Assembly: GCF_019721995.1 (NCBI RefSeq)
Contig: NZ_BLYC01000002.1
Span: forward strand, 186,001-250,000
DNA from: Bathymodiolus japonicus methanotrophic gill symbiont
GTDB lineage: Bacteria; Pseudomonadota; Gammaproteobacteria; Methylococcales; Methylomonadaceae
DNA: 64,000 nucleotides
Direction: 5' to 3'
Numbering within the stretch: position 1 is the stretch's first letter; every line of letters begins with the position of its first letter. The notes beneath the pieces were generated by a model that saw only the letters and a program-made list of their open reading frames with translations, made no database searches and was not told the origin of the DNA. Below are positions 1 through 64,000 of this stretch, piece after piece. The translations under genes and the position numbers were made by a program.

Positions 1-2
1 TG

Positions 3-1742
3 CCATCAAATGAAGGGCGCGGCTATGTGCTAAGGCGTATTATACGTCGTGCAATCCGGCATGGTTATCGGCTGGGGATTCGTGAAGTATTCTTTTATCA
101 ATTAGTCGCGCCTTTAGTTGATGAAATGGGTGAGGCTTATCCTGAATTGGCCGCTGCGCAGGGGCAGGTTGAGCGGGTGCTAAAAGTTGAAGAAGAGCGC
201 TTTGCAGAAACACTTGAGCAGGGCATGAAGATTCTGGAAGCCTGTGTCGAAAAAATGAGCGGCAAAGTCATACCCGGAGACGTGGTATTTCAACTTTATG
301 ATACCTATGGTTTTCCAGTCGACTTAACCGCTGATTATGCACGCGAAAATAACCTGACTGTGGATCATGCGGGCTTTGATATTGCAATGGGGGCGCAGCG
401 AGACAGGGCGCGAGCAGCTAAAAATTTTGGTGCAGATTATAACCAAACTATAAAACTGGATGCTGAAACCGAGTTTACTGGATATCAGAAGCTCAATGAT
501 CAGGCGCAAATTATAGGCCTATTCCAAAACAGCATAGCGGTCGATGTGCTTACAGAGGGCGCGAAAGGAGTTGTTGTGCTAGATAGCACGCCATTTTATG
601 CTGAGTCTGGAGGGCAGGTAGGAGACTTGGGGCGTATTGAGATTGATGGTGCTGTTTTTGAAGTGACAAATACGCAAAAGCAGGGTGATAGCTTATTCTT
701 ACACTACGGTAAAGTGCTTAGCGGCGAATTAAAAAACATGGTGACATGCACGGCAATGGTCGAGCCGGTAAGTCGGCAGTCTATTGCTCTGAATCATTCG
801 GCGACACACTTATTGCATGCGGCATTACGTCAGGTATTAGGTGATCATGTCACACAAAAAGGCTCATTAGTTAATGCCGAGCGGTTACGCTTTGATTTCT
901 CTCATTTCGAGCCTATGACTGCTGATGAAATAAAAATCATCGAGCGTATGGTGAACCAGCAGATTCGTCATAACGCAGAAGTAACTGCAGATATTATGTC
1001 TAAAGACGAAGCTATTAATGCGGGGGCGATGGCGTTGTTCGGTGAAAAATATGGCGATGAGGTACGGGTGTTAAAAATCGGCGATTTTTCAACCGAATTG
1101 TGTGGCGGTATACATGTGCAGCGCGCAGGTGATATCGGGCTGTTTAAAATTATCAGTGAAACAGGCGTTGCCTCGGGTGTTCGACGAGTAGAAGCCATTG
1201 CTGGCGAAGCGGCGATACAGTGGCTGGAATCCCGGGAAAAAACCATCAACGAGATTTCCTCTGTAGTGAAAGCGGCACCTGAAGCGGCTGCAGAAAAAGT
1301 ACAGCAATTGGTGGATAAAAGTAAGTTGCTGGAAAAAGAGCTGGAGCGTTTACAGGCTAAGTTGGCGAGTTCAGCTGGTGGTGAGCTGGCTAATCAGGCG
1401 GTTGATATTGATGGTATTCAGGTACTGGCAATTAAATTGGATGATGTTGAGCCAAAAGCCATGGTTGATGTGCTGGATCAGTTAAAAAATAAACTAGGCA
1501 GTGCTGCGATTGTTTTAGCTACGGTAAGCAAGGATAAAGTTAATTTAATTGCGGGAGTTACCAAAGAACAAACTAAGCGTCTCAAAGCGGGTGATCTAGT
1601 TAACTCTGTCGCCTCTCAGGTCGGTGGCAAGGGCGGTGGTCGTCCCGATATGGCAAGGGCAGGGGGTAGTGAGCCGGATAAACTGGACGTGGCATTAAAA
1701 CAAGTACCTGAGTGGGTACGTGAACAATTAGGTAGTAAGTAA
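3..1742 (+). CDS. alaS: Alanyl-tRNA synthetase, C-terminal part (5' end outside window)
   Basis: Charges tRNA-Ala with alanine and clears mischarged Ser/Gly. The reading frame is open from base 3, so the gene enters from outside the window; the visible part starts in the catalytic domain at the AlaRS signature SNEGRGYVLRR. The editing domain shows HSATHLLHA (near base 795) and the zinc-type CGGIHV motif (near 1100). The C-terminal domain ends with the glycine-rich GGKGGGRPDMARAGG. It stops directly against the lysC start (TAA then ATG), which suggests co-transcription. No defects are seen in the visible part. Confidence 0.98.
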   Translation, partial: PSNEGRGYVLRRIIRRAIRHGYRLGIREVFFYQLVAPLVDEMGEAYPELAAAQGQVERVLKVEEERFAETLEQGMKILEACVEKMSGKVIPGDVVFQLYDTYGFPVDLTADYARENNLTVDHAGFDIAMGAQRDRARAAKNFGADYNQTIKLDAETEFTGYQKLNDQAQIIGLFQNSIAVDVLTEGAKGVVVLDSTPFYAESGGQVGDLGRIEIDGAVFEVTNTQKQGDSLFLHYGKVLSGELKNMVTCTAMVEPVSRQSIALNHSATHLLHAALRQVLGDHVTQKGSLVNAERLRFDFSHFEPMTADEIKIIERMVNQQIRHNAEVTADIMSKDEAINAGAMALFGEKYGDEVRVLKIGDFSTELCGGIHVQRAGDIGLFKIISETGVASGVRRVEAIAGEAAIQWLESREKTINEISSVVKAAPEAAAEKVQQLVDKSKLLEKELERLQAKLASSAGGELANQAVDIDGIQVLAIKLDDVEPKAMVDVLDQLKNKLGSAAIVLATVSKDKVNLIAGVTKEQTKRLKAGDLVNSVASQVGGKGGGRPDMARAGGSEPDKLDVALKQVPEWVREQLGSK

Positions 1743-2978
1743 ATGGCGGTTTATGTATATAAATTTGGCGGCACGTCTGTTGGATCAGTAGAGCGTATTC
1801 AAGCAGTTGCAGAAAAAGTAAAGCTGGCTCACGATAAAGGCGATCAAATCGTGGTTGTTGTTTCGGCAATGAGTGGTGAGACCAATCGCTTAACTGATCT
1901 AGCTGGACAAATTCAACAACGCCCCGTTTCTCGCGAGATGGATGTGTTGTTGTCTACGGGTGAGCAGGTCACAATGGCATTATTGAGCATGGCACTGGAT
2001 CATTTAGGTTGTCCTGCCTGCTCATACACAGGTAGTCAGGTGCGTATAGAAACCGATAGCACACATACTAAAGCGCGCATTAAACGTATAGATGATGCAA
2101 AAATTCATGCTGATTTAAATGCTGGAAAGGTCGTTGTAGTAGCAGGCTTTCAAGGAGTGGATGAGCATGGCAATATCACTACATTGGGGCGTGGTGGTTC
2201 GGATACCACGGCTGTCGCATTGGCCGCAGCTTTAAAGGCAGATGAATGTCATATATACACTGATGTCGATGGTGTTTATACCACCGATCCACGGATCGAA
2301 CCTAAGGCACGGCGCTTAGATAAGATCACTTTTGAAGAGATGCTGGAAATGTCCAGCCTGGGTTCGAAAATACTGCAAATTAGATCGGTGGAATTTGCCG
2401 GTAAATACAATGTCGCATTACGCGTCTTATCATCATTTTCAGAAGGGCGTGGTACGCTCATTACTTATGAGGAATCAGCTGTGGAGCAAGCGTTAATTTC
2501 AGGTATCGCATTTAATAAAGATGAGGCAAAACTTACGATTACAGGTGTACCTGATATTCCCGGTGCGGCATCCAAGATACTGGGACCGATTGCCGATGCA
2601 AATATCGAAATCGATATGATTATCCAGAACGTCGCTGATGATGCGACCACGGATTTTACTTTTACTGTGCATAGAAACGACTTTGTAACAGCCAGAGACA
2701 TACTGACAAATACTTGTAAAGAACTGGCTGCGCGAGCAGTAACAACGGATGATAGTATTGTTAAAATATCCATTGTGGGTGTTGGAATGCGCTCGCATGC
2801 GGGGATAGCCAGTAAGATGTTTAAAGTATTGGCAGATGACGCGATCAATATCAAAATGATTGCTACCTCGGAAATAAAGATCTCGGTTGTAGTCGATGAA
2901 AAATACCTGGAACTTGCAGTAAGAGCATTGCATGCTGCATTTGAGTTAGATCAGGAGCCACAAGATACAACAAGTTAG
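1743..2978 (+). CDS. lysC: Aspartate kinase
   Basis: Phosphorylates aspartate, the first step towards lysine, threonine and methionine. The 411-aa product has the N-terminal kinase motif KFGGTSVGS (residues 7-15) and GRGGSDTTA in the nucleotide-binding region. Two C-terminal ACT regulatory repeats start near ITGVPDIPGAASKIL and ISIVGVGMRSHAGIA. Length and domain order match the single-function LysC/Ask of gammaproteobacteria that form alpha/beta products. It begins on the base after the alaS stop. hom and thrC of the same pathway lie at 50.7-53.1 kb. The ACT repeats imply feedback control by end products; which ones cannot be read from the sequence. Confidence 0.97.
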   Translation: MAVYVYKFGGTSVGSVERIQAVAEKVKLAHDKGDQIVVVVSAMSGETNRLTDLAGQIQQRPVSREMDVLLSTGEQVTMALLSMALDHLGCPACSYTGSQVRIETDSTHTKARIKRIDDAKIHADLNAGKVVVVAGFQGVDEHGNITTLGRGGSDTTAVALAAALKADECHIYTDVDGVYTTDPRIEPKARRLDKITFEEMLEMSSLGSKILQIRSVEFAGKYNVALRVLSSFSEGRGTLITYEESAVEQALISGIAFNKDEAKLTITGVPDIPGAASKILGPIADANIEIDMIIQNVADDATTDFTFTVHRNDFVTARDILTNTCKELAARAVTTDDSIVKISIVGVGMRSHAGIASKMFKVLADDAINIKMIATSEIKISVVVDEKYLELAVRALHAAFELDQEPQDTTS

Positions 2979-3168
2979 TCTCAAGTAACGAGAGTTATGC
3001 AGTAAACAGCTTGTTGGATGCAATGACTCACGTAGCGAATAATAAATAGCAATAGATGATAAAAAAATTAAAACAGGTATTTATTTATTTTAAATCACTG
3101 TTATAATAATCAGCTAAGTCCAGTTATGTCGAGTGGCGGGGCTTTTATTATAAACAGGGAGACGAGAG

Positions 3169-3417
3169 ATGCTTATATTAACGCGTCGTGTAGGAGAGAC
3201 TTTAATGATTGGAGACGATGTTACTGTCACTGTCCTTGGAGTCAAAGGCAATCAAGTTCGTATCGGGATTAATGCGCCGAAAGATATTTCGGTACACAGA
3301 GAAGAAATATACGAAAGAATTAAAAATGAACAATCAGGTGGAGCACCAACTTCTGTGCCTGATACTAGCTCTGATGATGGCTCTGGATCTGCGGGTCTTA
3401 TGGGGTCAGACGATTAA
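3169..3417 (+). CDS. csrA: Carbon storage regulator CsrA
   Basis: Small RNA-binding protein that represses or stabilises mRNAs at GGA sites. The N-terminal 55 residues are canonical ([18 protein letters not shown], then [20 protein letters not shown] and REEIYERI, including the RNA-contacting VHREE segment). The protein is 82 aa, longer than the usual 61, because of a Ser/Gly/Asp-rich tail of unknown role. A strong purine-rich site (CAGGGAGACGAGAG) precedes the ATG. Position after alaS-lysC and before tRNA-Ser is the typical gammaproteobacterial context. Confidence 0.96.
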
Positions 3418-3525
3418 TACAGCATAGATTAATGGATGAAATATTAGTGTTAAGTCAACAATATAAACACACATTCGCCTATTATTAAAGAGAAATATCT
3501 TCTGTATTAAATAAGGTTTAGAACT

Positions 3526-3617
3526 GGAGAGGTGGCCGAGAGGCCGAAGGCGCTCCCCTGCTAAGGGAGTATGGGCTTTATCTCCCATCGAGGGTTCGAA
3601 TCCCTCCCTCTTCGCCA
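3526..3617 (+). tRNA. tRNA-Ser (anticodon GCT)
   Basis: Class II tRNA with a long variable arm. The acceptor GGAGAGG pairs with CCTCTTC, the T loop is GGTTCGAATCC, and CCA is encoded. The anticodon loop CTGCTAA gives GCU, reading AGC/AGU codons. It lies just after csrA. Confidence 0.95.
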
Positions 3618-3698
3618 TACACTGGGGTCGATAAAATTGAGTGATAAAATTTATTGACAAGGAAAGAAATTAAAAGGATAATTGAATAGATAAATAAG

Positions 3699-3775
3699 GC
3701 GCCCGTAGCTCAGCTGGATAGAGTACTCGGCTACGAACCGAGCGGTCGGGAGTTCGAATCTCTCCGGGCGCGCCA
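3699..3775 (+). tRNA. tRNA-Arg (anticodon ACG)
   Basis: Standard cloverleaf: acceptor GCGCCCG pairs with CGGGCGC; anticodon stem CTCGG/CCGAG encloses CTACGAA, so the anticodon is ACG; T loop GTTCGAATC; encoded CCA. Confidence 0.96.
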
Positions 3776-3793
3776 TTTATCAAAAAAGTTTAA

Positions 3794-3869
3794 TCCCCTG
3801 TAGCTCAGTTGGTAGAGCGGGTGACTGTTAATCACTAGGTCGGCGGTTCGAGCCCGTCCGGGGGAGCCA
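3794..3869 (+). tRNA. tRNA-Asn (anticodon GTT)
   Basis: Cloverleaf with acceptor TCCCCTG pairing CGGGGGA, anticodon loop CTGTTAA (GUU), T loop GTTCGAGCC and encoded CCA. Third in a tRNA cluster. Confidence 0.96.
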
Positions 3870-3881
3870 TATATACTAAAG

Positions 3882-3909
3882 CCTTACATGCGAATGTAGG
3901 GATTTTTTT
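3882..3909 (+). terminator. Probable rho-independent terminator after tRNA cluster
   Basis: Near-perfect hairpin CCTTACAT-GCGA-ATGTAGG followed by a run of seven T, right after tRNA-Asn. Confidence 0.75.
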
Positions 3910-4084
3910 ATGCCTGTGGGGCACTCATGGGGTCACTTCAGGATAACAACTCCCAATAAACTACAATACTTAGTCAGCCCTGGAAAAGTTGATTATTTTT
4001 GATTGCCTGAGATTGAAAATATACTAACCCCCATAATTAGTTGTTTAATAGTTGATATTTTCGTACCAAGCCTTATTCCTACTA

Positions 4085-4570
4085 AAAAGTAAGCACAAAA
4101 AGAACAAAATGGCCTCCCTTATCCATTTTGCCATATTCCAGGCACAAGGCTGCCATCAGTAGGTTAATACTGTCGCCAACGGTGCCTTTGAGAAAGATTT
4201 CGGGTTAACCTGAAACCTTTTTTTAAGTGACTGATGATAGGTTCTATCGCCACTTGTCTTCGGCAACGCTTTCACTTTTTATCACGTTGATAGCGATTGT
4301 CCCGTTTGAGGGATGTACCGGGAAGAATGATCTCGATCTCTCCAAATTTTTTCTTGCCACGATAACCTCTGTCACACACCGCCGGTTTGACGGTCGTACC
4401 ACGGCTGATCTCAATATGGGTCAGTACTTCGGGTAAGGTATGGTTGTCATGGATATAACTCTCGTGACTGACGGCGCCCACGATAATATTGGTTTTTGCG
4501 GTGCTGACTATGGAGACTTTATTGCCATATTCATATTGTTTGTGGTCTTTGCCTTTCCCTATTGAACAAC
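4085..4570 (-). pseudogene. IS5-like transposase remnant
   Basis: On the minus strand an IS5-type C-terminal half is readable: KDHKQYEYGNKVSIV, GAVSHESYIHDNHTL, VCDRGYRGKKKFGE, then after an in-frame stop CRRQVAIEPIISHLKK, the conserved region around the last catalytic Glu. Stops and frameshifts break it and no N-terminal part is present, so it is a dead fragment. Element ends were not found. Confidence 0.7.
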
Positions 4571-5050
4571 GGATTCATACTGAACGGGCACCCCATACGC
4601 CTAAACTTATTTTAGATTTAAAAAACCAGCATAAAAACCGAAGTTATACACAACAGCGAGAAACAGGAAATGAAGACAAGCTAATTGAAGATGGGGCGGT
4701 GAAATAATGAAAGTCCCCCTGTTTAACTCAACACAAGCGCATACACATAAATCAAGTAGTGTTGACAGCGTATTTTCGCAACAACAAAGGGCATGGAAGA
4801 CGTGATATGCCATCATTACTTGCAATACGGTTTTTAAGAATATAAAACCAAGCCTTCCTAACTCCCACGGTCTCCGTGGGAATTCATACGGGAATGCTCT
4901 GCGTATCGTGACTGACTCAGAGTATCACTGTCATTAAGTTAAGCAAGTTGATGTAGGATGCGCTTCCTATCGTCAGCACATCCTACTTATTTAATGGCAG
5001 TGGTGCAGAATATGGGAACGAGAACATAAAACACTGAGGCATGCAAGGAT
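4571..5050. other. Gene-poor stretch
   Basis: No convincing gene on either strand. It holds a short hairpin (ACTCCCACGG-TCT-CCGTGGGA near 4862) and the palindrome at 4953-4986 described separately. Confidence 0.5.
4953..4986. repeat. 34-bp REP-like imperfect palindrome, copy 1
   Basis: Begins GTAGGATG and ends CATCCTAC, with CTTCCTATCGTCAG between. A near-identical copy lies at 45657-45690. Repeated intergenic palindromes of this size behave like REP sequences. Confidence 0.6.
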
Positions 5051-5184
5051 ATGAGCCTACAATCCCTAGATAAAAAACTCCGTAAACAACTGGAAACAAC
5101 CATTATAAAAGCACGTAATGTGGCAGAAACCGCTGCGCGTATTGCTTTAAAGCGATTATATGTGGGTGATAATAAACCTGTAAA
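5051..5184 (+). pseudogene. N-terminal fragment, possibly of a DNA methyltransferase
   Basis: An ATG-started frame gives MSLQSLDKKLRKQLETTI and then ARNVAETAARIALKRLYVG before it runs into an IS-A end at 5185. The opening resembles, from memory, the start of large SAM-dependent DNA methyltransferases of restriction systems (LDKKLR...ARDIAE...AA). Only about 45 residues remain and no catalytic motif is visible, so the family is tentative. No continuation is seen beyond the IS debris. Confidence 0.4.
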
Positions 5185-5880
5185 ACTCGATGTTCAAGTT
5201 TTTCCATCCCACTGCCATCAAACTCTTACCTTCACCCAGCAGAACAATACTTTAATGATGCTGTTGGCCCTAAGCGCCCTAAATCTCTGCCAATCATATG
5301 TTTTCCTGATGCATCAGTTGAAACACATCCTTTATTAATTCACCTAACTCTTTCAGCTTATCACCAGGATCTGGAAACTCTAGCAATGACGTGATGAACT
5401 CAAGCAGTACATCCATTTGAGACTTGCGCTCGCTGTCAGCCCCGGACGGGCTGATAGTCTCCAGAAGGCGCAGGGAAATTTGCCAATCCGAAGTGCGCGA
5501 TAGCGCGCGAGGGAGGCTAAAATTTTATCCCGAATAGCCGTAGAGCCATTTGAGGTAGCCATGACTGAGCTGCTTTGTGCTCAGTCTGTGGCGGACGCAG
5601 GGCGGCTGGAGCATCTCCTATTCGCTGCGTAGGTGAACGAATTACGGCGACAGGAGTCCCGGAATTTCGTGAGGTAGCATGGCGCGCCTGTCTTTTTTTG
5701 CTATACCGCTCTTTTTCAACCGTTTATCTTCTTTATCCCACTGCTTTAAGGCTGGATCCGGCATATAAAAGAAAAAACCGACAGGCACTGTAATGGATGA
5801 GGTAACTAGCAGCAATAATACTATCGTTTGTCCATTAACATACCCGCCGGAGCCTTTGTGTTTCTGCTTGTAAACCTTAT
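5185..5880 (-). mobile_element. IS-A fragment (IS4-like), minus orientation, carrying element C1
   Basis: Starts with the IS-A terminal repeat ACTCGATGTTCAAGTTTT and continues with the 3' end of its transposase read backwards. Element C1 (5431-5690) sits inside, and on its far side the IS-A sequence resumes several hundred bases further on, so the middle of the transposase is deleted. The fragment ends head-to-head against a second IS-A copy at 5881. Confidence 0.85.
5431..5690 (+). repeat. Element C1 (260 bp)
   Basis: Starts CGCTGTCAGCCCC and ends GGCGCGCCTG. Left flank CGCT (C at -4). Its two flanks are non-contiguous in intact IS-A, consistent with recombination between two C elements inside one IS-A. 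The inferred second target, CCGA before TCTTTTT, also has C at -4. Confidence 0.9.
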
Positions 5881-7043
5881 ACTCGATGTTCAAGTTTTTG
5901 ATATTGAGAAGGTAAAATCAGGTATTCTGAGGTTGTTGTAATTTTATCGGTGTAAGCCCATGTTAATGAATGCCCCAGCCACCTTTATCCAAAGCTATAT
6001 TGACGATTTAAATGATGCGCTCAATCAGCTAAAACCCGGAGCGGCTTTGACACGGATTCAAGCCGCTTGGTTGGGCGCTTGTTTAACGTGCATACTGCTA
6101 ATGAACTCTGTTTGCTGGGCTAAGTTTGAGCGAGCAAGCCTTGGAGATTGCAAAGTAGCCGCATTATCCTAGCAAGTATACCCTGGGACTGGTTGCTACG
6201 GGTGAGTGTGGTCTTAATTTTAAAACGTTATGGCATTACTGAAGGTGTGTTGGCCTTTGATGAATCAGACCGAGCACGATCTAAGTCTACAAAACGTATT
6301 TATAAGGTTTACAAGCAGAAACACAAAGGCTCCGGCGGGTATGTTAATGGACAAACGATAGTATTATTGCTGCTAGTTACCTCATCCATTACAGTGCCTG
6401 TCGGTTTTTTCTTTTATATGCCGGATCCAGCCTTAAAGCAGTGGGATAAAGAAGATAAACGGTTGAAAAAGAGCGGTATAGCAAAAAAAGATCGGCCTAT
6501 TAAGCCTGAACGTGACAGTGCCTACCCAACCAAAACAAAGATTGCATTAGGCTTATTAAAAGAGTTTAAAGTTGCGCATAGCCTGATTAAAATTAAAGGC
6601 GTACTGGCTGATGCGCTGTATGGTGAAAAAGCCTTTATGGACGAAGCCGCTAAAGAATCTGGAGGCTCGCAGGTGATTAGCCAATTACGTAAAAACCAAA
6701 ATATTGAATATAGAGGTAGAATAAGGTCAGTCGAGAGCTACTTTAATTCGATTAACAAAGGCATTGATCAGACTGCGTATACCGTAGGAAGCTTACAGCG
6801 CAAGTCTCAAATGGATGTACTGCTTGAGTTCATCACGTCATTGCTAGAGTTTCCAGATCCTGGTGATAAGCTGAAAGAGTTAGGTGAATTAATAAAGGAT
6901 GTGTTTCAACTGATGCCATCAGGAAAACATATGATTGGCAGAGATTTAGGGCGCTTAGGGCCAACAGCATCATTAAAGTATTGTTCTGCTGGGTGAAGGT
7001 AAGAGTTTGATGGCAATGGGATGGAAAAACTTGAACATCGAGT
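5881..7043 (+). mobile_element. IS-A copy with internally deleted transposase
   Basis: Bounded by ACTCGATGTTCAAG and CTTGAACATCGAGT. The transposase starts at the ATG at 5960 (MLMNAPATFIQSYIDDLNDA) but lacks 14 bp near 6170, breaking the frame, and about 400 bp near 6772 that included the Y-R-E-K catalytic segment. The remaining frame 6148-6996 encodes the middle and end of the protein. The same 14-bp deletion occurs in the copy ending at 23044, so the two are related. This copy is not functional. Confidence 0.88.
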
Positions 7044-7660
7044 ACCAGCAAGTCAAACAGAAAAATGACGATTTCAAGCGAGAACTTGAACCTGCCTATG
7101 CACGCATCCGAGACTTGAAACAGCGTCTATTTGGCAAAAAAACTGAAAAGGGCGTTACCAAGAGAGATAGCTCTGGAAAATATTATCATACAGAGCCCCC
7201 CCCCGGCCTCGCATGGATGGACGCAGCGTCCTGATTTGCCGATTATTGAAGATATTGCTGCTGAAGATGCAGAAGACGCGTTGTGCTCAGTTTGTACAAA
7301 CCCTACAAGCTTCTGTCACAGACAGAGGATTCAAGTATTGTTGAAATCAAGGTTAAAAGCTATATCCGTTGTGTTAAACGAAAGATGTATGTTCAGGGCT
7401 GTCAATGTGAAGGAGTCACTGGATTGTTAACGGCTCCTCCTGCGCCACGCCTTATCCCCAAAAGCGGTATTGGCATCTCGATATGGAGAGATGCACCGAG
7501 CTTGGAAGTGCTTTTTTATGTGCTCAATTTGAGATCAAACAGCAAGGAAGAGACGATCATGCAAGATATATAAAATCATGGTTACAAGCCCTTAAAAATG
7601 ATAAGAAGTTTATCTTCAAGGCATCCGCGCAGGCGCAAAAGGCTCTATAGATTACCTTAA
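7044..7660 (+). pseudogene. IS66-family transposase (TnpC-like) remnant
   Basis: Three overlapping frames together show the IS66 order: a coiled leader (KQKNDDFKRELEPAYARI then LKQRLFGKKTEK), a zinc-ribbon start CSVC, the segment EDSSIVEIKVKSYIRCVKRK, and the conserved TAPPAPRLIPKSGIG. Frameshifts, including one at a run of eight C near 7197, break it, and the catalytic domain is missing. It begins right at the IS-A end, so the IS-A pair was inserted in or next to it. Confidence 0.72.
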
Positions 7661-7697
7661 TGATAAAGCAGGGGTTTAAACCCTGCTTTATGCTATT

Positions 7698-8974
7698 TTA
7701 ATATTCGGATATTGGATTAAAAAATCCTTCATAAATATAGCTACTACGAATGGTTTCACAATCTTGATGGCTGACTCCTGCTCGATGTAAGCAGGAGTCC
7801 CACTCAGACCTTATGATGTTTATCATATCGTCTATGATAAAATTCGCTTTCTCCTCATTGAGGAGAAAGCGAGCATGACCGCTCAAAAGATTTTCTTTAT
7901 TCGCCATACGGCCATGCAAACCGCAAGCCATTGCTAAATCCCTATTTTCCAGTGCAATAGTGGGAGTGGGTGTTAAATCATAGGCTGGACTTAAACGCCA
8001 ATGGGTATTTTTAGCAAGAATGGCATGATTGCGTGGGTGATCATCAAGATTTGAGACAAGTGCGTTAAAGCACATGCGCCCATAAAGCTCTGTTAAGTCC
8101 TGTTCTGGGTGATTACTTGTGCGGCGAATTTCATCGGCAAGTAACAGATATGACCAATCGTTTTTAGCCGCAGGGCTTTCTTCCGAGCGAAGCAATGTTA
8201 ACGCACTCACCATACGGTGACGGCGATAACCTTCATCGGTATGGTCACGGTCAAAGCGCCGTACAAGTAGTACGTCTTTGCCGCCAACATCAACAATTTT
8301 TCTATCTGCAACATTAAGATCACAATGTTTGGCTAGCTTTAAAAAAGCATGTTCAACACGTGGATGATTCCAACGATCCTGAGGGCTGGAAAATTTAGCT
8401 ATCCAAAGGCTGTTGTCATCCTCCACAACAGCTTTTGGGCGAGCACCACCCATTGATGTTCCTTCCAACAGCAATTCTTGAACTTGCTGAGCGTCACCTT
8501 GGTTTTCAATGTCGTCTGTTTGATTATTTAAAATGGCTTCCGCTGTAGCTTGAAGCTTTCCCAGATCAAGGGTGCAATTGAAGGTGCGGCGTGGCGCAGG
8601 AGGTTCAGCATTTAGCCCAAAGCCTAACGCACCTGCTCTGTCATCTGCACCTTGCATGAGAAAATTAAACTCTTCCAATCCTGTTTGCCCAGCATTACGC
8701 TCAATTACGCGCCGCCCCCAATAGTAGGCATAGCATCCCGAATGGCACCGAAAAAACCACTCATGCGAGCGGTTTCATATTTAGTGCTACTGAGCTTTAG
8801 TTCCGTTGGATCAAGCTCTACAGCGTTGGCTCTGGTTAAGTAGCTTTTACCATAGACCAGCTCGCCAACTGGCTCACCATCACGGGTGCGTGAAATGCGA
8901 AAACGTGCCGCAGTGACAAACTCTGTTTCATTAGGTAAGACGATATACACAAAACATTCACGCTCAGAAGTCAT
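7698..8974 (-). pseudogene. hipA: HipA-type serine/threonine kinase toxin, frameshifted
   Basis: HipA kinases phosphorylate a cellular target and are neutralised by the DNA-binding partner HipB. The minus-strand N-terminal part (start at 8974, MTSERECFVYIVLP, YGKSYLTRANAVELDP) reads to about 8724. A single missing base there turns the expected DYWGRRVIERN into a frame ending TIGGGA. The rest reads well in the other frame: SMGGARPKAVV (P-loop-like), LLVRRFDRD, FNALVSNLDDHPRNHAIL (catalytic HDxxxN region) and WRLSPAYDLTPTP (metal-binding DFG equivalent). The hipB frame overlaps its start by 11 bases, the usual coupled hipBA layout. Full kinase length is present, so only the one-base loss disables it. 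Confidence 0.9.
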
Positions 8975-9568
8975 TATCTAATGCCTTTTTCCGTTTCCCT
9001 GCGGTTTTTGGTGCGCGGGACTTTCGCTGTCAGCCCCGGACGGGCTGATAGTCTCCAGAAGGCGCAGGGAAATTTGCCAATCCGAAGTGCGCGATAGCGC
9101 GCGAGGGAGGCTAAAATTTTATCCCGAATAGCCGTAGAGCCATTTGTGGTAGCCATGACTGAGCTGCTTTGTGCTCAGTCTGTGGCGGACGCAGGGCGGC
9201 TGGAGCATCTCCTATTCGCTGCGTAGGTGAACGAATTACGGCGACAGGAGTCCCGGAATTTCGTGAGGTAGCATGGCGCGCCTGTCTAATATTTGGCCTT
9301 CATCATCATGATCTGGATCGGCGATAAGGTTCATATCGTCTAATAACCCCAAAACCCATAAAGCCCCCATATAGGTGGCGATAGCAGTGGAGGGTTTGCC
9401 CTTTTCAATATCTGACATGACATAGCGCGAAACACCAATGCGCCCTGCCATATCTTCTAATCGCAACTTGCGGCGCAATCTTGCGGTACGGATATTTTTC
9501 CCTAACTGGATTAGCGCCAGTTCTACGGCAGCGGGAGGGGCTTTCGCTATTTTGTTTGTGCGTGACAT
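8964..9568 (-). pseudogene. hipB: HipB-type antitoxin, split by element C2
   Basis: Helix-turn-helix antitoxin and autorepressor of hipBA. The N-terminal part (9568 to 9285) includes LGKNIRTARLRRKLRLEDMA and GRIGVSRYVMSDIEKG, a clear XRE-type HTH. Element C2 (9025-9284) then interrupts it. Removing exactly the 260 bp joins EGQIL to ESPRAPKTAGKRKKALDNDF and a stop, the typical basic HipB tail, giving 114 residues in frame. As it stands, translation runs about 15 codons into C2 and stops. C2 is antisense to hipB, so splicing from the hipB mRNA could not repair it. Confidence 0.88.
9025..9284 (+). repeat. Element C2 (260 bp) inside hipB
   Basis: Begins CGCTGTCAGCCCC, ends GGCGCGCCTG; left flank CTTT, C at -4; no target duplication. 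Oriented + while the host gene is on the minus strand. Internal hairpins include CAGCCC-CGGAC-GGGCTG and GACTGAGC-TGCTTTGT-GCTCAGTC. Confidence 0.93.
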
Positions 9569-9606
9569 GATTTTCAGGTTTCTTTTAATCCACTTATATA
9601 GGTTAA

Positions 9607-9808
9607 CTGAAGTTTCCCAATTATTGAGTAGCTGAAATACACAATGCTGGTGTGTCGAGGTTTATTTTAGGTGGTTTTGCCATGTTTATAGCAAACCCCT
9701 ACTTAATTCCCCTTAGGCAATAGCATTTGAAACGAATGAAAAGACTATTTTTCATATAGTTGTAGCATAGTTTCAATTTTACCATAAATAATTATTGGGA
9801 AACTTCAG
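9607..9808 (+). repeat. MITE E, copy 1
   Basis: About 204-bp element with termini CTGAAGTTTCCCAAT and ATTGGGAAACTTCAG, flanked by an 8-bp direct duplication TAGGTTAA. Non-coding. Confidence 0.93.
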
Positions 9809-9980
9809 TAGGTTAAATGTTCTATATTTTCAACGTATCATTGACTTATGGGTGAAGTCAATTATAAAATATGAAAAATGTTGGCTTAAAGCCACATTTG
9901 TTATCTATATGTTGGCTATTATAAACACACACGCCAGTTTATGGATTGGTTAAGGTATGAAATAATAGTGTACTTAATAA

Positions 9981-10184
9981 CTGAAGTTTCCCAATTATTG
10001 AGTAGCTGAAATACACAATGCTGGTGTATCGAGGTTTATTTTAGGTGGTTTTGCCATGTTTATAGCAAACCCCTACTTAATTCCCCTTAGGCAATAGCAT
10101 TTGAAACGAATGAAAAGACTATTTTTTTCATATAGTTGTAGCATAGTTTCAATTTTACCATAAATAATTATTGGGAAACTTCAG
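9981..10184 (+). repeat. MITE E, copy 2
   Basis: Same termini as copy 1, with 8-bp duplication CTTAATAA. Lies about 170 bp from copy 1, upstream of prfC. Confidence 0.93.
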
Positions 10185-10202
10185 CTTAATAAAACTTCTG
10201 AC

Positions 10203-10296
10203 AGACATAACCATTTAAATAATGGCTGAGTGCTGTCAGGGAAGAAATTAAGTTTCACGTAACATGACACACCTTTTGAAATTGCTTCAAAAGGTA
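10203..10296 (+). promoter_or_regulatory. Two hairpins upstream of prfC
   Basis: CTGACAG...CTGTCAG encloses ACCATTT/ATAATGG, and downstream CCTTTTGAA-ATTGC-TTCAAAAGG forms a second stem. They could be an old terminator or part of the prfC leader; the sequence does not decide. Confidence 0.4.
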
Positions 10297-10344
10297 AATT
10301 AATAAACAAGTAAAAATTTAAGTACAAATTAGGATTTACAGGGT

Positions 10345-11931
10345 ATGGCTGATAGCAATTTTTTCAATGAAATCAAGCGTAGGCGCACGTTTGCTATCAT
10401 CTCTCACCCCGATGCGGGTAAAACGACGCTAACCGAAAAATTATTATTATTCGGTGGTGCGATACAGCAGGCGGGTTCTGTTAAAGGGCGTAAAGCTGAT
10501 CGGCATGCAACCTCAGACTGGATGGAAATGGAAAAACAGCGGGGTATTTCTGTGACTACGTCTGTTATGCAGTTTGAACATAAAAATTCCATTATGAATT
10601 TATTGGATACACCAGGTCATGAGGATTTCTCCGAAGATACCTACCGTACCCTGACTGCCGTTGACTCCGCATTGATGGTGATAGATGTGGCAAAAGGTGT
10701 TGAGAATCGCACCATTAAGTTAATGGAAGTCTGCCGCTTACGTACTACGCCGATTTTAACCTTTATCAATAAGCTGGACCGGGAAGGCAAGGAACCGATT
10801 GAGCTACTGGATGAAGTTGAATCGGTTTTAAATATTGAGTGTGCTCCGATAACCTGGCCGATAGGCATGGGTAAACGCTTTAAGGGTGTTTATCATTTGT
10901 TTGAAGATACAGTGCATATTTTTAGCGCCACGCATGGTGGGAAAATTATGCAGGGTGAAACTATCAAGGGTCTGGATAATCCTGAGTTAGATGCTCTGGT
11001 GGGTGATCAGGCGGATGAATTGCGCGAAGAAATCGAGCTGGTTAAAGGCGCCAGTCATGAGTTTAATTTACAAGCCTATTTAGCAGGCGAGCAAACACCT
11101 GTTTTCTTTGGTTCGGCAATTAATAATTTTGGTATTCTGGAATTGCTGGATGCCTTTGCAGATTATGCGCCTGCACCTAAAGGGCGAGAAGCAGATCAAC
11201 GCTTCGTGAATGCACAGGAAGATAAATTTACTGGCTTTGTGTTTAAAGTACAGGCGAATATGGATCCATCCCACCGCGATAGAATTGCATTTTTGCGCGT
11301 CTGTTCGGGCAAGTTTGATAAAGGCATGAAAATTAATCATGTGCGCATAGGGAAAAAGATTCAGGTGGGTAATGCAATTACCTTTAAAGCAGCGAGTCGA
11401 AAAAATATTGAAGAGGCTTATCCTGGCGATATCATTGGTTTACATAATCACGGCACTATTCAGGTGGGCGATACTTTCTCCGAAGGTGGAATTTTAAAAT
11501 ACTCGGGTATTCCTTATTTTGCCCCTGAATTATTTCGTCGTGTAGTGTTGAAAGATCCATTACGTGGTAAGGCATTACAGAAAGGTTTAGTACAATTAAC
11601 CGAAGAGGGTGCAACGCAATTATTTAAGCCTTTAAAAAATAATGATTTAATATTGGGTGCGGTCGGGGTTCTGCAGTTTGACGTGACGGCCTTTCGCTTA
11701 AAAGCAGAATATAATGTGGAATGTGTTTACGATAATGTCGCTATTAATACCGCGCGTTGGGTAAGTTCGGATAATTCAGCAAAATTTGAAGAGTTTAAGA
11801 AAAAAACCTTTGATAATTTAGCTGAAGATGGGGGTGGGTACCTAGTTTATCTGGCGAGTAGTCGGGTGAATTTACAACTGACTGAAGAGCGCTGGCCGGA
11901 TATTACATTTAGTGCCACACGCGAGTTATAA
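10345..11931 (+). CDS. prfC: Peptide chain release factor 3
   Basis: Ribosome-dependent GTPase that recycles RF1/RF2 after termination. The 528-aa product has full family length, with G1 HPDAGKTT near residue 22, G3 [13 protein letters not shown]4 NKLDREG, then the beta-barrel and RF3 C-terminal domains ([19 protein letters not shown]). It is intact although surrounded by insertions: two E elements upstream and IS630/hemN debris downstream. Confidence 0.97.
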
Positions 11932-12036
11932 ATAAGCTGTGGTATCGGCTATATTCTACTCCTTATGCTCAGTATAAGAATAAACTTATATAAGTTTCAA
12001 TAAAATACCATGAATCATTCCGTAAAATTCGACCTA

Positions 12037-13463
12037 TAGACTTTCAGAAAATTAATTTCCGAACAAACAAAAACGACAGAGGGGAAACTGGCTTATAATT
12101 TTCGTCCCAACACTAACGGAAACAGTCAGGAATGGTATCCCTCACTTTTTCAAAGTCAATTGTAGACCGACTAAAAAAAATATGGCGACAGCTCTCAAGC
12201 TAAGTAATATTTGTTTATATCGATTAACTCAAGCTCTACTCTGGTTCAGTGAATGCATGGGAATCAAAGAAATAGCACGCCTAATGGGAGTCTGTGAAAA
12301 AACCATTATAAATTGGCTGAAAACATTCATGCATAAAGGTGTCGGTTGGTTAATAGGGCAACACTATCAAGGACGTGGTCGGAAGTCAAAGTTAACTAAA
12401 GACCAGAAAAATAGATTGGTTGAGTTGATAAAGAAAGGCCCAGAAGACAATGGATTTCATTGTGGAATATGGAATACTGCGATGATTGCCGAGCTTATTT
12501 GGTTAAAATTTGAAGTTCGTTATAACTTGAACTATTTATCAAGCCTAATGAAAAAACTGGGCTTCAGTTATCAAAAAGCTCGTTTTGTGACTGATCGCCA
12601 AGAAGAAGAAAAGTACGAGCTTGAAAGAAGAACGTGGCTGGAAGAAACATTGCCTGCCATTATGGAAAAGGCGGTAGAAGAAAAGAGTGTCGTTTTATTC
12701 GGTGATGAGGTGTCATTTGCTATGTGGGGTTCATTGGCACGAACCTGGGCTCCAATAGGAGAGCAACCCACAGTGAAAACATCAGGGATTCGAAAAGGGT
12801 TGAAAATGTTTGGTACGATCGAACTCGAAGGAGGGAGTTTTCAATACCGAGAATCATTGGCTTATGAGATAAAACCAAAGTCACTTAGACTTTTAAAAGA
12901 AGCTGGGCTGCCTCAAGAATTTTTAGCTATTCTTAAAAGCTTAAAAAATGAGAAATATCCAACACAGAAGCTTTTTATGGAAGCGATATATTCTATTGCC
13001 GACAACGTCTTAATCGAGAGTTATAAGCCAATGATATTACAACACGCTGAAACATCTGGGCGTTTTAATGGTGAAAGCTATGTTGAGTTTTTAACACAAT
13101 TGCTGGCTTATTATAAAGGCAAGATTATTCTAATTGAAGATGGTGCCCCGTATCATGGAAGCGGTGTTATTAAGGAATTTAAGTTAGCTAATGTAGATCG
13201 TTTGACAGTAGAACGTCTCCCTGCGTTCTCGCCGGATTTTAATCCGATTGAGAAATTATGGAAAAATACGAAACGCGATTCGACTCATATGAAGTATTTT
13301 AAAACTTTTGAAGATCTTCATGATTCAGTTGTGCAAACTTTTAACACTTATATGCATGATGCCAGTAAAGTGATTTGTGTTATGCAAAAATTGCGGGAAG
13401 ATTTCGTTGTTACCGCCTAAGTTTAAGCGCTCCAAATTTGGAAATTATTTATCTGAGAAACTA
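12037..13463 (+). mobile_element. IS630-family element, complete
   Basis: Terminal repeats TAGACTTTCAGAAAATTAATTTCC-type on the left and its approximate complement on the right, flanked by TA duplications (12035-36 and 13464-65) as expected for IS630/Tc1. Inserted in codon 9-10 of hemN. Confidence 0.92.
12182..13420 (+). CDS. IS630-family transposase
   Basis: A single intact 412-aa frame. N-terminal helix-turn-helix (MGIKEIARLMGVCEKTIINW), then the winged-helix region. The DDE catalytic set is visible as VVLFGDEVSF, IILIEDGAPYHGS and SPDFNPIEKLW. No frameshift, so it may be active. It is one of the few undamaged transposases in the window. Confidence 0.95.
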   Translation: MATALKLSNICLYRLTQALLWFSECMGIKEIARLMGVCEKTIINWLKTFMHKGVGWLIGQHYQGRGRKSKLTKDQKNRLVELIKKGPEDNGFHCGIWNTAMIAELIWLKFEVRYNLNYLSSLMKKLGFSYQKARFVTDRQEEEKYELERRTWLEETLPAIMEKAVEEKSVVLFGDEVSFAMWGSLARTWAPIGEQPTVKTSGIRKGLKMFGTIELEGGSFQYRESLAYEIKPKSLRLLKEAGLPQEFLAILKSLKNEKYPTQKLFMEAIYSIADNVLIESYKPMILQHAETSGRFNGESYVEFLTQLLAYYKGKIILIEDGAPYHGSGVIKEFKLANVDRLTVERLPAFSPDFNPIEKLWKNTKRDSTHMKYFKTFEDLHDSVVQTFNTYMHDASKVICVMQKLREDFVVTA

Positions 13464-13607
13464 TAGGTTTAATTAAACGCTACGATAAATCCGGGCCACG
13501 CTATACGTCTTATCATACCGCGTTAGAGCTACATGACGGCTTTAGCGAGCAAGATTACAAGCAGCAAATAGCATTATCAAATGTGCGTGGTGGATCACTT
13601 TCATTGT

Positions 13608-13811
13608 CTGAAGTTTCCCAATAATTATTTATGGTAAAATTGAAACTATGTTACAACTATATGAAAAAAATAGTCTTTTCATTCGTTTCAAATGCTATTG
13701 CCTAAGGGGAGTTAAGTAGGGTTTTGCTATAAACATGGCAAAACCACCTAAAATAAACCTCGATACACCAGCATTGTGTATTTCAGCTACTCAATAATTG
13801 GGAAACTTCAG
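13608..13811 (-). repeat. MITE E, copy 3 (reverse orientation)
   Basis: E element in reverse orientation inside hemN; TTCATTGT repeated on both sides, with one extra base on the right. Splits the codons before the radical-SAM cysteines. Confidence 0.92.
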
Positions 13812-15041
13812 CTTCATTGTATTTTCATATTCCCTTCTGCGATACCGTTTGCTATTACTGTGCCTGTAATAAAATTATTACCAGGAACAGGGCGCATGCC
13901 GAGCCATATCTGGAAAATTTATTTAAAGAGGTAGTGCTACAGGCGGCGTTATTTGACAATAAGCGCATAGTCAATCAATTGCACTGGGGTGGAGGAACGC
14001 CGACCTTTTTAGACTGCGGGCAGATGAGTCGCCCAATGGCTGTAACCCGCCAGCATTTTAATCTAAAAGACGATGATAGTGGCGAGTACTCGATTGAAAT
14101 TGACCCCCGTGCAACGGATGATCAGACGATTAGGCAGCTACGTGAATTGGGGTTTAATCGTATCAGCTTGGGGGTGCAGGATTTTGATCCAGCCGTGCAG
14201 CAAGCGGTTAACCGGATTCAATCAGAGGCACAGACTTTTGCTGTATTAGAAGCCGCACGCAAGCACGGCTTTCGCTCAACCAGCATTGATTTAATTTATG
14301 GCTTATCATTGCAAACGGTGGCATCATTTGGGTAACACTGGATAAAATTCTCAGTGTAGCGCCGGATCGATTTTCAATCTTTAACTATGCGCATTTGCCA
14401 GCACGGTTTAAGACACAACGACAGATGAATGCTGCAGACATGCCTAGTGCAGAAGTTAAGCTGGATATTTTGCAAATGATTATGCAGCGCTTGCAGGAAG
14501 CAGGGTATATTTATATAGGCATGGATCATTTCGCTAGGTCGGATGATGAGCTGGCGATTGCGCAAAGTGAAAATAAGCTCTACCGAAATTTTCAGGGTTA
14601 CTCAACGCATTCAGATTGTGATCTTGTTGGCCTGTGGATAACATCTATAGGTCGTGTTGCAGATTGCTATGTGCAGAATGTAAAAGACCTAGAGGCTTAT
14701 GATACAGCGATTCAGCAAGGAGCGCTTCCTGTTTTCAGCGGGTTAGTATTAAATGAGGACGATCGCTTGCGTCGTGCAGTTATTACGCAGTTAATATGTC
14801 ATTTTTCCTTGTCGTTTAGGCAAATAGAGCAGCAATATGCATTCAATTTAGAGATTATTTTTCCGCTGAATTAAATATTTTACAAACGATGCAAAATGAT
14901 GGTCTACTAACTATAGATCCAAAGGGCATTCAGGTATTAACAGCAGGACGCTTATTGATTCGTAATATTTGTATGGCCTTTGATCGTTACCTTAATGCGA
15001 AAACGCAACAATTTTCTAAAGTAATTTAATAGGGTGTTTCT

Positions 15042-15293
15042 ATGAGTGAGCAGGGTACTAACAAAGCGAAGTGGAATATGCATGCAGCCTTACAGCATAT
15101 TTATTTTAATGAAATCATGTTTGCTGGGTTAGTATTATTATGCTTTTTTGGTGAAGTTCTTATGGAGGTTTCAGATAGGGCGGGCGTTTTTTATTGGTTA
15201 TTGATGTCGCCGGTATTCTTTTTTGCCACTCTATTAAGTGAAAAGACTAAAGCTATGGCAACAGACCATAAAACAGAGCACTTAATCAACTGA
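15042..15293 (+). CDS. Small membrane protein of unknown function, 3' end cut by MITE E
   Basis: An 83-aa frame after hemN with a good start (RBS-like AGGGTG 7 bases upstream). Two hydrophobic stretches (IMFAGLVLLCFFGEVLM and FYWLLMSPVFFFATLL) suggest a two-helix inner-membrane protein; the tail is charged. The stop codon TGA is supplied by the first bases of MITE E, so the native C-terminus is probably lost. A few further codons (ISDIILGQCFF) may continue after the MITE before element B1. I do not recognise the family. Confidence 0.6.
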   Translation: MSEQGTNKAKWNMHAALQHIYFNEIMFAGLVLLCFFGEVLMEVSDRAGVFYWLLMSPVFFFATLLSEKTKAMATDHKTEHLIN

Positions 15294-15493
15294 AGTTTCC
15301 CAATTATTGAGTAGCTGAAATACACAATGCTGGTGTATCGAGGTTTATTTTAGGTGGTTTTGCCATGTTTATAGCAAGCCCCTACTTAATTCCCCTTAGG
15401 CAATAGCATTTGAAACGAATGAAAAGACTATTTTTTTCATATAGTTGTAGCATAGTTTCAATTTTACCATAAATAATTATTGGGAAACTTCAG
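15290..15493 (+). repeat. MITE E, copy 4
   Basis: Standard E termini; flanks TTAATCAA / ATAATCAA, a 7-of-8 duplication. Supplies the stop codon of the preceding small gene. Confidence 0.92.
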
Positions 15494-16576
15494 ATAATCA
15501 AATTTCAGACATTATTTTGGGGCAGTGCTTTTTTTGCGATCCTACGCTGAAAATCATGGAAACGGAGCTTAGCGAAGTGGTGATTTTTAGTCCCTGATAC
15601 TCGATGTTCAAGTTTTTGATATTGAGAAGGTAAAATCAGGTATTCTGAGGTTGTTGTAATTTTATCGGTGTAAGCCCATGTTAATGAATGCCCCAGCCAC
15701 CTTTATCCAAAGCTATATTGACGATTTAAATGATGCGCTCAATCAGCTAAAACCCGGAGCGGCTTTGACACGGATTCAAGCCGCTTGGTTGGGCGCTTGT
15801 TTAACGTGCATACTGCTAATGAACTCTGTTTGCTGGGCTAAGTTTGAGCGAGCAAGCCTTGGAGACTGCAAAGTAGCCGCATTATCCTGGGTGTTTCGTA
15901 AAGCAAGTATACCCTGGGACTGGTTGCTACGGGTGAGTGTGGTCTTAATTTTAAAACGTTATGGCATTACTGAAGGTGTGTTGGCCTTTGATGAATCAGA
16001 CCGAGCACGATCTAAGTCTACAAAACGTATTTATAAAGTTTACAAGCAGAAACACAAAGGCTCCGGCGGGTATGTTAATGGACAAACGATAGTATTATTG
16101 CTGCTAGTTACCTCATCCATTACAGTGCCTGTCGGTTTTTTCTTTTATATGCCGGATCCAGCCTTAAAGCAGTGGGATAAAGAAGATAAACGGTTGAAAA
16201 AGAGCGGTATAGCAAAAAAAGATCTGCCTATTAAGCCTGAACGTGACAGTGCCTACCCGACCAAAACAGAGATTGCATTAGGCTTATTAAAAGAGTTTAA
16301 AGTTGCGCATAGCCTGATTAAAATTAAAGGCGTACTGGCTGATGCGCTGTATGGTGAAAAGCCTTTATGGACGAAGCCGCTAAAGAATCTGGAGGCTCGC
16401 AGGTGATTAGCCAATTACGTAAAAACCAAAATATTGAATATAGAGGTAGAATAAGGTCAGTCGAGAGCTACTTTAATTCGATTAACAAAGGCATTGATCA
16501 GATAATACGTGTACGTGGCGGCAAAGAGATTAAAGTGACTGTCAGCAGTGCACGATTGAAGGTGAGTTCTCACAGT

Positions 16577-16871
16577 CGCTGAAAATCAGGGAAACGGAGC
16601 CTAAGCGAAGTGATGATTTTTAGTCCGCGATAGCCGTAGGGCCGTTGTTTTGTCGGAGTCTGAGCGTTAGCGAAGGTGGAGACAAAATAAAAGGCCATCC
16701 GACACGGCGTCAAGTCATTTGGAGCCTATGTTCCGACCCCTTGTTGGGTCGGGACGAGGTGACGAGGACGAATCGGGGCCGCCGGAGGCATAAGTGGTCG
16801 CGTTAAGTTTTTGCTGCTTGCTTGGGCTGGGATGCCCAAAACAAGCTTTCGCAAAAATAGCGACTCCCCGC
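16577..16871 (+). repeat. Element A1 (295 bp)
   Basis: Starts CGCTGAAAATCAGGG, ends CCCCG plus C; left flank CAGT (C at -4). About 23 bp of IS-A are missing on its right side. Confidence 0.92.
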
Positions 16872-17321
16872 CTTAAAATATGACGGTGAAAACGACTATC
16901 GCTATTTAGTGGCGACAGACCTGACTTGGCGCACACAAGATATTATTCAAGCCTATACGTTGAGATGGCTGATTGAGGTTTTCTTTGAGGACTGGAAGCT
17001 TTAATGAAGGATGGGGGCGTGAGGCCAAACAATTAGATGAAGAGGGATCAAACCGTGGCCTGATTCTGAGTCTTTTGTTTGACCATTGTCTTCTCCTTCA
17101 CCCAGAGCAAATAGCCCGCATTGAAAGCAAACTACCTGCGTATACCATATGAAGCTTACAGCGCAAGTCTCAAATGGATGTACTGCTTGAGTTCATCACG
17201 TCATTGCTAGAGTTTCCAGATCCTGGTGATAAGCTGAAAGAGTTAGGTGAATTAATAAAGGATGTGTTTCAACTGATGCCATCAGGAAAACATATGATTG
17301 GCAGAGATTTAGGGCGCTTAG

Positions 17322-17640
17322 CCCATCTTCGTCACTATTGATGATGTAGTTGTTATAAATCAATTGGTTGAAATTTTAAAAAGTAGCCAGTTGGCACTAC
17401 AGATTTTGTGTTTTTGTATAAAACGTTGGATTTTTTAGAGTATTTTTGTCGCATGTAAATTACACTCAAATAATGATGATTTTTTTGACAAAAGTCAATG
17501 AATTTATCGACAAAAATAATATAAATGGCACTACAAAACTTTCAAAAAAAACACCATTGATTTTAAAGAGAATTTTTCGACAAAAAATCGCTTAAACCGA
17601 TGAATCAATGGCTTAGAAAGATGAAAGTGACGAAGATGGG
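17322..17640 (+). repeat. MITE D1 (319 bp), derivative of the IS1634-family element
   Basis: Termini CCCATCTTCGTCACT and AGTGACGAAGATGGG, TTAG duplicated at both ends; the intact IS-A sequence has a single TTAG. Internal sequence TGTAGTGCC also occurs near the ends of the IS1634-family element at 55702-59647. Confidence 0.92.
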
Positions 17641-17771
17641 TTAGGGCCAACAGCATCATTAAAGTATTGTTCTACTGGGTGAAGGTAAGAGTTTGATGGC
17701 AATGGGATAGAAAAACTTGAACATCGAGTGACAGGAGTCCCAGAATGTTGTGAGGTAGCATGGCGCGCCTG

Positions 17772-18310
17772 AAAAGGCCCGATCGTATACCGTGAATCTC
17801 TATGGAAAACAGCGTGAAGTCAGGGCTTATAGTCGCGTTGTCATGCTGAAAACATTGAAACGACCCGTTCAGGTTGTCTGGGTGTTTCGTCGCACACAGT
17901 GGATTGCTTTGTTTGCGACCGATCTAAGTTTATCCCTCACACAGATTATTGAGTATTATGGTGCGCGATGGAAAATAGAATCCGGGTTCAAAGAGCTCAA
18001 GCAAGACATAGGGAGTCAGAAAAGTCAGTGTCGAAATGCGCAGGCAGTGACCAACCATTTGGACTTCTGTATGATGGCAACAACGCTGACGTGGATTTAC
18101 GCGGATCGTTTAAAAACCGATCCGGAACGGCGGCACAAAGTGAAGGTGCGAGCCAGTTTCGCCTTTTCAGATATCCGCCGCATCATTGCAGAAGCGGCTT
18201 TGGAGCCGGATTTTGAAAGGGTTTGCCCCAAATACAGTAGCTCCCCTGTAAATTCGGTGGTAGCCGTTTTATTGCGAATGGTTGCTTGATGAATTTCTAA
18301 GAAACTTCAG
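17772..18310 (+). mobile_element. IS-C remnant (IS4-like), 3' part
   Basis: A 165-aa frame (17792-18289) holds the C-terminal third of a DDE transposase, with Y-x2-R-x3-E-x6-K as YYGARWKIESGFKELK, then HLDFCMMATTLTWIYADRLK. The element ends GAAACTTCAG, the same terminus as MITE E. The 5' part is missing: element B1 abuts it directly. Confidence 0.8.
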
Positions 18311-18333
18311 AATAATATTAATCAAGCAAAAAA

Positions 18334-18633
18334 ATGACGACGATCAGCCCGGAAATAATAGGCTATGTGGCAGGAACGCTGACAACCATATCCTTTCTAC
18401 CACAAGCCATAATGACACTTAGAACCAGAGACACGGAATCGCTCTCATTAGGCATGTACAGTACCTTCACAACCGGAGTGTTGCTGTGGCTTATTTATGG
18501 AATATACCTTGACGATGTCGCTATTATTTATGCGAATGCAATTACATTGTTTCTTGCATCGCTAATTTTATGTATGAAAGTCTACAATACTTTGATACAC
18601 AAGACAGGGCATGCTAGAAGTAAGGAGCCTTAA
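18334..18633 (+). CDS. SemiSWEET (PQ-loop) small sugar transporter
   Basis: A 99-aa protein with three transmembrane segments and the PQ-loop family signature: GYVAGTLTTISFLPQAIMTL, RDTESLSLGMYSTFTTGVL and WLIYGIYLDDVAIIYANAIT. SemiSWEETs are half-size homologues that dimerise to move sugars or similar small solutes; the substrate here is unknown. The gene starts 24 bp after the IS-C terminus, so its promoter may have been replaced or supplied by the element. The frame is intact. Confidence 0.9.
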   Translation: MTTISPEIIGYVAGTLTTISFLPQAIMTLRTRDTESLSLGMYSTFTTGVLLWLIYGIYLDDVAIIYANAITLFLASLILCMKVYNTLIHKTGHARSKEP

Positions 18634-18773
18634 ATACGGGCCTTAATGACTAGCCACAGGATTGTGTATAGCTGTTAAATCCTTGAATTATTAATTAAAA
18701 CAATTTGCAGCAAATTTTTCTTGATAAAACGCTTTTCATTTAGCTGAAAATTGCGTATTATACCAGCTTTTAC

Positions 18774-18863
18774 GGAGAGGTGGCTGAGCGGCCGAAAGCG
18801 GCGGTCTTGAAAACCGTTGAGGGTTTATCCCCTCCCAGGGTTCGAATCCCTGCCTCTCCGCCA
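18774..18863 (+). tRNA. tRNA-Ser (anticodon TGA)
   Basis: Class II tRNA: acceptor GGAGAGG/CCTCTCC, anticodon loop CTTGAAA (UGA), long variable arm, T loop GGTTCGAATCC, encoded CCA. Confidence 0.95.
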
Positions 18864-19370
18864 TTGTTTTATTCTCAATGCCCAGTGACTTGCGAAAAGA
18901 TTCACAAAGCCCACGCCGTGCGGACTTTGGTTGCATTGTCTTATTTAGAGACGCGCACTTATCGCTGATGATATACCCGAAATAGCCTAGCGTCTCAAAG
19001 GCGCTTTTTGCCAGTGACTCGATTATGTTAACGGCAATTTAATGACGTTGACTTTTAGGGTTATTACTTACATTCGCTGTCAGCCCGTCCGGGGCTGACA
19101 GCGTTAGTTTTTGCGACAGAACCCTTTAAAGCGCTTCACTCCGCTCAAGCAACAGTTGATGGAATTGAAACAGCGCATATGATTGGAAAGGCGTAGTTCT
19201 CTGAGGAAAATATTCCAGCTTATAAGCAGTTTATGGCTTTAGCAGGATAGTTATGCTTGAAGACCAGGTTTTCTGCGTTTCAATAACCTATGCGACAGAA
19301 CCGAACAAAATCAAGAAGCTTTAGGTCAAAGTTGAATCCACGAAATTTAGATAGAGGAAAATAAAATAAA
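18864..19370. other. Intergenic IS debris
   Basis: No gene. Holds a 57-bp segment (19018-19074) that recurs at 21264-21320, a C-like hairpin relic (19075-19103) and a fragment of the IS6 3' end with its GCGACAGAACC terminus (about 19114-19303). Confidence 0.6.
19075..19103 (+). repeat. Relic hairpin of element C
   Basis: CGCTGTCAGCCC-GTCC-GGGGCTGACAGCG is a 29-bp near-perfect hairpin matching the first stem of element C, with left flank CATT (C at -4). The rest of C is absent. Confidence 0.65.
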
Positions 19371-20237
19371 ATGAAAAAATTAATTTTAGCGGTGATGATG
19401 ATGGTATCAATACAGGCTAGCGCAGACTATTCTAATGAAGGCCAAACCCCTTGGGGTAGCTATCAAACTAAGTGTGGTTTGACGGACAGCGTATCAGCAA
19501 CTGTGGTAAGTGAATACTCTACTTGGTGGATAGGGAGTGAAGCTGAGAAAACAGCACTAGATGAATGTTCGGTTGTGATAAGAGTAGATAAGCGTACGTT
19601 TTCTGAATTTGTTTTTGGTTGGGATCAGGATAATGACGTTATCTCAGAAATGACAATATCCCTTCTTCAGAGTTATGGCTCTGTAACATTTATACCACTG
19701 ACTCAAAAGTTAAAACCTATAGACCCTAAGAGTAGTGATATTATCACTTACAAAATAGGAGATATTGGGCCGGCAGGAGGTTTTGTGTTTTATGTTACCG
19801 ATGCGGGTTTACATGGGATAGAAGCAGCTCCGAAGGATCAAGTAAGCTCAGAATGGGGGTGTTATCGTATTAATGTTAGCGGAGGTAATGGAGCTGACGG
19901 CCTAGCTATAGGTACAGGAGAAGAAAACACAGAAACCATTATAAGTAATCAATGCAAAAGCGGAGATGGTGGAGATATTGCCGCTAAAGCGGCATCTGAT
20001 TATGCACACGGAGGATTCGACGATTGGTATTTGCCATCACAGGATGCATTAAATTTAATGTTTGTGAATCTAAAAACCGTAGGTTTAGGGGGGTTTTCTA
20101 ATGGGAATTATTGGAGCTCGTCTGAGTATAGCCATGGTAACCTTGCTTTAGCTTGGTCTCAGAACTTCAACTATGGAGACCAGCACGGGTACGGTAAGTC
20201 CCGTAAGCTTAACGTCCGTGCTATTCGAGATTTCTAG
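19371..20237 (+). CDS. Secreted protein with DUF1566-like C-terminal domain
   Basis: A 288-aa protein. Signal peptide MKKLILAVMMMVSIQASA, cleavage likely before DYSNE. Residues 20-115 (KCGLTDSVSATVVSEY, LDECSVVIRVDK) resemble the small proteins at 20645 and 24260, a family I cannot name. The C-terminal half has DUF1566/lectin-like motifs: IGDIGPAGGFVFYVTDAGLHG, HGGFDDWYLPSQDALNLMF, YWSSSEYSHG and LNVRAIRDF. Such domains occur on surface or exported proteins; the ligand is unknown. Intact, with AGAGGAAAAT before the start. Confidence 0.8.
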   Translation: MKKLILAVMMMVSIQASADYSNEGQTPWGSYQTKCGLTDSVSATVVSEYSTWWIGSEAEKTALDECSVVIRVDKRTFSEFVFGWDQDNDVISEMTISLLQSYGSVTFIPLTQKLKPIDPKSSDIITYKIGDIGPAGGFVFYVTDAGLHGIEAAPKDQVSSEWGCYRINVSGGNGADGLAIGTGEENTETIISNQCKSGDGGDIAAKAASDYAHGGFDDWYLPSQDALNLMFVNLKTVGLGGFSNGNYWSSSEYSHGNLALAWSQNFNYGDQHGYGKSRKLNVRAIRDF

Positions 20238-20286
20238 CACTATTTTTTGAGTGCTTACTTTAAGATGAGACACCTGTAAAATTAAC

Positions 20287-20550
20287 CGCTAAAAATCAGG
20301 AAAACGGAACCTAAGCAAAGTGATGATTTTTAGTCCTTGGTTAGGCGATAAGGACATTCGCTGACCTGTAGTGAGCTAGGAAAGAGAAGAATTACATTCC
20401 GAAGCCGCCTAGCCATTGATGTAGTCTTTACAGAACAGTTTTTTTGCGGAGTTGAAACCAGAGTGCAGGGGTGTGAGCTAGGGTGTCTCCCATTCCCGCT
20501 GTGTAGGCGAATTAATTATGGCGACAGAAGAGAATCCAGGCATCTCAAGA
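20287..20550 (+). repeat. Diverged element-B relic (B')
   Basis: Follows the B order (CGCTAAAAATCAGG, GTGATGATTTTTAGTCC, AAGAATTACATTCCGAAGCCG, TGGCGACAGAAGAG) with many substitutions, and lacks the GGCGCGCCTG end. The base at -4 is T, unlike young copies. It looks like an old insertion. Confidence 0.7.
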
Positions 20551-20644
20551 ATTTATTTTAGTTATTCAGCTTTATAAGCTGTCTCAGCTTAAGTTGGTTG
20601 CCAAATAAGGTACTATATTTGAATGAAATTTAAAGGAAAATAAA

Positions 20645-21040
20645 ATGAAATTTTTAATTTTAGTTGCAACAATGATGCTATCAATCCATGCCAATGCAAG
20701 TAATACAGATGAGTTCTATACTGGTTGGATTGACCCCCCAGGGGATAAATGGTACTCATATAAATCCTCATGTGATTTTAGTAACATAAAATCAGTAACT
20801 GTGATGCATGCTGATTTTCCTTCGAGCATAACTAGTAAAGGTATAGAAGAAGCGCTAGAGGAATGTTCACTGTTAATAAAAGTGTATTACTGGGATACTT
20901 ACTACGATGAAACTGAAGATAAATATTTTTGGGATTATAAGAGTCCTAGAATTCTATGGTTGATAAAAAAGTCCTTAAATTATTTTGGGACGATCAAAAT
21001 CCTACCACCACTAAAAGAACCTTCTGACACGAATACTTAA
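20645..21040 (+). CDS. Small secreted protein of unknown family, copy 1
   Basis: A 131-aa protein with signal peptide MKFLILVATMMLSIHANA. The mature part is rich in Trp/Tyr (FYTGWIDPPGDKWYSYKS) with two Cys (SSCDF, EECSLLIKVYYWDTY). It aligns in outline with the N-terminal region of the DUF1566 protein at 19371, as a stand-alone version without the C-terminal domain. Preceded by AAAGGAAAATAAA. A near-identical copy lies at 24260. Confidence 0.7.
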   Translation: MKFLILVATMMLSIHANASNTDEFYTGWIDPPGDKWYSYKSSCDFSNIKSVTVMHADFPSSITSKGIEEALEECSLLIKVYYWDTYYDETEDKYFWDYKSPRILWLIKKSLNYFGTIKILPPLKEPSDTNT

Positions 21041-21067
21041 CTTTACCCGATTACCCATAGCCCTTAT

Positions 21068-21110
21068 CCTTCGCTAAAGCTCAGTTTTAGCTGATTTTTA
21101 GCGAAGGATG
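21068..21110. terminator. Inverted repeat after secreted-protein gene
   Basis: CCTTCGCTAAA...TTTAGCGAAGG, an 11-bp stem. No T tract follows, so terminator function is uncertain; the stem also resembles the first hairpin of A/B elements. Confidence 0.4.
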
Positions 21111-21114
21111 GAGG

Positions 21115-21263
21115 AAATAAATGGCTCTGTCGCAAAAGATATTGAAAACGCAGAGAGCCTAGGTTCTGTTGAGCTTTTGTTTTGAATTTAAGATTTGTTT
21201 CGGCTATTGGTTCTGTCGCATAGGTTATTGAAAACGCAGAAAACTTGGTCTTCAGACAGAACC
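21115..21263 (+). repeat. IS6-type end fragments
   Basis: Repeated pieces of the IS6 left terminus (GGTTCTGTCGCA and GCTCTGTCGCAAAAG) and of its subterminal GAAAACGCAGAAAAC sequence, in tandem. No coding part. Confidence 0.6.
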
Positions 21264-21320
21264 CTCGATTATGTTAACGGCAATTTAATGACGTTGACTT
21301 TTAGGGTTATTACTCACATT

Positions 21321-21615
21321 CGCTGAAAATCAGGGAAACGGAGCCTAAGCGAAGTGATGATTTTTAGTCCTCGATAGCCGTAGGGCCGTTATTTTGTCGG
21401 AGTCTGAGCGTTAGCGAAGGTGGAGACAAAATAAAAGGCCATCCGACACGGCGTCAAGTCATTTGGAGCCTATGTTCCGACCCCTTGTTGGGTCGGGACG
21501 AGGTGACGAGGACGAATCGGGGCCGCCGGAGGCATAAGTGGTCGCGTTAAGTTTTTGCTGCTTGCTTGGGCTGGGATGCCCAAAACAAGCTTTCGCAAAA
21601 ATAGCGACTCCCCGA
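21321..21615 (+). repeat. Element A2 (295 bp)
   Basis: CGCTGAAAATCAGGG to CCCCGA; left flank CATT. The right flank is IS-A sequence, the left flank is the 57-bp duplicated segment, so it probably arose by recombination between two A copies. The inferred IS-A target is CTTA, C at -4. Confidence 0.92.
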
Positions 21616-21632
21616 TTCTACTCTATATTCAT

Positions 21633-21927
21633 CGCTGAAAATCAGGGAAACGGAGCCTAAGCGAAGTGATGATTTTTAGTCCGCGATAGCCGTAGGGCCG
21701 TTGTTTTGTCGGAGTCTGAGCGTTAGCGAAGGTGGAGACAAAATAAAAGGCCATCCGACACGGCGTCAAGTCATTTGGAGCCTATGTTCCGACCCCTTGT
21801 TGGGTCGGGACGAGGTGACGAGGACGAATCGGGGCCGCCGGAGGCATAAGTGGTCGCGTTAAGTTTTTGCTGCTTGCTTGGGCTGGGATGCCCAAAACAA
21901 GCTTTCGCAAAAATAGCGACTCCCCGA
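21633..21927 (+). repeat. Element A3 (295 bp)
   Basis: Complete A element. Left flank TCAT, the only young copy without C at -4; the intact IS-A sequence reads CAAT here, so one A was lost. The right flank ATTTTGG continues IS-A. Confidence 0.92.
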
Positions 21928-22261
21928 ATTTTGGTTTTTACGTAATTGGCTAATCACCTGCGAGCCTCCAGATTCTTTAGCGGCTTCGTCCATAAAGGCT
22001 TTTTCACCATACAGCGCATCAGCCAGTACGCCTTTAATTTTAATCAGGCTATGCGCAACTTTAAACTCTTTTAATAAGCCTAATGCAATCTCTGTTTTGG
22101 TTGGGTAGGCACTGTCACGTTCAGGCTTAATAGGCCGATCTTTTTTTGCTATACCGCTCTTTTTCAACCGTTTATCTTCTTTATCCCACTGCTTTAAGGC
22201 TGGATCCGGCATATAAAAGAAAAAACCGACAGGCACTGTAATGGATGAGGTAACTAGCAGC

Positions 22262-22556
22262 CGCTGAAAATCAGGGAAACGGAGCCTAAGCGAAGTGATG
22301 ATTTTTAGTCCGCGATAGCCGTAGGGCCGTTGTTTTGTCGGAGTCTGAGCGTTAGCGAAGGTGGAGACAAAATAAAAGGCCATCCGACACGGCGTCAAGT
22401 CATTTGGAGCCTATGTTCCGACCCCTTGTTGGGTCGGGACGAGGTGACGAGGACGAATCGGGGCCGCCGGAGGCATAAGTGGTCGCGTTAAGTTTTTGCC
22501 GCTTGCTTGGGCTGGGATGCCCAAAACAAGCTTTCGCAAAAATAGCGACTCCCCGC
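22262..22556 (+). repeat. Element A4 (295 bp)
   Basis: Left flank CAGC; ends CCCCGC; removal rejoins AGCAGC with AATAATAC exactly as in the uninterrupted IS-A at 62500. No duplication. Confidence 0.94.
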
Positions 22557-23044
22557 AATAATACTATCGTTTGTCCATTAACATACCCGCCGGAGCCTTT
22601 GTGTTTCTGCTTGTAAACCTTATAAATACGTTTTGTAGACTTAGATCGTGCTCGGTCTGATTCATCAAAGGCCAACACACCTTCAGTAATGCCATAACGT
22701 TTTAAAATTAAGACCACACTCACCCGTAGCAACCAGTCCCAGGGTATACTTGCTAGGATAATGCGGCTACTTTGCAATCTCCAAGGCTTGCTCGCTCAAA
22801 CTTAGCCCAGCAAACAGAGTTCATTAGCAGTATGCACGTTAAACAAGTGCCCAACCAAGCGGCTTGAATCCGTGTCAAAGCGGCTCCGGGTTTTAGCTGA
22901 TTGAGCGCATCATTTAAATCGTCAATATAGCTTTGGATAAAGGTGGCTGGGGCATTCATTAACATGGGCTTACACCGATAAAATTACAACAACCTCAGAA
23001 TACCTGATTTTACCTTCTCAATATCAAAAACTTGAACATCGAGT

Positions 23045-23667
23045 AAAAGAAAATTCAATTGCGACTCTGGTTGAGTCTATCCCTTTTGACTCCCGCCATG
23101 AGATCAATACAGGGGTTGAAGCATACAGTGTGTACGAAAACAAGGGCATCAAATTTAACGTGGTGGATTACCGTGATCCAGAAACCGGAAAACTTCACCG
23201 GTTTGTGACAACCTTGCCAATGACTATTAACCCTGGAACCATTGCCATGCTGTATTTCAAGCGACGGACGATTGAAAAGACATTCAATAACACTAAAAGT
23301 AATTTCAAGGAAACTAAAGCTTGGTCTTCCAATACCCGCTCACTTGAAAATCAAATGCGCCTGACTGCAATGAGCTATAATTTAATGCGCGTGTTTGAAG
23401 ATATTTCAAAAACACAACAGCCAGAATTGATTCATCCATCGGATAAAAAATATAGCGAGGCTCTGGAGATTAGGCAGCAACAGGCCCAAAAACGAGATCG
23501 TTTTGTGAATCCATTATTTTTCCAGGCAAGAATATCTCGTATCAGCTCGTATACCATTCGAGCAGTTCAAAACGCAATAATAACAGGAATGTCTTTACAG
23601 TGCTTTATGAGCTCTCTTGTGGCGAGGTTAGTTTCACGGCCTCAATTGATAGGGGAACACTGATGAT
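23045..23667 (+). mobile_element. IS-B 3' fragment
   Basis: Contains the last third of the IS-B transposase (frame 23130-23663, YFKRRTIEKTFNNTKS, where W of the intact copy is R) and the IS-B terminus GGGGAACACTGATG. Joined directly to an IS-A end at 23044. The 5' part is missing. Confidence 0.88.
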
Positions 23668-23672
23668 AATTG

Positions 23673-23876
23673 CTGAAGTTTCCCAATTATTGAGTAGCTG
23701 AAATACACAATGCTGGTGTATCGAGGTTTATTTTAGGTGGTTTTGCCATGTTTATAGCAAACCCCTACTTAATTCCCCTTAGGCAATAGCATTTGAAACG
23801 AATGAAAAGACTATTTTTTTCATATAGTTGTAGCATAGTTTCAATTTTACCATAAATGATTATTGGGAAACTTCAG
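23673..23876 (+). repeat. MITE E, copy 5
   Basis: Standard E termini. No clean 8-bp duplication; it sits between the IS-B end and the second segmental duplicate, so later rearrangement is likely. Confidence 0.9.
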
Positions 23877-23904
23877 TTTAAGATGAGACACCTGTAAAAT
23901 TAAC

Positions 23905-24170
23905 CGCTAAAAATTAGGAAAACGGAACCTAAGCAAAGTGATGATTTTTAGTCCTTGGTTAGGCGATAAGGACATTCTCTGACCTGTAGTGAGCTAGGAA
24001 AGAGAAGAATTACATTCCGAAGCCGCCTAGCCATTGATCTAGTCTTTACAGAACAGTTTTTTTGCGGAGTTGAAACCAGAGTGCAGTGTTGAGCTAGGGT
24101 GTCTCCCATTCCCGCAGCGTAGGCGAATTAATTATGGCGACAGAAGAGAATTCAGGCATCTCAAGAATTA
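23905..24170 (+). repeat. Diverged element-B relic (B'), duplicate
   Basis: Second copy of the old B-like element, carried within the segmental duplication rather than independently inserted. Confidence 0.7.
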
Positions 24171-24259
24171 TTTTAGTTATTCAGCTTTATAAGCTGTCTC
24201 AGCTTAAGTTGGTTGCCAAATAAGGTACTATATTTGAATGAAATTTAAAGGAAAATAAA

Positions 24260-24655
24260 ATGAAATTTTTAATTTTAGTTGCAACAATGATACTATCAAT
24301 CCATGCCAATGCAAGTAATACAGATGAGTTCTATACTGGTTGGATTGACCCCCCAGGGGATAAATGGTACTCATATAAATCCTCATGTGATTTTAGTAAC
24401 ATCAAATCAGTAACTGTGGTGCATGCTGAGTTTCCTTGGAGCATAACTAGTAAAGGTATAAAAGAAGCGCTAGAGGAATGTTCACTGTTAATAAAAGTGT
24501 ATTACTGGGATACTTACTACGATAAAGCTGAAGATAAATATTTTTGGGATTATAAGAGTCCTAGAATTCTATGGTTGATAAAAAAGTCCTTAAATTATTT
24601 TGGGACGATCAGAATCCTACCACCACTAAAAGAACCTTCTGACACGAATACTTAA
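24260..24655 (+). CDS. Small secreted protein of unknown family, copy 2
   Basis: 131 aa, signal peptide MKFLILVATMILSIHANA, same layout as the 20645 gene. Differences are few (for example VVHAEFPWS for VMHADFPSS, DKAED for DETED), and the frame is open in both copies, so the duplication is recent or both are under some selection. Function unknown. Confidence 0.7.
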   Translation: MKFLILVATMILSIHANASNTDEFYTGWIDPPGDKWYSYKSSCDFSNIKSVTVVHAEFPWSITSKGIKEALEECSLLIKVYYWDTYYDKAEDKYFWDYKSPRILWLIKKSLNYFGTIRILPPLKEPSDTNT

Positions 24656-24704
24656 ATTTACCCGATTACCCATAGCCCTTATCCTTCGCTAAAGCTCAAT
24701 CGAT

Positions 24705-24848
24705 CGCTGAAAATCAGGGAAACGGAGCCTAAGCGAAGTGATGATTTTTAGTCCGCAGTAGGCGACAGGTAAATTTTCAGATTCGACGTGTGCGGCAGCA
24801 CGCAAGAGAAGCTAAAGTTTCATCCCGATAAGCCGTCAAGTCAGTGAG
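24705..24848 (+). repeat. Element B2, truncated, with A-type 5' end
   Basis: First 50 bases match A (CGCTGAAAATCAGGG, GTGATGATTTTTAGTCCGC); the following part is B-like (TAGGCGACAGG, TTCGACGTGTGC, CAGCACGC). Truncated where an IS256 fragment begins. Left flank CGAT, C at -4. Confidence 0.75.
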
Positions 24849-25001
24849 GATGGCTTTGCTGATGAGTTCTCTAGCTCCATTTCGTAAAAGCTCAGTTAGT
24901 ACATCAATGCTATTTTCTTCTGGTTGTTTTAGGAGAATGATATTATCATTATTAATGACGTGCTCCTTTGTTGTAAATTTATCTTGCAGGATAATTTGCA
25001 A
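24849..25001 (-). pseudogene. IS256-family transposase, N-terminal fragment
   Basis: The minus strand reads IILLKQPEENSIDVLTELLR then NGARELISKAI, which matches the start of IS256-type transposases (LTEILRxGARxLLxxAVExE). It stops at element B2; no catalytic part remains. Confidence 0.6.
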
Positions 25002-25075
25002 CAGAATACGTCAATCTTTCTTTTTCCAAACACCAGATTCAATCATAACTCACCAATTTTAATTACGCGGCGCAA

Positions 25076-25190
25076 TGAATACAGATGACTTTAGGGATTA
25101 TATGTTGTCGTTTTTGTTTTTACGGTATTTGTCAGATAACTACAGTCCGTAAGATCAAAGAACATCTTGACAGACTCCTTGAATTAAGGC
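25076..25190 (+). pseudogene. Possible type I restriction methylase (HsdM) fragment
   Basis: One frame reads NTDDFRDYMLSFLFLRYLSD, close to the N-terminal HsdM motif (ADEFRDYILGFLFLRYLS). Frame breaks follow within 20 codons. Too short for certainty. Confidence 0.4.
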
Positions 25191-25287
25191 TCCACTCTTT
25201 CAGGTTTTAGTAGTACCGAACTAGACCTTCTAACCTTTTTAAGAAGAGTTTGAAAATTAAAACTCTTCCTTTCTTTAACCATATGAA

Positions 25288-25974
25288 ATGAAAAAACCAA
25301 TTAAAATTCTAGCAGCTACATTAGCTGCATTCACGGCTGTCCCTGTATTCTCGGATCAAGTTGAGATGAACAAGGAGGCTATTACTAGAAATTCGAATGT
25401 TATAAAATCTAACTCAGAGTCCATAGATTACTTACAAGATGTACTTTTGGATACACCTTCGAAAATAACTAAATCCATGACTCCTAAAATTTGCAAGGGG
25501 AGCGATGTCATTCATTGGGGGACATGCCCTTTAAACCTAATTGGTACGGAAATTGATTTAAAAGTTATCTTCCAGCCTTCGCAGTCCATCAACCCCAGAA
25601 TATTGACGTACTACACTACTGCTAACGTCGTTGAACCAGGGATTGACTTTCCAAGCATTGCTGATTTATGTATAGAAGGTAATGGGCTCTCCTTGGCTAA
25701 TGTGGCGATAAATGTTGGTGTTGATCTTATAGAAATTGATTTTAGTAATGTTTCCGCAGGGCAGTTTACGTCTGGGATTGAAAATACCTATCTTCTTGAG
25801 TTAAAGGATGTCATAGAGTCCGGCAAGATCACAAGCGCCACAATTGATAGATCCGTCACGACACTTGGGCTAGAAGATTCAGATGTTAGATTTGTAGGGG
25901 ATAAATTGTCCATAAATGTTGAAGGTCTTAGCTTTAACTCCACCTCCTTTGTTAGGATTAATCTGGGCATTTGA
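25288..25974 (+). CDS. Exported protein of unknown function
   Basis: A 228-aa protein starting MKKPIKILAATLAAFTAVPVF, a probable signal peptide cut near S-D. A short coiled region follows (MNKEAITRNSNVIKSNSESI), then CKGSDVIHWGTCPLNL, whose Cys-x-W-G-x-Cys pattern recurs in the neighbour at 26037 (CPNPGGLQWGDCLTYKVGEV). The rest is beta-rich without recognised motifs. The 62-bp spacing to the next gene suggests a shared transcript. Intact. Confidence 0.7.
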   Translation: MKKPIKILAATLAAFTAVPVFSDQVEMNKEAITRNSNVIKSNSESIDYLQDVLLDTPSKITKSMTPKICKGSDVIHWGTCPLNLIGTEIDLKVIFQPSQSINPRILTYYTTANVVEPGIDFPSIADLCIEGNGLSLANVAINVGVDLIEIDFSNVSAGQFTSGIENTYLLELKDVIESGKITSATIDRSVTTLGLEDSDVRFVGDKLSINVEGLSFNSTSFVRINLGI

Positions 25975-26036
25975 CGACTTGCCGGATAGGACATCACGTC
26001 GGATGTTTGTTGGATATTTTTAAAAAAGTTTAAATT

Positions 26037-26861
26037 ATGAAAAAATTAAGATTGAGAAAAGTAGTTTGCGTTATGTGTATGGTTTTATCGGAGTCCGTGA
26101 TGGCTTACGGCAATACCCCCGGTAATCCTGACCTCCCTGTACCTCCAGGTGTTCCTGGAGGGGGTGTGGTTATTGACATTGAAGAGGAAAAGAGACTTGC
26201 TACTATAAAGGTCAATTCAGAGGGTGTTTTAATGAACTCTATAGGATTGAAAGCCAATAGAGTAGCTATGGTGGGATTGGGTGAATTCTTACCCCCTATA
26301 CCTCAGAATAGAACCGAGCCTCTGGTCTTAACCCTTTGTCCTAATCCTGGTGGACTTCAGTGGGGTGATTGTCTAACCTATAAGGTTGGCGAGGTTGGTC
26401 CAGCAGGGGGATGGGTATTCAGTGTTTCTGAAGGTGGCCTACATGGCTTGGAAGCGGCTCCAGTTGATCTTCCACAAGCTGAATGGGGATGTTACGACGT
26501 TAATATTACAGGCGCAGGTAGTTCTGCGGTTGGAGATGGCCAGAAAAACACTACGGCTATATTAGAGGCGGGGTGTGTGGGTGAATATACTTATAGTACA
26601 GAAATTGCAGCACGGTTAGCGGATTCTTATGAACTAAAGGGTTTTAATGATTGGTATTTACCATCTGAGGACGAAATTGGCTTGATGTACACCAATTTGG
26701 AAGTAAATGGGCTGGGTAACTTTGTCACTTATGGCTCTTACCGATCATCCACGGATGGGGGGTCAAGAATTTTCTCGCGAGAAAAATCTTTTTCAACTGG
26801 TCAAAATTTTGGACTTGGTAGAAATTCGGAATCTAATGTTCGCCCTGTAAGATCCTTTTAA
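26037..26861 (+). CDS. Exported protein with DUF1566-like domain
   Basis: A 274-aa protein. Basic start and hydrophobic core (VVCVMCMVLSESVMA) give a signal peptide; a Pro/Gly-rich linker (NTPGNPDLPVPPGVPGG) follows. From about residue 115 the domain has GEVGPAGGWVFSVSEGGLHG, GFNDWYLPSEDEIGLMYTNL, SYRSSTDGG and NVRPVRSF, the same order as the protein at 19371, so the two are paralogues over the C-terminal domain. Probably surface or periplasmic; ligand unknown. Confidence 0.8.
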   Translation: MKKLRLRKVVCVMCMVLSESVMAYGNTPGNPDLPVPPGVPGGGVVIDIEEEKRLATIKVNSEGVLMNSIGLKANRVAMVGLGEFLPPIPQNRTEPLVLTLCPNPGGLQWGDCLTYKVGEVGPAGGWVFSVSEGGLHGLEAAPVDLPQAEWGCYDVNITGAGSSAVGDGQKNTTAILEAGCVGEYTYSTEIAARLADSYELKGFNDWYLPSEDEIGLMYTNLEVNGLGNFVTYGSYRSSTDGGSRIFSREKSFSTGQNFGLGRNSESNVRPVRSF

Positions 26862-26904
26862 TGGTGTCTGATTTTAAATTTTTCATAAACCTCAAGTACT
26901 AAAG

Positions 26905-26979
26905 GTGAAGTTGATTTATATCGACCCGCCTTATAACACGGGTTCAGATAGCTTTGGTTATAACGAGAGTTTTAATCAT
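26905..26979 (+). pseudogene. Type III (Mod-type) DNA methyltransferase fragment
   Basis: 25 codons read VKLIYIDPPYNTGSD then SFGYNESFNH, the catalytic DPPY motif and its surroundings in beta-class N6-adenine/N4-cytosine methyltransferases of type III systems. It is cut by an IS6 fragment at about 26980, and nothing upstream belongs to the gene. Confidence 0.7.
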
Positions 26980-27251
26980 TTCTGAGATTTAGCTTTTACA
27001 GCAATGGCAGGAGAATAACGGATAACCCAACGATTGAGCGTAGCACGATCCACTTCAACACCTCTTTCTTCCATAATTTCTTCAAGGTCGCGATACGAAA
27101 CGCCATACCTGACATAAAAGAAAACAGCATAAAGAATGACATCTTTTGGAAAGTGAGTGCCTTTGAAGCTGAGCATATGATCTACCTTTTATTGGAATTG
27201 ATAATTATGATAGCAGATAACGTCGGGAAGGGGGATTTATGCGACAGAACC
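26980..27251 (-). mobile_element. IS6-family fragment (transposase 5' end and terminus)
   Basis: Near-identical to the right part of the complete IS6 at 32767-33858, with the GCGACAGAACC terminus and the transposase start MLSFKGTHFPKDVILYAVFF on the minus strand. Truncated after about 66 codons. Confidence 0.88.
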
Positions 27252-27403
27252 AAAAGTTATCCCCCTATTTTACCTACCCTAATGGTAACTACTCAGCGTA
27301 AATAATTAAAAAAGTTCTTGACAGGGTTTTAGCCTGGTTTTTGTGATTTTTAGTAAACTGCCCAACAGTCGATTAATCCACGCTTTATTGCTTCTATCGC
27401 TAT

Positions 27404-28698
27404 CATCAGTGTTCCCATTGAAAGAAGAAGTACCTAAACAAAGCAGCCTATGAACTACCTGAAGGTAGCACCACTCGAATATTCCCATCTTTTTGATTTT
27501 AATCACTTATAACAGCAAATAAACACTCTGTAGGCACCGTAAAAAAACAACAAATAATTTCAAATAAAGCTTGCAATTGCCGAAAAAATTTTTCTAAAAA
27601 TTTCCGTTTTAATCACCTCATAAACGGATATCACCCATGCTTAAAGACCTACCACTCTCTGAACATATTCACCAACACTGCAATGAAAGTATGGAACGTG
27701 CCCTGTTAGCAGAGCGTCATCCTTTGTGGGCTCGTTCATGCCCAGAGTTGAAGGATATATCGACTTTATTCGCCTTGGGTTATTACGCTGTATCAGTGTA
27801 GTCGATAGTGGTCGCCATTTCCTCCAAACCAATGAACAGATTTATGGCCAGCTGCTTCGACCCACTCAACGTATTTTAAATCACTGAAGTCGCATAGACG
27901 AACAAGTATGCTTGAGGCATTTGAACAGCAGAGCTATCATCTTCACGCTGAAACACTGCTATCGCAAGGCATTGATTATCTTAAAGCATTCCCAGAACTT
28001 GACGAATACACCATAGAAGCAGCGGATGGACATTTTATTGATCATGCCTGCCATACTGAAAAAAACAGCAAGGGGAAAGTTTATGCGGCCGGGGGGGATT
28101 TACGCGTTGAATCTCAGAAGTGGGTTGCTCAGATTTCTTTGTCTGGTGACAAACGGAACTCAGAGACATCAAGAAATACCTGTGTTACGAGATCATATTG
28201 AAAAGCAAAACAAGTGAAATAACAGCTCTCAGAAACATCTCTATGTCTACGATAAAGCCGTCACCGACTTTGTCTGGTGGGATCGGCAGAAACGACATGC
28301 TAACGCTGAAAATCCTGGAAACGGAGCTTTAGCGAAGTGAAGATTTTTAGTCCGCGATAGCCGTAGGGCCGTTGTTTTGTCGGAGTCTGAGCGTTAGCGA
28401 AGGTGGAGACAAAATAAAAGGCCATCCGACACGGCGTCAAGTCATTTGGAGCCTATGTTCCGACCCCTTGTTGGGTCGGGACGAGGTGACGAGGACGAAT
28501 CGGGGCCGCCGGAGGCATAAGTGGTCGCGTTAAGTTTTTGCTGCTTGCTTGGGCTGGGATGCCCAAAACAAGCTTTCGCAAAAATAGCGACTCCCCGAAA
28601 GAAAATTCAATTGCGACTCTGGTTGAGTCTATCCCTTTTGACTCCCGCCATGAGATCAATACAGGGGTTGAAGCATACAGTGTGTACGAAAACAAGGG
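27404..28698 (+). mobile_element. IS-B copy, frameshifted, carrying element A5, 3' end replaced by IS-C
   Basis: Left end CATCAGTGTTCCC. Transposase start at 27637 (MLKDLPLSEHIHQHCNESME). It has a 2-bp insertion at AAGGATATATCG, further changes near 27860, and an extra G in the G run near 28087. A5 splits it at 28304. At 28698 IS-B ends abruptly and IS-C sequence begins. Dead copy; the intact version is at 60146-61444. Confidence 0.88.
28304..28598 (+). repeat. Element A5 (295 bp)
   Basis: Variant opening CGCTGAAAATCCTGG, shared with A9; ends CCCCGA. Left flank CTAA, C at -4. About 20 bp of IS-B between two ATGCTAA repeats is missing next to it. Confidence 0.93.
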
Positions 28699-28981
28699 CT
28701 CGAAATACGCGGCAGTGACCAGCCATTTGAACTTCTGTATGATGGCAACAATGCTGACGTGGATTTACGCGGATCGTTTAAAAACCGATCCGGAACGTCG
28801 TCGGCACAAAGTGAAGGGGCGAGCCAGTTTCGCCTTTTCAGATATCCGCCGCATCATTGCCGAAGCGGCTTTGGATCCGGATTTTGAAAGGGTTTGCCCC
28901 AAATACAGCAGCTCCCCTGTAAATTCGGTGGTAGCCGTTTTATTGCGAATGGTTGCTTGATGAATTTCTAAGAAACTTCAG
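28699..28981 (+). mobile_element. IS-C 3' fragment
   Basis: Matches 18037-18310 closely (HLNFCMMATMLTWIYADRLK, end GAAACTTCAG). Fused to IS-B without an intervening terminus. Confidence 0.8.
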
Positions 28982-29166
28982 TTATTAATTCCCTCAGCTT
29001 AAATGCAGAGGAGTTTTTAATAAATAATCCGGTTTTTCAGGCCGCAGAACTTGGTAAGATTCATGAAAATGTTGTATGATTTTTGGCGAAGGTATTGGTG
29101 TAAACCAGACAATAATCTTTGTATAATTATTTACAGAAAAATTAATAATATAATCAGGAATTTAAT
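28982..29166. other. Short remnant and leader of the glycosyltransferase gene
   Basis: A stop-terminated stretch near 28990-29080 reads SLNAEEFLINNPVFQAAELG then KIHENVV, which looks like a genuine protein C-terminus cut by IS-C, but I do not recognise it. Confidence 0.35.
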
Positions 29167-30333
29167 GTGGAACTAACAATTTTAATGCCTTGCTTGAATG
29201 AGGCGGAAACACTCGCTGTTTGTATAGAAAAGGCACACTCTTTTATTAAACAAAATAATATTGTTGGTGAAGTTGTTATTGCTGATAATGGTAGTACTGA
29301 TGGCTCGATAGAGATTGCCGAGTCTCTAGGTGTTAGAGTTGTGCATGTACCTATGCGGGGTTATGGCGCGGCTTTACAAAAAGGCATAGAAGAAGCAAAA
29401 GGCGAGTTTGTTATTATGGGGGACTCCGATGATAGCTATGATTTTAGCAACTTAATGCCTTATGTCGAGCAATTACGTGCGGGTTATGATCTGGTGATGG
29501 GCAATCGCTTTAAAGGTGGAATTGCCAAAGGTGCCATGCCTTTTCTGCATAAATATCTGGGTAATCCGGTACTGAGCTTTCTGGGGCGCTTGTTTTTTAA
29601 AATTCCGGTCGGTGATTTTCATTGTGGATTACGTGGTTTTCGTCGTGATACAGCGCTTTCCTTAGGGTTGACAACTCCGGGTATGGAATATGCCAGTGAA
29701 TTAGTCGTTAGAATGGCTCTGGCAGGCGGTTCAATCAAAGAAGTGCCTACAACACTTTCTAAAGACGGGCGCAGCCGTCCACCGCACTTAAATACCTGGC
29801 AGGATGGCTGGCGGCATTTAAGGTTTTTATTGATGTTCAGCCCGCGCTGGCTATTTTTTTATCCTTCCTTATTTATTCTATTAGTAGGCGTTACTCTTAC
29901 TGTGTTATTAGCACAGGGAGCCGTCCATATCACACCGACTATTACTCTGGATATTCACAGTATGATTGTCGGTTGCTTCTGTGTGTTAGTGGGTATGCAA
30001 GGAGTATCTTTTGCTATTGTTGCCAGACGATATGCCGCTTTACGGGGTTTTTTACCGTTTACCAATCAGGTTCGCTATCTGGTCGACGCCGTAACACTTG
30101 AACGAGTGTTGATTGTAGCTGCGATATTCTTTCTTGGCGGTTTGGGTGGATTAATTTACTGTGTTAGTAACTGGTTTTTAGTACACCTTGGGGTGTTAGA
30201 ATACGGAAGTCTGGTGCGCGTGTTAATGCTTTCGGGTACTTCCGTGGCGATTGCAGTGCAATTAGCCTTTACCTCTTTTCTAGCTGAAATTCTGGAAATT
30301 AAAAGTAATATTCAATACCAAAAAGATAGCTGA
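29167..30333 (+). CDS. Family 2 glycosyltransferase (polyprenyl-phosphate sugar synthase-like)
   Basis: A 388-aa membrane-anchored GT-A enzyme, probably moving a sugar from a nucleotide donor to a lipid phosphate. Motifs: LTILMPCLNEAETLAVCIE, IADNGSTDGS, the acidic cluster GDSDDSYDF for metal binding, and FHCGLRGFRRD. Four C-terminal hydrophobic segments follow (for example WLFFYPSLFILLVGVTLTVL). The start is taken as GTG at 29167; an overlapping ATG at 29165 is out of frame. The next gene begins immediately after the stop, so they form an operon. Confidence 0.88.
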   Translation: MELTILMPCLNEAETLAVCIEKAHSFIKQNNIVGEVVIADNGSTDGSIEIAESLGVRVVHVPMRGYGAALQKGIEEAKGEFVIMGDSDDSYDFSNLMPYVEQLRAGYDLVMGNRFKGGIAKGAMPFLHKYLGNPVLSFLGRLFFKIPVGDFHCGLRGFRRDTALSLGLTTPGMEYASELVVRMALAGGSIKEVPTTLSKDGRSRPPHLNTWQDGWRHLRFLLMFSPRWLFFYPSLFILLVGVTLTVLLAQGAVHITPTITLDIHSMIVGCFCVLVGMQGVSFAIVARRYAALRGFLPFTNQVRYLVDAVTLERVLIVAAIFFLGGLGGLIYCVSNWFLVHLGVLEYGSLVRVLMLSGTSVAIAVQLAFTSFLAEILEIKSNIQYQKDS

Positions 30334-32763
30334 GTGATCGAATTAAACTGGAAAACGGTGCGCTTTATAGTCGTTGGCGTTTTGTGCGCGCTGGTCTATT
30401 TTATTGCTAGTTATCTGTTTTTAACCTATACAGAACTACCCGCTTTTATAGCAAGTTTATTGGCCTATGCCTGCTCGTTTGGTTTTGCCTATTTAGGCCA
30501 GAAATTTTGGGCTTTTCGGTGCATTGCGCCACATTCAGTAACGCTGTTTCGCTATGCGGTATTGCAGGCCTGTTGTGCGACATTCGCGGCCACCTTTACT
30601 CAAGCATTTGTTTCGTATACTAACGTATCACCTCTATTACTCTCAGGTCTGGCTACCGTATTGACCAGTGGTACTAGCTATATTGTTTCTTCTTGCTGGG
30701 TGTTTGCGGATGCATCGGAGCAAGAAGCTGAAACAAATATATCTGCAGATTTGGCTTTTTCAAGCATACGTCCCGTAATGTCAATACAGCATCATTGGCG
30801 AAGCATGCTGCTAATATCAGCATGGCTACTGCTCTGCATAGTCTATATTAATCTATATTATTATATGCCTTGGAGTGTCAATTTATATTCAGGGCATGAT
30901 GATGGCTTATTTATCAGACTGGCAAATTCTCTGGCTGTGGGAGACTGGCTGGGAACATATTCTCAATATACCTTGATGAAAGGCCCCGGATATCCTTTCT
31001 TTCTGGTATTGACTCATTTTGTGGGTATCTCTTTATATTCCTTAACCGCTATTTTTCATTGTCTTGCGGTCAGTTTCTTTGCATGGACTTTGTTTCGGCT
31101 TAGTCAGTCACGCATATTGGTAGTGCTGTTGTTTGTATTGCTATTATTCTTACCCCTGGTTATTTCGAGCGGGCGTATTATCCGTGACCAGATTTATCCC
31201 GATCAATTTTTGTTAGGTTTTTCTGCCTTGCTATTTAGTTTGTTTGTGGCAACAAGTAATATGCAAAGAATTTGCTCAGCCTTATTGGCTGGGGTGATGT
31301 TTGCCTGGCTCTGGCTGACACGTGAAGAAGGTGTGTGGATTCTTCCTTCTATTGCTGTACTGACGATATTTGCGGTTTGGAAGTATTGGCGCAACAATAC
31401 CTTAAAACAAGGATTAATTAGTTCAGTATTCGTGCTTATTTTGAGCTTTTCTAGCATACACATTACTTTTCAATTGATGAACTGGCGTGTCTATGGTCAG
31501 TATGTGGGGGTTGATATTAAAGAGCAGAACTTTAAGGCCGCTTTAGCTGCATTACAGAGTGTGCGTGTTGAGGAAGCCATTTCACACGTGCCGGTTACGG
31601 ATGCAACCATGCAGGAAATTTATCAGGTTAGCCCAGGCTTTGCTGAACTGCAGGATTTTTTTGCCACTACTGGGTTGAACTGGCGCAAACTTGGGTGTTG
31701 GTTCTATCCCTGGGCCTGTAATGAGATTGCTGGGGGCTGGTTTATCTGGGCTTTAAGGGAGGCTGTAGCGAGCAAAGGCTATTATAAGACTCCTGCAAAA
31801 GCAGCTGCTTTTTATGCTAAAGTCGAGCAGGAAATTAACCAGGCCTGTGCTGATAAGAGGCTTAGTTGCAGTAAAAGTCTCACAGCTTTTATGCCTGAAA
31901 TTTCCCAGCGAGATATAAAAAATATTCCTGACACCTTACAGCAGTTAATTGATATGTTGCTATTGAGTCATTTTTCAGCGAACAATATGCGCTTGCACTC
32001 GGAGATAGATGGTAGTTTTTCAGGTAAACAATCTGTACTGAATTTTTTACATAGTCAGGAGCGATTTTATCTGGATAATAAAGACGTAGAGGTTTTTGGC
32101 CGATACGCGATTGTAAATAAAAAAATTCAAGAGTTAGATTTCCAAATAACAGATAAACAGGGTAAGACTTATGCGCATACTCTCAGGCAGCTTTCTGGTA
32201 TAGCAGATGTGAATAAATTTTACCCTTTTAGTCTGCAAACTTCTTGTCTTAACGGGTGTCGTCTTGCAATTAGTATTGATGGGCTGGACAAAATTAATGC
32301 AGTGATTCCTGATCGTGATCAATCATTTAAGCAGGAACAAGCCATAGAACTGGGAAATTTACTGGTTTTTTTTGATCAGCTAGAGAGTGGAAAAAGGCAA
32401 ATTACTGGTATTGTCGGCGCGGGTGAAATACGAACCCTCAAACTACGCCAGCGGCTATTTGAGATGTTTAAAATTATTTTTCCTGTCATGCTGATTTTGG
32501 GCCTAATCGCTTTTGTAGTGTTGTCTGTTATCGCTATCAAGCAGAGATCTCTTTCTACTTTATTTATATTCAGTGCGGCTATGTGGGGCGCAGTTTTAGC
32601 GCGACTAACGATTTTATTTCTGGTACATATCAGCTCATTTCCAGCACTGGCAAAGTTATATTTTATGCCGGTTTATAGCATATTGATCATTTCTTCACTG
32701 CTGAGTTTATATTTATTGATACAGTTTTTAGCTGGCTATCTGCAAAACAGAAATATCACTTGA
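30334..32763 (+). CDS. GtrA-like domain fused to a polytopic glycosyltransferase-like membrane protein
   Basis: An 809-aa protein starting with GTG directly after the previous stop (TGAGTG). Residues 1-130 form a GtrA-type four-helix domain (VRFIVVGVLCALVYFIASYL, FGFAYLGQKFWAF, FRYAVLQACCATFAATF). After a linker come many transmembrane segments with the shape of the GT-C/PMT superfamily, including a first loop NLYSGHDDGLFIRLANSL with paired acids, and a GPGYPFFLVL segment. A large soluble part (residues 390-700) and four C-terminal helices follow. GtrA proteins handle lipid-linked sugars; with the upstream synthase this suggests make-flip-transfer of one sugar onto an envelope polymer. The acceptor is unknown. 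Intact. Confidence 0.72.
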   Translation: MIELNWKTVRFIVVGVLCALVYFIASYLFLTYTELPAFIASLLAYACSFGFAYLGQKFWAFRCIAPHSVTLFRYAVLQACCATFAATFTQAFVSYTNVSPLLLSGLATVLTSGTSYIVSSCWVFADASEQEAETNISADLAFSSIRPVMSIQHHWRSMLLISAWLLLCIVYINLYYYMPWSVNLYSGHDDGLFIRLANSLAVGDWLGTYSQYTLMKGPGYPFFLVLTHFVGISLYSLTAIFHCLAVSFFAWTLFRLSQSRILVVLLFVLLLFLPLVISSGRIIRDQIYPDQFLLGFSALLFSLFVATSNMQRICSALLAGVMFAWLWLTREEGVWILPSIAVLTIFAVWKYWRNNTLKQGLISSVFVLILSFSSIHITFQLMNWRVYGQYVGVDIKEQNFKAALAALQSVRVEEAISHVPVTDATMQEIYQVSPGFAELQDFFATTGLNWRKLGCWFYPWACNEIAGGWFIWALREAVASKGYYKTPAKAAAFYAKVEQEINQACADKRLSCSKSLTAFMPEISQRDIKNIPDTLQQLIDMLLLSHFSANNMRLHSEIDGSFSGKQSVLNFLHSQERFYLDNKDVEVFGRYAIVNKKIQELDFQITDKQGKTYAHTLRQLSGIADVNKFYPFSLQTSCLNGCRLAISIDGLDKINAVIPDRDQSFKQEQAIELGNLLVFFDQLESGKRQITGIVGAGEIRTLKLRQRLFEMFKIIFPVMLILGLIAFVVLSVIAIKQRSLSTLFIFSAAMWGAVLARLTILFLVHISSFPALAKLYFMPVYSILIISSLLSLYLLIQFLAGYLQNRNIT

Positions 32764-32811
32764 ATCGGTTCTGTCGCAATAATTATCAAAAGCACAGACC
32801 TCCTGGTCTTC

Positions 32812-33091
32812 CGCTGAAAATCATGGAAACGTAGCTTAGCGAAGTGGTGATTTTTAGTCCCTGATAGGCGACAGGGCAATTCGCTGATTCGACGTGTGCT
32901 AGCAGCACGCGAGAGGAGCAAGAATTGCATTCCGAATAGCCGTCCAGCCAGTGAGGTAGTAATGACGAAGCGGCTTTTGTGCGTAGTCGTTGCGGACGCA
33001 GGGCGTTCAGGGCATCTCCCATCCGCTGCGTAGGTGAACGAATTATGGCGACAGGAGTCCCGGAATTTCGTGAGGTAGCATGGCGCGCCTG
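32812..33091 (+). repeat. Element B3 (280 bp)
   Basis: CGCTGAAAATCATGG to GGCGCGCCTG; left flank CTTC, C at -4. Removal rejoins GGTCTTC with AGGCATAACT, matching the IS6 3' fragment near 19256 (GGTCTTCAAGCATAACT on the opposite strand) with one substitution. Confidence 0.94.
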
Positions 33092-33099
33092 AGGCATAA

Positions 33100-33792
33100 C
33101 TATCCTGCTAAAGCCATAAACTGCTTATAAGCAGGAATATTTTCCTCAGACAATTGCCCCTTTCGGATGATATGTGCCGTTTGAATTCCATCAATTGTTG
33201 CTTGGGCGGAGTGAAACGCTTTAAAGCCCATCATCGGTTTTGTTATTTTTTTGATAAAGCGATGATCCTGTTCGATGATGTTATTCAAATATTTAACTTG
33301 TAATATGTCAATCATAGTGGCAAACCCAGCGAGGATTAACAAGAGGTTAATATTGGCTAATCCTGCATAGTTAGCGCCACTTTTATCCATAACGACCTTA
33401 TCAGGAAATCCATTATTGTTAATCGTTTGTTTAAAAAATGCGGTTGCAGCCTCTTCATCACGGCGCTCAGAAAGCATGAAATCAAGCGTATCCCCGTGAC
33501 TATCAACAGCTCGGTATAAATAGGTCCACTGACCCTTCACTTTGATATACGTTTCATCCATGCGCCACGATTTATTGGTTTCTCGTTTCTGAGATTTAGC
33601 TTTTACAGCAATGGCAGGAGAATAACGGATAACCCAACGATTGAGCGTAGCATGATCCACTTCAACGCCTCTTTCTTCCATAATTTCTTCAAGGTCGCGA
33701 TACGAAACGCCATACCTGACATAAAAGAAAACAGCATAAAGAATGACATCTTTTGGAAAGTGAGTGCCTTTGAAGCTGAGCATGTGATCCAC
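33100..33792 (-). CDS. IS6-family transposase
   Basis: 230 aa, full family length and open. HTH-like start (MLSFKGTHFPKDVILYAVFF, YGVSYRDLEEIMEERGV), DDE residues in WRMDETYIKVKGQW, VVMDKSGANYA and NIIEQDHRFIKK. Likely functional. It is divergent from nlpD. Confidence 0.95.
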   Translation of the reverse strand: MDHMLSFKGTHFPKDVILYAVFFYVRYGVSYRDLEEIMEERGVEVDHATLNRWVIRYSPAIAVKAKSQKRETNKSWRMDETYIKVKGQWTYLYRAVDSHGDTLDFMLSERRDEEAATAFFKQTINNNGFPDKVVMDKSGANYAGLANINLLLILAGFATMIDILQVKYLNNIIEQDHRFIKKITKPMMGFKAFHSAQATIDGIQTAHIIRKGQLSEENIPAYKQFMALAG

Positions 33793-33887
33793 CTTTTATT
33801 GAAATTGATAATTATGATAGCAGATAACGTCGGGAAGGGGGATTTATGCGACAGAACCGTTTTTTTCCGGCAGGTTTAAATTCGCTT

Positions 33888-34592
33888 ATGCGTCGTTTAA
33901 CTAGAGCTGTTAGCTTTATCATACTGTTTATCTGTCTGCTGGCTTGTGTAGGTACGCAGCCCAAAGCGCCTATACAGCCGTATAAGCGTGACCTGACTAA
34001 AGTCAAGTATTACACGGTTAAAAAAGGCGATACTTTGTACTCTATTGGCTTTCGCTCGGGACACGGTTATAAGCGCCTGGCAGCGTGGAATAAAATCCCC
34101 CCACCCTATAAAGTCTATCAGGGGCAAAAAATAAAATTATTTCCTAGAACTGCGTCTAACAAAGTACGAAATAAGAAAAAATATAATAAAAAAATATCAA
34201 GTATTTCAATTAATAACAAAAAGGTGTTAAAGTTGTACTGGCAGTGGCCGGTACGAGGGAAATTGTTGCGGAGTTTTTACGGGACAGGTCACAAAGGAAT
34301 TGATATTGCCGGCTACGCAGGTAAGAAAATTAGAGCAGCCGAATCGGGTATTGTGGTTTACAGCGGTAGTGGTTTAGTTGGCTATGGCAACTTGTTAATT
34401 ATTAAGCATAATTATTTATATTTAAGTGCCTATGCGCATAATCGTCGCTTATTGGTTAAGGACGGCGATAAAGTTAAAAAAGGGCAGTTGATCGCAGAGA
34501 TGGGGGTAGGGGCTAATGCTAAGCCTGCACTACATTTCGAAATCAGAAGAAATGGTAAATCGGTTAACCCTATAAATTATTTGCCTAAATAG
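33888..34592 (+). CDS. nlpD: NlpD-like murein hydrolase activator lipoprotein
   Basis: Activates septal amidases during cell division. Choosing ATG 33888 gives a lipoprotein signal MRRLTRAVSFIILFICLLAC with lipobox LLAC. An in-frame ATG at 33846 lies inside the IS6 terminus and would add 14 residues. A LysM domain follows (YYTVKKGDTLYSIGF, KVYQGQKIKLF), then an M23/LytM domain with HKGIDIAGYAGKKIRAAESG, AYAHNRRLLVKDGD and ALHFEIRRNGKSVNP. The first His of the usual HxH is absent, as in degenerate LytM activators. The nlpD-rpoS order is conserved, but surE/pcm are not upstream; IS6 is. Confidence 0.9.
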   Translation: MRRLTRAVSFIILFICLLACVGTQPKAPIQPYKRDLTKVKYYTVKKGDTLYSIGFRSGHGYKRLAAWNKIPPPYKVYQGQKIKLFPRTASNKVRNKKKYNKKISSISINNKKVLKLYWQWPVRGKLLRSFYGTGHKGIDIAGYAGKKIRAAESGIVVYSGSGLVGYGNLLIIKHNYLYLSAYAHNRRLLVKDGDKVKKGQLIAEMGVGANAKPALHFEIRRNGKSVNPINYLPK

Positions 34593-34622
34593 GCATAGGG
34601 TATTGCAGCCGGGAATAATAAG

Positions 34623-34826
34623 CTGAAGTTTCCCAATTATTGAGTAGCTGAAATACACAATGCTGGTGTATCGAGGTTTATTTTAGGTGGTTTTGCCATG
34701 TTTATAGCAAACCCCTACTTAATTCCCCTTAGGCAATAGCATTTGAAACGAATGAAAAGACTGTTTTTTTCATATAGTTGTAGCATAGTTTCAATTTTAC
34801 CATAAATAATTATTGGGAAACTTCAG
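34623..34826 (+). repeat. MITE E, copy 6, between nlpD and rpoS
   Basis: Standard E termini, TAATAAG repeated on both sides. It lies between nlpD and the rpoS ribosome-binding region, so it lengthens the rpoS leader by about 210 bases. Confidence 0.93.
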
Positions 34827-35056
34827 TAATAAGAAAAGTAGGAGTTAATAACGATGGAAGAATTAATGAGTACTTCAGACAATAGTCTACCTGAAAGCAC
34901 AGATGTGCAGTCTTCTGATGATATTGTCAACGCTGACAGTGATGTGCCGGCGGTAAGTGAGGCTCCGGTTGAGCCGGTGCCAGAGATACAAGAGAAAAAA
35001 GACCTTAACTTTGATGCTACCCGGTTTTATCTTAGTGAACTGAGTCACTCGACTTT

Positions 35057-35351
35057 CGCTGAAAATCAGGGAAACGTAGCCTAAGCGAAGTGATGATTTT
35101 TAGTCTGCGATAGCCGTAGGGCCGTTGTTTTGTCGGAGTCTGAGCGTTAGCGAAGGTGGAGACAAAATAAAAGGCCATCCGACACGGCGTCAAGTCATTT
35201 GGAGCCTATGTTCCGACCCCTTGTTGGGTCGGGACGAGGTGACGAGGACGAATCGGGGCCGCCGGAGGCATAAGTGGTCGCGTTAAGTTTTTGCTGCTTG
35301 CTTGGGCTGGGATGCCCAAAACAAGCTTTCGCAAAAATAGCGACTCCCCGA
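35057..35351 (+). repeat. Element A6 (295 bp) in rpoS
   Basis: Left flank CTTT (C at -4), right flank ATTAACC; removal restores codons ACT TTA TTA ACC. No duplication. Confidence 0.95.
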
Positions 35352-35932
35352 ATTAACCGCAGAGCAAGAGAAGTTATACGGGATGCAGGTCGTGCAGGGC
35401 GATCAAAAAGCGCGGCAGATCATGATCGAGAGTAATTCGCGTCTAGTGGTAAAAATAGCCCTGCGCTATTTAAACCGAGGGTTGCCCTTGCTTGATTTGA
35501 TTGAAGAAGGGAGTCTGGGTTTAATTCGCGCAGTAGAAAAATTTGATCCTGAGCTGGGGTTTCGCTTCTCAACGTATGCTACCTGGTGGATACGACAAAC
35601 GATTGAACGTGCAGTGATGAATCAGACTTGTACTATAAGGCTGCCTATTCATGTGCTGAAGGAAATGAGCGTGTTTTTAAAGGCGCAGCGATATTTACTG
35701 CAGACTCAGGAAACCGAGCCTAGTACCGAAGATATAGCCAGATACCTGGATAAGCCAGTAAAGTTGGTGGAGAAAATGCTCAAGCTGAATGAGCGAGTGA
35801 CTTCGATGGATGCACCTAGTCCATTTGATTCGGAGAGAGCGCTGGTGGATTCAATTGCTGATAATGAGGCGATGACGTTGCTGGAGCAGATTCATGATGA
35901 GGGTGTTAAAGAAAATATTAAAACTTGGCTGT

Positions 35933-36215
35933 CGCTTAGAATCAGGGAAACGGGGCCTAAGCGGAGTGATGATTTTTAGTCCCTGGTAGGCGACAGGGCA
36001 ATTCGCTGATCCGAAGTGCGCTAGTAGCGCGCGAGGGAGGCAAGAATTGCATTCCGAATAGCCGTCCAGCCATTTGAGGTAGTCTTAACGGAGCAGGGTT
36101 TTGTGCGTAGTTGAGACGGACGCAGGGCGACCAGGGCATCTCCCATTCGCTGCGTAGGCGAATGAATGTTGGTGACAGGAGCCCCAGGATGTTGTGAGGT
36201 AGCATGGCGCGCCTG
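35933..36215 (+). repeat. Element B4 (283 bp) in rpoS
   Basis: Opening variant CGCTTAGAATCAGGG, end GGCGCGCCTG; left flank CTGT, right flank CAAAG; removal restores TGG CTG TCA AAG in frame. Confidence 0.94.
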
Positions 36216-36463
36216 CAAAGTTATCCAAAAAACAGGCTGAAGTGATCTGTCGCCGCTATGGCTTGTGTGGTTACGAAAATGCAACACTTGAAATTGTTGC
36301 CTGTGAATTAGGCGTTACGCGTGAACGGGTGCGACAAATACAAATGGATGGCTTGAAAAAGCTCAAAGAGATTATTGAAGTGAGTGGCTACTCGCTAGAG
36401 TCGATCTTGCAGTAACTGCATATTAAACAAAATATGACTGTTGAGCCTGGTTAACAATCGCGC

Positions 36464-37248
36464 TTATATTTTTTCTAATACATTGATATCTAATGCTGCA
36501 AGCAGGGCAATCAGCTTGATCAATGGCAAACCTATCAGTGCATTAGGGTCATCACCTTCAATGCGCTCAAACAGGGCAATACCCAGACCTTCAGACTTAA
36601 AACTGCCCGCGCAATCATAGGGTTGCTCAAGGGCTATATAATTTGCAATCTGCTGATCGCTAAGTTTTTTAAAGTACACCGTACAAATATCAAGATCGCT
36701 GATTATCTTACCTGTGGCACTGTCAAGTATGCAGATACTGGTGTAGAAAATAACTTTAGAGCCGGACGAAAGTTGTAATTGTTTGATCGCATTATGTTTG
36801 TTGCCTGGCTTTGTCAGCTGTATCTGACCTGACATCGCAACCTGGTCTGCCGCAATAATCAGGTGACTAGGGTAATCGCTAGCCAGTGCCCGGGATTTTT
36901 CTTTGGCTAGGCGTAAAGCCTGCATGCTGGGAGTCTCGTCTTTTTTTGCAGCTTCATTAATAGCAGGCGTTGCGCAAGTAAAGTTCAAGTATAATTTTTC
37001 TAATACTCGATGTTCAAGTTTTTTAACTGATTGATTTTATTGATAATTTTACTGACAAAGAAAGCATCAACATCATTGTAAATCAATCACTTATAAAACA
37101 AAGCCGGAAAAATTTACTTTTCTTAGCCCAGTTATAGCTGAAAACTTGAACATCGAGTAATAGCGCTTTTCGGTAACTGGAGCTGGATGCCAGGACTAGT
37201 TCAGCATCAGTGTTGCTTTGAGGTGGTGAGGTGTTTTTAAGCTTCTTA
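36464..37248 (-). pseudogene. yceF: Maf/YceF-type nucleotide pyrophosphatase, split by element F1
   Basis: House-cleaning pyrophosphatase family. The main part (36988 down to 36464) reads DETPSMQALRLAKEKSRALA, LIIAADQVA (catalytic Asp), YDCAGSFKSEGLGIALF and GDDPNALIGLPLIKL. The N-terminal signature LVLASSSSYRKALLEKLYLN is recovered only after removing the 155-bp F1 element (37005-37159). No ATG is visible upstream of that signature before the IS30 boundary, so the true start is also lost or is non-standard. Gene order yceF-yceD-rpmF is the usual one, though here yceF is inverted relative to yceD. Confidence 0.85.
37005..37159 (+). repeat. Element F1 (155 bp), miniature derivative of IS-A
   Basis: Has IS-A termini ACTCGATGTTCAAG/CTTGAACATCGAGT, an unrelated non-coding centre, and a 3-bp duplication AAT, the same duplication length as IS-A. 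Confidence 0.92.
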
Positions 37249-37798
37249 CCTGAATTCAAGTCATAAGTACATAACCCAATAAATTTTTCATATCTATCCC
37301 AGTCAGCTCTTCAAATACCTCATAAGGTGTTTTGTAATTGAGACACTTTTTAGGGCGACTATTTAGCTTATCAACGGCTATAAAAACCTCTTTTATCGTA
37401 ACATCAATCAACTCCATTACTTTAGGGAAATACTGTCTTAATAAGCCATTAGCATTCTCATTTTGCCCTCTTTCCCAAGAGCTGTATGGAGTCGAAAAAT
37501 ACGTATCACAACCTAGTGCTTCTGCTATTTTTTCATGCAGGGTAAACTCTTTCCCGTTATCAAAAGTAATTGTTTTAACAAAGCTTTTTATAGGATCAAG
37601 CATTAAAATAGTTGCGTCTAATACATATTGAGCCTTTTTCCCCGCTAAAGGGAAGGCCAACCGTAATTTAGAGACTCGCTCATCCAACGTTACAATCGCC
37701 CCTTTGTGATTTTTCCCAATGATTGTATCTGCCTCCCAATCACCTATACGCTTACGGTTGTTGACCTCTTCAGGACGCTCATCTATATCGACTCTATT

Positions 37799-37952
37799 AC
37801 TCGATGTTCAAGTTTTTTAACTGATTGATTTTATTGACAATTTTACTGACAAAGAAAGCATCAACATCATTGTAAATCAATCACTTATAAAACAAAGCCG
37901 GAAAAATTTACTTTTCTTAGCCCAGTTATAGCTGAAAACTTGAACATCGAGT
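37799..37952 (+). repeat. Element F2 (154 bp), miniature derivative of IS-A
   Basis: Same sequence as F1; 3-bp duplication ATT on both sides; removal restores the IS30 frame. Confidence 0.92.
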
Positions 37953-38201
37953 ATTAGGGATTCCTGTCCTATTATGGGCTGACCCATACCGCTTGCGATA
38001 GGTTTTGTTCTGATGCCGAAGATGCTTGTATAGTTCACCCCCTGCCTTTTTGTCCGCCAGAATATGCTGGTAGATTGTTTCATGATGAAGACTAATTATA
38101 CTCTCTTGTTTTAACCGCCCTGCAATCTGCTCAGGACTCCAGTCATCCTCAATGCGAACATTAACAATGCCTTTTATTTCATCCGTTAATTTAACCTCTT
38201 T

Positions 38202-38496
38202 CGCTGAAAATCAGGGAAACGGAGCCTAAGCGAAGTGATGATTTTTAGTCCGCGATAGCCGTAGGGCCGTTGTTTTGTCGGAGTCTGAGCGTTAGCGAAG
38301 GTGGAGACAAAATAAAAGGCCATCCGACACGGCGTCAAGTCATTTGGAGCCTATGTTCCGACCCCTTGTTGGGTCGGGACGAGGTGACGAGGACGAATCG
38401 GGGCCGCCGGAGGCATAAGTGGTCGCGTTAAGTTTTTGCTGCTTGCTTGGGCTGGGATGCCCAAAACAAGCTTTCGCAAAAATAGCGACTCCCCGA
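38202..38496 (+). repeat. Element A7 (295 bp) in IS30 transposase
   Basis: Left flank CTTT, right flank AGGCTTG; exact removal restores codons AAG CCT AAA GAG on the minus strand. Antisense to the host gene. Confidence 0.94.
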
Positions 38497-38944
38497 AGGC
38501 TTGTTTTTGTGTCGTTCTTGGGCAAAATCTTCTGCTTGTTTATGTCTGTAGCCTCTTTGACCTGTATTGCGTTTAATCTCGCGTGAAATATTGCTTTGGC
38601 TTCGTTCTAAGGCTTCTGCTATTTTATTCTGTGAAGTTCCCTTTTCTAATTCAATTTCTATATAATATCTTTCTTCAGGACATAGGTGTGTATAGCTCAT
38701 TTGTAGCCTCTGTAAATTGTTTGGTAGCTGTTTACTTTACACCTATGTCTTGTCTTAATTCAACAGGTGTTAGTCTAGCCAATACTTGCAGAGGGTTATG
38801 CACTTATTTATACGAATTCAGGTTATTTAACATACTAGTTTTAAATATTTATCGATATTTCCATTACGGTGCTGTACTAGCTGATTGGCTTGCATAAGAA
38901 TTCAATTGACAGAAGGTGTTGATACCGGCTATTATTGCATAGAT

Positions 38945-39466
38945 ATGTCAGATCAAATACCTGAACTTATAGATCCTGTGGTTTTTGCTGAGCGGCAAAG
39001 TTCTATACAGGGGCTGCTGGGACTGCAGCGTCTGGATCGTCTTGCCGAAATGCTTTTTGATGAACAGGGTGAGCTGAAAGTTGATTTATATTTTTATAAA
39101 CAAGGGAAAGTGCCTGTTATAGAAGGGTGTTTGGAAGGGAATATAAATTTAATATGTCAAAGTTGCCTGGAAACATTAGCTTGGGATGTGGATAAGCTAG
39201 TCAAAATAGCTATGGTGCAAACCATTGAGCAGGCGGACCGCTTGCAAGACGGGTTTGAACCGTTGATGGTGGCAGAAGAAAAAATGTCACTGCCGGGGCT
39301 TATTGAGGATGAAGTGATTATTTCACTGCCTGACTATCCACGGCATGCGCATCAATGTTTGCAATATAAAGGCAATGTTCAGTCTGCCGATGCCAGGACT
39401 ATTGAACAAAAATCTGAAAACCCTTTTGCTGTTTTAGCTAAACTAAAAATTACTGGAGACCAATAA
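38945..39466 (+). CDS. yceD: YceD (DUF177) protein
   Basis: Conserved partner gene of rpmF, linked to 23S rRNA/ribosome biogenesis in plants and bacteria. The ATG at 38945 ([20 protein letters not shown]) is preferred; the frame could extend 20 codons upstream without a better start. It carries the family Cys pair [10 protein letters not shown] and the C-terminal motif [10 protein letters not shown]. The stop overlaps the rpmF start by one base (TAATG), so the genes are translationally coupled. Intact at 173 aa. Confidence 0.92.
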
Positions 39467-39645
39467 TGGCCGTACAAAAAAGTAAAGTAACTCGTTCAAG
39501 ACGCGGTCAGCGTCGTTCGCATGATTCATTGACTTCGAAAACATTATCTCAAGATCCAACGACTGGTGAAATGCATTTACGTCATCATATGACGCCTGAT
39601 GGTTTTTTTAAAGGCCGTCAAATAGTTGTAAGTGAAGAAGATTAA
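39466..39645 (+). CDS. rpmF: 50S ribosomal protein L32
   Basis: A 59-aa basic protein starting [20 protein letters not shown], with the family blocks [21 protein letters not shown] and [10 protein letters not shown] (Cys-free form). Directly coupled to yceD. Element B5 lies 42 bp downstream, separating it from plsX. Confidence 0.95.
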
Positions 39646-39687
39646 GACTTGATTGCTTAGGAATGCGCATTTGTATTGTGCAGCTTA

Positions 39688-39933
39688 CGCTTAAAATCAG
39701 GGAAACGGAGCCTAAGCGGAGTGATGATTTTTAGTCCCTGGTAGGCGACAGGGAAATTCGCTGATCCGAAGTGCGCTAGTAGCGCGCGAGGGAGGCAAGA
39801 ATTGCATTCCGAATAGCCGTCCAGCCATTTGAGACGGACGCAGGGCGACCAGGGCATCTCCCATTCGCTGCGTAGGCGAATGAATGTTGGTGACAGGAGT
39901 CCCAGAATGTTGTGAGGTAGCATGGCGCGCCTG
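39688..39933 (+). repeat. Element B5 (246 bp, internal deletion)
   Basis: Opening CGCTTAAAATCAGGG, end GGCGCGCCTG; left flank CTTA, C at -4. About 35 bp of the B centre is missing (after CCAGCCATTTGAG). Lies between rpmF and its terminator. Confidence 0.92.
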
Positions 39934-39946
39934 GTTTTATCAGTTT

Positions 39947-39977
39947 AAAAAGCCGGGCTATATGTCCGGCTTTTTTA
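39947..39977 (+). terminator. Rho-independent terminator upstream of plsX
   Basis: AAAAAGCCGG-GCTATATGT-CCGGCTTTTTT is a strong GC stem with a T tract, presumably ending yceD-rpmF transcripts. Confidence 0.88.
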
Positions 39978-39999
39978 TAATAGCGACTGGAGTTTGTAG

Positions 40000-41028
40000 G
40001 TGAGTTTAATAATTTCGATTGATGCGATGGGGGGCGATCATGGCCCAGATTCGACCATCCCAGCCTCACTGGATTGCTTGCGCGAGAATCCGGATTTGCA
40101 GCTTATATTGGTGGGTAATGAGCAGATACTTGCGCCTTTGCTAGAGCATGCGTTAGTAGAATTTTCAGGGCGCTTATCTCTACAACATGCATCGCAGTGT
40201 GTAGCTATGGATGAATCGCCATCCAAGGCGTTGAGAAATAAAAAAGACTCATCAATGCGCGTAGCTATTAATCTGGTGCGTGAAGGTAAGGCGGATGCCT
40301 GCGTTAGTGCCGGAAATACAGGTGCGCTGATGGCGACTGCAAGATTTGTATTAAAAATGATTCCCGGCATAGACAGGCCGGCGATTATCTCGTCTATGCC
40401 ATCAATTTTTGGGCATACGCATGTGCTAGATTTAGGTGCTAATGTAGACAGTCCGGCAGCAAGTCTATTTCAATTTGCGGTGATGGGCGCAGAGGTCGTC
40501 AAGGCTCTGGAAAATATTAGTGACCCGACTGTGGGCTTGCTAAATATTGGTGAAGAAGAAACCAAAGGTAATGAGCAGGTTAAAGCCGCAGCAAAGTTAC
40601 TGGAAAATTCCAAGCTTAATTATATTGGTTATGTGGAAGGGAATTCGCTGAATGCCGGTGATGAAAAAGTCGATTTGATTGTTTGTGATGGCTTTGTCGG
40701 GAATATCGCTTTAAAATCGATTGAAGGAGCAGCAAAGATGATTACTTCTGTGATGAAGGAGTCGTTTTCCAGTAGTCTGTTTACTAAAGTTGCTGCATTA
40801 ATTTCATATCCAGTATTAAAAGCGATTAAGAACCGTATAGACCCCAGGCTGTATAATGGCGCTAGCTTTTTAGGTCTGAAAGGTCTTGTGATTAAAAGTC
40901 ATGGCGGAGCGGATGCTTTGGCATTCAAAACGGCTATCCATGTGGCAGAAATTGAAGTAGAAAAAAATGTGATCCAAAAAATTAGCGAGCAAGTCGAGCA
41001 CGCTTTAAGCAGGAGAGAAAACACATGA
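40000..41028 (+). CDS. plsX: Phosphate acyltransferase PlsX
   Basis: Converts acyl-ACP to acyl-phosphate for phospholipid synthesis at the membrane. 342 aa, start GTG at 40000 giving SLIISIDAMGGDHGPDSTIP, with VSAGNTGALMATA and LNIGEEETKGNEQVK. Full length and intact. The last four bases overlap the fabH start (ATGA). Confidence 0.96.
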   Translation: MSLIISIDAMGGDHGPDSTIPASLDCLRENPDLQLILVGNEQILAPLLEHALVEFSGRLSLQHASQCVAMDESPSKALRNKKDSSMRVAINLVREGKADACVSAGNTGALMATARFVLKMIPGIDRPAIISSMPSIFGHTHVLDLGANVDSPAASLFQFAVMGAEVVKALENISDPTVGLLNIGEEETKGNEQVKAAAKLLENSKLNYIGYVEGNSLNAGDEKVDLIVCDGFVGNIALKSIEGAAKMITSVMKESFSSSLFTKVAALISYPVLKAIKNRIDPRLYNGASFLGLKGLVIKSHGGADALAFKTAIHVAEIEVEKNVIQKISEQVEHALSRRENT

Positions 41029-41987
41029 CAGCGTATGCAGAAGTAATTGGTACAGGTGGCTATTTACCCGCTGAAATAAGAACTAATGAGGATATTTCAC
41101 GTACAGTCGATACCTCTGATAGCTGGATTTTTGAGCGTACCGGTATTAAAAGTCGACGCATCGCTGCAAAGGATGAAACCACTTCAAGTATGGCAGAAGT
41201 CGCTGCCAGGCAAGCAATAGCAATGGCGGATATCGATCCTAAAGATATCGATTTAATTATTGTTGCCACTGGAACACCGGATAATATTTACCCCAGTACC
41301 GGGTGTATGTTGCAGCACCGCTTAGGTGTGAAAGAATGTGTGGCCTTTGATATACAGGCCGCTTGCTCAGGATCCATCTTTGGTCTGGATATGGCGAGTC
41401 AATATATCAAGTCAGGAGCTGCTAAACTCGTTTTAGTCGTTGGAACTGAAATTAATTCACGAATTGTTGACTGGACCGACCGTGGAACCTGTATTTTATT
41501 TGGTGATGGCGCAGGCGCAATGTTATTGCAGGCAGCTGATGAAGCAGGGATTTTATCCACGCATATTCACTCGGATGGTCGATTTGAAGATTTATTAAAC
41601 TGCCCTAATCATCAGGCTTTAGGAAAAACGGATACGCCAAGCTATATTTCCATGAAGGGTAATGAAGTATTTAAAGTTGCAGTGAATACGCTGGGTCGGA
41701 TTGTCGATGAAACGCTGGCAGCGAATAATATGCAAAAAGAAGATATCGACTGGTTAGTACCCCATCAGGCAAACAGTCGTATTATCGCTGCCACGGCTAA
41801 AAAATTAAAAATGTCTATGGATCATGTGGTATTAACTCTGGAAAACCAGGGTAATACCTCTTCAGCATCGGTGTTACTGGCTTTTAATGAAGCAGTCAGG
41901 GACGGGCGCATACAGCGTGGACATATCGTGTTATTAGAAGCATTTGGTGCAGGCTTTACCTGGGGTTCTGCGCTTATCAAGTTTTAG
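41025..41987 (+). CDS. fabH: Beta-ketoacyl-ACP synthase III
   Basis: Starts fatty acid synthesis by condensing acetyl-CoA with malonyl-ACP. 320 aa. The catalytic Cys lies in FDIQAACSGSIFGLDMA, His in WLVPHQANSRIIAA and Asn in ENQGNTSSASV. Overlaps plsX by 4 bases. Intact. Confidence 0.97.
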   Translation: MTAYAEVIGTGGYLPAEIRTNEDISRTVDTSDSWIFERTGIKSRRIAAKDETTSSMAEVAARQAIAMADIDPKDIDLIIVATGTPDNIYPSTGCMLQHRLGVKECVAFDIQAACSGSIFGLDMASQYIKSGAAKLVLVVGTEINSRIVDWTDRGTCILFGDGAGAMLLQAADEAGILSTHIHSDGRFEDLLNCPNHQALGKTDTPSYISMKGNEVFKVAVNTLGRIVDETLAANNMQKEDIDWLVPHQANSRIIAATAKKLKMSMDHVVLTLENQGNTSSASVLLAFNEAVRDGRIQRGHIVLLEAFGAGFTWGSALIKF

Positions 41988-41994
41988 GATAATT

Positions 41995-42948
41995 ATGAGT
42001 ACACAAAACAATCAACTCGCCTTTGTCTTTCCGGGGCAAGGTTCGCAATCAGTGGGCATGCTGACCGAAATGGCTGAGAGCTATCCGGATATTAAAGATA
42101 CTTTTGCACAGGCATCGTCGGTGCTAGGTCTGGATCTATGGACTTTGGTGGCTGATGGGCCTGCAGAAGACTTAAATCAGACGCATAATACTCAGCCAGC
42201 CATGCTGGCAGCAGGGGTTGCATTATGGAAAGTCTGGTGTGCGCACTCTGATATTCGGCCTGCTTATATGGCCGGGCATAGTCTCGGTGAATACACCGCA
42301 TTAGTTTGCTCAGGGGTGCTGGATTTTGCCGATGCAATTGAGCTGGTAGCAGCGCGAGGTCGGTTTATGCAGCAAGCTGTTCCTGAAGGTGTGGGTGCTA
42401 TGGCGGCAGTGCTAGGGCTAGCTGATGAGCAAGTAATACAAGTGTGTAGGGATGCTGCACAAGGTGAAGTTTGTGCAGCAGTGAATTTTAATTCACCGGG
42501 ACAGGTGGTGATTGCCGGCAATAGTGCAGCAATTGATAGAGCGATGGCGGCAGCAAAAGAAGCCGTTGCCAGGCGTGCGCTTAAATTACCTGTTAGTGTG
42601 CCATCACACTGCGCTTTGATGCAGTCTGCAGCTGAAAAACTGTATGCCAAAATGCAGGATATGCCGTTTGCTGAACCTGATGTTACCTTATTACATAATG
42701 TTGATGTTAGTGTGCACAAGGGGGCAGAAGAGATCCGCCTGGCTTTGCAGCAGCAGCTATTTATGCCGGTGCGCTGGGTAGATACAGTGAAGGCCTTGAC
42801 TGAACAAGGTGTAACGACGATTGCTGAAATTGCTCCAGGCAAAGTACTTATGGGCTTGAATAAACGTATTGTTAAAGCAGCAGACCACTTTACTGTTTAT
42901 AACCCTGATACCTTAAATAAATTATTGGAGCATTACGCAAATGACTAA
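41995..42948 (+). CDS. fabD: Malonyl-CoA:ACP transacylase
   Basis: Loads malonate onto ACP. The ATG at 41995 (MSTQNNQLAFVFPGQGSQSV) is chosen because it follows the fabH stop by 7 bases and matches family starts; a longer frame begins inside fabH. The nucleophile Ser is in AGHSLGEYTAL, His in VPSHCALM. Overlaps fabG by 8 bases. Confidence 0.97.
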   Translation: MSTQNNQLAFVFPGQGSQSVGMLTEMAESYPDIKDTFAQASSVLGLDLWTLVADGPAEDLNQTHNTQPAMLAAGVALWKVWCAHSDIRPAYMAGHSLGEYTALVCSGVLDFADAIELVAARGRFMQQAVPEGVGAMAAVLGLADEQVIQVCRDAAQGEVCAAVNFNSPGQVVIAGNSAAIDRAMAAAKEAVARRALKLPVSVPSHCALMQSAAEKLYAKMQDMPFAEPDVTLLHNVDVSVHKGAEEIRLALQQQLFMPVRWVDTVKALTEQGVTTIAEIAPGKVLMGLNKRIVKAADHFTVYNPDTLNKLLEHYAND

Positions 42949-43669
42949 AAAAGTCGCTTTAGTAACCGGTGCCAGCCGTGGAATTGGCCGTGCCATTGCA
43001 GAGAAATTAGTTGCAGATGGTTGTTTTGTTATCGGCACTGCAACCTCAGATAATGGGGCTGATGCGATTTCTACTTATCTGGCAGATAACGGCAAAGGCA
43101 TGAAGTTGAATGTCTCTGATCCTGATTCAATCGCTACAGTCATAAAAAGTATTGCTGATGAGTATGGTGCTCCGGAAATCCTGGTCAATAATGCCGGAAT
43201 TACCCGGGATAATTTATTGGTGCGCATGAAAGAAGACGAATGGGACGATATTATCAATACCAATCTAACTTCGGTTTTCAGAATGAGCAAGGCGGTATTA
43301 AGAGGTATGATGAAAGCCAGGTCAGGGCGTATTATCAATATATCCTCTGTCGTGGGCGCGACCGGTAATGCCGGGCAGGCAAATTACGCGGCAGCAAAAG
43401 CAGGTATGCTCGGCTTTGCTAAATCTATGGCTAAAGAAGTAGGTTCTCGTGGTATCACTGTTAATACAGTGGCACCTGGTTTTATCGGTACTGATATGAC
43501 ACGTGAATTATCTGATGAAGTTAAGCAGGCTTTATTGGCGGGTATCCCCTTGGCACGTCTTGGAGATGCACAGGAAATAGCACACGCGGTTGCATTTTTA
43601 GCGTCTGATGGTGCTGCCTATATCACCGGTGAAACTCTGCATGTGAATGGTGGTATGTTTATGGCGTAA
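42941..43669 (+). CDS. fabG: 3-oxoacyl-ACP reductase
   Basis: NADPH-dependent reductase of the elongation cycle. 242 aa SDR fold: TGASRGIGRAIA nucleotide loop, NNAGITRDN, active-site Ser (NISSVVG) and YAAAKAG (YxxxK). Intact. Confidence 0.97.
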   Translation: MTKKVALVTGASRGIGRAIAEKLVADGCFVIGTATSDNGADAISTYLADNGKGMKLNVSDPDSIATVIKSIADEYGAPEILVNNAGITRDNLLVRMKEDEWDDIINTNLTSVFRMSKAVLRGMMKARSGRIINISSVVGATGNAGQANYAAAKAGMLGFAKSMAKEVGSRGITVNTVAPGFIGTDMTRELSDEVKQALLAGIPLARLGDAQEIAHAVAFLASDGAAYITGETLHVNGGMFMA

Positions 43670-43797
43670 AATTATGCCAACGCATAATTTTCAAGTATAA
43701 TTGCACGGCTTATAAAAAATACCTATAAGCCGAACCAGATTAATAATAATAGCGATGCTGAATCATTGAAATCAGCATCCATTAAGGAAAAAATAAT

Positions 43798-44028
43798 ATG
43801 AGTAGCATTGAAGAACGTGTAAAAAAGATTGTCGCTGAGCAACTAGGTGTTAAAGAAGATATCGCTAATGACGCATCATTTGTCGATGATTTAGGCGCTG
43901 ACTCACTTGATACAGTTGAATTAGTTATGGCATTAGAAGAAGAATTCGAATGTGAAATACCTGATGATGACGCTGAAAAAATTACAACTGTACAACAAGC
44001 TATAGACTACGTAAATGCTAACGGCTAA
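43798..44028 (+). CDS. acpP: Acyl carrier protein
   Basis: 76 aa, acidic. The phosphopantetheine Ser is in the canonical [11 protein letters not shown] strong AAGGAA site precedes the ATG, and the 128-bp gap after fabG fits a separate promoter for high expression. Confidence 0.98.
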
Positions 44029-44116
44029 TATCCTGGCTTGTTACGAATTAATGGGTAATTGATATTACCCATTAATATCCCCTTCTTATTTCTCTCTCTA
44101 TTTCAGGTATCCTCCA

Positions 44117-45361
44117 TTGAGTACACGTCGCGTTGTTATTACAGGGCTAGGCGCAATTACGCCTCTTGCAAACACAGTTTCTGAAACATGGGATGGTATT
44201 ATTAACGGAAAAAGTGGTATTAGCCCGATTGATTCCTTTGATATCTCTCCTTTTGCCACAACCTTTGGCGGCGTCATCAGAAATTTTGATATCAGCGAAT
44301 ATATTCCGGCAAAAGATGCAAAACGTATGGATGGCTTCATTCATTATGGGATTGCCGCAGGGAGTCAGGCAATTGAAGACTCGGGAATAGAAGTAACAGA
44401 TGAAAATTCAGGAAGAATAGGTGTCGCGATTGGTTCAGGTATTGGGGGGATAACAGGCATAGAGGAATGTCATGCAACTTATACGAAAAGTGGTCCACGA
44501 CGTATATCGCCTTTCTTTGTACCGGGAAACATCACCAATATGATTTCAGGGAACCTATCCATAAAATATGGACTAAAAGGGCCCAATTTTGCAATTGTGA
44601 CTGCATGCACCACAGGCGCACACAATATTGGTGATGCAGCACGTATTATTAAATATGGTGATGCGGATGTTATGGTGGCAGGGGGAGCAGAGCGTTGTAC
44701 ATCATCCGCAACAGCGATGGGGGGCTTTTGTTCGGCTAAAGCACTTTCTCGTCGTAATGATGACCCACAGGCCGCGAGTCGTCCCTGGGATAAAGATCGT
44801 GATGGCTTTGTCTTAAGTGATGGCTCAGGCGTAGTCGTACTGGAAGAGCTGGAACATGCCAAAGCACGAGGTGCTAAAATTTATGCTGAAGTGGTGGGTT
44901 ATGGTATGAGTGGCGATGCCTATCATATGACCACACCATCAGAAGGCGGCGAAGGGGCTGCGCGTTGTATGAAAAATGCTTTGCGCGATGCTGGTATAAA
45001 TCCGGCTGATGTAGATTATATCAATGCTCATGGCACTTCTACATCTGCAGGTGATTTAGGTGAAACGCAGGCAATGAAAGCGGCACTAGGTGATCATGCT
45101 TATAAGGTTGCAGTTAGTTCCACAAAATCAATGATTGGTCATTTGCTGGGTGCTGCGGGTGGTATTGAGGCTGTATTTGGTGCCTTAAGCATTAAAAATC
45201 AAATAGCTCCTCCTACGATTAATCTTGAAAACCAGGATCCGGAATGTGACCTTGATTTTGTACCTAATACTGCGCGGGATATGAAAATTGATGTTGCCAT
45301 TTCCAATTCATTTGGTTTTGGTGGTACCAATGGCACACTAGTATTTAAACGCTACGAATAG
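44117..45361 (+). CDS. fabF: Beta-ketoacyl-ACP synthase II
   Basis: Elongating condensing enzyme, 414 aa. Cys in [12 protein letters not shown], His in [11 protein letters not shown] and [15 protein letters not shown]. The start is read as TTG at 44117 ([16 protein letters not shown]); no ATG or GTG is available before the conserved region. Intact. Confidence 0.97.
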
Positions 45362-45421
45362 TGGTTAAGCTTTGCAATGGGAAATGGAAGTAATTAATTA
45401 TCCAATGTGTTAAATTCATAA

Positions 45422-45625
45422 CTGAAGTTTCCCAATAATTACTTATGGTAAAATTGAAACTATGCTACAACTATATGAAAAAAATAGTCTTTTCATTCGT
45501 TTCAGATGCTATTGCCTAAGGGGAATTAAGTAGGTGTTTGCTATAAACATGGCAAAACCACCTAAAATAAACCTCGATACACCAGCATTGTGTATTTCAG
45601 CTATTCAATAATTGGGAAACTTCAG
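45422..45625 (-). repeat. MITE E, copy 7 (reverse orientation)
   Basis: Standard E termini, 8-bp duplication ATTCATAA, between fabF and pabC. Confidence 0.93.
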
Positions 45626-45656
45626 ATTCATAAGTTACCGCTTTAAAAGGGTTAAC

Positions 45657-45690
45657 GTAGGATGGGCTTCCTATCGTCAGCACATTCTAC
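45657..45690. repeat. 34-bp REP-like palindrome, copy 2
   Basis: GTAGGATG...CATTCTAC, differing from the 4953 copy at a couple of bases. Confidence 0.6.
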
Positions 45691-45781
45691 ACTCCCTCCC
45701 TTAACTGAGTGGTAGAACTTGAAAGGCTGGGGTGATATTTAATCCATTTATTCTGAATGATTGTTTTTTTCCATACCCCTA

Positions 45782-46606
45782 ATGATCTTAATCAATGGCG
45801 AACGTAAAAATACATTAGACGCCACAGATCGTGGTATACACTATGGTGATGGTCTGTTTGAAACCATTGAAGTTATTCAGCAAAAACCTATTTTTTTAAA
45901 GCAGCACTTAGCACGCTTAAAAACAGGCTGCCAAATTCTGAAAATTCCATACCCAGATGCAGCTCTTCTGCTGGATGAATTCAAGCAAGTCAGTACTGGC
46001 TGCGAGCAAGGTGTTATTAAATTAATGCTAACGCGTGGCTCAGGTGGCCGGGGCTATCGCCAGCCAGAGCTTATAACGCCTACCCGAATTATTGCATTAT
46101 ACCCCTTTCCAGATTACCCAGAACACAACAAAACGCAAGGGATACAGGCGCGTTTTTGCAGTACTCGATTAGGTCTTAATCCGCTGCTTGCAGGTTTAAA
46201 ACATAATAACCGTCTGGAACAAGTGCTGGCCCGTGCTGAATGGCAGGATGAATTTCAGGAAGGGCTGATGCTTAATCTAGATGGGTATGTTATCGAAGGC
46301 ACGATGAGCAATCTGTTTGTCATTAAAGAGCAAATAGTCTATACGCCGGAGATTAAGGTCTCTGGGATAAAAGGGGTGATGCGCCAGGTTATTATCAATA
46401 TTGCCGAGCACAACAATATACCGCTACAGGAAGCATTGTTAAGCAAGGACTTTGTCCTGCAGGCAGATGAGTTATTTGTCAGTAATTCGGTTATTGGCAT
46501 CTGGCCGATTAGATCTTTAGAAAATAAAGCTTACGCTGTTGGTATGCTGACGAAAAAAATACAGGCGACTTTAGAGAATTATAAAGCAAGAGAGTTTGTC
46601 GCATGA
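45782..46606 (+). CDS. pabC: Aminodeoxychorismate lyase
   Basis: PLP enzyme making p-aminobenzoate for folate. ATG 45782 gives MILINGERKNTLDATDRGIH; a 7-codon upstream extension is possible but less typical. Fold-type IV features: GIHYGDGLFETIEV, the PLP Lys in LAGLKHNNRLEQVLA and EGTMSNLFVI. Overlaps mltG by 4 bases. Its usual place between fabF and mltG is kept. Confidence 0.94.
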   Translation: MILINGERKNTLDATDRGIHYGDGLFETIEVIQQKPIFLKQHLARLKTGCQILKIPYPDAALLLDEFKQVSTGCEQGVIKLMLTRGSGGRGYRQPELITPTRIIALYPFPDYPEHNKTQGIQARFCSTRLGLNPLLAGLKHNNRLEQVLARAEWQDEFQEGLMLNLDGYVIEGTMSNLFVIKEQIVYTPEIKVSGIKGVMRQVIINIAEHNNIPLQEALLSKDFVLQADELFVSNSVIGIWPIRSLENKAYAVGMLTKKIQATLENYKAREFVA

Positions 46607-47613
46607 TTGTACGAATTGCTATTGCCCTGTTACTTATTATAAGTGCTGCTTTGGGATGGGGATGGCAGGACTATCAAAGGTTTATCACAAAACCACTGGT
46701 AGTACAGCAAGCGATTATTGTGGATATTGCCAGAGGGAGTTCCTTTCGCAGTATCATTCAGCAGCTTAATAGCCAGATAGATTTTCAGCGCCCTGGTATG
46801 GCTAAACTCTGGTTTAAAATACTGGCACGCCAGCAAGGTTTGATTAATCAATTAAAAGCAGGTGAGTACGAGATACCTGTGGGCACCACACCAAAAGAGT
46901 TTTTAGTTTTGCTTAGTAGTGGAGCAACACTGCAGCATAGCATTACCTTTCCTGAAGGCTGGACGTTTAAACAAATACGTCGGGCGCTAGAAGCAGATAA
47001 CAATTTAAAGCCGATAATCACAGCAGTAAGCAATACTGAAATTTTACATAAGCTAAACAGTGATTATACGCATCCAGAGGGCCTGTTTTTCCCTGACACC
47101 TATCGCTTTGAGAAAAATACCACAGACTTTGCTATTTTGCAGCAAGCCTATCAGAAAATGCAGCAGGTACTTAGCGAACAATGGGTAGGTAGAGAGCAAG
47201 GCTTACCTTTGACAGCAGCCTATGAGGCATTAATATTAGCATCAATCGTAGAAAAAGAAACCGGGCTTGCTACGGAACGGCCTGCCATTGCCGGGGTTTT
47301 TATCCGTAGGCTCAACAAGGGCATGCGCCTGCAAACAGATCCTACGGTAATCTATGGTATGGGAGATAGCTATCTGGGGAATATCCGTAAAAAAGATTTA
47401 CAAACTGTAACGCCTTATAATACCTATCGAATTAACGGCTTACCCCCAACCCCTATAGCTATGCCAGGGTTCGAGGCGATTAATGCGGTACTGCACCCAG
47501 CTAAAGGAAATAGCCTTTATTTTGTGGCGAATGGGGATGGCAGCCATATTTTTTCAGCGACCTTGAAAGAACATAATCGGGCAGTCAATAAATTTCAAAG
47601 GAAACAACGCTAA
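46603..47613 (+). CDS. mltG: Endolytic murein transglycosylase
   Basis: Cuts nascent glycan strands near the inner membrane. 336 aa with an N-terminal membrane helix (VRIAIALLLIISAALGWGW), a LysM-like part and the catalytic YceG domain: Glu in ASIVEKETGLATERP, FIRRLNKGMRLQTDPTVIYG, and PYNTYRINGLPPTPI. Overlaps tmk by one base. Intact. Confidence 0.95.
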   Translation: MIVRIAIALLLIISAALGWGWQDYQRFITKPLVVQQAIIVDIARGSSFRSIIQQLNSQIDFQRPGMAKLWFKILARQQGLINQLKAGEYEIPVGTTPKEFLVLLSSGATLQHSITFPEGWTFKQIRRALEADNNLKPIITAVSNTEILHKLNSDYTHPEGLFFPDTYRFEKNTTDFAILQQAYQKMQQVLSEQWVGREQGLPLTAAYEALILASIVEKETGLATERPAIAGVFIRRLNKGMRLQTDPTVIYGMGDSYLGNIRKKDLQTVTPYNTYRINGLPPTPIAMPGFEAINAVLHPAKGNSLYFVANGDGSHIFSATLKEHNRAVNKFQRKQR

Positions 47614-48245
47614 TGTCAGGACGATTTATTACGCTGGAAGGTGGAGAAGGCGTGGGTAAAACGACTAATATCGCCTATATCCAGGCATTATTAGCGGAAC
47701 ATAACATTTCGGTTTTGCTGACCCGTGAACCTGGCGGCACGGCCCTGGCTGAAAGTATAAGGCAATTACTACTCGATAATGAGCAGGAAGCGATTGCTGA
47801 ACAAACCGAATTACTGATGATGTTTGCTGCACGGGCGCAACATATCAAACATGTGATACAGCCAGTACTAGACAAAGGAACCTGGGTGCTGTGTGACCGT
47901 TTTACCGATGCCACCTATGCGTATCAAGGGGGGGGCAGAAATATGGATCTGTCCACTATTCAATGGCTGGAGAATTTTGTGCAAGGTGATTTTCGCCCGG
48001 ATTTAACTTTATTGCTGGATGCGCCTATACAGCTAGGAATGCAGAGAGCGGTACAACGCGGTAAGCTGGATCGCTTTGAGTCAGAGCAGATGACTTTTTT
48101 TGAGCAAGTGCGCCAGGCCTATTTAAATATCGCCGAACAGCAACCGGAGCGGGTGATGATTATTGATGCCACGCAAAGCCTGGAAAGTGTGCAAAAGCAG
48201 ATCAAACAAACATTAATGCAGCAGCTATTTAAGTTTGAGGGGTAA
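47613..48245 (+). CDS. tmk: Thymidylate kinase
   Basis: Phosphorylates dTMP. 210 aa: P-loop LEGGEGVGKTTN, TREPGGTALAE, and DRFTDATYAYQGGG. Intact. Confidence 0.97.
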   Translation: MSGRFITLEGGEGVGKTTNIAYIQALLAEHNISVLLTREPGGTALAESIRQLLLDNEQEAIAEQTELLMMFAARAQHIKHVIQPVLDKGTWVLCDRFTDATYAYQGGGRNMDLSTIQWLENFVQGDFRPDLTLLLDAPIQLGMQRAVQRGKLDRFESEQMTFFEQVRQAYLNIAEQQPERVMIIDATQSLESVQKQIKQTLMQQLFKFEG

Positions 48246-48327
48246 AATATTTGTATGTCGTTGATACTAAAATTACAAGCATTTATTAATCTATCTAAAA
48301 TAGATACTGCACAAGCCCGGTTTGTCC

Positions 48328-49311
48328 ATGAGTGATATGTTTTATCCTTGGCTGCAAGCCTATAGACAGAATTTATCCTCCTGTGTTAAGCAACAGCGCA
48401 TTCCACAGGCTTTGTTAATTAATGGCATTGCCGGACTAGGAAAGCATGAGCTGGCAAAGCAGTTTGCACAATATTTAATCTGTTTGGATAAGCAAGAAAC
48501 TACTTATTGTGGTAAATGTGCTAGCTGTAAATTATTTAGCGCGAATACCCATCCTGATTTTTTGCTTCTGCAACCTGAAGAGCCAGGCAAGGCAATTGTG
48601 GTTGCTGCCATCAGAGGGTTAATCAGCAAGTTAAACTTAAAGCCGCAGTATAGCGGCTATCGTGTGGTGATCATCAGGCCAGCAGATAAGATGAATATCA
48701 ACGCAGCCAATGCCTTTCTGAAATGTCTGGAAGAGCCACCAGAGCGTACAGTTTTTTTATTGCTCAGCGAGCAGATGCAGGCTCTACCAGCGACCATTAG
48801 AAGTCGCTGTCAAAAAATGCTTATAAAACCCCCTGAAATTAATAGTGCTGTACATTGGTTACAGGATCAGGGCATCGATGCAGAGCAGACCTTGTTATTA
48901 CATTTGGCACAAGGCGCGCCACTTAGGGCGCTCGCTTATGCGCAGGAAAATGTACTAGCGCAGCGTAATAGCTGCTTTACTGAATGGCAAAAGGTTTCCC
49001 AGGAAAAAGCGTGCCCGGTTCAGATTGCAGAAAAATGGCAAAAAATTCCGGATAATCAATTAGTACACTGGCTACTGAGCTGGACAGAAGATTTAATCAA
49101 GTGCTATTTTCAAATAGATAAAAGCCTGCTGCTTAATGTTGATTTAGAAAAACACTTGCGTGTATTGGCAATGCGACTAGACTTAAATAGATTATTTGGT
49201 TTTTATGACTTATTATTAAAAGATACTTATAGAATAAAAACGCAATTGAATAAGCAACTATTATTTGAAGAAATGCTTATTACCTGGTCGCAAGTAACCG
49301 TAAATAAATAA
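48328..49311 (+). CDS. holB: DNA polymerase III delta-prime subunit
   Basis: Clamp-loader subunit. ATG 48328 (MSDMFYPWLQAYRQNL); a two-codon-longer TTG start exists. It has the degenerate P-loop region GIAGLGKHELAKQFA, the zinc Cys cluster CGKCASCKLF, and AANAFLKCLEEPPERTVFLL. 327 aa, intact, in the standard tmk-holB-pilZ order. Confidence 0.94.
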   Translation: MSDMFYPWLQAYRQNLSSCVKQQRIPQALLINGIAGLGKHELAKQFAQYLICLDKQETTYCGKCASCKLFSANTHPDFLLLQPEEPGKAIVVAAIRGLISKLNLKPQYSGYRVVIIRPADKMNINAANAFLKCLEEPPERTVFLLLSEQMQALPATIRSRCQKMLIKPPEINSAVHWLQDQGIDAEQTLLLHLAQGAPLRALAYAQENVLAQRNSCFTEWQKVSQEKACPVQIAEKWQKIPDNQLVHWLLSWTEDLIKCYFQIDKSLLLNVDLEKHLRVLAMRLDLNRLFGFYDLLLKDTYRIKTQLNKQLLFEEMLITWSQVTVNK

Positions 49312-49313
49312 TT

Positions 49314-49945
49314 ATGGCAGAATCATCCGCACGGCAGGGAATTTTATCCTTGTCCATCAAAGAAAAGCATGCTCTCTATACCGCTTATATGCCCTTTGTT
49401 GAAAACGGGGGGCTATCGCTGAAAATCATGGAAACGTAGCTTAGCGAAGTGGTGATTTTTAGTCCCTGATAGGCGACAGGGCAATTCGCTGATTCGACGT
49501 GTGCTAGCAGCACGCGAGAGGAGCAAGAATTGCATTCCGAATAGCCGTCCAGCCAGTGAGGTAGTAATGACGAAGCGGCTTTTGTGCGTAGTCGTTGCGG
49601 ACGCAGGGCGTTCAGGGCATCTCCCATCCGCTGCGTAGGTGAACGAATTATGGCGACAGGAGTCCCGGAATTTCGTGAGGTAGCATGGCGCGCCTGTTAT
49701 TCCAACAAACCGCGCTTATAAAATGGGACAAGAAGTGTTTATGTTGCTCAATTTAATGGAAGAGACTGAGCGCATCCCTGTCGCCGGCCAAGGCGATCTG
49801 GCTGACACCCTCTGGCGCGCAAGGCTATCGAACGGCAGGAATAGGCGTGCAGTTTAGTGATCAGGACGGAGGGCTGGCGAGAAGTAAAATCGAAACCTGC
49901 CTCGCAGGTTCTTTGGAGTCAGAGCGCTCTACGCATACTATGTAG
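49314..49945 (+). pseudogene. pilZ: PilZ-domain type IV pilus protein, split by B6 and frameshifted
   Basis: The short pilus-assembly PilZ protein usually found after holB. The N-terminal part reads MAESSARQGILSLSIKEKHA then LYTAYMPFVENGGL. Exact removal of B6 (49417-49696) continues FIPTNRAYKMGQEVFMLLNL in frame. A one-base insertion at GCCGGCCAAGG (near 49785) shifts the remaining IWLTPSGAQGYRTAGIGVQF and FSDQDGGLARSKIETCL. Two independent lesions, so it is a true pseudogene. Confidence 0.9.
49417..49696 (+). repeat. Element B6 (280 bp) in pilZ
   Basis: CGCTGAAAATCATGG to GGCGCGCCTG; left flank CTAT (C at -4), right flank TTATTCC; exact removal restores the frame. Almost identical to B3 and B7. 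Confidence 0.95.
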
Positions 49946-49960
49946 CCGTCACCGTAGGCC

Positions 49961-50044
49961 GGAATAGCGTAGCGTTTTCCGGCATACAGTTACACTGTTG
50001 AAGAGTTGATTTAAACCTTGTGGCGGAAAACGCTACGCTATTCC
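49961..50044. repeat. Long inverted repeat between pilZ and ssb
   Basis: GGAATAGCGTAGCGTTTTCC and its complement (about 21 bp arms) enclose about 42 bp with a further ACAGT/ACTGT pair. Placed between convergent genes; it could act as a bidirectional terminator or be a REP pair. Confidence 0.75.
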
Positions 50045-50053
50045 ACCCTGGAT

Positions 50054-50470
50054 TTAGAACGGCACATCATCATAGCTATCATTAGCGGGGATACTAGGCT
50101 GAGCTGGTTGCTGAGCTTGATAACTCTGCTGAGGCTGGGCAACACTACTTTGTTCATTACGGTTACCGAGCAGGTCAATAATATTGGCATTCAATTCCAG
50201 GCTGGATTTTGTGGTACCATCATTCGCCTGATATTCTCGCTGGCTTAACTCACCTGAAACAAATACCTGTTGGCCTTTTTTAAGGTAATTATGTAGCTGG
50301 CCTTCTGCGCGTCTTCCCCATAAAGCGACACGAATCCATAGGGTCTGCTGTCTATCTCCAAAGCCTATATTATTCGCTACAGTAACATTCAGTACAGTTT
50401 GTCCATTGGGGGTAGTTCTTACTTCGGCATCTCTGCCTATCGTTCCAGTGAAACTGAAAACATTGCTCAT
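50054..50470 (-). CDS. ssb: Single-stranded DNA-binding protein
   Basis: Coats ssDNA during replication and repair. Start ATG at 50470 (MSNVFSFTGTIGRDAEVRTT); a longer frame upstream lacks family similarity. OB-fold blocks LWIRVALWGRRAEGQL and KGQQVFVSGELSQREYQ, Gln-rich linker, and the conserved acidic tip SYDDVPF. 138 aa, intact. Confidence 0.94.
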   Translation of the reverse strand: MSNVFSFTGTIGRDAEVRTTPNGQTVLNVTVANNIGFGDRQQTLWIRVALWGRRAEGQLHNYLKKGQQVFVSGELSQREYQANDGTTKSSLELNANIIDLLGNRNEQSSVAQPQQSYQAQQPAQPSIPANDSYDDVPF

Positions 50471-50495
50471 TATTATATTCCTTATTGTATATAGA

Positions 50496-50637
50496 CATGT
50501 AGGCTGGGTTAGATTTTTTATTGGAAGCATTAAAAAACGTAACCCAGCAAATAAGGTATTACTATATACGGGCTTCGCTTCGCGCTTTAACAAGTCGTTA
50601 TCTACTCTACGCTTGATAATCTAACCCAACCTACATG
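50496..50637. repeat. Inverted repeat pair upstream of ssb
   Basis: CATGTAGGCTGGGTTAGA at 50496 and TCTAACCCAACCTACATG at 50620 are near-perfect complements, and AACCCAGCAAATAAG lies between. It resembles a REP-type intergenic pair between ssb and thrC. Confidence 0.6.
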
Positions 50638-50671
50638 GTTTTGGGTTATCTTTTTTTGTTTGGAATTGTAA

Positions 50672-51766
50672 TTACATATTATCCAGAATTTCTTTTTTCA
50701 CAGCATCCAGCGATGCATCAATCGATACCGGGTGGGTATCAGAGCATTGTGAAATAGCGGTCTCAGGATCTTTTAAGCCGTTACCCGTTAAGGTACAAAC
50801 GATAGTGCTGCCCTCAGGAATTTTACCTGAGCCTATATCTTTGAGTGCCCCTACTAATGAGGCGGCTGAAGCAGGTTCACAGAAGATACCTTCGTAGCTG
50901 GCCAGCATTTTTTGCGCAGCAAGAATTTTCTCATCCGCAAAGCTATCAAACCAACCGCCGGATTCTTTTTGTGCAGCCCAGGCATAATCCCAGGATTGCG
51001 GATGGCCAATACGAATTGCCGTTGCAACTGTTTCCGGGTTATCAATCATTTTTCCCGCGATAAAAGGCGCAGCACCAGCCGCTTGATAACCACACATAAC
51101 CGGACGTTTGTCACAGACAGCTGCGATACCATTGGTTTCGGTTGCATATTCGCTATAACCCTTCCAGTAGGCAGTAATATTTCCTGCATTACCCACGGGT
51201 AGGCAGTGGTAATCAGGTGCTTTACCTAAGGCATCTACAATTTCAAAGGCCGCAGTTTTCTGGCCATCAATTCTGAATGGGTTAATTGAATTTACAATCG
51301 TTACGGGTGCGTGGTCAGCTACTTCTTTAACCAGGCTCATGCCTTGGTCAAAGTTGCCTCTGATCTGAATAATTTGTGCGCCATACATTAAGGTTTGTGC
51401 AAGCTTCCCCTGGGCGATTTTACCCTCCGGAATTAATACAAAAGCAGTAATACCCGCACGTACCGCATAGGCCGCCGCGGAGGCAGAGGTATTTCCGGTA
51501 GACGCACAAACAATGGCCTCACTCCCATTTTCAACCGCTTTAGTCACCGCCATAGTCATGCCGCGATCTTTAAACGAGCCTGTTGGGTTTAAACCTTCAA
51601 ATTTAACATAGATATCAACATCTTTGCCAATCAGTTTTGGAATGTTTTGTAATTGAATCAGGGGCGTGTCGCCTTCGCCTATGCTGATAATACGTGTAGA
51701 TTCAATAACCGGAAGGCGGTCGCGGTAGCGTTCGATTAAGCCTGTATAACGTGTGGATGTTGGCAT
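50672..51766 (-). CDS. thrC: Threonine synthase
   Basis: Converts phosphohomoserine to threonine. 364 aa; the PLP Lys lies in GLNPTGSFKDRGMTMAV, followed by ASTGNTSASAAAYA and CLPVGNAGNITAYWKG. This is the shorter, Bacillus-like class rather than the E. coli type. 4 bp downstream of hom, so co-transcribed. Confidence 0.96.
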   Translation of the reverse strand: MPTSTRYTGLIERYRDRLPVIESTRIISIGEGDTPLIQLQNIPKLIGKDVDIYVKFEGLNPTGSFKDRGMTMAVTKAVENGSEAIVCASTGNTSASAAAYAVRAGITAFVLIPEGKIAQGKLAQTLMYGAQIIQIRGNFDQGMSLVKEVADHAPVTIVNSINPFRIDGQKTAAFEIVDALGKAPDYHCLPVGNAGNITAYWKGYSEYATETNGIAAVCDKRPVMCGYQAAGAAPFIAGKMIDNPETVATAIRIGHPQSWDYAWAAQKESGGWFDSFADEKILAAQKMLASYEGIFCEPASAASLVGALKDIGSGKIPEGSTIVCTLTGNGLKDPETAISQCSDTHPVSIDASLDAVKKEILDNM

Positions 51767-51770
51767 TTTT

Positions 51771-53081
51771 TTATCCTAAGGTTTCAAGACGGATGCGCGT
51801 TACCTGTCCTGTAACAGACGCTAAATTTTCGATAGCAGCAATCGCTGCATCCATTTCTTTTTCTATGGTTTTTTGGGTGAGCATAATGATAGGGATTCGG
51901 GGCTCACCATGTTGCGGTTCTTTTTGTATTAGTGCTTCGATACTAATATTTTGTTGCGCCAGGATATTGCTAATATCTGCTAATGCGCCGGGTTTATCAT
52001 CAACGGTTAGACGCAAGTAATAGGTGGTTTCTATTTCCTCGCGAGGCAGGATTGGCAAATCAATAATCGCATTTTCCTGAAAGCCCAAGTAAGGTACTCT
52101 ATTTTCTACATCCAGGGTTAATGCACGAACTACATCAATCACGTCTGCAACCACTGCTGAAGCCGTCGCTTCAGCGCCAGCCCCCGCACCATAATACAGA
52201 GTAGAGCCAACCGCATCGGCCTGCACTAAAATCGCATTTATTACGCCATCGACATTGGCTATTAAGCGGCGCTCAGGAATCAGGGTAGGGTGGACTCTCA
52301 GTTCTATACCCTTTGCGGTTTTACGCGCAATGCCTAAATGTTTGATGCGGTAGCCTAATTCACCCGCATACTCAACATCTGTACGCGTAATTTTAGTAAT
52401 GCCTTCGGTAAATACATTATCAAACTGAAGTGGAATGCCAAATGCAATAGAGGCCAGGATCATCAATTTATGCCCGGCATCTATACCTTCGACATCAAAA
52501 GTCGGATCGGCTTCTGCATAACCTAGCTCCTGAGCTTCGGTGAGTACATCTGCAAAGTCACGGCCTTTATCGCGCATTTCGGTCAGGATAAAGTTGCCCG
52601 TACCATTGATAATGCCCGCTAGCCATTCAATCTGATTGCCGCTAAGCCCTTCGCGGATAGCTTTGATAATCGGAATACCACCGGCCACAGCCGCTTCATA
52701 AGCGACCATCACATTGGCTTTGCTGGCAGCTGCAAATATTTCATTGCCATGTAAAGCAATTAGCGCTTTATTGGCAGTGACTATATGCTTGCCATTGGCT
52801 ATTGCCTGTAAAACCAGCTCTTTAGCCAGACTAGTGCCGCCAATTAACTCCAGGATGATTTCAATCTCAGGGTCATTAATAATATCGTAAGGGTCAGTGC
52901 TTAGTGCTAAGTCCTGAGTGTCGCAGATACGATCGCGCGTTAGGTCTCTTGCTGACGCGCGGGTAATGATAATTTCTCTTCCAGCACGACGTGAGATTTC
53001 ATGTGCATTGCGTTTTAAGACATTTACCGTACCGCCTCCGACAGTACCTAAACCTAAAATGCCAACTTTTACTGGCTTCAA
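51771..53081 (-). CDS. hom: Homoserine dehydrogenase
   Basis: Reduces aspartate semialdehyde to homoserine. 436 aa: NAD-binding GLGTVGGGTVNVL, substrate region GIINGTGNFILTEM and FDVEGIDAGHKL, and a C-terminal ACT domain (YYLRLTVDDKPGALADI) for feedback control by threonine in the family. Monofunctional, consistent with separate lysC. Confidence 0.97.
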   Translation of the reverse strand: MKPVKVGILGLGTVGGGTVNVLKRNAHEISRRAGREIIITRASARDLTRDRICDTQDLALSTDPYDIINDPEIEIILELIGGTSLAKELVLQAIANGKHIVTANKALIALHGNEIFAAASKANVMVAYEAAVAGGIPIIKAIREGLSGNQIEWLAGIINGTGNFILTEMRDKGRDFADVLTEAQELGYAEADPTFDVEGIDAGHKLMILASIAFGIPLQFDNVFTEGITKITRTDVEYAGELGYRIKHLGIARKTAKGIELRVHPTLIPERRLIANVDGVINAILVQADAVGSTLYYGAGAGAEATASAVVADVIDVVRALTLDVENRVPYLGFQENAIIDLPILPREEIETTYYLRLTVDDKPGALADISNILAQQNISIEALIQKEPQHGEPRIPIIMLTQKTIEKEMDAAIAAIENLASVTGQVTRIRLETLG

Positions 53082-53160
53082 ATCAAACTCCTAAGCTGAT
53101 ATGGAAAATTTCTTGTGTATAACAGGCGGGCTAAAGCCGTGCTCTACTGAGTGTTGTAGA

Positions 53161-54345
53161 TTAAATCAAACTATCTTTTTTAAACATGGCGCGTATACCG
53201 CGTATGGCTTGACGCGTGCGGTGTTCGTTTTCTATTAAACTAAAGCGCACATGATTATCGCCAAACTGGCCAAAACCAATCCCTGGCGAAACCGCAACCT
53301 TGGCATCGGTGATCATTTTTTTACAAAATTCGATAGAGCCCATTTCCTTATAGGCATCGGGAATAGGTGCCCAGACAAACATGGTTGCTTTGGGTTTTTC
53401 TATAGCCCAGTCGATTGAATTTAAGCCATCACATAGCACGTCGCGGCGTTCTTTATACATGGCACAAATTTCTGCCACACAGTCCTGCGGTCCTTCCAGT
53501 GCAGTGATCGCAGCAATCTGAATTGGTGTAAACATACCATAGTCCAGGTATGACTTAATGCGAGCGAGGGCGGCCACCAACTCTTTATTACCACACATAA
53601 AGCCGACCCGCCAGCCGGGCATATTATAGCTTTTTGATAGCGAAAAGAACTCCACTGCCACTTCTTCGGCGCCAGGGACTTGAAGAATGGAAGGGGCTTT
53701 ATAACCATCAAATACAATATCCGCATAAGCTATATCATGCACCACCCAGATCTTGTGTTCTCTGGCAACAGTAATAATTTTCTCAAAAAAATCCAGTTCT
53801 ACGCATTGGGTAGTCGGGTTGCCGGGAAAGTTAAGAATCAGCATTTTAGGCTTGGGCCAGGATTCGGCAATGGCTTTATGCAATTCCTCGACAAAATCTA
53901 CCCCGGGCACCATTTTTACATGTCTTAAATCGGCACCTGCGATCACTATGCCGTATGGGTGGATGGGGTAGGCAGGGTTAGGTACCATCACTGTGTCGCC
54001 AGGCCCTAGGGTGGCTAATGCCAGATGCGCCAGGCCTTCTTTCGAGCCGATTGTTACAATTGCCTGCGTTTCAGGATCTAAATTTACATCGAAGCGATTT
54101 TTATACCAGTTACAGATAGCGCGTCTTAGTCTTGGAACACCACGCGACACTGAATAACGATGGGTGTCAGTACGTTGCGTCGCTTCCACCATTTTATCTA
54201 CTATATGCTTTGGTGTCGGCTGGTCTGGGTTGCCCATACCAAAATCAATGATATCTTCGCCCTGAGCCCGTGCTTTTGCTTTTAAATCATTAACTATGTT
54301 AAAGACATAAGGCGGTAGGCGACTAATACGGTGAAATTCTTCCAT
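53161..54345 (-). CDS. alaC: AlaC-type pyruvate aminotransferase
   Basis: Class I/II PLP aminotransferase, likely glutamate-pyruvate transaminase. 394 aa. [32 protein letters not shown], the PLP Lys in [19 protein letters not shown], and Arg in [15 protein letters not shown]. Position upstream of hom-thrC is common in gammaproteobacteria. Intact. Confidence 0.93.
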
Positions 54346-54684
54346 TGGGGCTTGGGACTCTTTTAAAGTGGTGTTGGGTAAGGTTTTAATTCAACCCAAT
54401 AACTTACTGTTGTTAGCTTGATATGTCAAATTGAGAAGCTAAGTTATTTGCTGATGTTAATGCTAAGCCTTTGTTTATGTGCGTAGCTGCAATGATTAAA
54501 TTGCTTTTACCATGAAGGACTTGACGTTATCCATAGTTGTTTTCCGTAAGCTGAGATGAAACTTGTGCGGCACAAGCGTAACCCCGACTTCTCATTAAAT
54601 ATGGTTTGCATAGGGTGGTGAGTTCTTATAATTTCTTTAAATTCCTTTGCCGGGTTTCGTACCTCAACCCTAATCTACGCTTTT
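54346..54684. other. Intergenic region
   Basis: No gene seen. Contains an imperfect hairpin GTGTTGGGT...AACCCAATAAC near 54371-54405. The alaC promoter is expected here. Confidence 0.5.
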
Positions 54685-57585
54685 CTACAATACATCTGAA
54701 GCATGATCTGCCAGCCGTGAGCGTTCACCACGCTTTAGCGTGATATGTGCGCCATACTGCCAGGATTTAAACTTATCCACCACATAGGTCAGGCCTGAAC
54801 TGGTTGCAGTTAAATAAGGTGTATCAATCTGCGATAAATTTCCGATACAGATTATTTTTGTACCAGGGCCCGCACGGGTAATCAGTGTTTTAAGTTGCTT
54901 AGGAGTTAAATTCTGCGCTTCATCAATAATCAGGTAGCGGTTTAGAAAGGTGCGGCCACGCATAAAATTAAGTGAGCGAATTTTGATTTTGTTCATCAAA
55001 ATATTTTTTGTGACATCTTTTTCCCAGTCAGTATCTTCTTGCTTGCCTAGGAGCTCCAGGTTATCGATCAGCGCGCCCATCCAAGGAGCCATTTTTTCTT
55101 CTTCAGTGCCAGGTAGAAAACCTATATCTTCACCGACTGGAACTGTTTCACGGGTCATGACGATTTCGTGATAGAGCTTGTCATCCATGGTTTTCGTCAG
55201 TCCAGCTGCCAAGGCTAATAATGTTTTACCGGTACCGGCGGTACCCAGTAAAGTAACGAAGTCAATGTCAGGGTCCATTAATACATTAAAGGCAAAGTTT
55301 TGTTCCCGGTTTTTAGCAAAAACGCCCCAGGCAGAGTGATGACCTTTACGGTAATTAATGGCCAGTTCCAGGGTTGCCTGGTCATTATCTACGGTACGTA
55401 CGATGGCTTCAAAGTCTGAGTTGTTCTCTATATACAGATACTGGTTGGGGTGCCAGTCAGTGACTAGTGGGCCTTCAAGTTTGTAATAGGTGGGCCCCTC
55501 TTCTATCCATGACTGCATTTTATTACCATGGGTTTCCCAGAAATCATCCGGCAGGGCAGTTGCACCGCTGTACAGTAAGTCTATATCATCCAGGGTCTGG
55601 TCGGTATGATAATCTTCGGCTTTTAATTCCAGAGCTGCGGCCTTAATACGCATATTAATATCTTTAGCATCAGTGTTCCCATTGAAAGAAGAAGTACCTA
55701 ACCTATCTTCGTCACTTTTATCTCTTCAAGTCATTGATTTATAATTCGCATTAAAAATTCATCGTAAAAATCCCTTTAGAATCAATGGTGTTTTTTTTGA
55801 GGGTCTCTGTAGTGCCATCTTAACTTGCTCTGGCCCTTGATTTTCCCTGGTTTTTCACCGATGCTAGTGGTATGTATATTCGAAGAACCAAAACAAAAAG
55901 CCTTGAAGACGGCTCAGCTTATTTCACTTACCGCATTGTAGAATCTGTGCGTATAGGAAAACAAGTCAAGCAACGTACATTGCTCAATATAGGTGCGGAC
56001 TTTACGATTGATAAAAAGTACTGGCCCTTGCTGACGGCCAGAATCGAACAATTACAGCAAGGTTTGGAACCACATCAGGAAGAGCTATTCAATTTAGCCG
56101 ATGATTTAAATCAACTTCTGGAAGCAACAGCCCAGCGCTATAGCTCACTGATGACTGCAAAACTGTCACAACCGCTAGATTCAAAAACAACAACGCGAGA
56201 TTTTCATCATGTCGATATTAATCATGTCGAAGCCATTAATGCCCGTAGTATTGGTGTTGAAACCCTGGCACTGCATGCCCCGCACAGCAGTTACAGCTAG
56301 ACGAGAAACTCATGGCGCTGGGCTTTAATAAAGTAGATACGGCGACGGCCCTGGGCACTATCATAGGACGTATGGTTTCACCCGGCAGTGAACTGCAAAC
56401 ACATGACTGGTTGCAAAATCGAACAGGCCTGGGCGAATTACTGGGTCATGACTACGGTAACACCAGCCTGACGCGATTATATACAGTCAGTGACAAGCTA
56501 CTCAAACATCAGGCAACTCTTGAATATTTTCTGGCTGACCGAGAGCAGACGTTGTTCAATTTAAACCGCAAGATTGTATTGTACGATCTGACCAATACTT
56601 ATTTTGAAGGCCAGTGCGCCCGAAACCCGAAAGCGAAATTCGGTCGCTCTAAAGAGAAACGCACTGATTGCCCGTTGGTTACTCTGGGGCTGGTTCTGGA
56701 TGGTGACGGCTTTCCATTGAGTAGTCAGGTTTTTCCCGGCAACGCCAGTGAGCCCGCGACCTTGAAACTGATGCTTGACGAACTGCGAGACAAGGATCCC
56801 TTTCATCAAATAAAGCCGGTGGTTATCATGGATGCCGGCATTGCCAGCGCTGACAATATTGCCTGGTTAATCGAACAAGATTATCATTATCTCGTTGTCA
56901 GTCGAGAACAACATGTAAAAAACCCAAGAGATCAGAAAACTCCGGTAGCGGTCAGGGATACCCGGGACAGCAATGTTGTTGTTTATCGTGAAGTTGATCA
57001 AGAAACCGGGGAAACCCGACTCTATTGTCATTCAGAACAAAAAGCAAAAAAAGAACAAGGTATCCGTAATCGCTTCCATGCTCGTCTGGAAGAGGCCCTG
57101 GAAAAACTGCACACAGGTCTGAGCAAAAAAGGCACCCTTAAAAAATACGACAAAATACTGGAACGTATCGGACGACTACGTGAAAAACATAGCCGTGTTG
57201 CTGCAGATTACACCATTAACGTTATCGCGGATGACAAAAAAAACAAAGCCATCGGTATAGAATGGCAACATAAACCTGAAAGTGACCAAAAAGATAAGCA
57301 CTGTGGTGTTTACTGCCTAAGAACGAATATCCCTGACTGGTCGGAAGAACAGTTATGGCTAACCTATACCATGCTGACTGAGATTGAAGCGACCTTTAGA
57401 AGCCTGAAAACCGAGCTAGGCTTGCGCCCTGTCTATCACAAAAAAGAAGAGCGGGTTACCGGACACCTATTCATCACATTATAACTCGATGTTCAAGTTT
57501 TTGATATTGAGAAGGTAAAATCAGGTATTCTGAGGTTGTTGTAATTTTATCGGTGTAAGCCAATGTTAATGAATGCCCCAGCCAC

Positions 57586-57845
57586 CGCTGTCAGCCCCGG
57601 ACGGGCTGATAGTCTCCAGAAGGCGCAGGGAAATTTGCCAATCCGAAGTGCGCGATAGCGCGCGAGGGAGGCTAAGATTTTATCCCGAATAGCCGTAGAG
57701 CCATTTGTGGTAGCCATGACTGAGCTGCTTTGTGCTCAGTCTGTGGCGGACGCAGGGCGGCTGGAGCATCTCCTATTCGCTGCGTAGGTGAACGAATTAC
57801 GGCGACAGGAGTCCCGGAATTTCGTGAGGTAGCATGGCGCGCCTG
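57586..57845 (+). repeat. Element C3 (260 bp)
   Basis: Left flank CCAC, right flank CTTTATCC; removal restores the IS-A sequence exactly. No duplication. Confidence 0.94.
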
Positions 57846-58045
57846 CTTTATCCAAAGCTATATTGACGATTTAAATGATGCGCTCAATCAGCTAAAACCC
57901 GGAGCCGCTTTGACACGGATTCAAGCCGCTTGGTTGGGCACTTGTTTAACGGGCATACTGCTAATGAACTCTGTTTGCTGGGCTAAGTTTGAGCGAGCAA
58001 GCCTTGGAGATTGCAAAGTAGCCGCATTATCCTGGGTGTTTCGTA

Positions 58046-58305
58046 CGCTGTCAGCCCCGGACGGGCTGATAGTCTCCAGAAGGCGCAGGGAAATTTGCCA
58101 ATCCGAAGTGCGCGATAGCGCGCGAGGGAGGCTAAAATTTTATCCCGAATAGCCGTAGAGCCATTTGTGGTAGCCATGACTGAGCTGCTTTGTGCTCAGT
58201 CTGTGGCGGACGCAGGGCGGCTGGAGCATCTCCTATTCGCTGCGTAGGTGAACGAATTACGGCGACAGGAGTCCCGGAATTTCGTGAGGTAGCATGGCGC
58301 GCCTG
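58046..58305 (+). repeat. Element C4 (260 bp)
   Basis: Left flank CGTA; the right flank TTACGTAAAA is about 500 bp further on in intact IS-A, where it is preceded by CCAA (C at -4). Fits recombination between two C insertions. Confidence 0.93.
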
Positions 58306-58553
58306 TTACGTAAAAACCAAAATATTGAATATAGAGGTAGAATAAGGTCAGTCGAGAGCTACTTTAATTCGATTAACAAAGGCATTGATCAGATAATACG
58401 TGTACGTGGCGGCAAAGAGATTAAAGTGACTGTCAGCAGTGCACGATTAAAGGTGAGTTCTCACAGTAAAAAGCGCTTTGTCATTGCCTTAAAATATGAC
58501 GGTGAAAACGACTATCGCTATTTAGTGGCGACAGACCTGACTTGGCGCACACA

Positions 58554-58847
58554 CGCTGAAAATCAGGGAAACGGAGCCTAAGCGAAGTGATGATTTTTAG
58601 TCCGCGATAGCCGTAGGGCCGTTATTTTGTCGGAGTCTGAGCGTTAGCGAAGGTGGAGACAAAATAAAAGGCCATCCGACACGGCGTCAAGTCATTTGGA
58701 GCCTATGTTCCGACCCCTTGTTGGGTCGGGACGAGGTGACGAGGACGAATCGGGGCCGCCGGAGGCATAAGTGGTCGCGTTAAGTTTTTGCTGCTTGCTT
58801 GGGCTGGGATGCCCAAAACAAGCTTTCGCAAAAATAGCGACTCCCCA
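58554..58847 (+). repeat. Element A8 (294 bp)
   Basis: Left flank CACA, right flank AGATATT; ends CCCCA (one G fewer than other copies). Removal restores intact IS-A. Confidence 0.93.
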
Positions 58848-59702
58848 AGATATTATTCAAGCCTATACGTTGAGATGGCTGATTGAGGTTTTCTTTGAGG
58901 GCTGGAAGCTTTATGAAGGATGGGGGCGTGAGGCCAAACAATTAGATGAAGAGGGATCAAGCCGTGGCCTGATTCTGAGTCTTTTGTTTGACCATTGCCT
59001 TCTCCTTCACCCAGAGCAAATAGCCCGCATTGAAAGCAAACTACCTGCGTATACCGTAGGAAGCTTACAGCGCAAGTCTCAAGTGGATGTACTGCTTGAG
59101 TTCATCACGTCATTGCTAGAGTTTCCAGATCCTGGTGATAAGCTGAAAGAGTTAGGTGAATTAATAAAGGATGTGTTTCAGCTGATGCCATCAGGAAAAC
59201 ATATGATTGGCAGAGATTTAGGGCGCTTAGAGCCAACACCATCATTAAAGTATTGTTCTGCTGGGTGAAGGTAAGAGTTTGATGGCAATGGGATGGAAAA
59301 ACTTGAACATCGAGTATTAGCTTACCACCTGGTACATGTACTGCGTTATCAACTTAGATTGCAGGGCATCCATCTAAGCTGGGAAAGCATTCGCAACAGG
59401 ATGTCGACCCAGCAACGCATGACCATTACTTTACCCACGGATAACGATACAATCATTCACCTGCGAACCACAAGCAAAGCAGAAACCAGACAAAAACAAA
59501 TATACACTGCGTTGAATATTAACCCCGACCCGATTGGAAAAGTTAAAACGATCGTTGATATGAAACCTGTAGTGCCAACTGGGGCCGATTGAAAAATTTA
59601 ACTCATTGAAATAATGGGGAATTGACTGTATATGTCACGAAGATAGGCTAAACAAAGCAGCCTATAACCTACCTGAAGGTAGCACCACTCGAATATTTCC
59701 AT

Positions 59703-59997
59703 CGCTGAAAATCCTGGAAACGGAGCTTTAGCGAAGTGAAGATTTTTAGTCCGCGATAGCCGTAGGGCCGTTGTTTTGTCGGAGTCTGAGCGTTAGCGAA
59801 GGTGGAGACAAAATAAAAGGCCATCCGACACGGCGTCAAGTCATTTGGAGCCTATGTTCCGACCCCTTGTTGGGTCGGGACGAGGTGACGAGGACGAATC
59901 GGGGCCGCCGGAGGCATAAGTGGTCGCGTTAAGTTTTTGCTGCTTGCTTGGGCTGGGATGCCCAAAACAAGCTTTCGCAAAAATAGCGACTCCCCGA
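59703..59997 (+). repeat. Element A9 (295 bp)
   Basis: Variant opening CGCTGAAAATCCTGG; left flank CCAT, right flank CTTTTTG; removal matches the other IS-B copy near 27490 exactly. Confidence 0.94.
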
Positions 59998-60145
59998 CTT
60001 TTTGATTTTAATCACTTATAACAGCAAATAGACACTCTGTAGGCACCGTAAAAAAACAACAAATAATTTCAAATAAAGCTTGCAATTGCCGAAAAAAATT
60101 TTCTAAAAATTTCCGTTTTAATCACCTCATAAACGGATATCACCC

Positions 60146-61444
60146 ATGCTTAAAGACCTACCACTCTCTGAACATATTCACCAACACTGCAATGAAAGTA
60201 TGGAACGTGCCCTGTTAGCAGAGCGTCATCCTTTGTGGGCTCGTTCATGCCCAGAGTTGAAGGATATCGACTTTATTCGCCTTGGGTTATTACGCTGTAT
60301 CAGTGTAGTCGATAGTGGTCGCCATTTCCTCCAAACCAATGAACAGATTTATGGCCAGCTGCTTCCCCACTCAACGTATTTTAAATCACTGAAGTCGCAT
60401 AGACGAACAAGTATGCTTGAGGCATTTGAACAGCAGAGCTATCATCTTCACGCTGAAACACTGCTATCGCAAGGCATTGATTATCTTAAAGCATTCCCGG
60501 AACTTGACGAATACACCATAGAAGCAGCGGATGGACATTTTATTGATCATGCCTGCCATACTGAAAAAAACAGCAAGGGGAAAGTTTATGCGGCCGGGGG
60601 GATTTACGCGTTGAATCTCAGAAGTGGGTTGCTCAGATTTCTTTGTCTGGTGACAAACGGAACTCAGAGACATCAAGAAATACCTGTGTTACGAGATCAT
60701 ATTGAAAAGCAAAACAAGGGAAATAACAGCTCTCAGAAACATCTCTATGTCTACGATAAAGCCGTCACCGACTTTGTCTGGTGGGATCGGCAGAAACGAC
60801 ATGCTAATTACATGATTTCAATGCTAAAAGAAAATTCAATTGCGACTCTGGTTGAGTCTATCCCTTTTGACTCCCAGCATGAGATCAATACAGGAGTTGA
60901 AGCATACAGTGTGTACGAAAACAAGGGCATCAAATTTAACGTGGTGGATTACCGTGATCCAGAAACCGGAAAACTTTACCGGTTTGTGACAACCTTGCCA
61001 ATGACTATTAACCCTGGAGCCATTGCCATGCTATATTTCAAACGATGGACGATTGAAAAGACATTCAATAACACTAAAAGTAATTTCAAGGAAACTAAAG
61101 CTTGGTCTTCCAATACCCGCTCACTTGAAAATCAAATGCGCCTGACTGCAATGAGCTATAATTTAATGCGCGTGTTTGAAGAGATTTCAAAAACACAAGA
61201 GCCAGAATTGATTCATCCATCGGATAAAAAATATAGCGAGGCTCTGGAGATAAGGCAGCAACAGGCCCAAAAACGAGATCGTTTTGTGAATCCATTATTT
61301 TTCCAGGCAAGAATATCTCGTATCAGCTCGTATACCATTCGAGCAGTTCAAAACGCAATAATAACAGGAATGTCTTTACAGTGCTTTATGAGCTCTCTTG
61401 TGGCGAGGTTAGTTTCACGGCCTCAATTGATAGGGGAACACTGA
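60146..61444 (+). CDS. IS-B transposase (IS4-like), intact
   Basis: 432 aa, single open frame. DDE residues: EYTIEAADGHFIDHA, LYVYDKAVTDFVWWD, and the IS4-family Y-x2-R-x3-E-x6-K as YFKRWTIEKTFNNTK. It is the intact reference for the damaged copies at 23045 and 27404, and probably active. Confidence 0.93.
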   Translation: MLKDLPLSEHIHQHCNESMERALLAERHPLWARSCPELKDIDFIRLGLLRCISVVDSGRHFLQTNEQIYGQLLPHSTYFKSLKSHRRTSMLEAFEQQSYHLHAETLLSQGIDYLKAFPELDEYTIEAADGHFIDHACHTEKNSKGKVYAAGGIYALNLRSGLLRFLCLVTNGTQRHQEIPVLRDHIEKQNKGNNSSQKHLYVYDKAVTDFVWWDRQKRHANYMISMLKENSIATLVESIPFDSQHEINTGVEAYSVYENKGIKFNVVDYRDPETGKLYRFVTTLPMTINPGAIAMLYFKRWTIEKTFNNTKSNFKETKAWSSNTRSLENQMRLTAMSYNLMRVFEEISKTQEPELIHPSDKKYSEALEIRQQQAQKRDRFVNPLFFQARISRISSYTIRAVQNAIITGMSLQCFMSSLVARLVSRPQLIGEH

Positions 61445-61523
61445 TGATCTTTAGACACTAATATGACGTGCGTATCACTCGATGTTCAAGTTTTTCCATC
61501 CCATTGCCATCAAACTCTTACCT

Positions 61524-63253
61524 TCACCCAGCAGAACAATACTTTAATGATGGTGTTGGCTCTAAGCGCCCTAAATCTCTGCCAATCATATGTTTTCCTG
61601 ATGGCATCAGTTGAAACACATCCTTTATTAATTCACCTAACTCTTTCAGCTTATCACCAGGATCTGGAAACTCTAGCAATGACGTGATGAACTCAAGCAG
61701 TACATCCATTTGAGACTTGCGCTGTAAGCTTCCTACGGTATACGCAGGTAGTTTGCTTTCAATGCGGGCTATTTGCTCTGGGTGAAGGAGAAGGCAATGG
61801 TCAAACAAAAGACTCAGAATCAGGCCACGGCTTGATCCCTCTTCATCTAATTGTTTGGCCTCACGCCCCCATCCTTCATAAAGCTTCCAGTCCTCAAAGA
61901 AAACCTCAATCAGCCATCTCAACGTATAGGCTTGAATAATATCTTGTGTGCGCCAAGTCAGGTCTGTCGCCACTAAATAGCGATAGTCGTTTTCACCGTC
62001 ATATTTTAAGGCAATGACAAAGCGCTTTTTACTGTGAGAACTCACCTTTAATCGTGCACTGCTGACAGTCACTTTAATCTCTTTGCCGCCACGTACACGT
62101 ATTATCTGATCAATGCCTTTGTTAATCGAATTAAAGTAGCTCTCGACTGACCTTATTCTACCTCTATATTCAATTTTTTGGTTTTTACGTAATTGGCTAA
62201 TCACCTGCGAGCCTCCAGATTCTTTAGCGGCTTCGTCCATAAAGGCTTTTTCACCATACAGCGCATCAGCCAGTACGCCTTTAATTTTAATCAGGCTATG
62301 CGCAACTTTAAACTCTTTTAATAAGCCTAATGCAATCTCTGTTTTGGTCGGGTAGGCACTGTCACGTTCAGGCTTAATAGGCCGATCTTTTTTTGCTATA
62401 CCGCTCTTTTTCAACCGTTTATCTTCTTTATCCCACTGCTTCAAGGCTGTATCCGGCATATAAAAGAAAAAACCGACAGGCACTGTAATGGATGAGGTAA
62501 CTAGCAGCAATAATACTATCGTTTGTCCATTAACATACCCGCCGGAGCCTTTGTGTTTCTGCTTGTAAACCTTATAAATACGTTTTGTAGACTTAGATCG
62601 TGCTCGGTCTGATTCATCAAAGGCCAACACACCTTCAGTAATGCCATAACGTTTTAACCCATCTTCGTCACTTTCATCTTTCTAAGCCATTGATTCATCG
62701 GTTTAAGCGATTTTTTGTCGAAAAATTCTCTTTAAAATCAATGGTGTTTTTTTTGAAAGTTTTGTAGTGCCATTTATATTATTTTTGTCGATAAACTCAT
62801 TGACTTTTGTCAAAAAAATCATCATTATTTGAGTGTAATTTACATGCGACAAAAATACTCTAAAAAATCCAACGTTTTATACAAAAACACAAAATCTGTA
62901 GTGCCAACTGGCTACTTTTTAAAATTTCAACCAATTGATTTATAACAACTACATCATCAATAGTGACGAAGATGGGTTAAAATTAAGACCACACTCACCC
63001 GTAGCAACCAGTCCCAGGGTATACTTGCTTTACGAAACACCCAGGATAATGCGGCTACTTTGCAATCTCCAAGGCTTGCTCGCTCAAACTTAGCCCAGCA
63101 AACAGAGTTCATTAGCAGTATGCCCGTTAAACAAGTGCCCAACCAAGCGGCTTGAATCCGTGTCAAAGCGGCTCCGGGTTTTAGCTGATTGAGCGCATCA
63201 TTTAAATCGTCAATATAGCTTTGGATAAAGGTGGCTGGGGCATTCATTAACAT
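61524..63253 (-). pseudogene. IS-A transposase (IS4-like), split by MITE D2
   Basis: N-terminal part from 63253 (MLMNAPATFIQSYIDDLNDA, RVSVVLIL), interrupted by D2 at 62976-62658, then the catalytic domain with GVLADALYGEKAFMDEAAKE and the signature YTLRWLIEVFFEDWK (Y-x2-R-x3-E-x6-K), ending PSLKYCSAG. Removing D2 and one TTAA gives one continuous frame (LILKRYGITEGVLAFDES). Confidence 0.9.
62658..62976 (-). repeat. MITE D2 (319 bp)
   Basis: Same element as D1 in opposite orientation; ends CCCATCTTCGTCACT and GTGACGAAGATGGG; 4-bp duplication TTAA. Confidence 0.93.
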
Positions 63254-63310
63254 GGGCTTACACCGATAAAATTACAACAACCTCAGAATACCTGATTTTA
63301 CCTTCTCAAT

Positions 63311-63605
63311 CGCTGAAAATCAGGGAAACGGAGCTTTAGCGAAGTGAAGATTTTTAGTCCGCGATAGCCGTAGGGCCGTTGTTTTGTCGGAGTCTGAGCG
63401 TTAGCGAAGGTGGAGACAAAATAAAAGGCCATCCGACACGGCGTCAAGTCATTTGGAGCCTATGTTCCGACCCCTTGTTGGGTCGGGACGAGGTGACGAG
63501 GACGAATCGGGGCCGCCGGAGGCATAAGTGGTCGCGTTAAGTTTTTGCTGCTTGCTTGGGCTGGGATGCCCAAAACAAGCTTTCGCAAAAATAGCGACTC
63601 CCCGA
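63311..63605 (+). repeat. Element A10 (295 bp)
   Basis: Left flank CAAT, right flank ATCAAAAAC; removal restores the IS-A subterminal sequence exactly as at 23018. Confidence 0.94.
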
Positions 63606-63727
63606 ATCAAAAACTTGAACATCGAGTATCAGGAAATTGTTTCACTAAAGTGAGTACGATACTAAGAATCGAGTTATCTGCCAGGCTACCTGGCATAGAA
63701 TCAGGCAGGGCGGCAGTCATCTGCTGC

Positions 63728-64000
63728 CGCTGAAAATCATGGAAACGGAGCTTAGCGAAGTGGTGATTTTTAGTCCCTGATAGGCGACAGGGCAATTCGC
63801 TGATTCGACGTGTGCTAGCAGCACGCGAGAGGAGCAAGAATTGCATTCCGAATAGCCGTCCAGCCAGTGAGGTAGTAATGACGAAGCGGCTTTTGTGCGT
63901 AGTCGTTGCGGACGCAGGGCGTTCAGGGCATCTCCCATCCGCTGCGTAGGTGAACGAATTATGGCGACAGGAGTCCCAGAATTTCGTGAGGTAGCATGGC
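63728..64000 (+). repeat. Element B7, running to the window edge
   Basis: Begins CGCTGAAAATCATGG after CTGC (C at -4), inside the phoH PIN domain, and matches B3/B6 up to the last base; the final few bases lie outside. Confidence 0.93.

Follow-up and report, generated by a model that had tools for sequence, protein, structure and literature searches.

Composition of the elements in the window

The stretch of DNA analysed (the window) is 64,000 nt long and covers positions 186,001 to 250,000 of contig NZ_BLYC01000002.1 of a methanotrophic gill symbiont of Bathymodiolus japonicus, whose genome comprises 4.97 Mb in 109 contigs. BLAST searches within the window identified ten family A elements, three family B elements, two B variants, four family C elements, two diverged copies and one short copy, at 24705..24848. 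These are non-coding, and all 22 significant hits obtained in the window with a model of the core lie on the + strand. The families are built from three blocks: a left-end hairpin beginning CGCT, a folded core of about 160 nt, and a right end.

The family A elements (296 nt; alpha left end, core, and a right end finishing in GCGACTCCCC plus 2 nt) are found at 16577..16872, 21321..21616, 21633..21928, 22262..22557, 28304..28599, 35057..35352, 38202..38497, 58554..58847, 59703..59998 and 63311..63606, all on the + strand. Those at 22262..22557 and 58554..58847 lie inside copies of an insertion sequence (IS). Family B elements (280 nt; alpha left end, right end finishing in GGCGCGCCTG) are found at 32812..33091, 49417..49696 and 63728..64000 (all +), the last of which is cut by the end of the window. 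A B3 variant of 283 nt lies at 35933..36215 (+), and a B3-type copy with an internal deletion (246 nt) at 39688..39933 (+). Family C elements (260 nt; beta left end CTGTCAGCCC..GGGCTGATAG, B-type right end) are found at 5431..5690, 9025..9284, 57586..57845 and 58046..58305 (all +), of which 57586..57845 is inside an IS copy. The diverged, old B-like copies at 20287..20530 and 23905..24146 (both +) have the same flanks and thus represent one insertion that was later duplicated; the duplicated stretch, within 20287-24655, includes segments such as 20553-20852 and 24168-24467, which are 98% identical.

Many copies and fragments of one DDE-transposase IS with the ends CTCGATGTTCAAG (5876-7043, 15600-17728, 21929-23049, 58301-59315 and 61477-63310) are a major landing ground for the A, B and C elements. 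One of these copies has B ends on either side, at 15545..15599 (+) and 17728..17771 (+), and was therefore examined as a possible autonomous form. It proved to be an ordinary DDE IS (15600-17728) with its own inverted ends, inserted in a B-type element. A DDE_3 (IS630-like) transposase frame is also present at 12182-13420, downstream of a release-factor-3 gene and within a very repeat-rich stretch.

Exchange of end blocks

The preliminary description proposed that A, B and C are modular, with shared 5' and 3' blocks in different combinations and a constant CGCT start. This was tested by dividing each element into left end, core and right end and comparing the block identities with those of shuffled sequences (given in brackets). 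A and B were similar at the left end only (left end 0.91 [0.59], core 0.63 [0.62], right end 0.62 [0.65]), whereas B and C shared the core and right end but not the left hairpin (left end 0.67 [0.57], core 0.80 [0.57], right end 1.00 [0.56]; 45/45 in the right end). The modular pattern is real, and the elements are present as described and far exceed chance. The distinct 5' hairpin of C and the sequence AATCAGGGAAACGG in the copies at 35933 and 39688 were also confirmed. However, the block shared by A and B, described as the first 50 bp, comprises the first 46-50 nt and is about 91% identical rather than perfect.

A left-end motif scan of 864 kb of the genome (the window and further sampled loci) gave no new family other than a fourth, E, present as three copies (at L048:16833-17134 and in loci L061 and L063), which has a third left-hairpin type (gamma) and the right end of A (0.97). 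Four of the six possible pairings of left-end type with right-end type occur in this sample: alpha with the B/C end (62), beta with the B/C end (54), alpha with the A end (84) and gamma with the A end (3). The decisive case is a copy from a same-genus genome, L101, the left end of which is 0.97 identical to E and 0.77 to A (the latter figure includes about 10 shared nt downstream of the hairpin), while its core is 0.97 identical to A and 0.83 to E, and its body as a whole is 97-99% identical to that of A. The exchange point lies immediately after the left hairpin, in AGTCC. In addition, a genome of another order (G254) carries the right end of A (0.93) on a core that is only 0.66 like that of A.

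These observations support block exchange and, barring an assembly error in L101, are not explained by purely tree-like divergence. The copy at 24705..24848 (+), to which the preliminary description was attached, is the weakest example. It has an alpha left end and a B-like core truncated at the 3' side (core model hit at 24751-24865, 35.4 bits; target CGAT|CGCT). Its left end is 1.00 identical to A and 0.91 to B, and its core 0.64 to A [0.66] and 0.80 to B [0.67]. However, it belongs to an old B-like subfamily also seen in a mussel symbiont (core 97%, left end 96%), and so its A-like start may be plain common descent. The preliminary description also missed that the A and B/C cores are homologous in structure, although they cannot be aligned by plain identity, and that the elements are mobile with a defined target and strand bias.

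Copy number and exact insertion

In the 864 kb sampled, which is 17% of the genome, 264 copies were found (305 per Mb, 7.7% of the DNA); extrapolation to the whole genome gives about 1,500 copies if the remainder is alike. The lengths are uniform: C is 260 nt in 54/54 copies, B is 280 nt in 46 of the 62 copies that combine the alpha and B/C ends, and A is 293 nt as far as CCCC in 81/84. Forms with internal deletions (100 nt and 246 nt) were single copies in the sample, and so are in-place deletions rather than amplified minimal elements.

Of 202 testable insertions, 101 match an empty site elsewhere in the genome, often in another copy of the same IS. Within the window, the empty counterparts of the A elements at 22262..22557, 58554..58847 and 63311..63606 lie at 5774-5852, 16898-16977 and 15593-15660, respectively, and that of the C element at 57586..57845 lies at 5943-6023. 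Empty sites for the A elements at 38202..38497 and 59703..59998 and the B element at 32812..33091 were found in loci L073, L078 and L020, respectively. Fifty of 54 B, B3 and C sites aligned with no gap at the junction, and 39 of 47 A sites showed a constant 2-nt offset, which means that A ends two bases beyond CTCCCC with a variable dinucleotide. Insertion is therefore exact, with neither duplication nor loss of the target. Among the A copies of this genome the last two bases are GA (51), AA (18), GC (11) or GT (6), and the base after CCCCG is A in three quarters of the copies, whereas the B and C ends are fixed; this may reflect sub-families or imprecise right-end cleavage.

Target and strand preference

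The base four positions upstream of the insertion is C in 227 of 233 sites (identical flanks having been collapsed for this count), and the other positions are only weakly biased. The last four bases of the elements themselves are CCTG (B, C) or CCGA, CCAA or CCGC (A), and so also conform to C-N-N-N.

The strand of the element that starts with CGCT lies on the G-rich strand in 196 of 264 copies (196 vs 68; p=1.5e-15), with GC skew taken per 20-kb stretch, or over the whole window for copies in the window. It was possible to separate the influence of replication from that of the target by examining 57 insertions into one IS present in both orientations. Of these, 45 followed the replication strand (p=1.3e-5) and 26 followed the orientation of the IS, while the IS itself was unbiased (39:39). 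A transcription- or target-driven bias would follow the IS. These observations indicate a preference for the lagging-strand template, although the G-rich strand is taken as leading by convention, which is an inference, and copies inside duplicated segments are not fully independent.

Conserved predicted fold of the core

A consensus fold of 21 A-type elements from relatives (RNAalifold; alignment A1) gave 76 pairs, 19 of them with double compensation. The left hairpin pairs columns 2-13 with 37-48 and the right-end hairpin pairs columns 228-233 with 296-301. A cross-family alignment of 26 cores from A, B, C, E and relatives retained a closing helix (A CGAT/ATCG, B CTGA/TCAG, C CCAG/CTGG) and an inner helix (GCCG/CGGC, GGCG/CGCC, GCGA/TCGC) whose sequences change in step. 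Eighteen named pairs were 93.9% paired, with a covariation score of 0.512, compared with 0.07 or less when the pairs were slid and 0/500 shuffles. As a single sequence, B does not fold more stably than its shuffles, whereas C does (z -3.9); the structural claim rests on covariation. Varying pairs tolerated G-U and not A-C (24 vs 2 in alignment A3; 161 vs 14 for the variable pairs of A1), and so the CGCT strand is the one that folds, although this does not discriminate between RNA and single-stranded DNA.

Distribution

The nearest named matches are from methanotrophs: a full-length B-type element (90% identity) in a Methyloprofundus plasmid, and exact-pattern matches in the Bathymodiolus platifrons methanotrophic gill symbiont. 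A-type DNA matches occur in 68 of 151 genomes of the order (23 of 44 genera), whereas full B-type elements are nearly confined to the genus. The core model found the family in 38 of 369 Gammaproteobacteria genomes (37 of 368 excluding this genome), in 30 genera and often in multiple copies, and in plasmids of Legionella antarctica. A phylum-wide search of 398 genomes, a sample of unknown composition, found only this genome. In distant copies (six loci, L241, L242, L246, L249, L250 and L251, together with G254 and Legionella), the CGCT start, the hairpin cap, AGTCC and an upstream C at -4 were seen to recur by eye. No Rfam family matched the elements at gathering or relaxed thresholds, and no paper describing them was found in a search limited to open-licence papers. 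The number of copies and of matched empty sites makes the family a natural experiment on single-strand transposition at replication forks, in which target rule, strand choice and end exchange can be read off directly.

Probable mechanism of mobility

The favoured explanation for these observations, with moderate confidence, is that A, B, C and E are families of one superfamily of non-autonomous, single-strand (‘peel and paste’ type) transposable elements of 260-302 nt. Exact insertion without duplication, subterminal hairpins, a target of tetranucleotide length, an equivalent tetranucleotide at the element's own end and preference for the lagging-strand template are the signature of IS200/IS605-type HUH transposition (PMC6006769), and elements with these traits but without a gene are known as PATEs (PMC3119063). 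It is inferred that a HUH tyrosine transposase acting in trans (IS200/IS605 TnpA-like or REP-associated) recognizes the hairpins on single-stranded DNA at replication forks, cuts after CNNN at both ends, and pastes the excised strand into another CNNN. It is likewise inferred that crossovers between co-resident families, in the short conserved stretches next to the left hairpin (CGCT, AGTCC) and before the right hairpin, swapped the ends and made the observed combinations. CGCT is invariant while the stem below it varies, which makes it a candidate guide sequence, albeit only as a guess.

The enzyme itself was not identified. No autonomous copy carrying a transposase between these ends was found in the 864 kb read, and none of the Y1_Tnp loci examined in this genome or its relatives had matching ends. 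The Y1 matches in this genome are mostly fragments. The only full-length gene seen, L017 (G000:C5:59189-62518; 225 aa), is RAYT-like (65 bits, below the NCBIfam cut-off of 80), with no element within 1.5 kb. One draft genome with element copies (G548) has no Y1_Tnp hit. An IS91 transposase beside a Legionella copy is a chance adjacency, as a second copy lies elsewhere, and a TnpB beside a Methylobacter copy is similarly not supported as a partner. It also weighs against this explanation that a target with one fixed base is far looser than the 4-5 nt targets described for IS200/IS605, and that IS200/IS605 and PATE mobility needs only end hairpins, which leaves the conserved core unexplained.

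Alternative explanations were considered less likely. The elements might move through their RNA, with the folded transcript inserted or copied into the lagging-strand template at forks by a reverse transcriptase acting in trans, as bacterial SINE-like or ribozyme-like elements. The long covarying fold, its G-U tolerance on the sense strand, the lack of target duplication and the replication-strand bias (traits of insertion that group II introns may share) are compatible with this, and the genome has five RVT_1 matches, four of them in open frames of 337-648 aa. An RNA route is therefore not excluded, but it appears unlikely: the elements match no group II intron or other catalytic RNA, they lack the oligo-A or 3' length variation expected of copied RNA, both ends are exact at the base, and the C-N3 rule at both the target and the element's own end suits DNA cleavage at both ends. 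A double-stranded circle moved by a site-specific recombinase or bridge-RNA transposase (IS110-type, tyrosine or serine recombinase) may also insert without target duplication, but is very improbable, as such enzymes need target matches longer than one base and would not be expected to give a replication-strand bias of this kind, and no core dinucleotide is shared by the two junctions.

A special case of the favoured explanation, as to the enzyme, is that the elements are the REP-like repeats of a resident REP-associated tyrosine transposase (RAYT) such as L017, i.e., an oversized REPtron. L017 has HVH and a tyrosine in STIRYVE visible in its translation, and RAYT-type genes occur in nearly all element-bearing genomes checked. 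However, L017 is flanked by its own short palindromes (AAAGGGTAGCGTCCCCTTT) and not by A, B, C or E ends, an element with the right end of A interrupts a RAYT gene in G254, and G548 has no Y1 hit; L017 is a possible but unproved driver. Divergence along a tree without exchange, with left hairpins changing quickly and right ends held by selection, is highly unlikely given L101, as the bodies of E and A differ by about 18%, and given the right end shared with G254. A more speculative possibility, considered improbable at present, is that the elements are a widespread, undescribed class of gammaproteobacterial mobile elements whose folded RNA core takes part in their own mobility, i.e., a transposable structured RNA with exchangeable end hairpins that needs only a host, RAYT or reverse-transcriptase enzyme in trans.

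Comparison with known systems

The elements resemble the PATEs (palindrome-associated transposable elements) of Haloquadratum and Halanaerobium in lacking terminal inverted repeats (the ends CGCT and CCTG or CCCCGA are not complementary), and in their near-terminal palindromes, absence of target duplication, lack of coding capacity and frequent insertion into other mobile elements (PMC3119063; PMC7290912). They differ in that no matching IS605 parent was found in the part of the genome read or the relatives' loci examined, and in their core of about 160 nt with a conserved multi-branched predicted fold, a target reduced to C-N3, a copy number several times higher and a gammaproteobacterial host. 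With the IS200/IS605 family (IS608, ISDra2) they share exact insertion, a final tetranucleotide at the right end, subterminal hairpins and the lagging-strand template preference (PMC6006769), but they contain no tnpA or tnpB, it is undecided whether insertion 3' of a specific tetranucleotide is shared, as only one of the four target bases is fixed, and a large structured core lies between the hairpins. The lack of terminal inverted repeats and target duplication is inconsistent with a MITE of a DDE transposase, and the lack of an Rfam match and the CGCT start, in place of GUGYG, are inconsistent with a group II intron.

REP/BIME/REPIN elements with TnpA_REP (RAYT) are also high-copy non-coding repeats that fold as single strands and are thought to be mobilized in trans by a Y1 HUH enzyme, but REPs are short, with a GTAG-type motif and cleavage at CT or CA (PMC8266576), whereas the elements described here are 260-302 nt, start with CGCT and follow C-N3. 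HEARO and IsrB-IscB omega-RNA elements may similarly be structured, RNA-like elements of about 300 nt in mobile contexts; however, the elements had no Rfam match even at a relaxed threshold, no RRXRR protein was found in this genome, and no element lay beside the RRXRR-protein loci fetched from relatives. Most of the hits in the Methylomonas group were short proteins (about 90-130 aa, one to four per genome) with only the N-terminal RRXRR/PLMP stretch (e.g., VQAADGKPINPCHPARARELLRKKR), of unclear function. The BOX elements of Streptococcus pneumoniae appear likewise to be modular repeats, with end and middle modules in different combinations, but they are unrelated in sequence and host, and in the present elements the end modules are exchanged around a covarying core.
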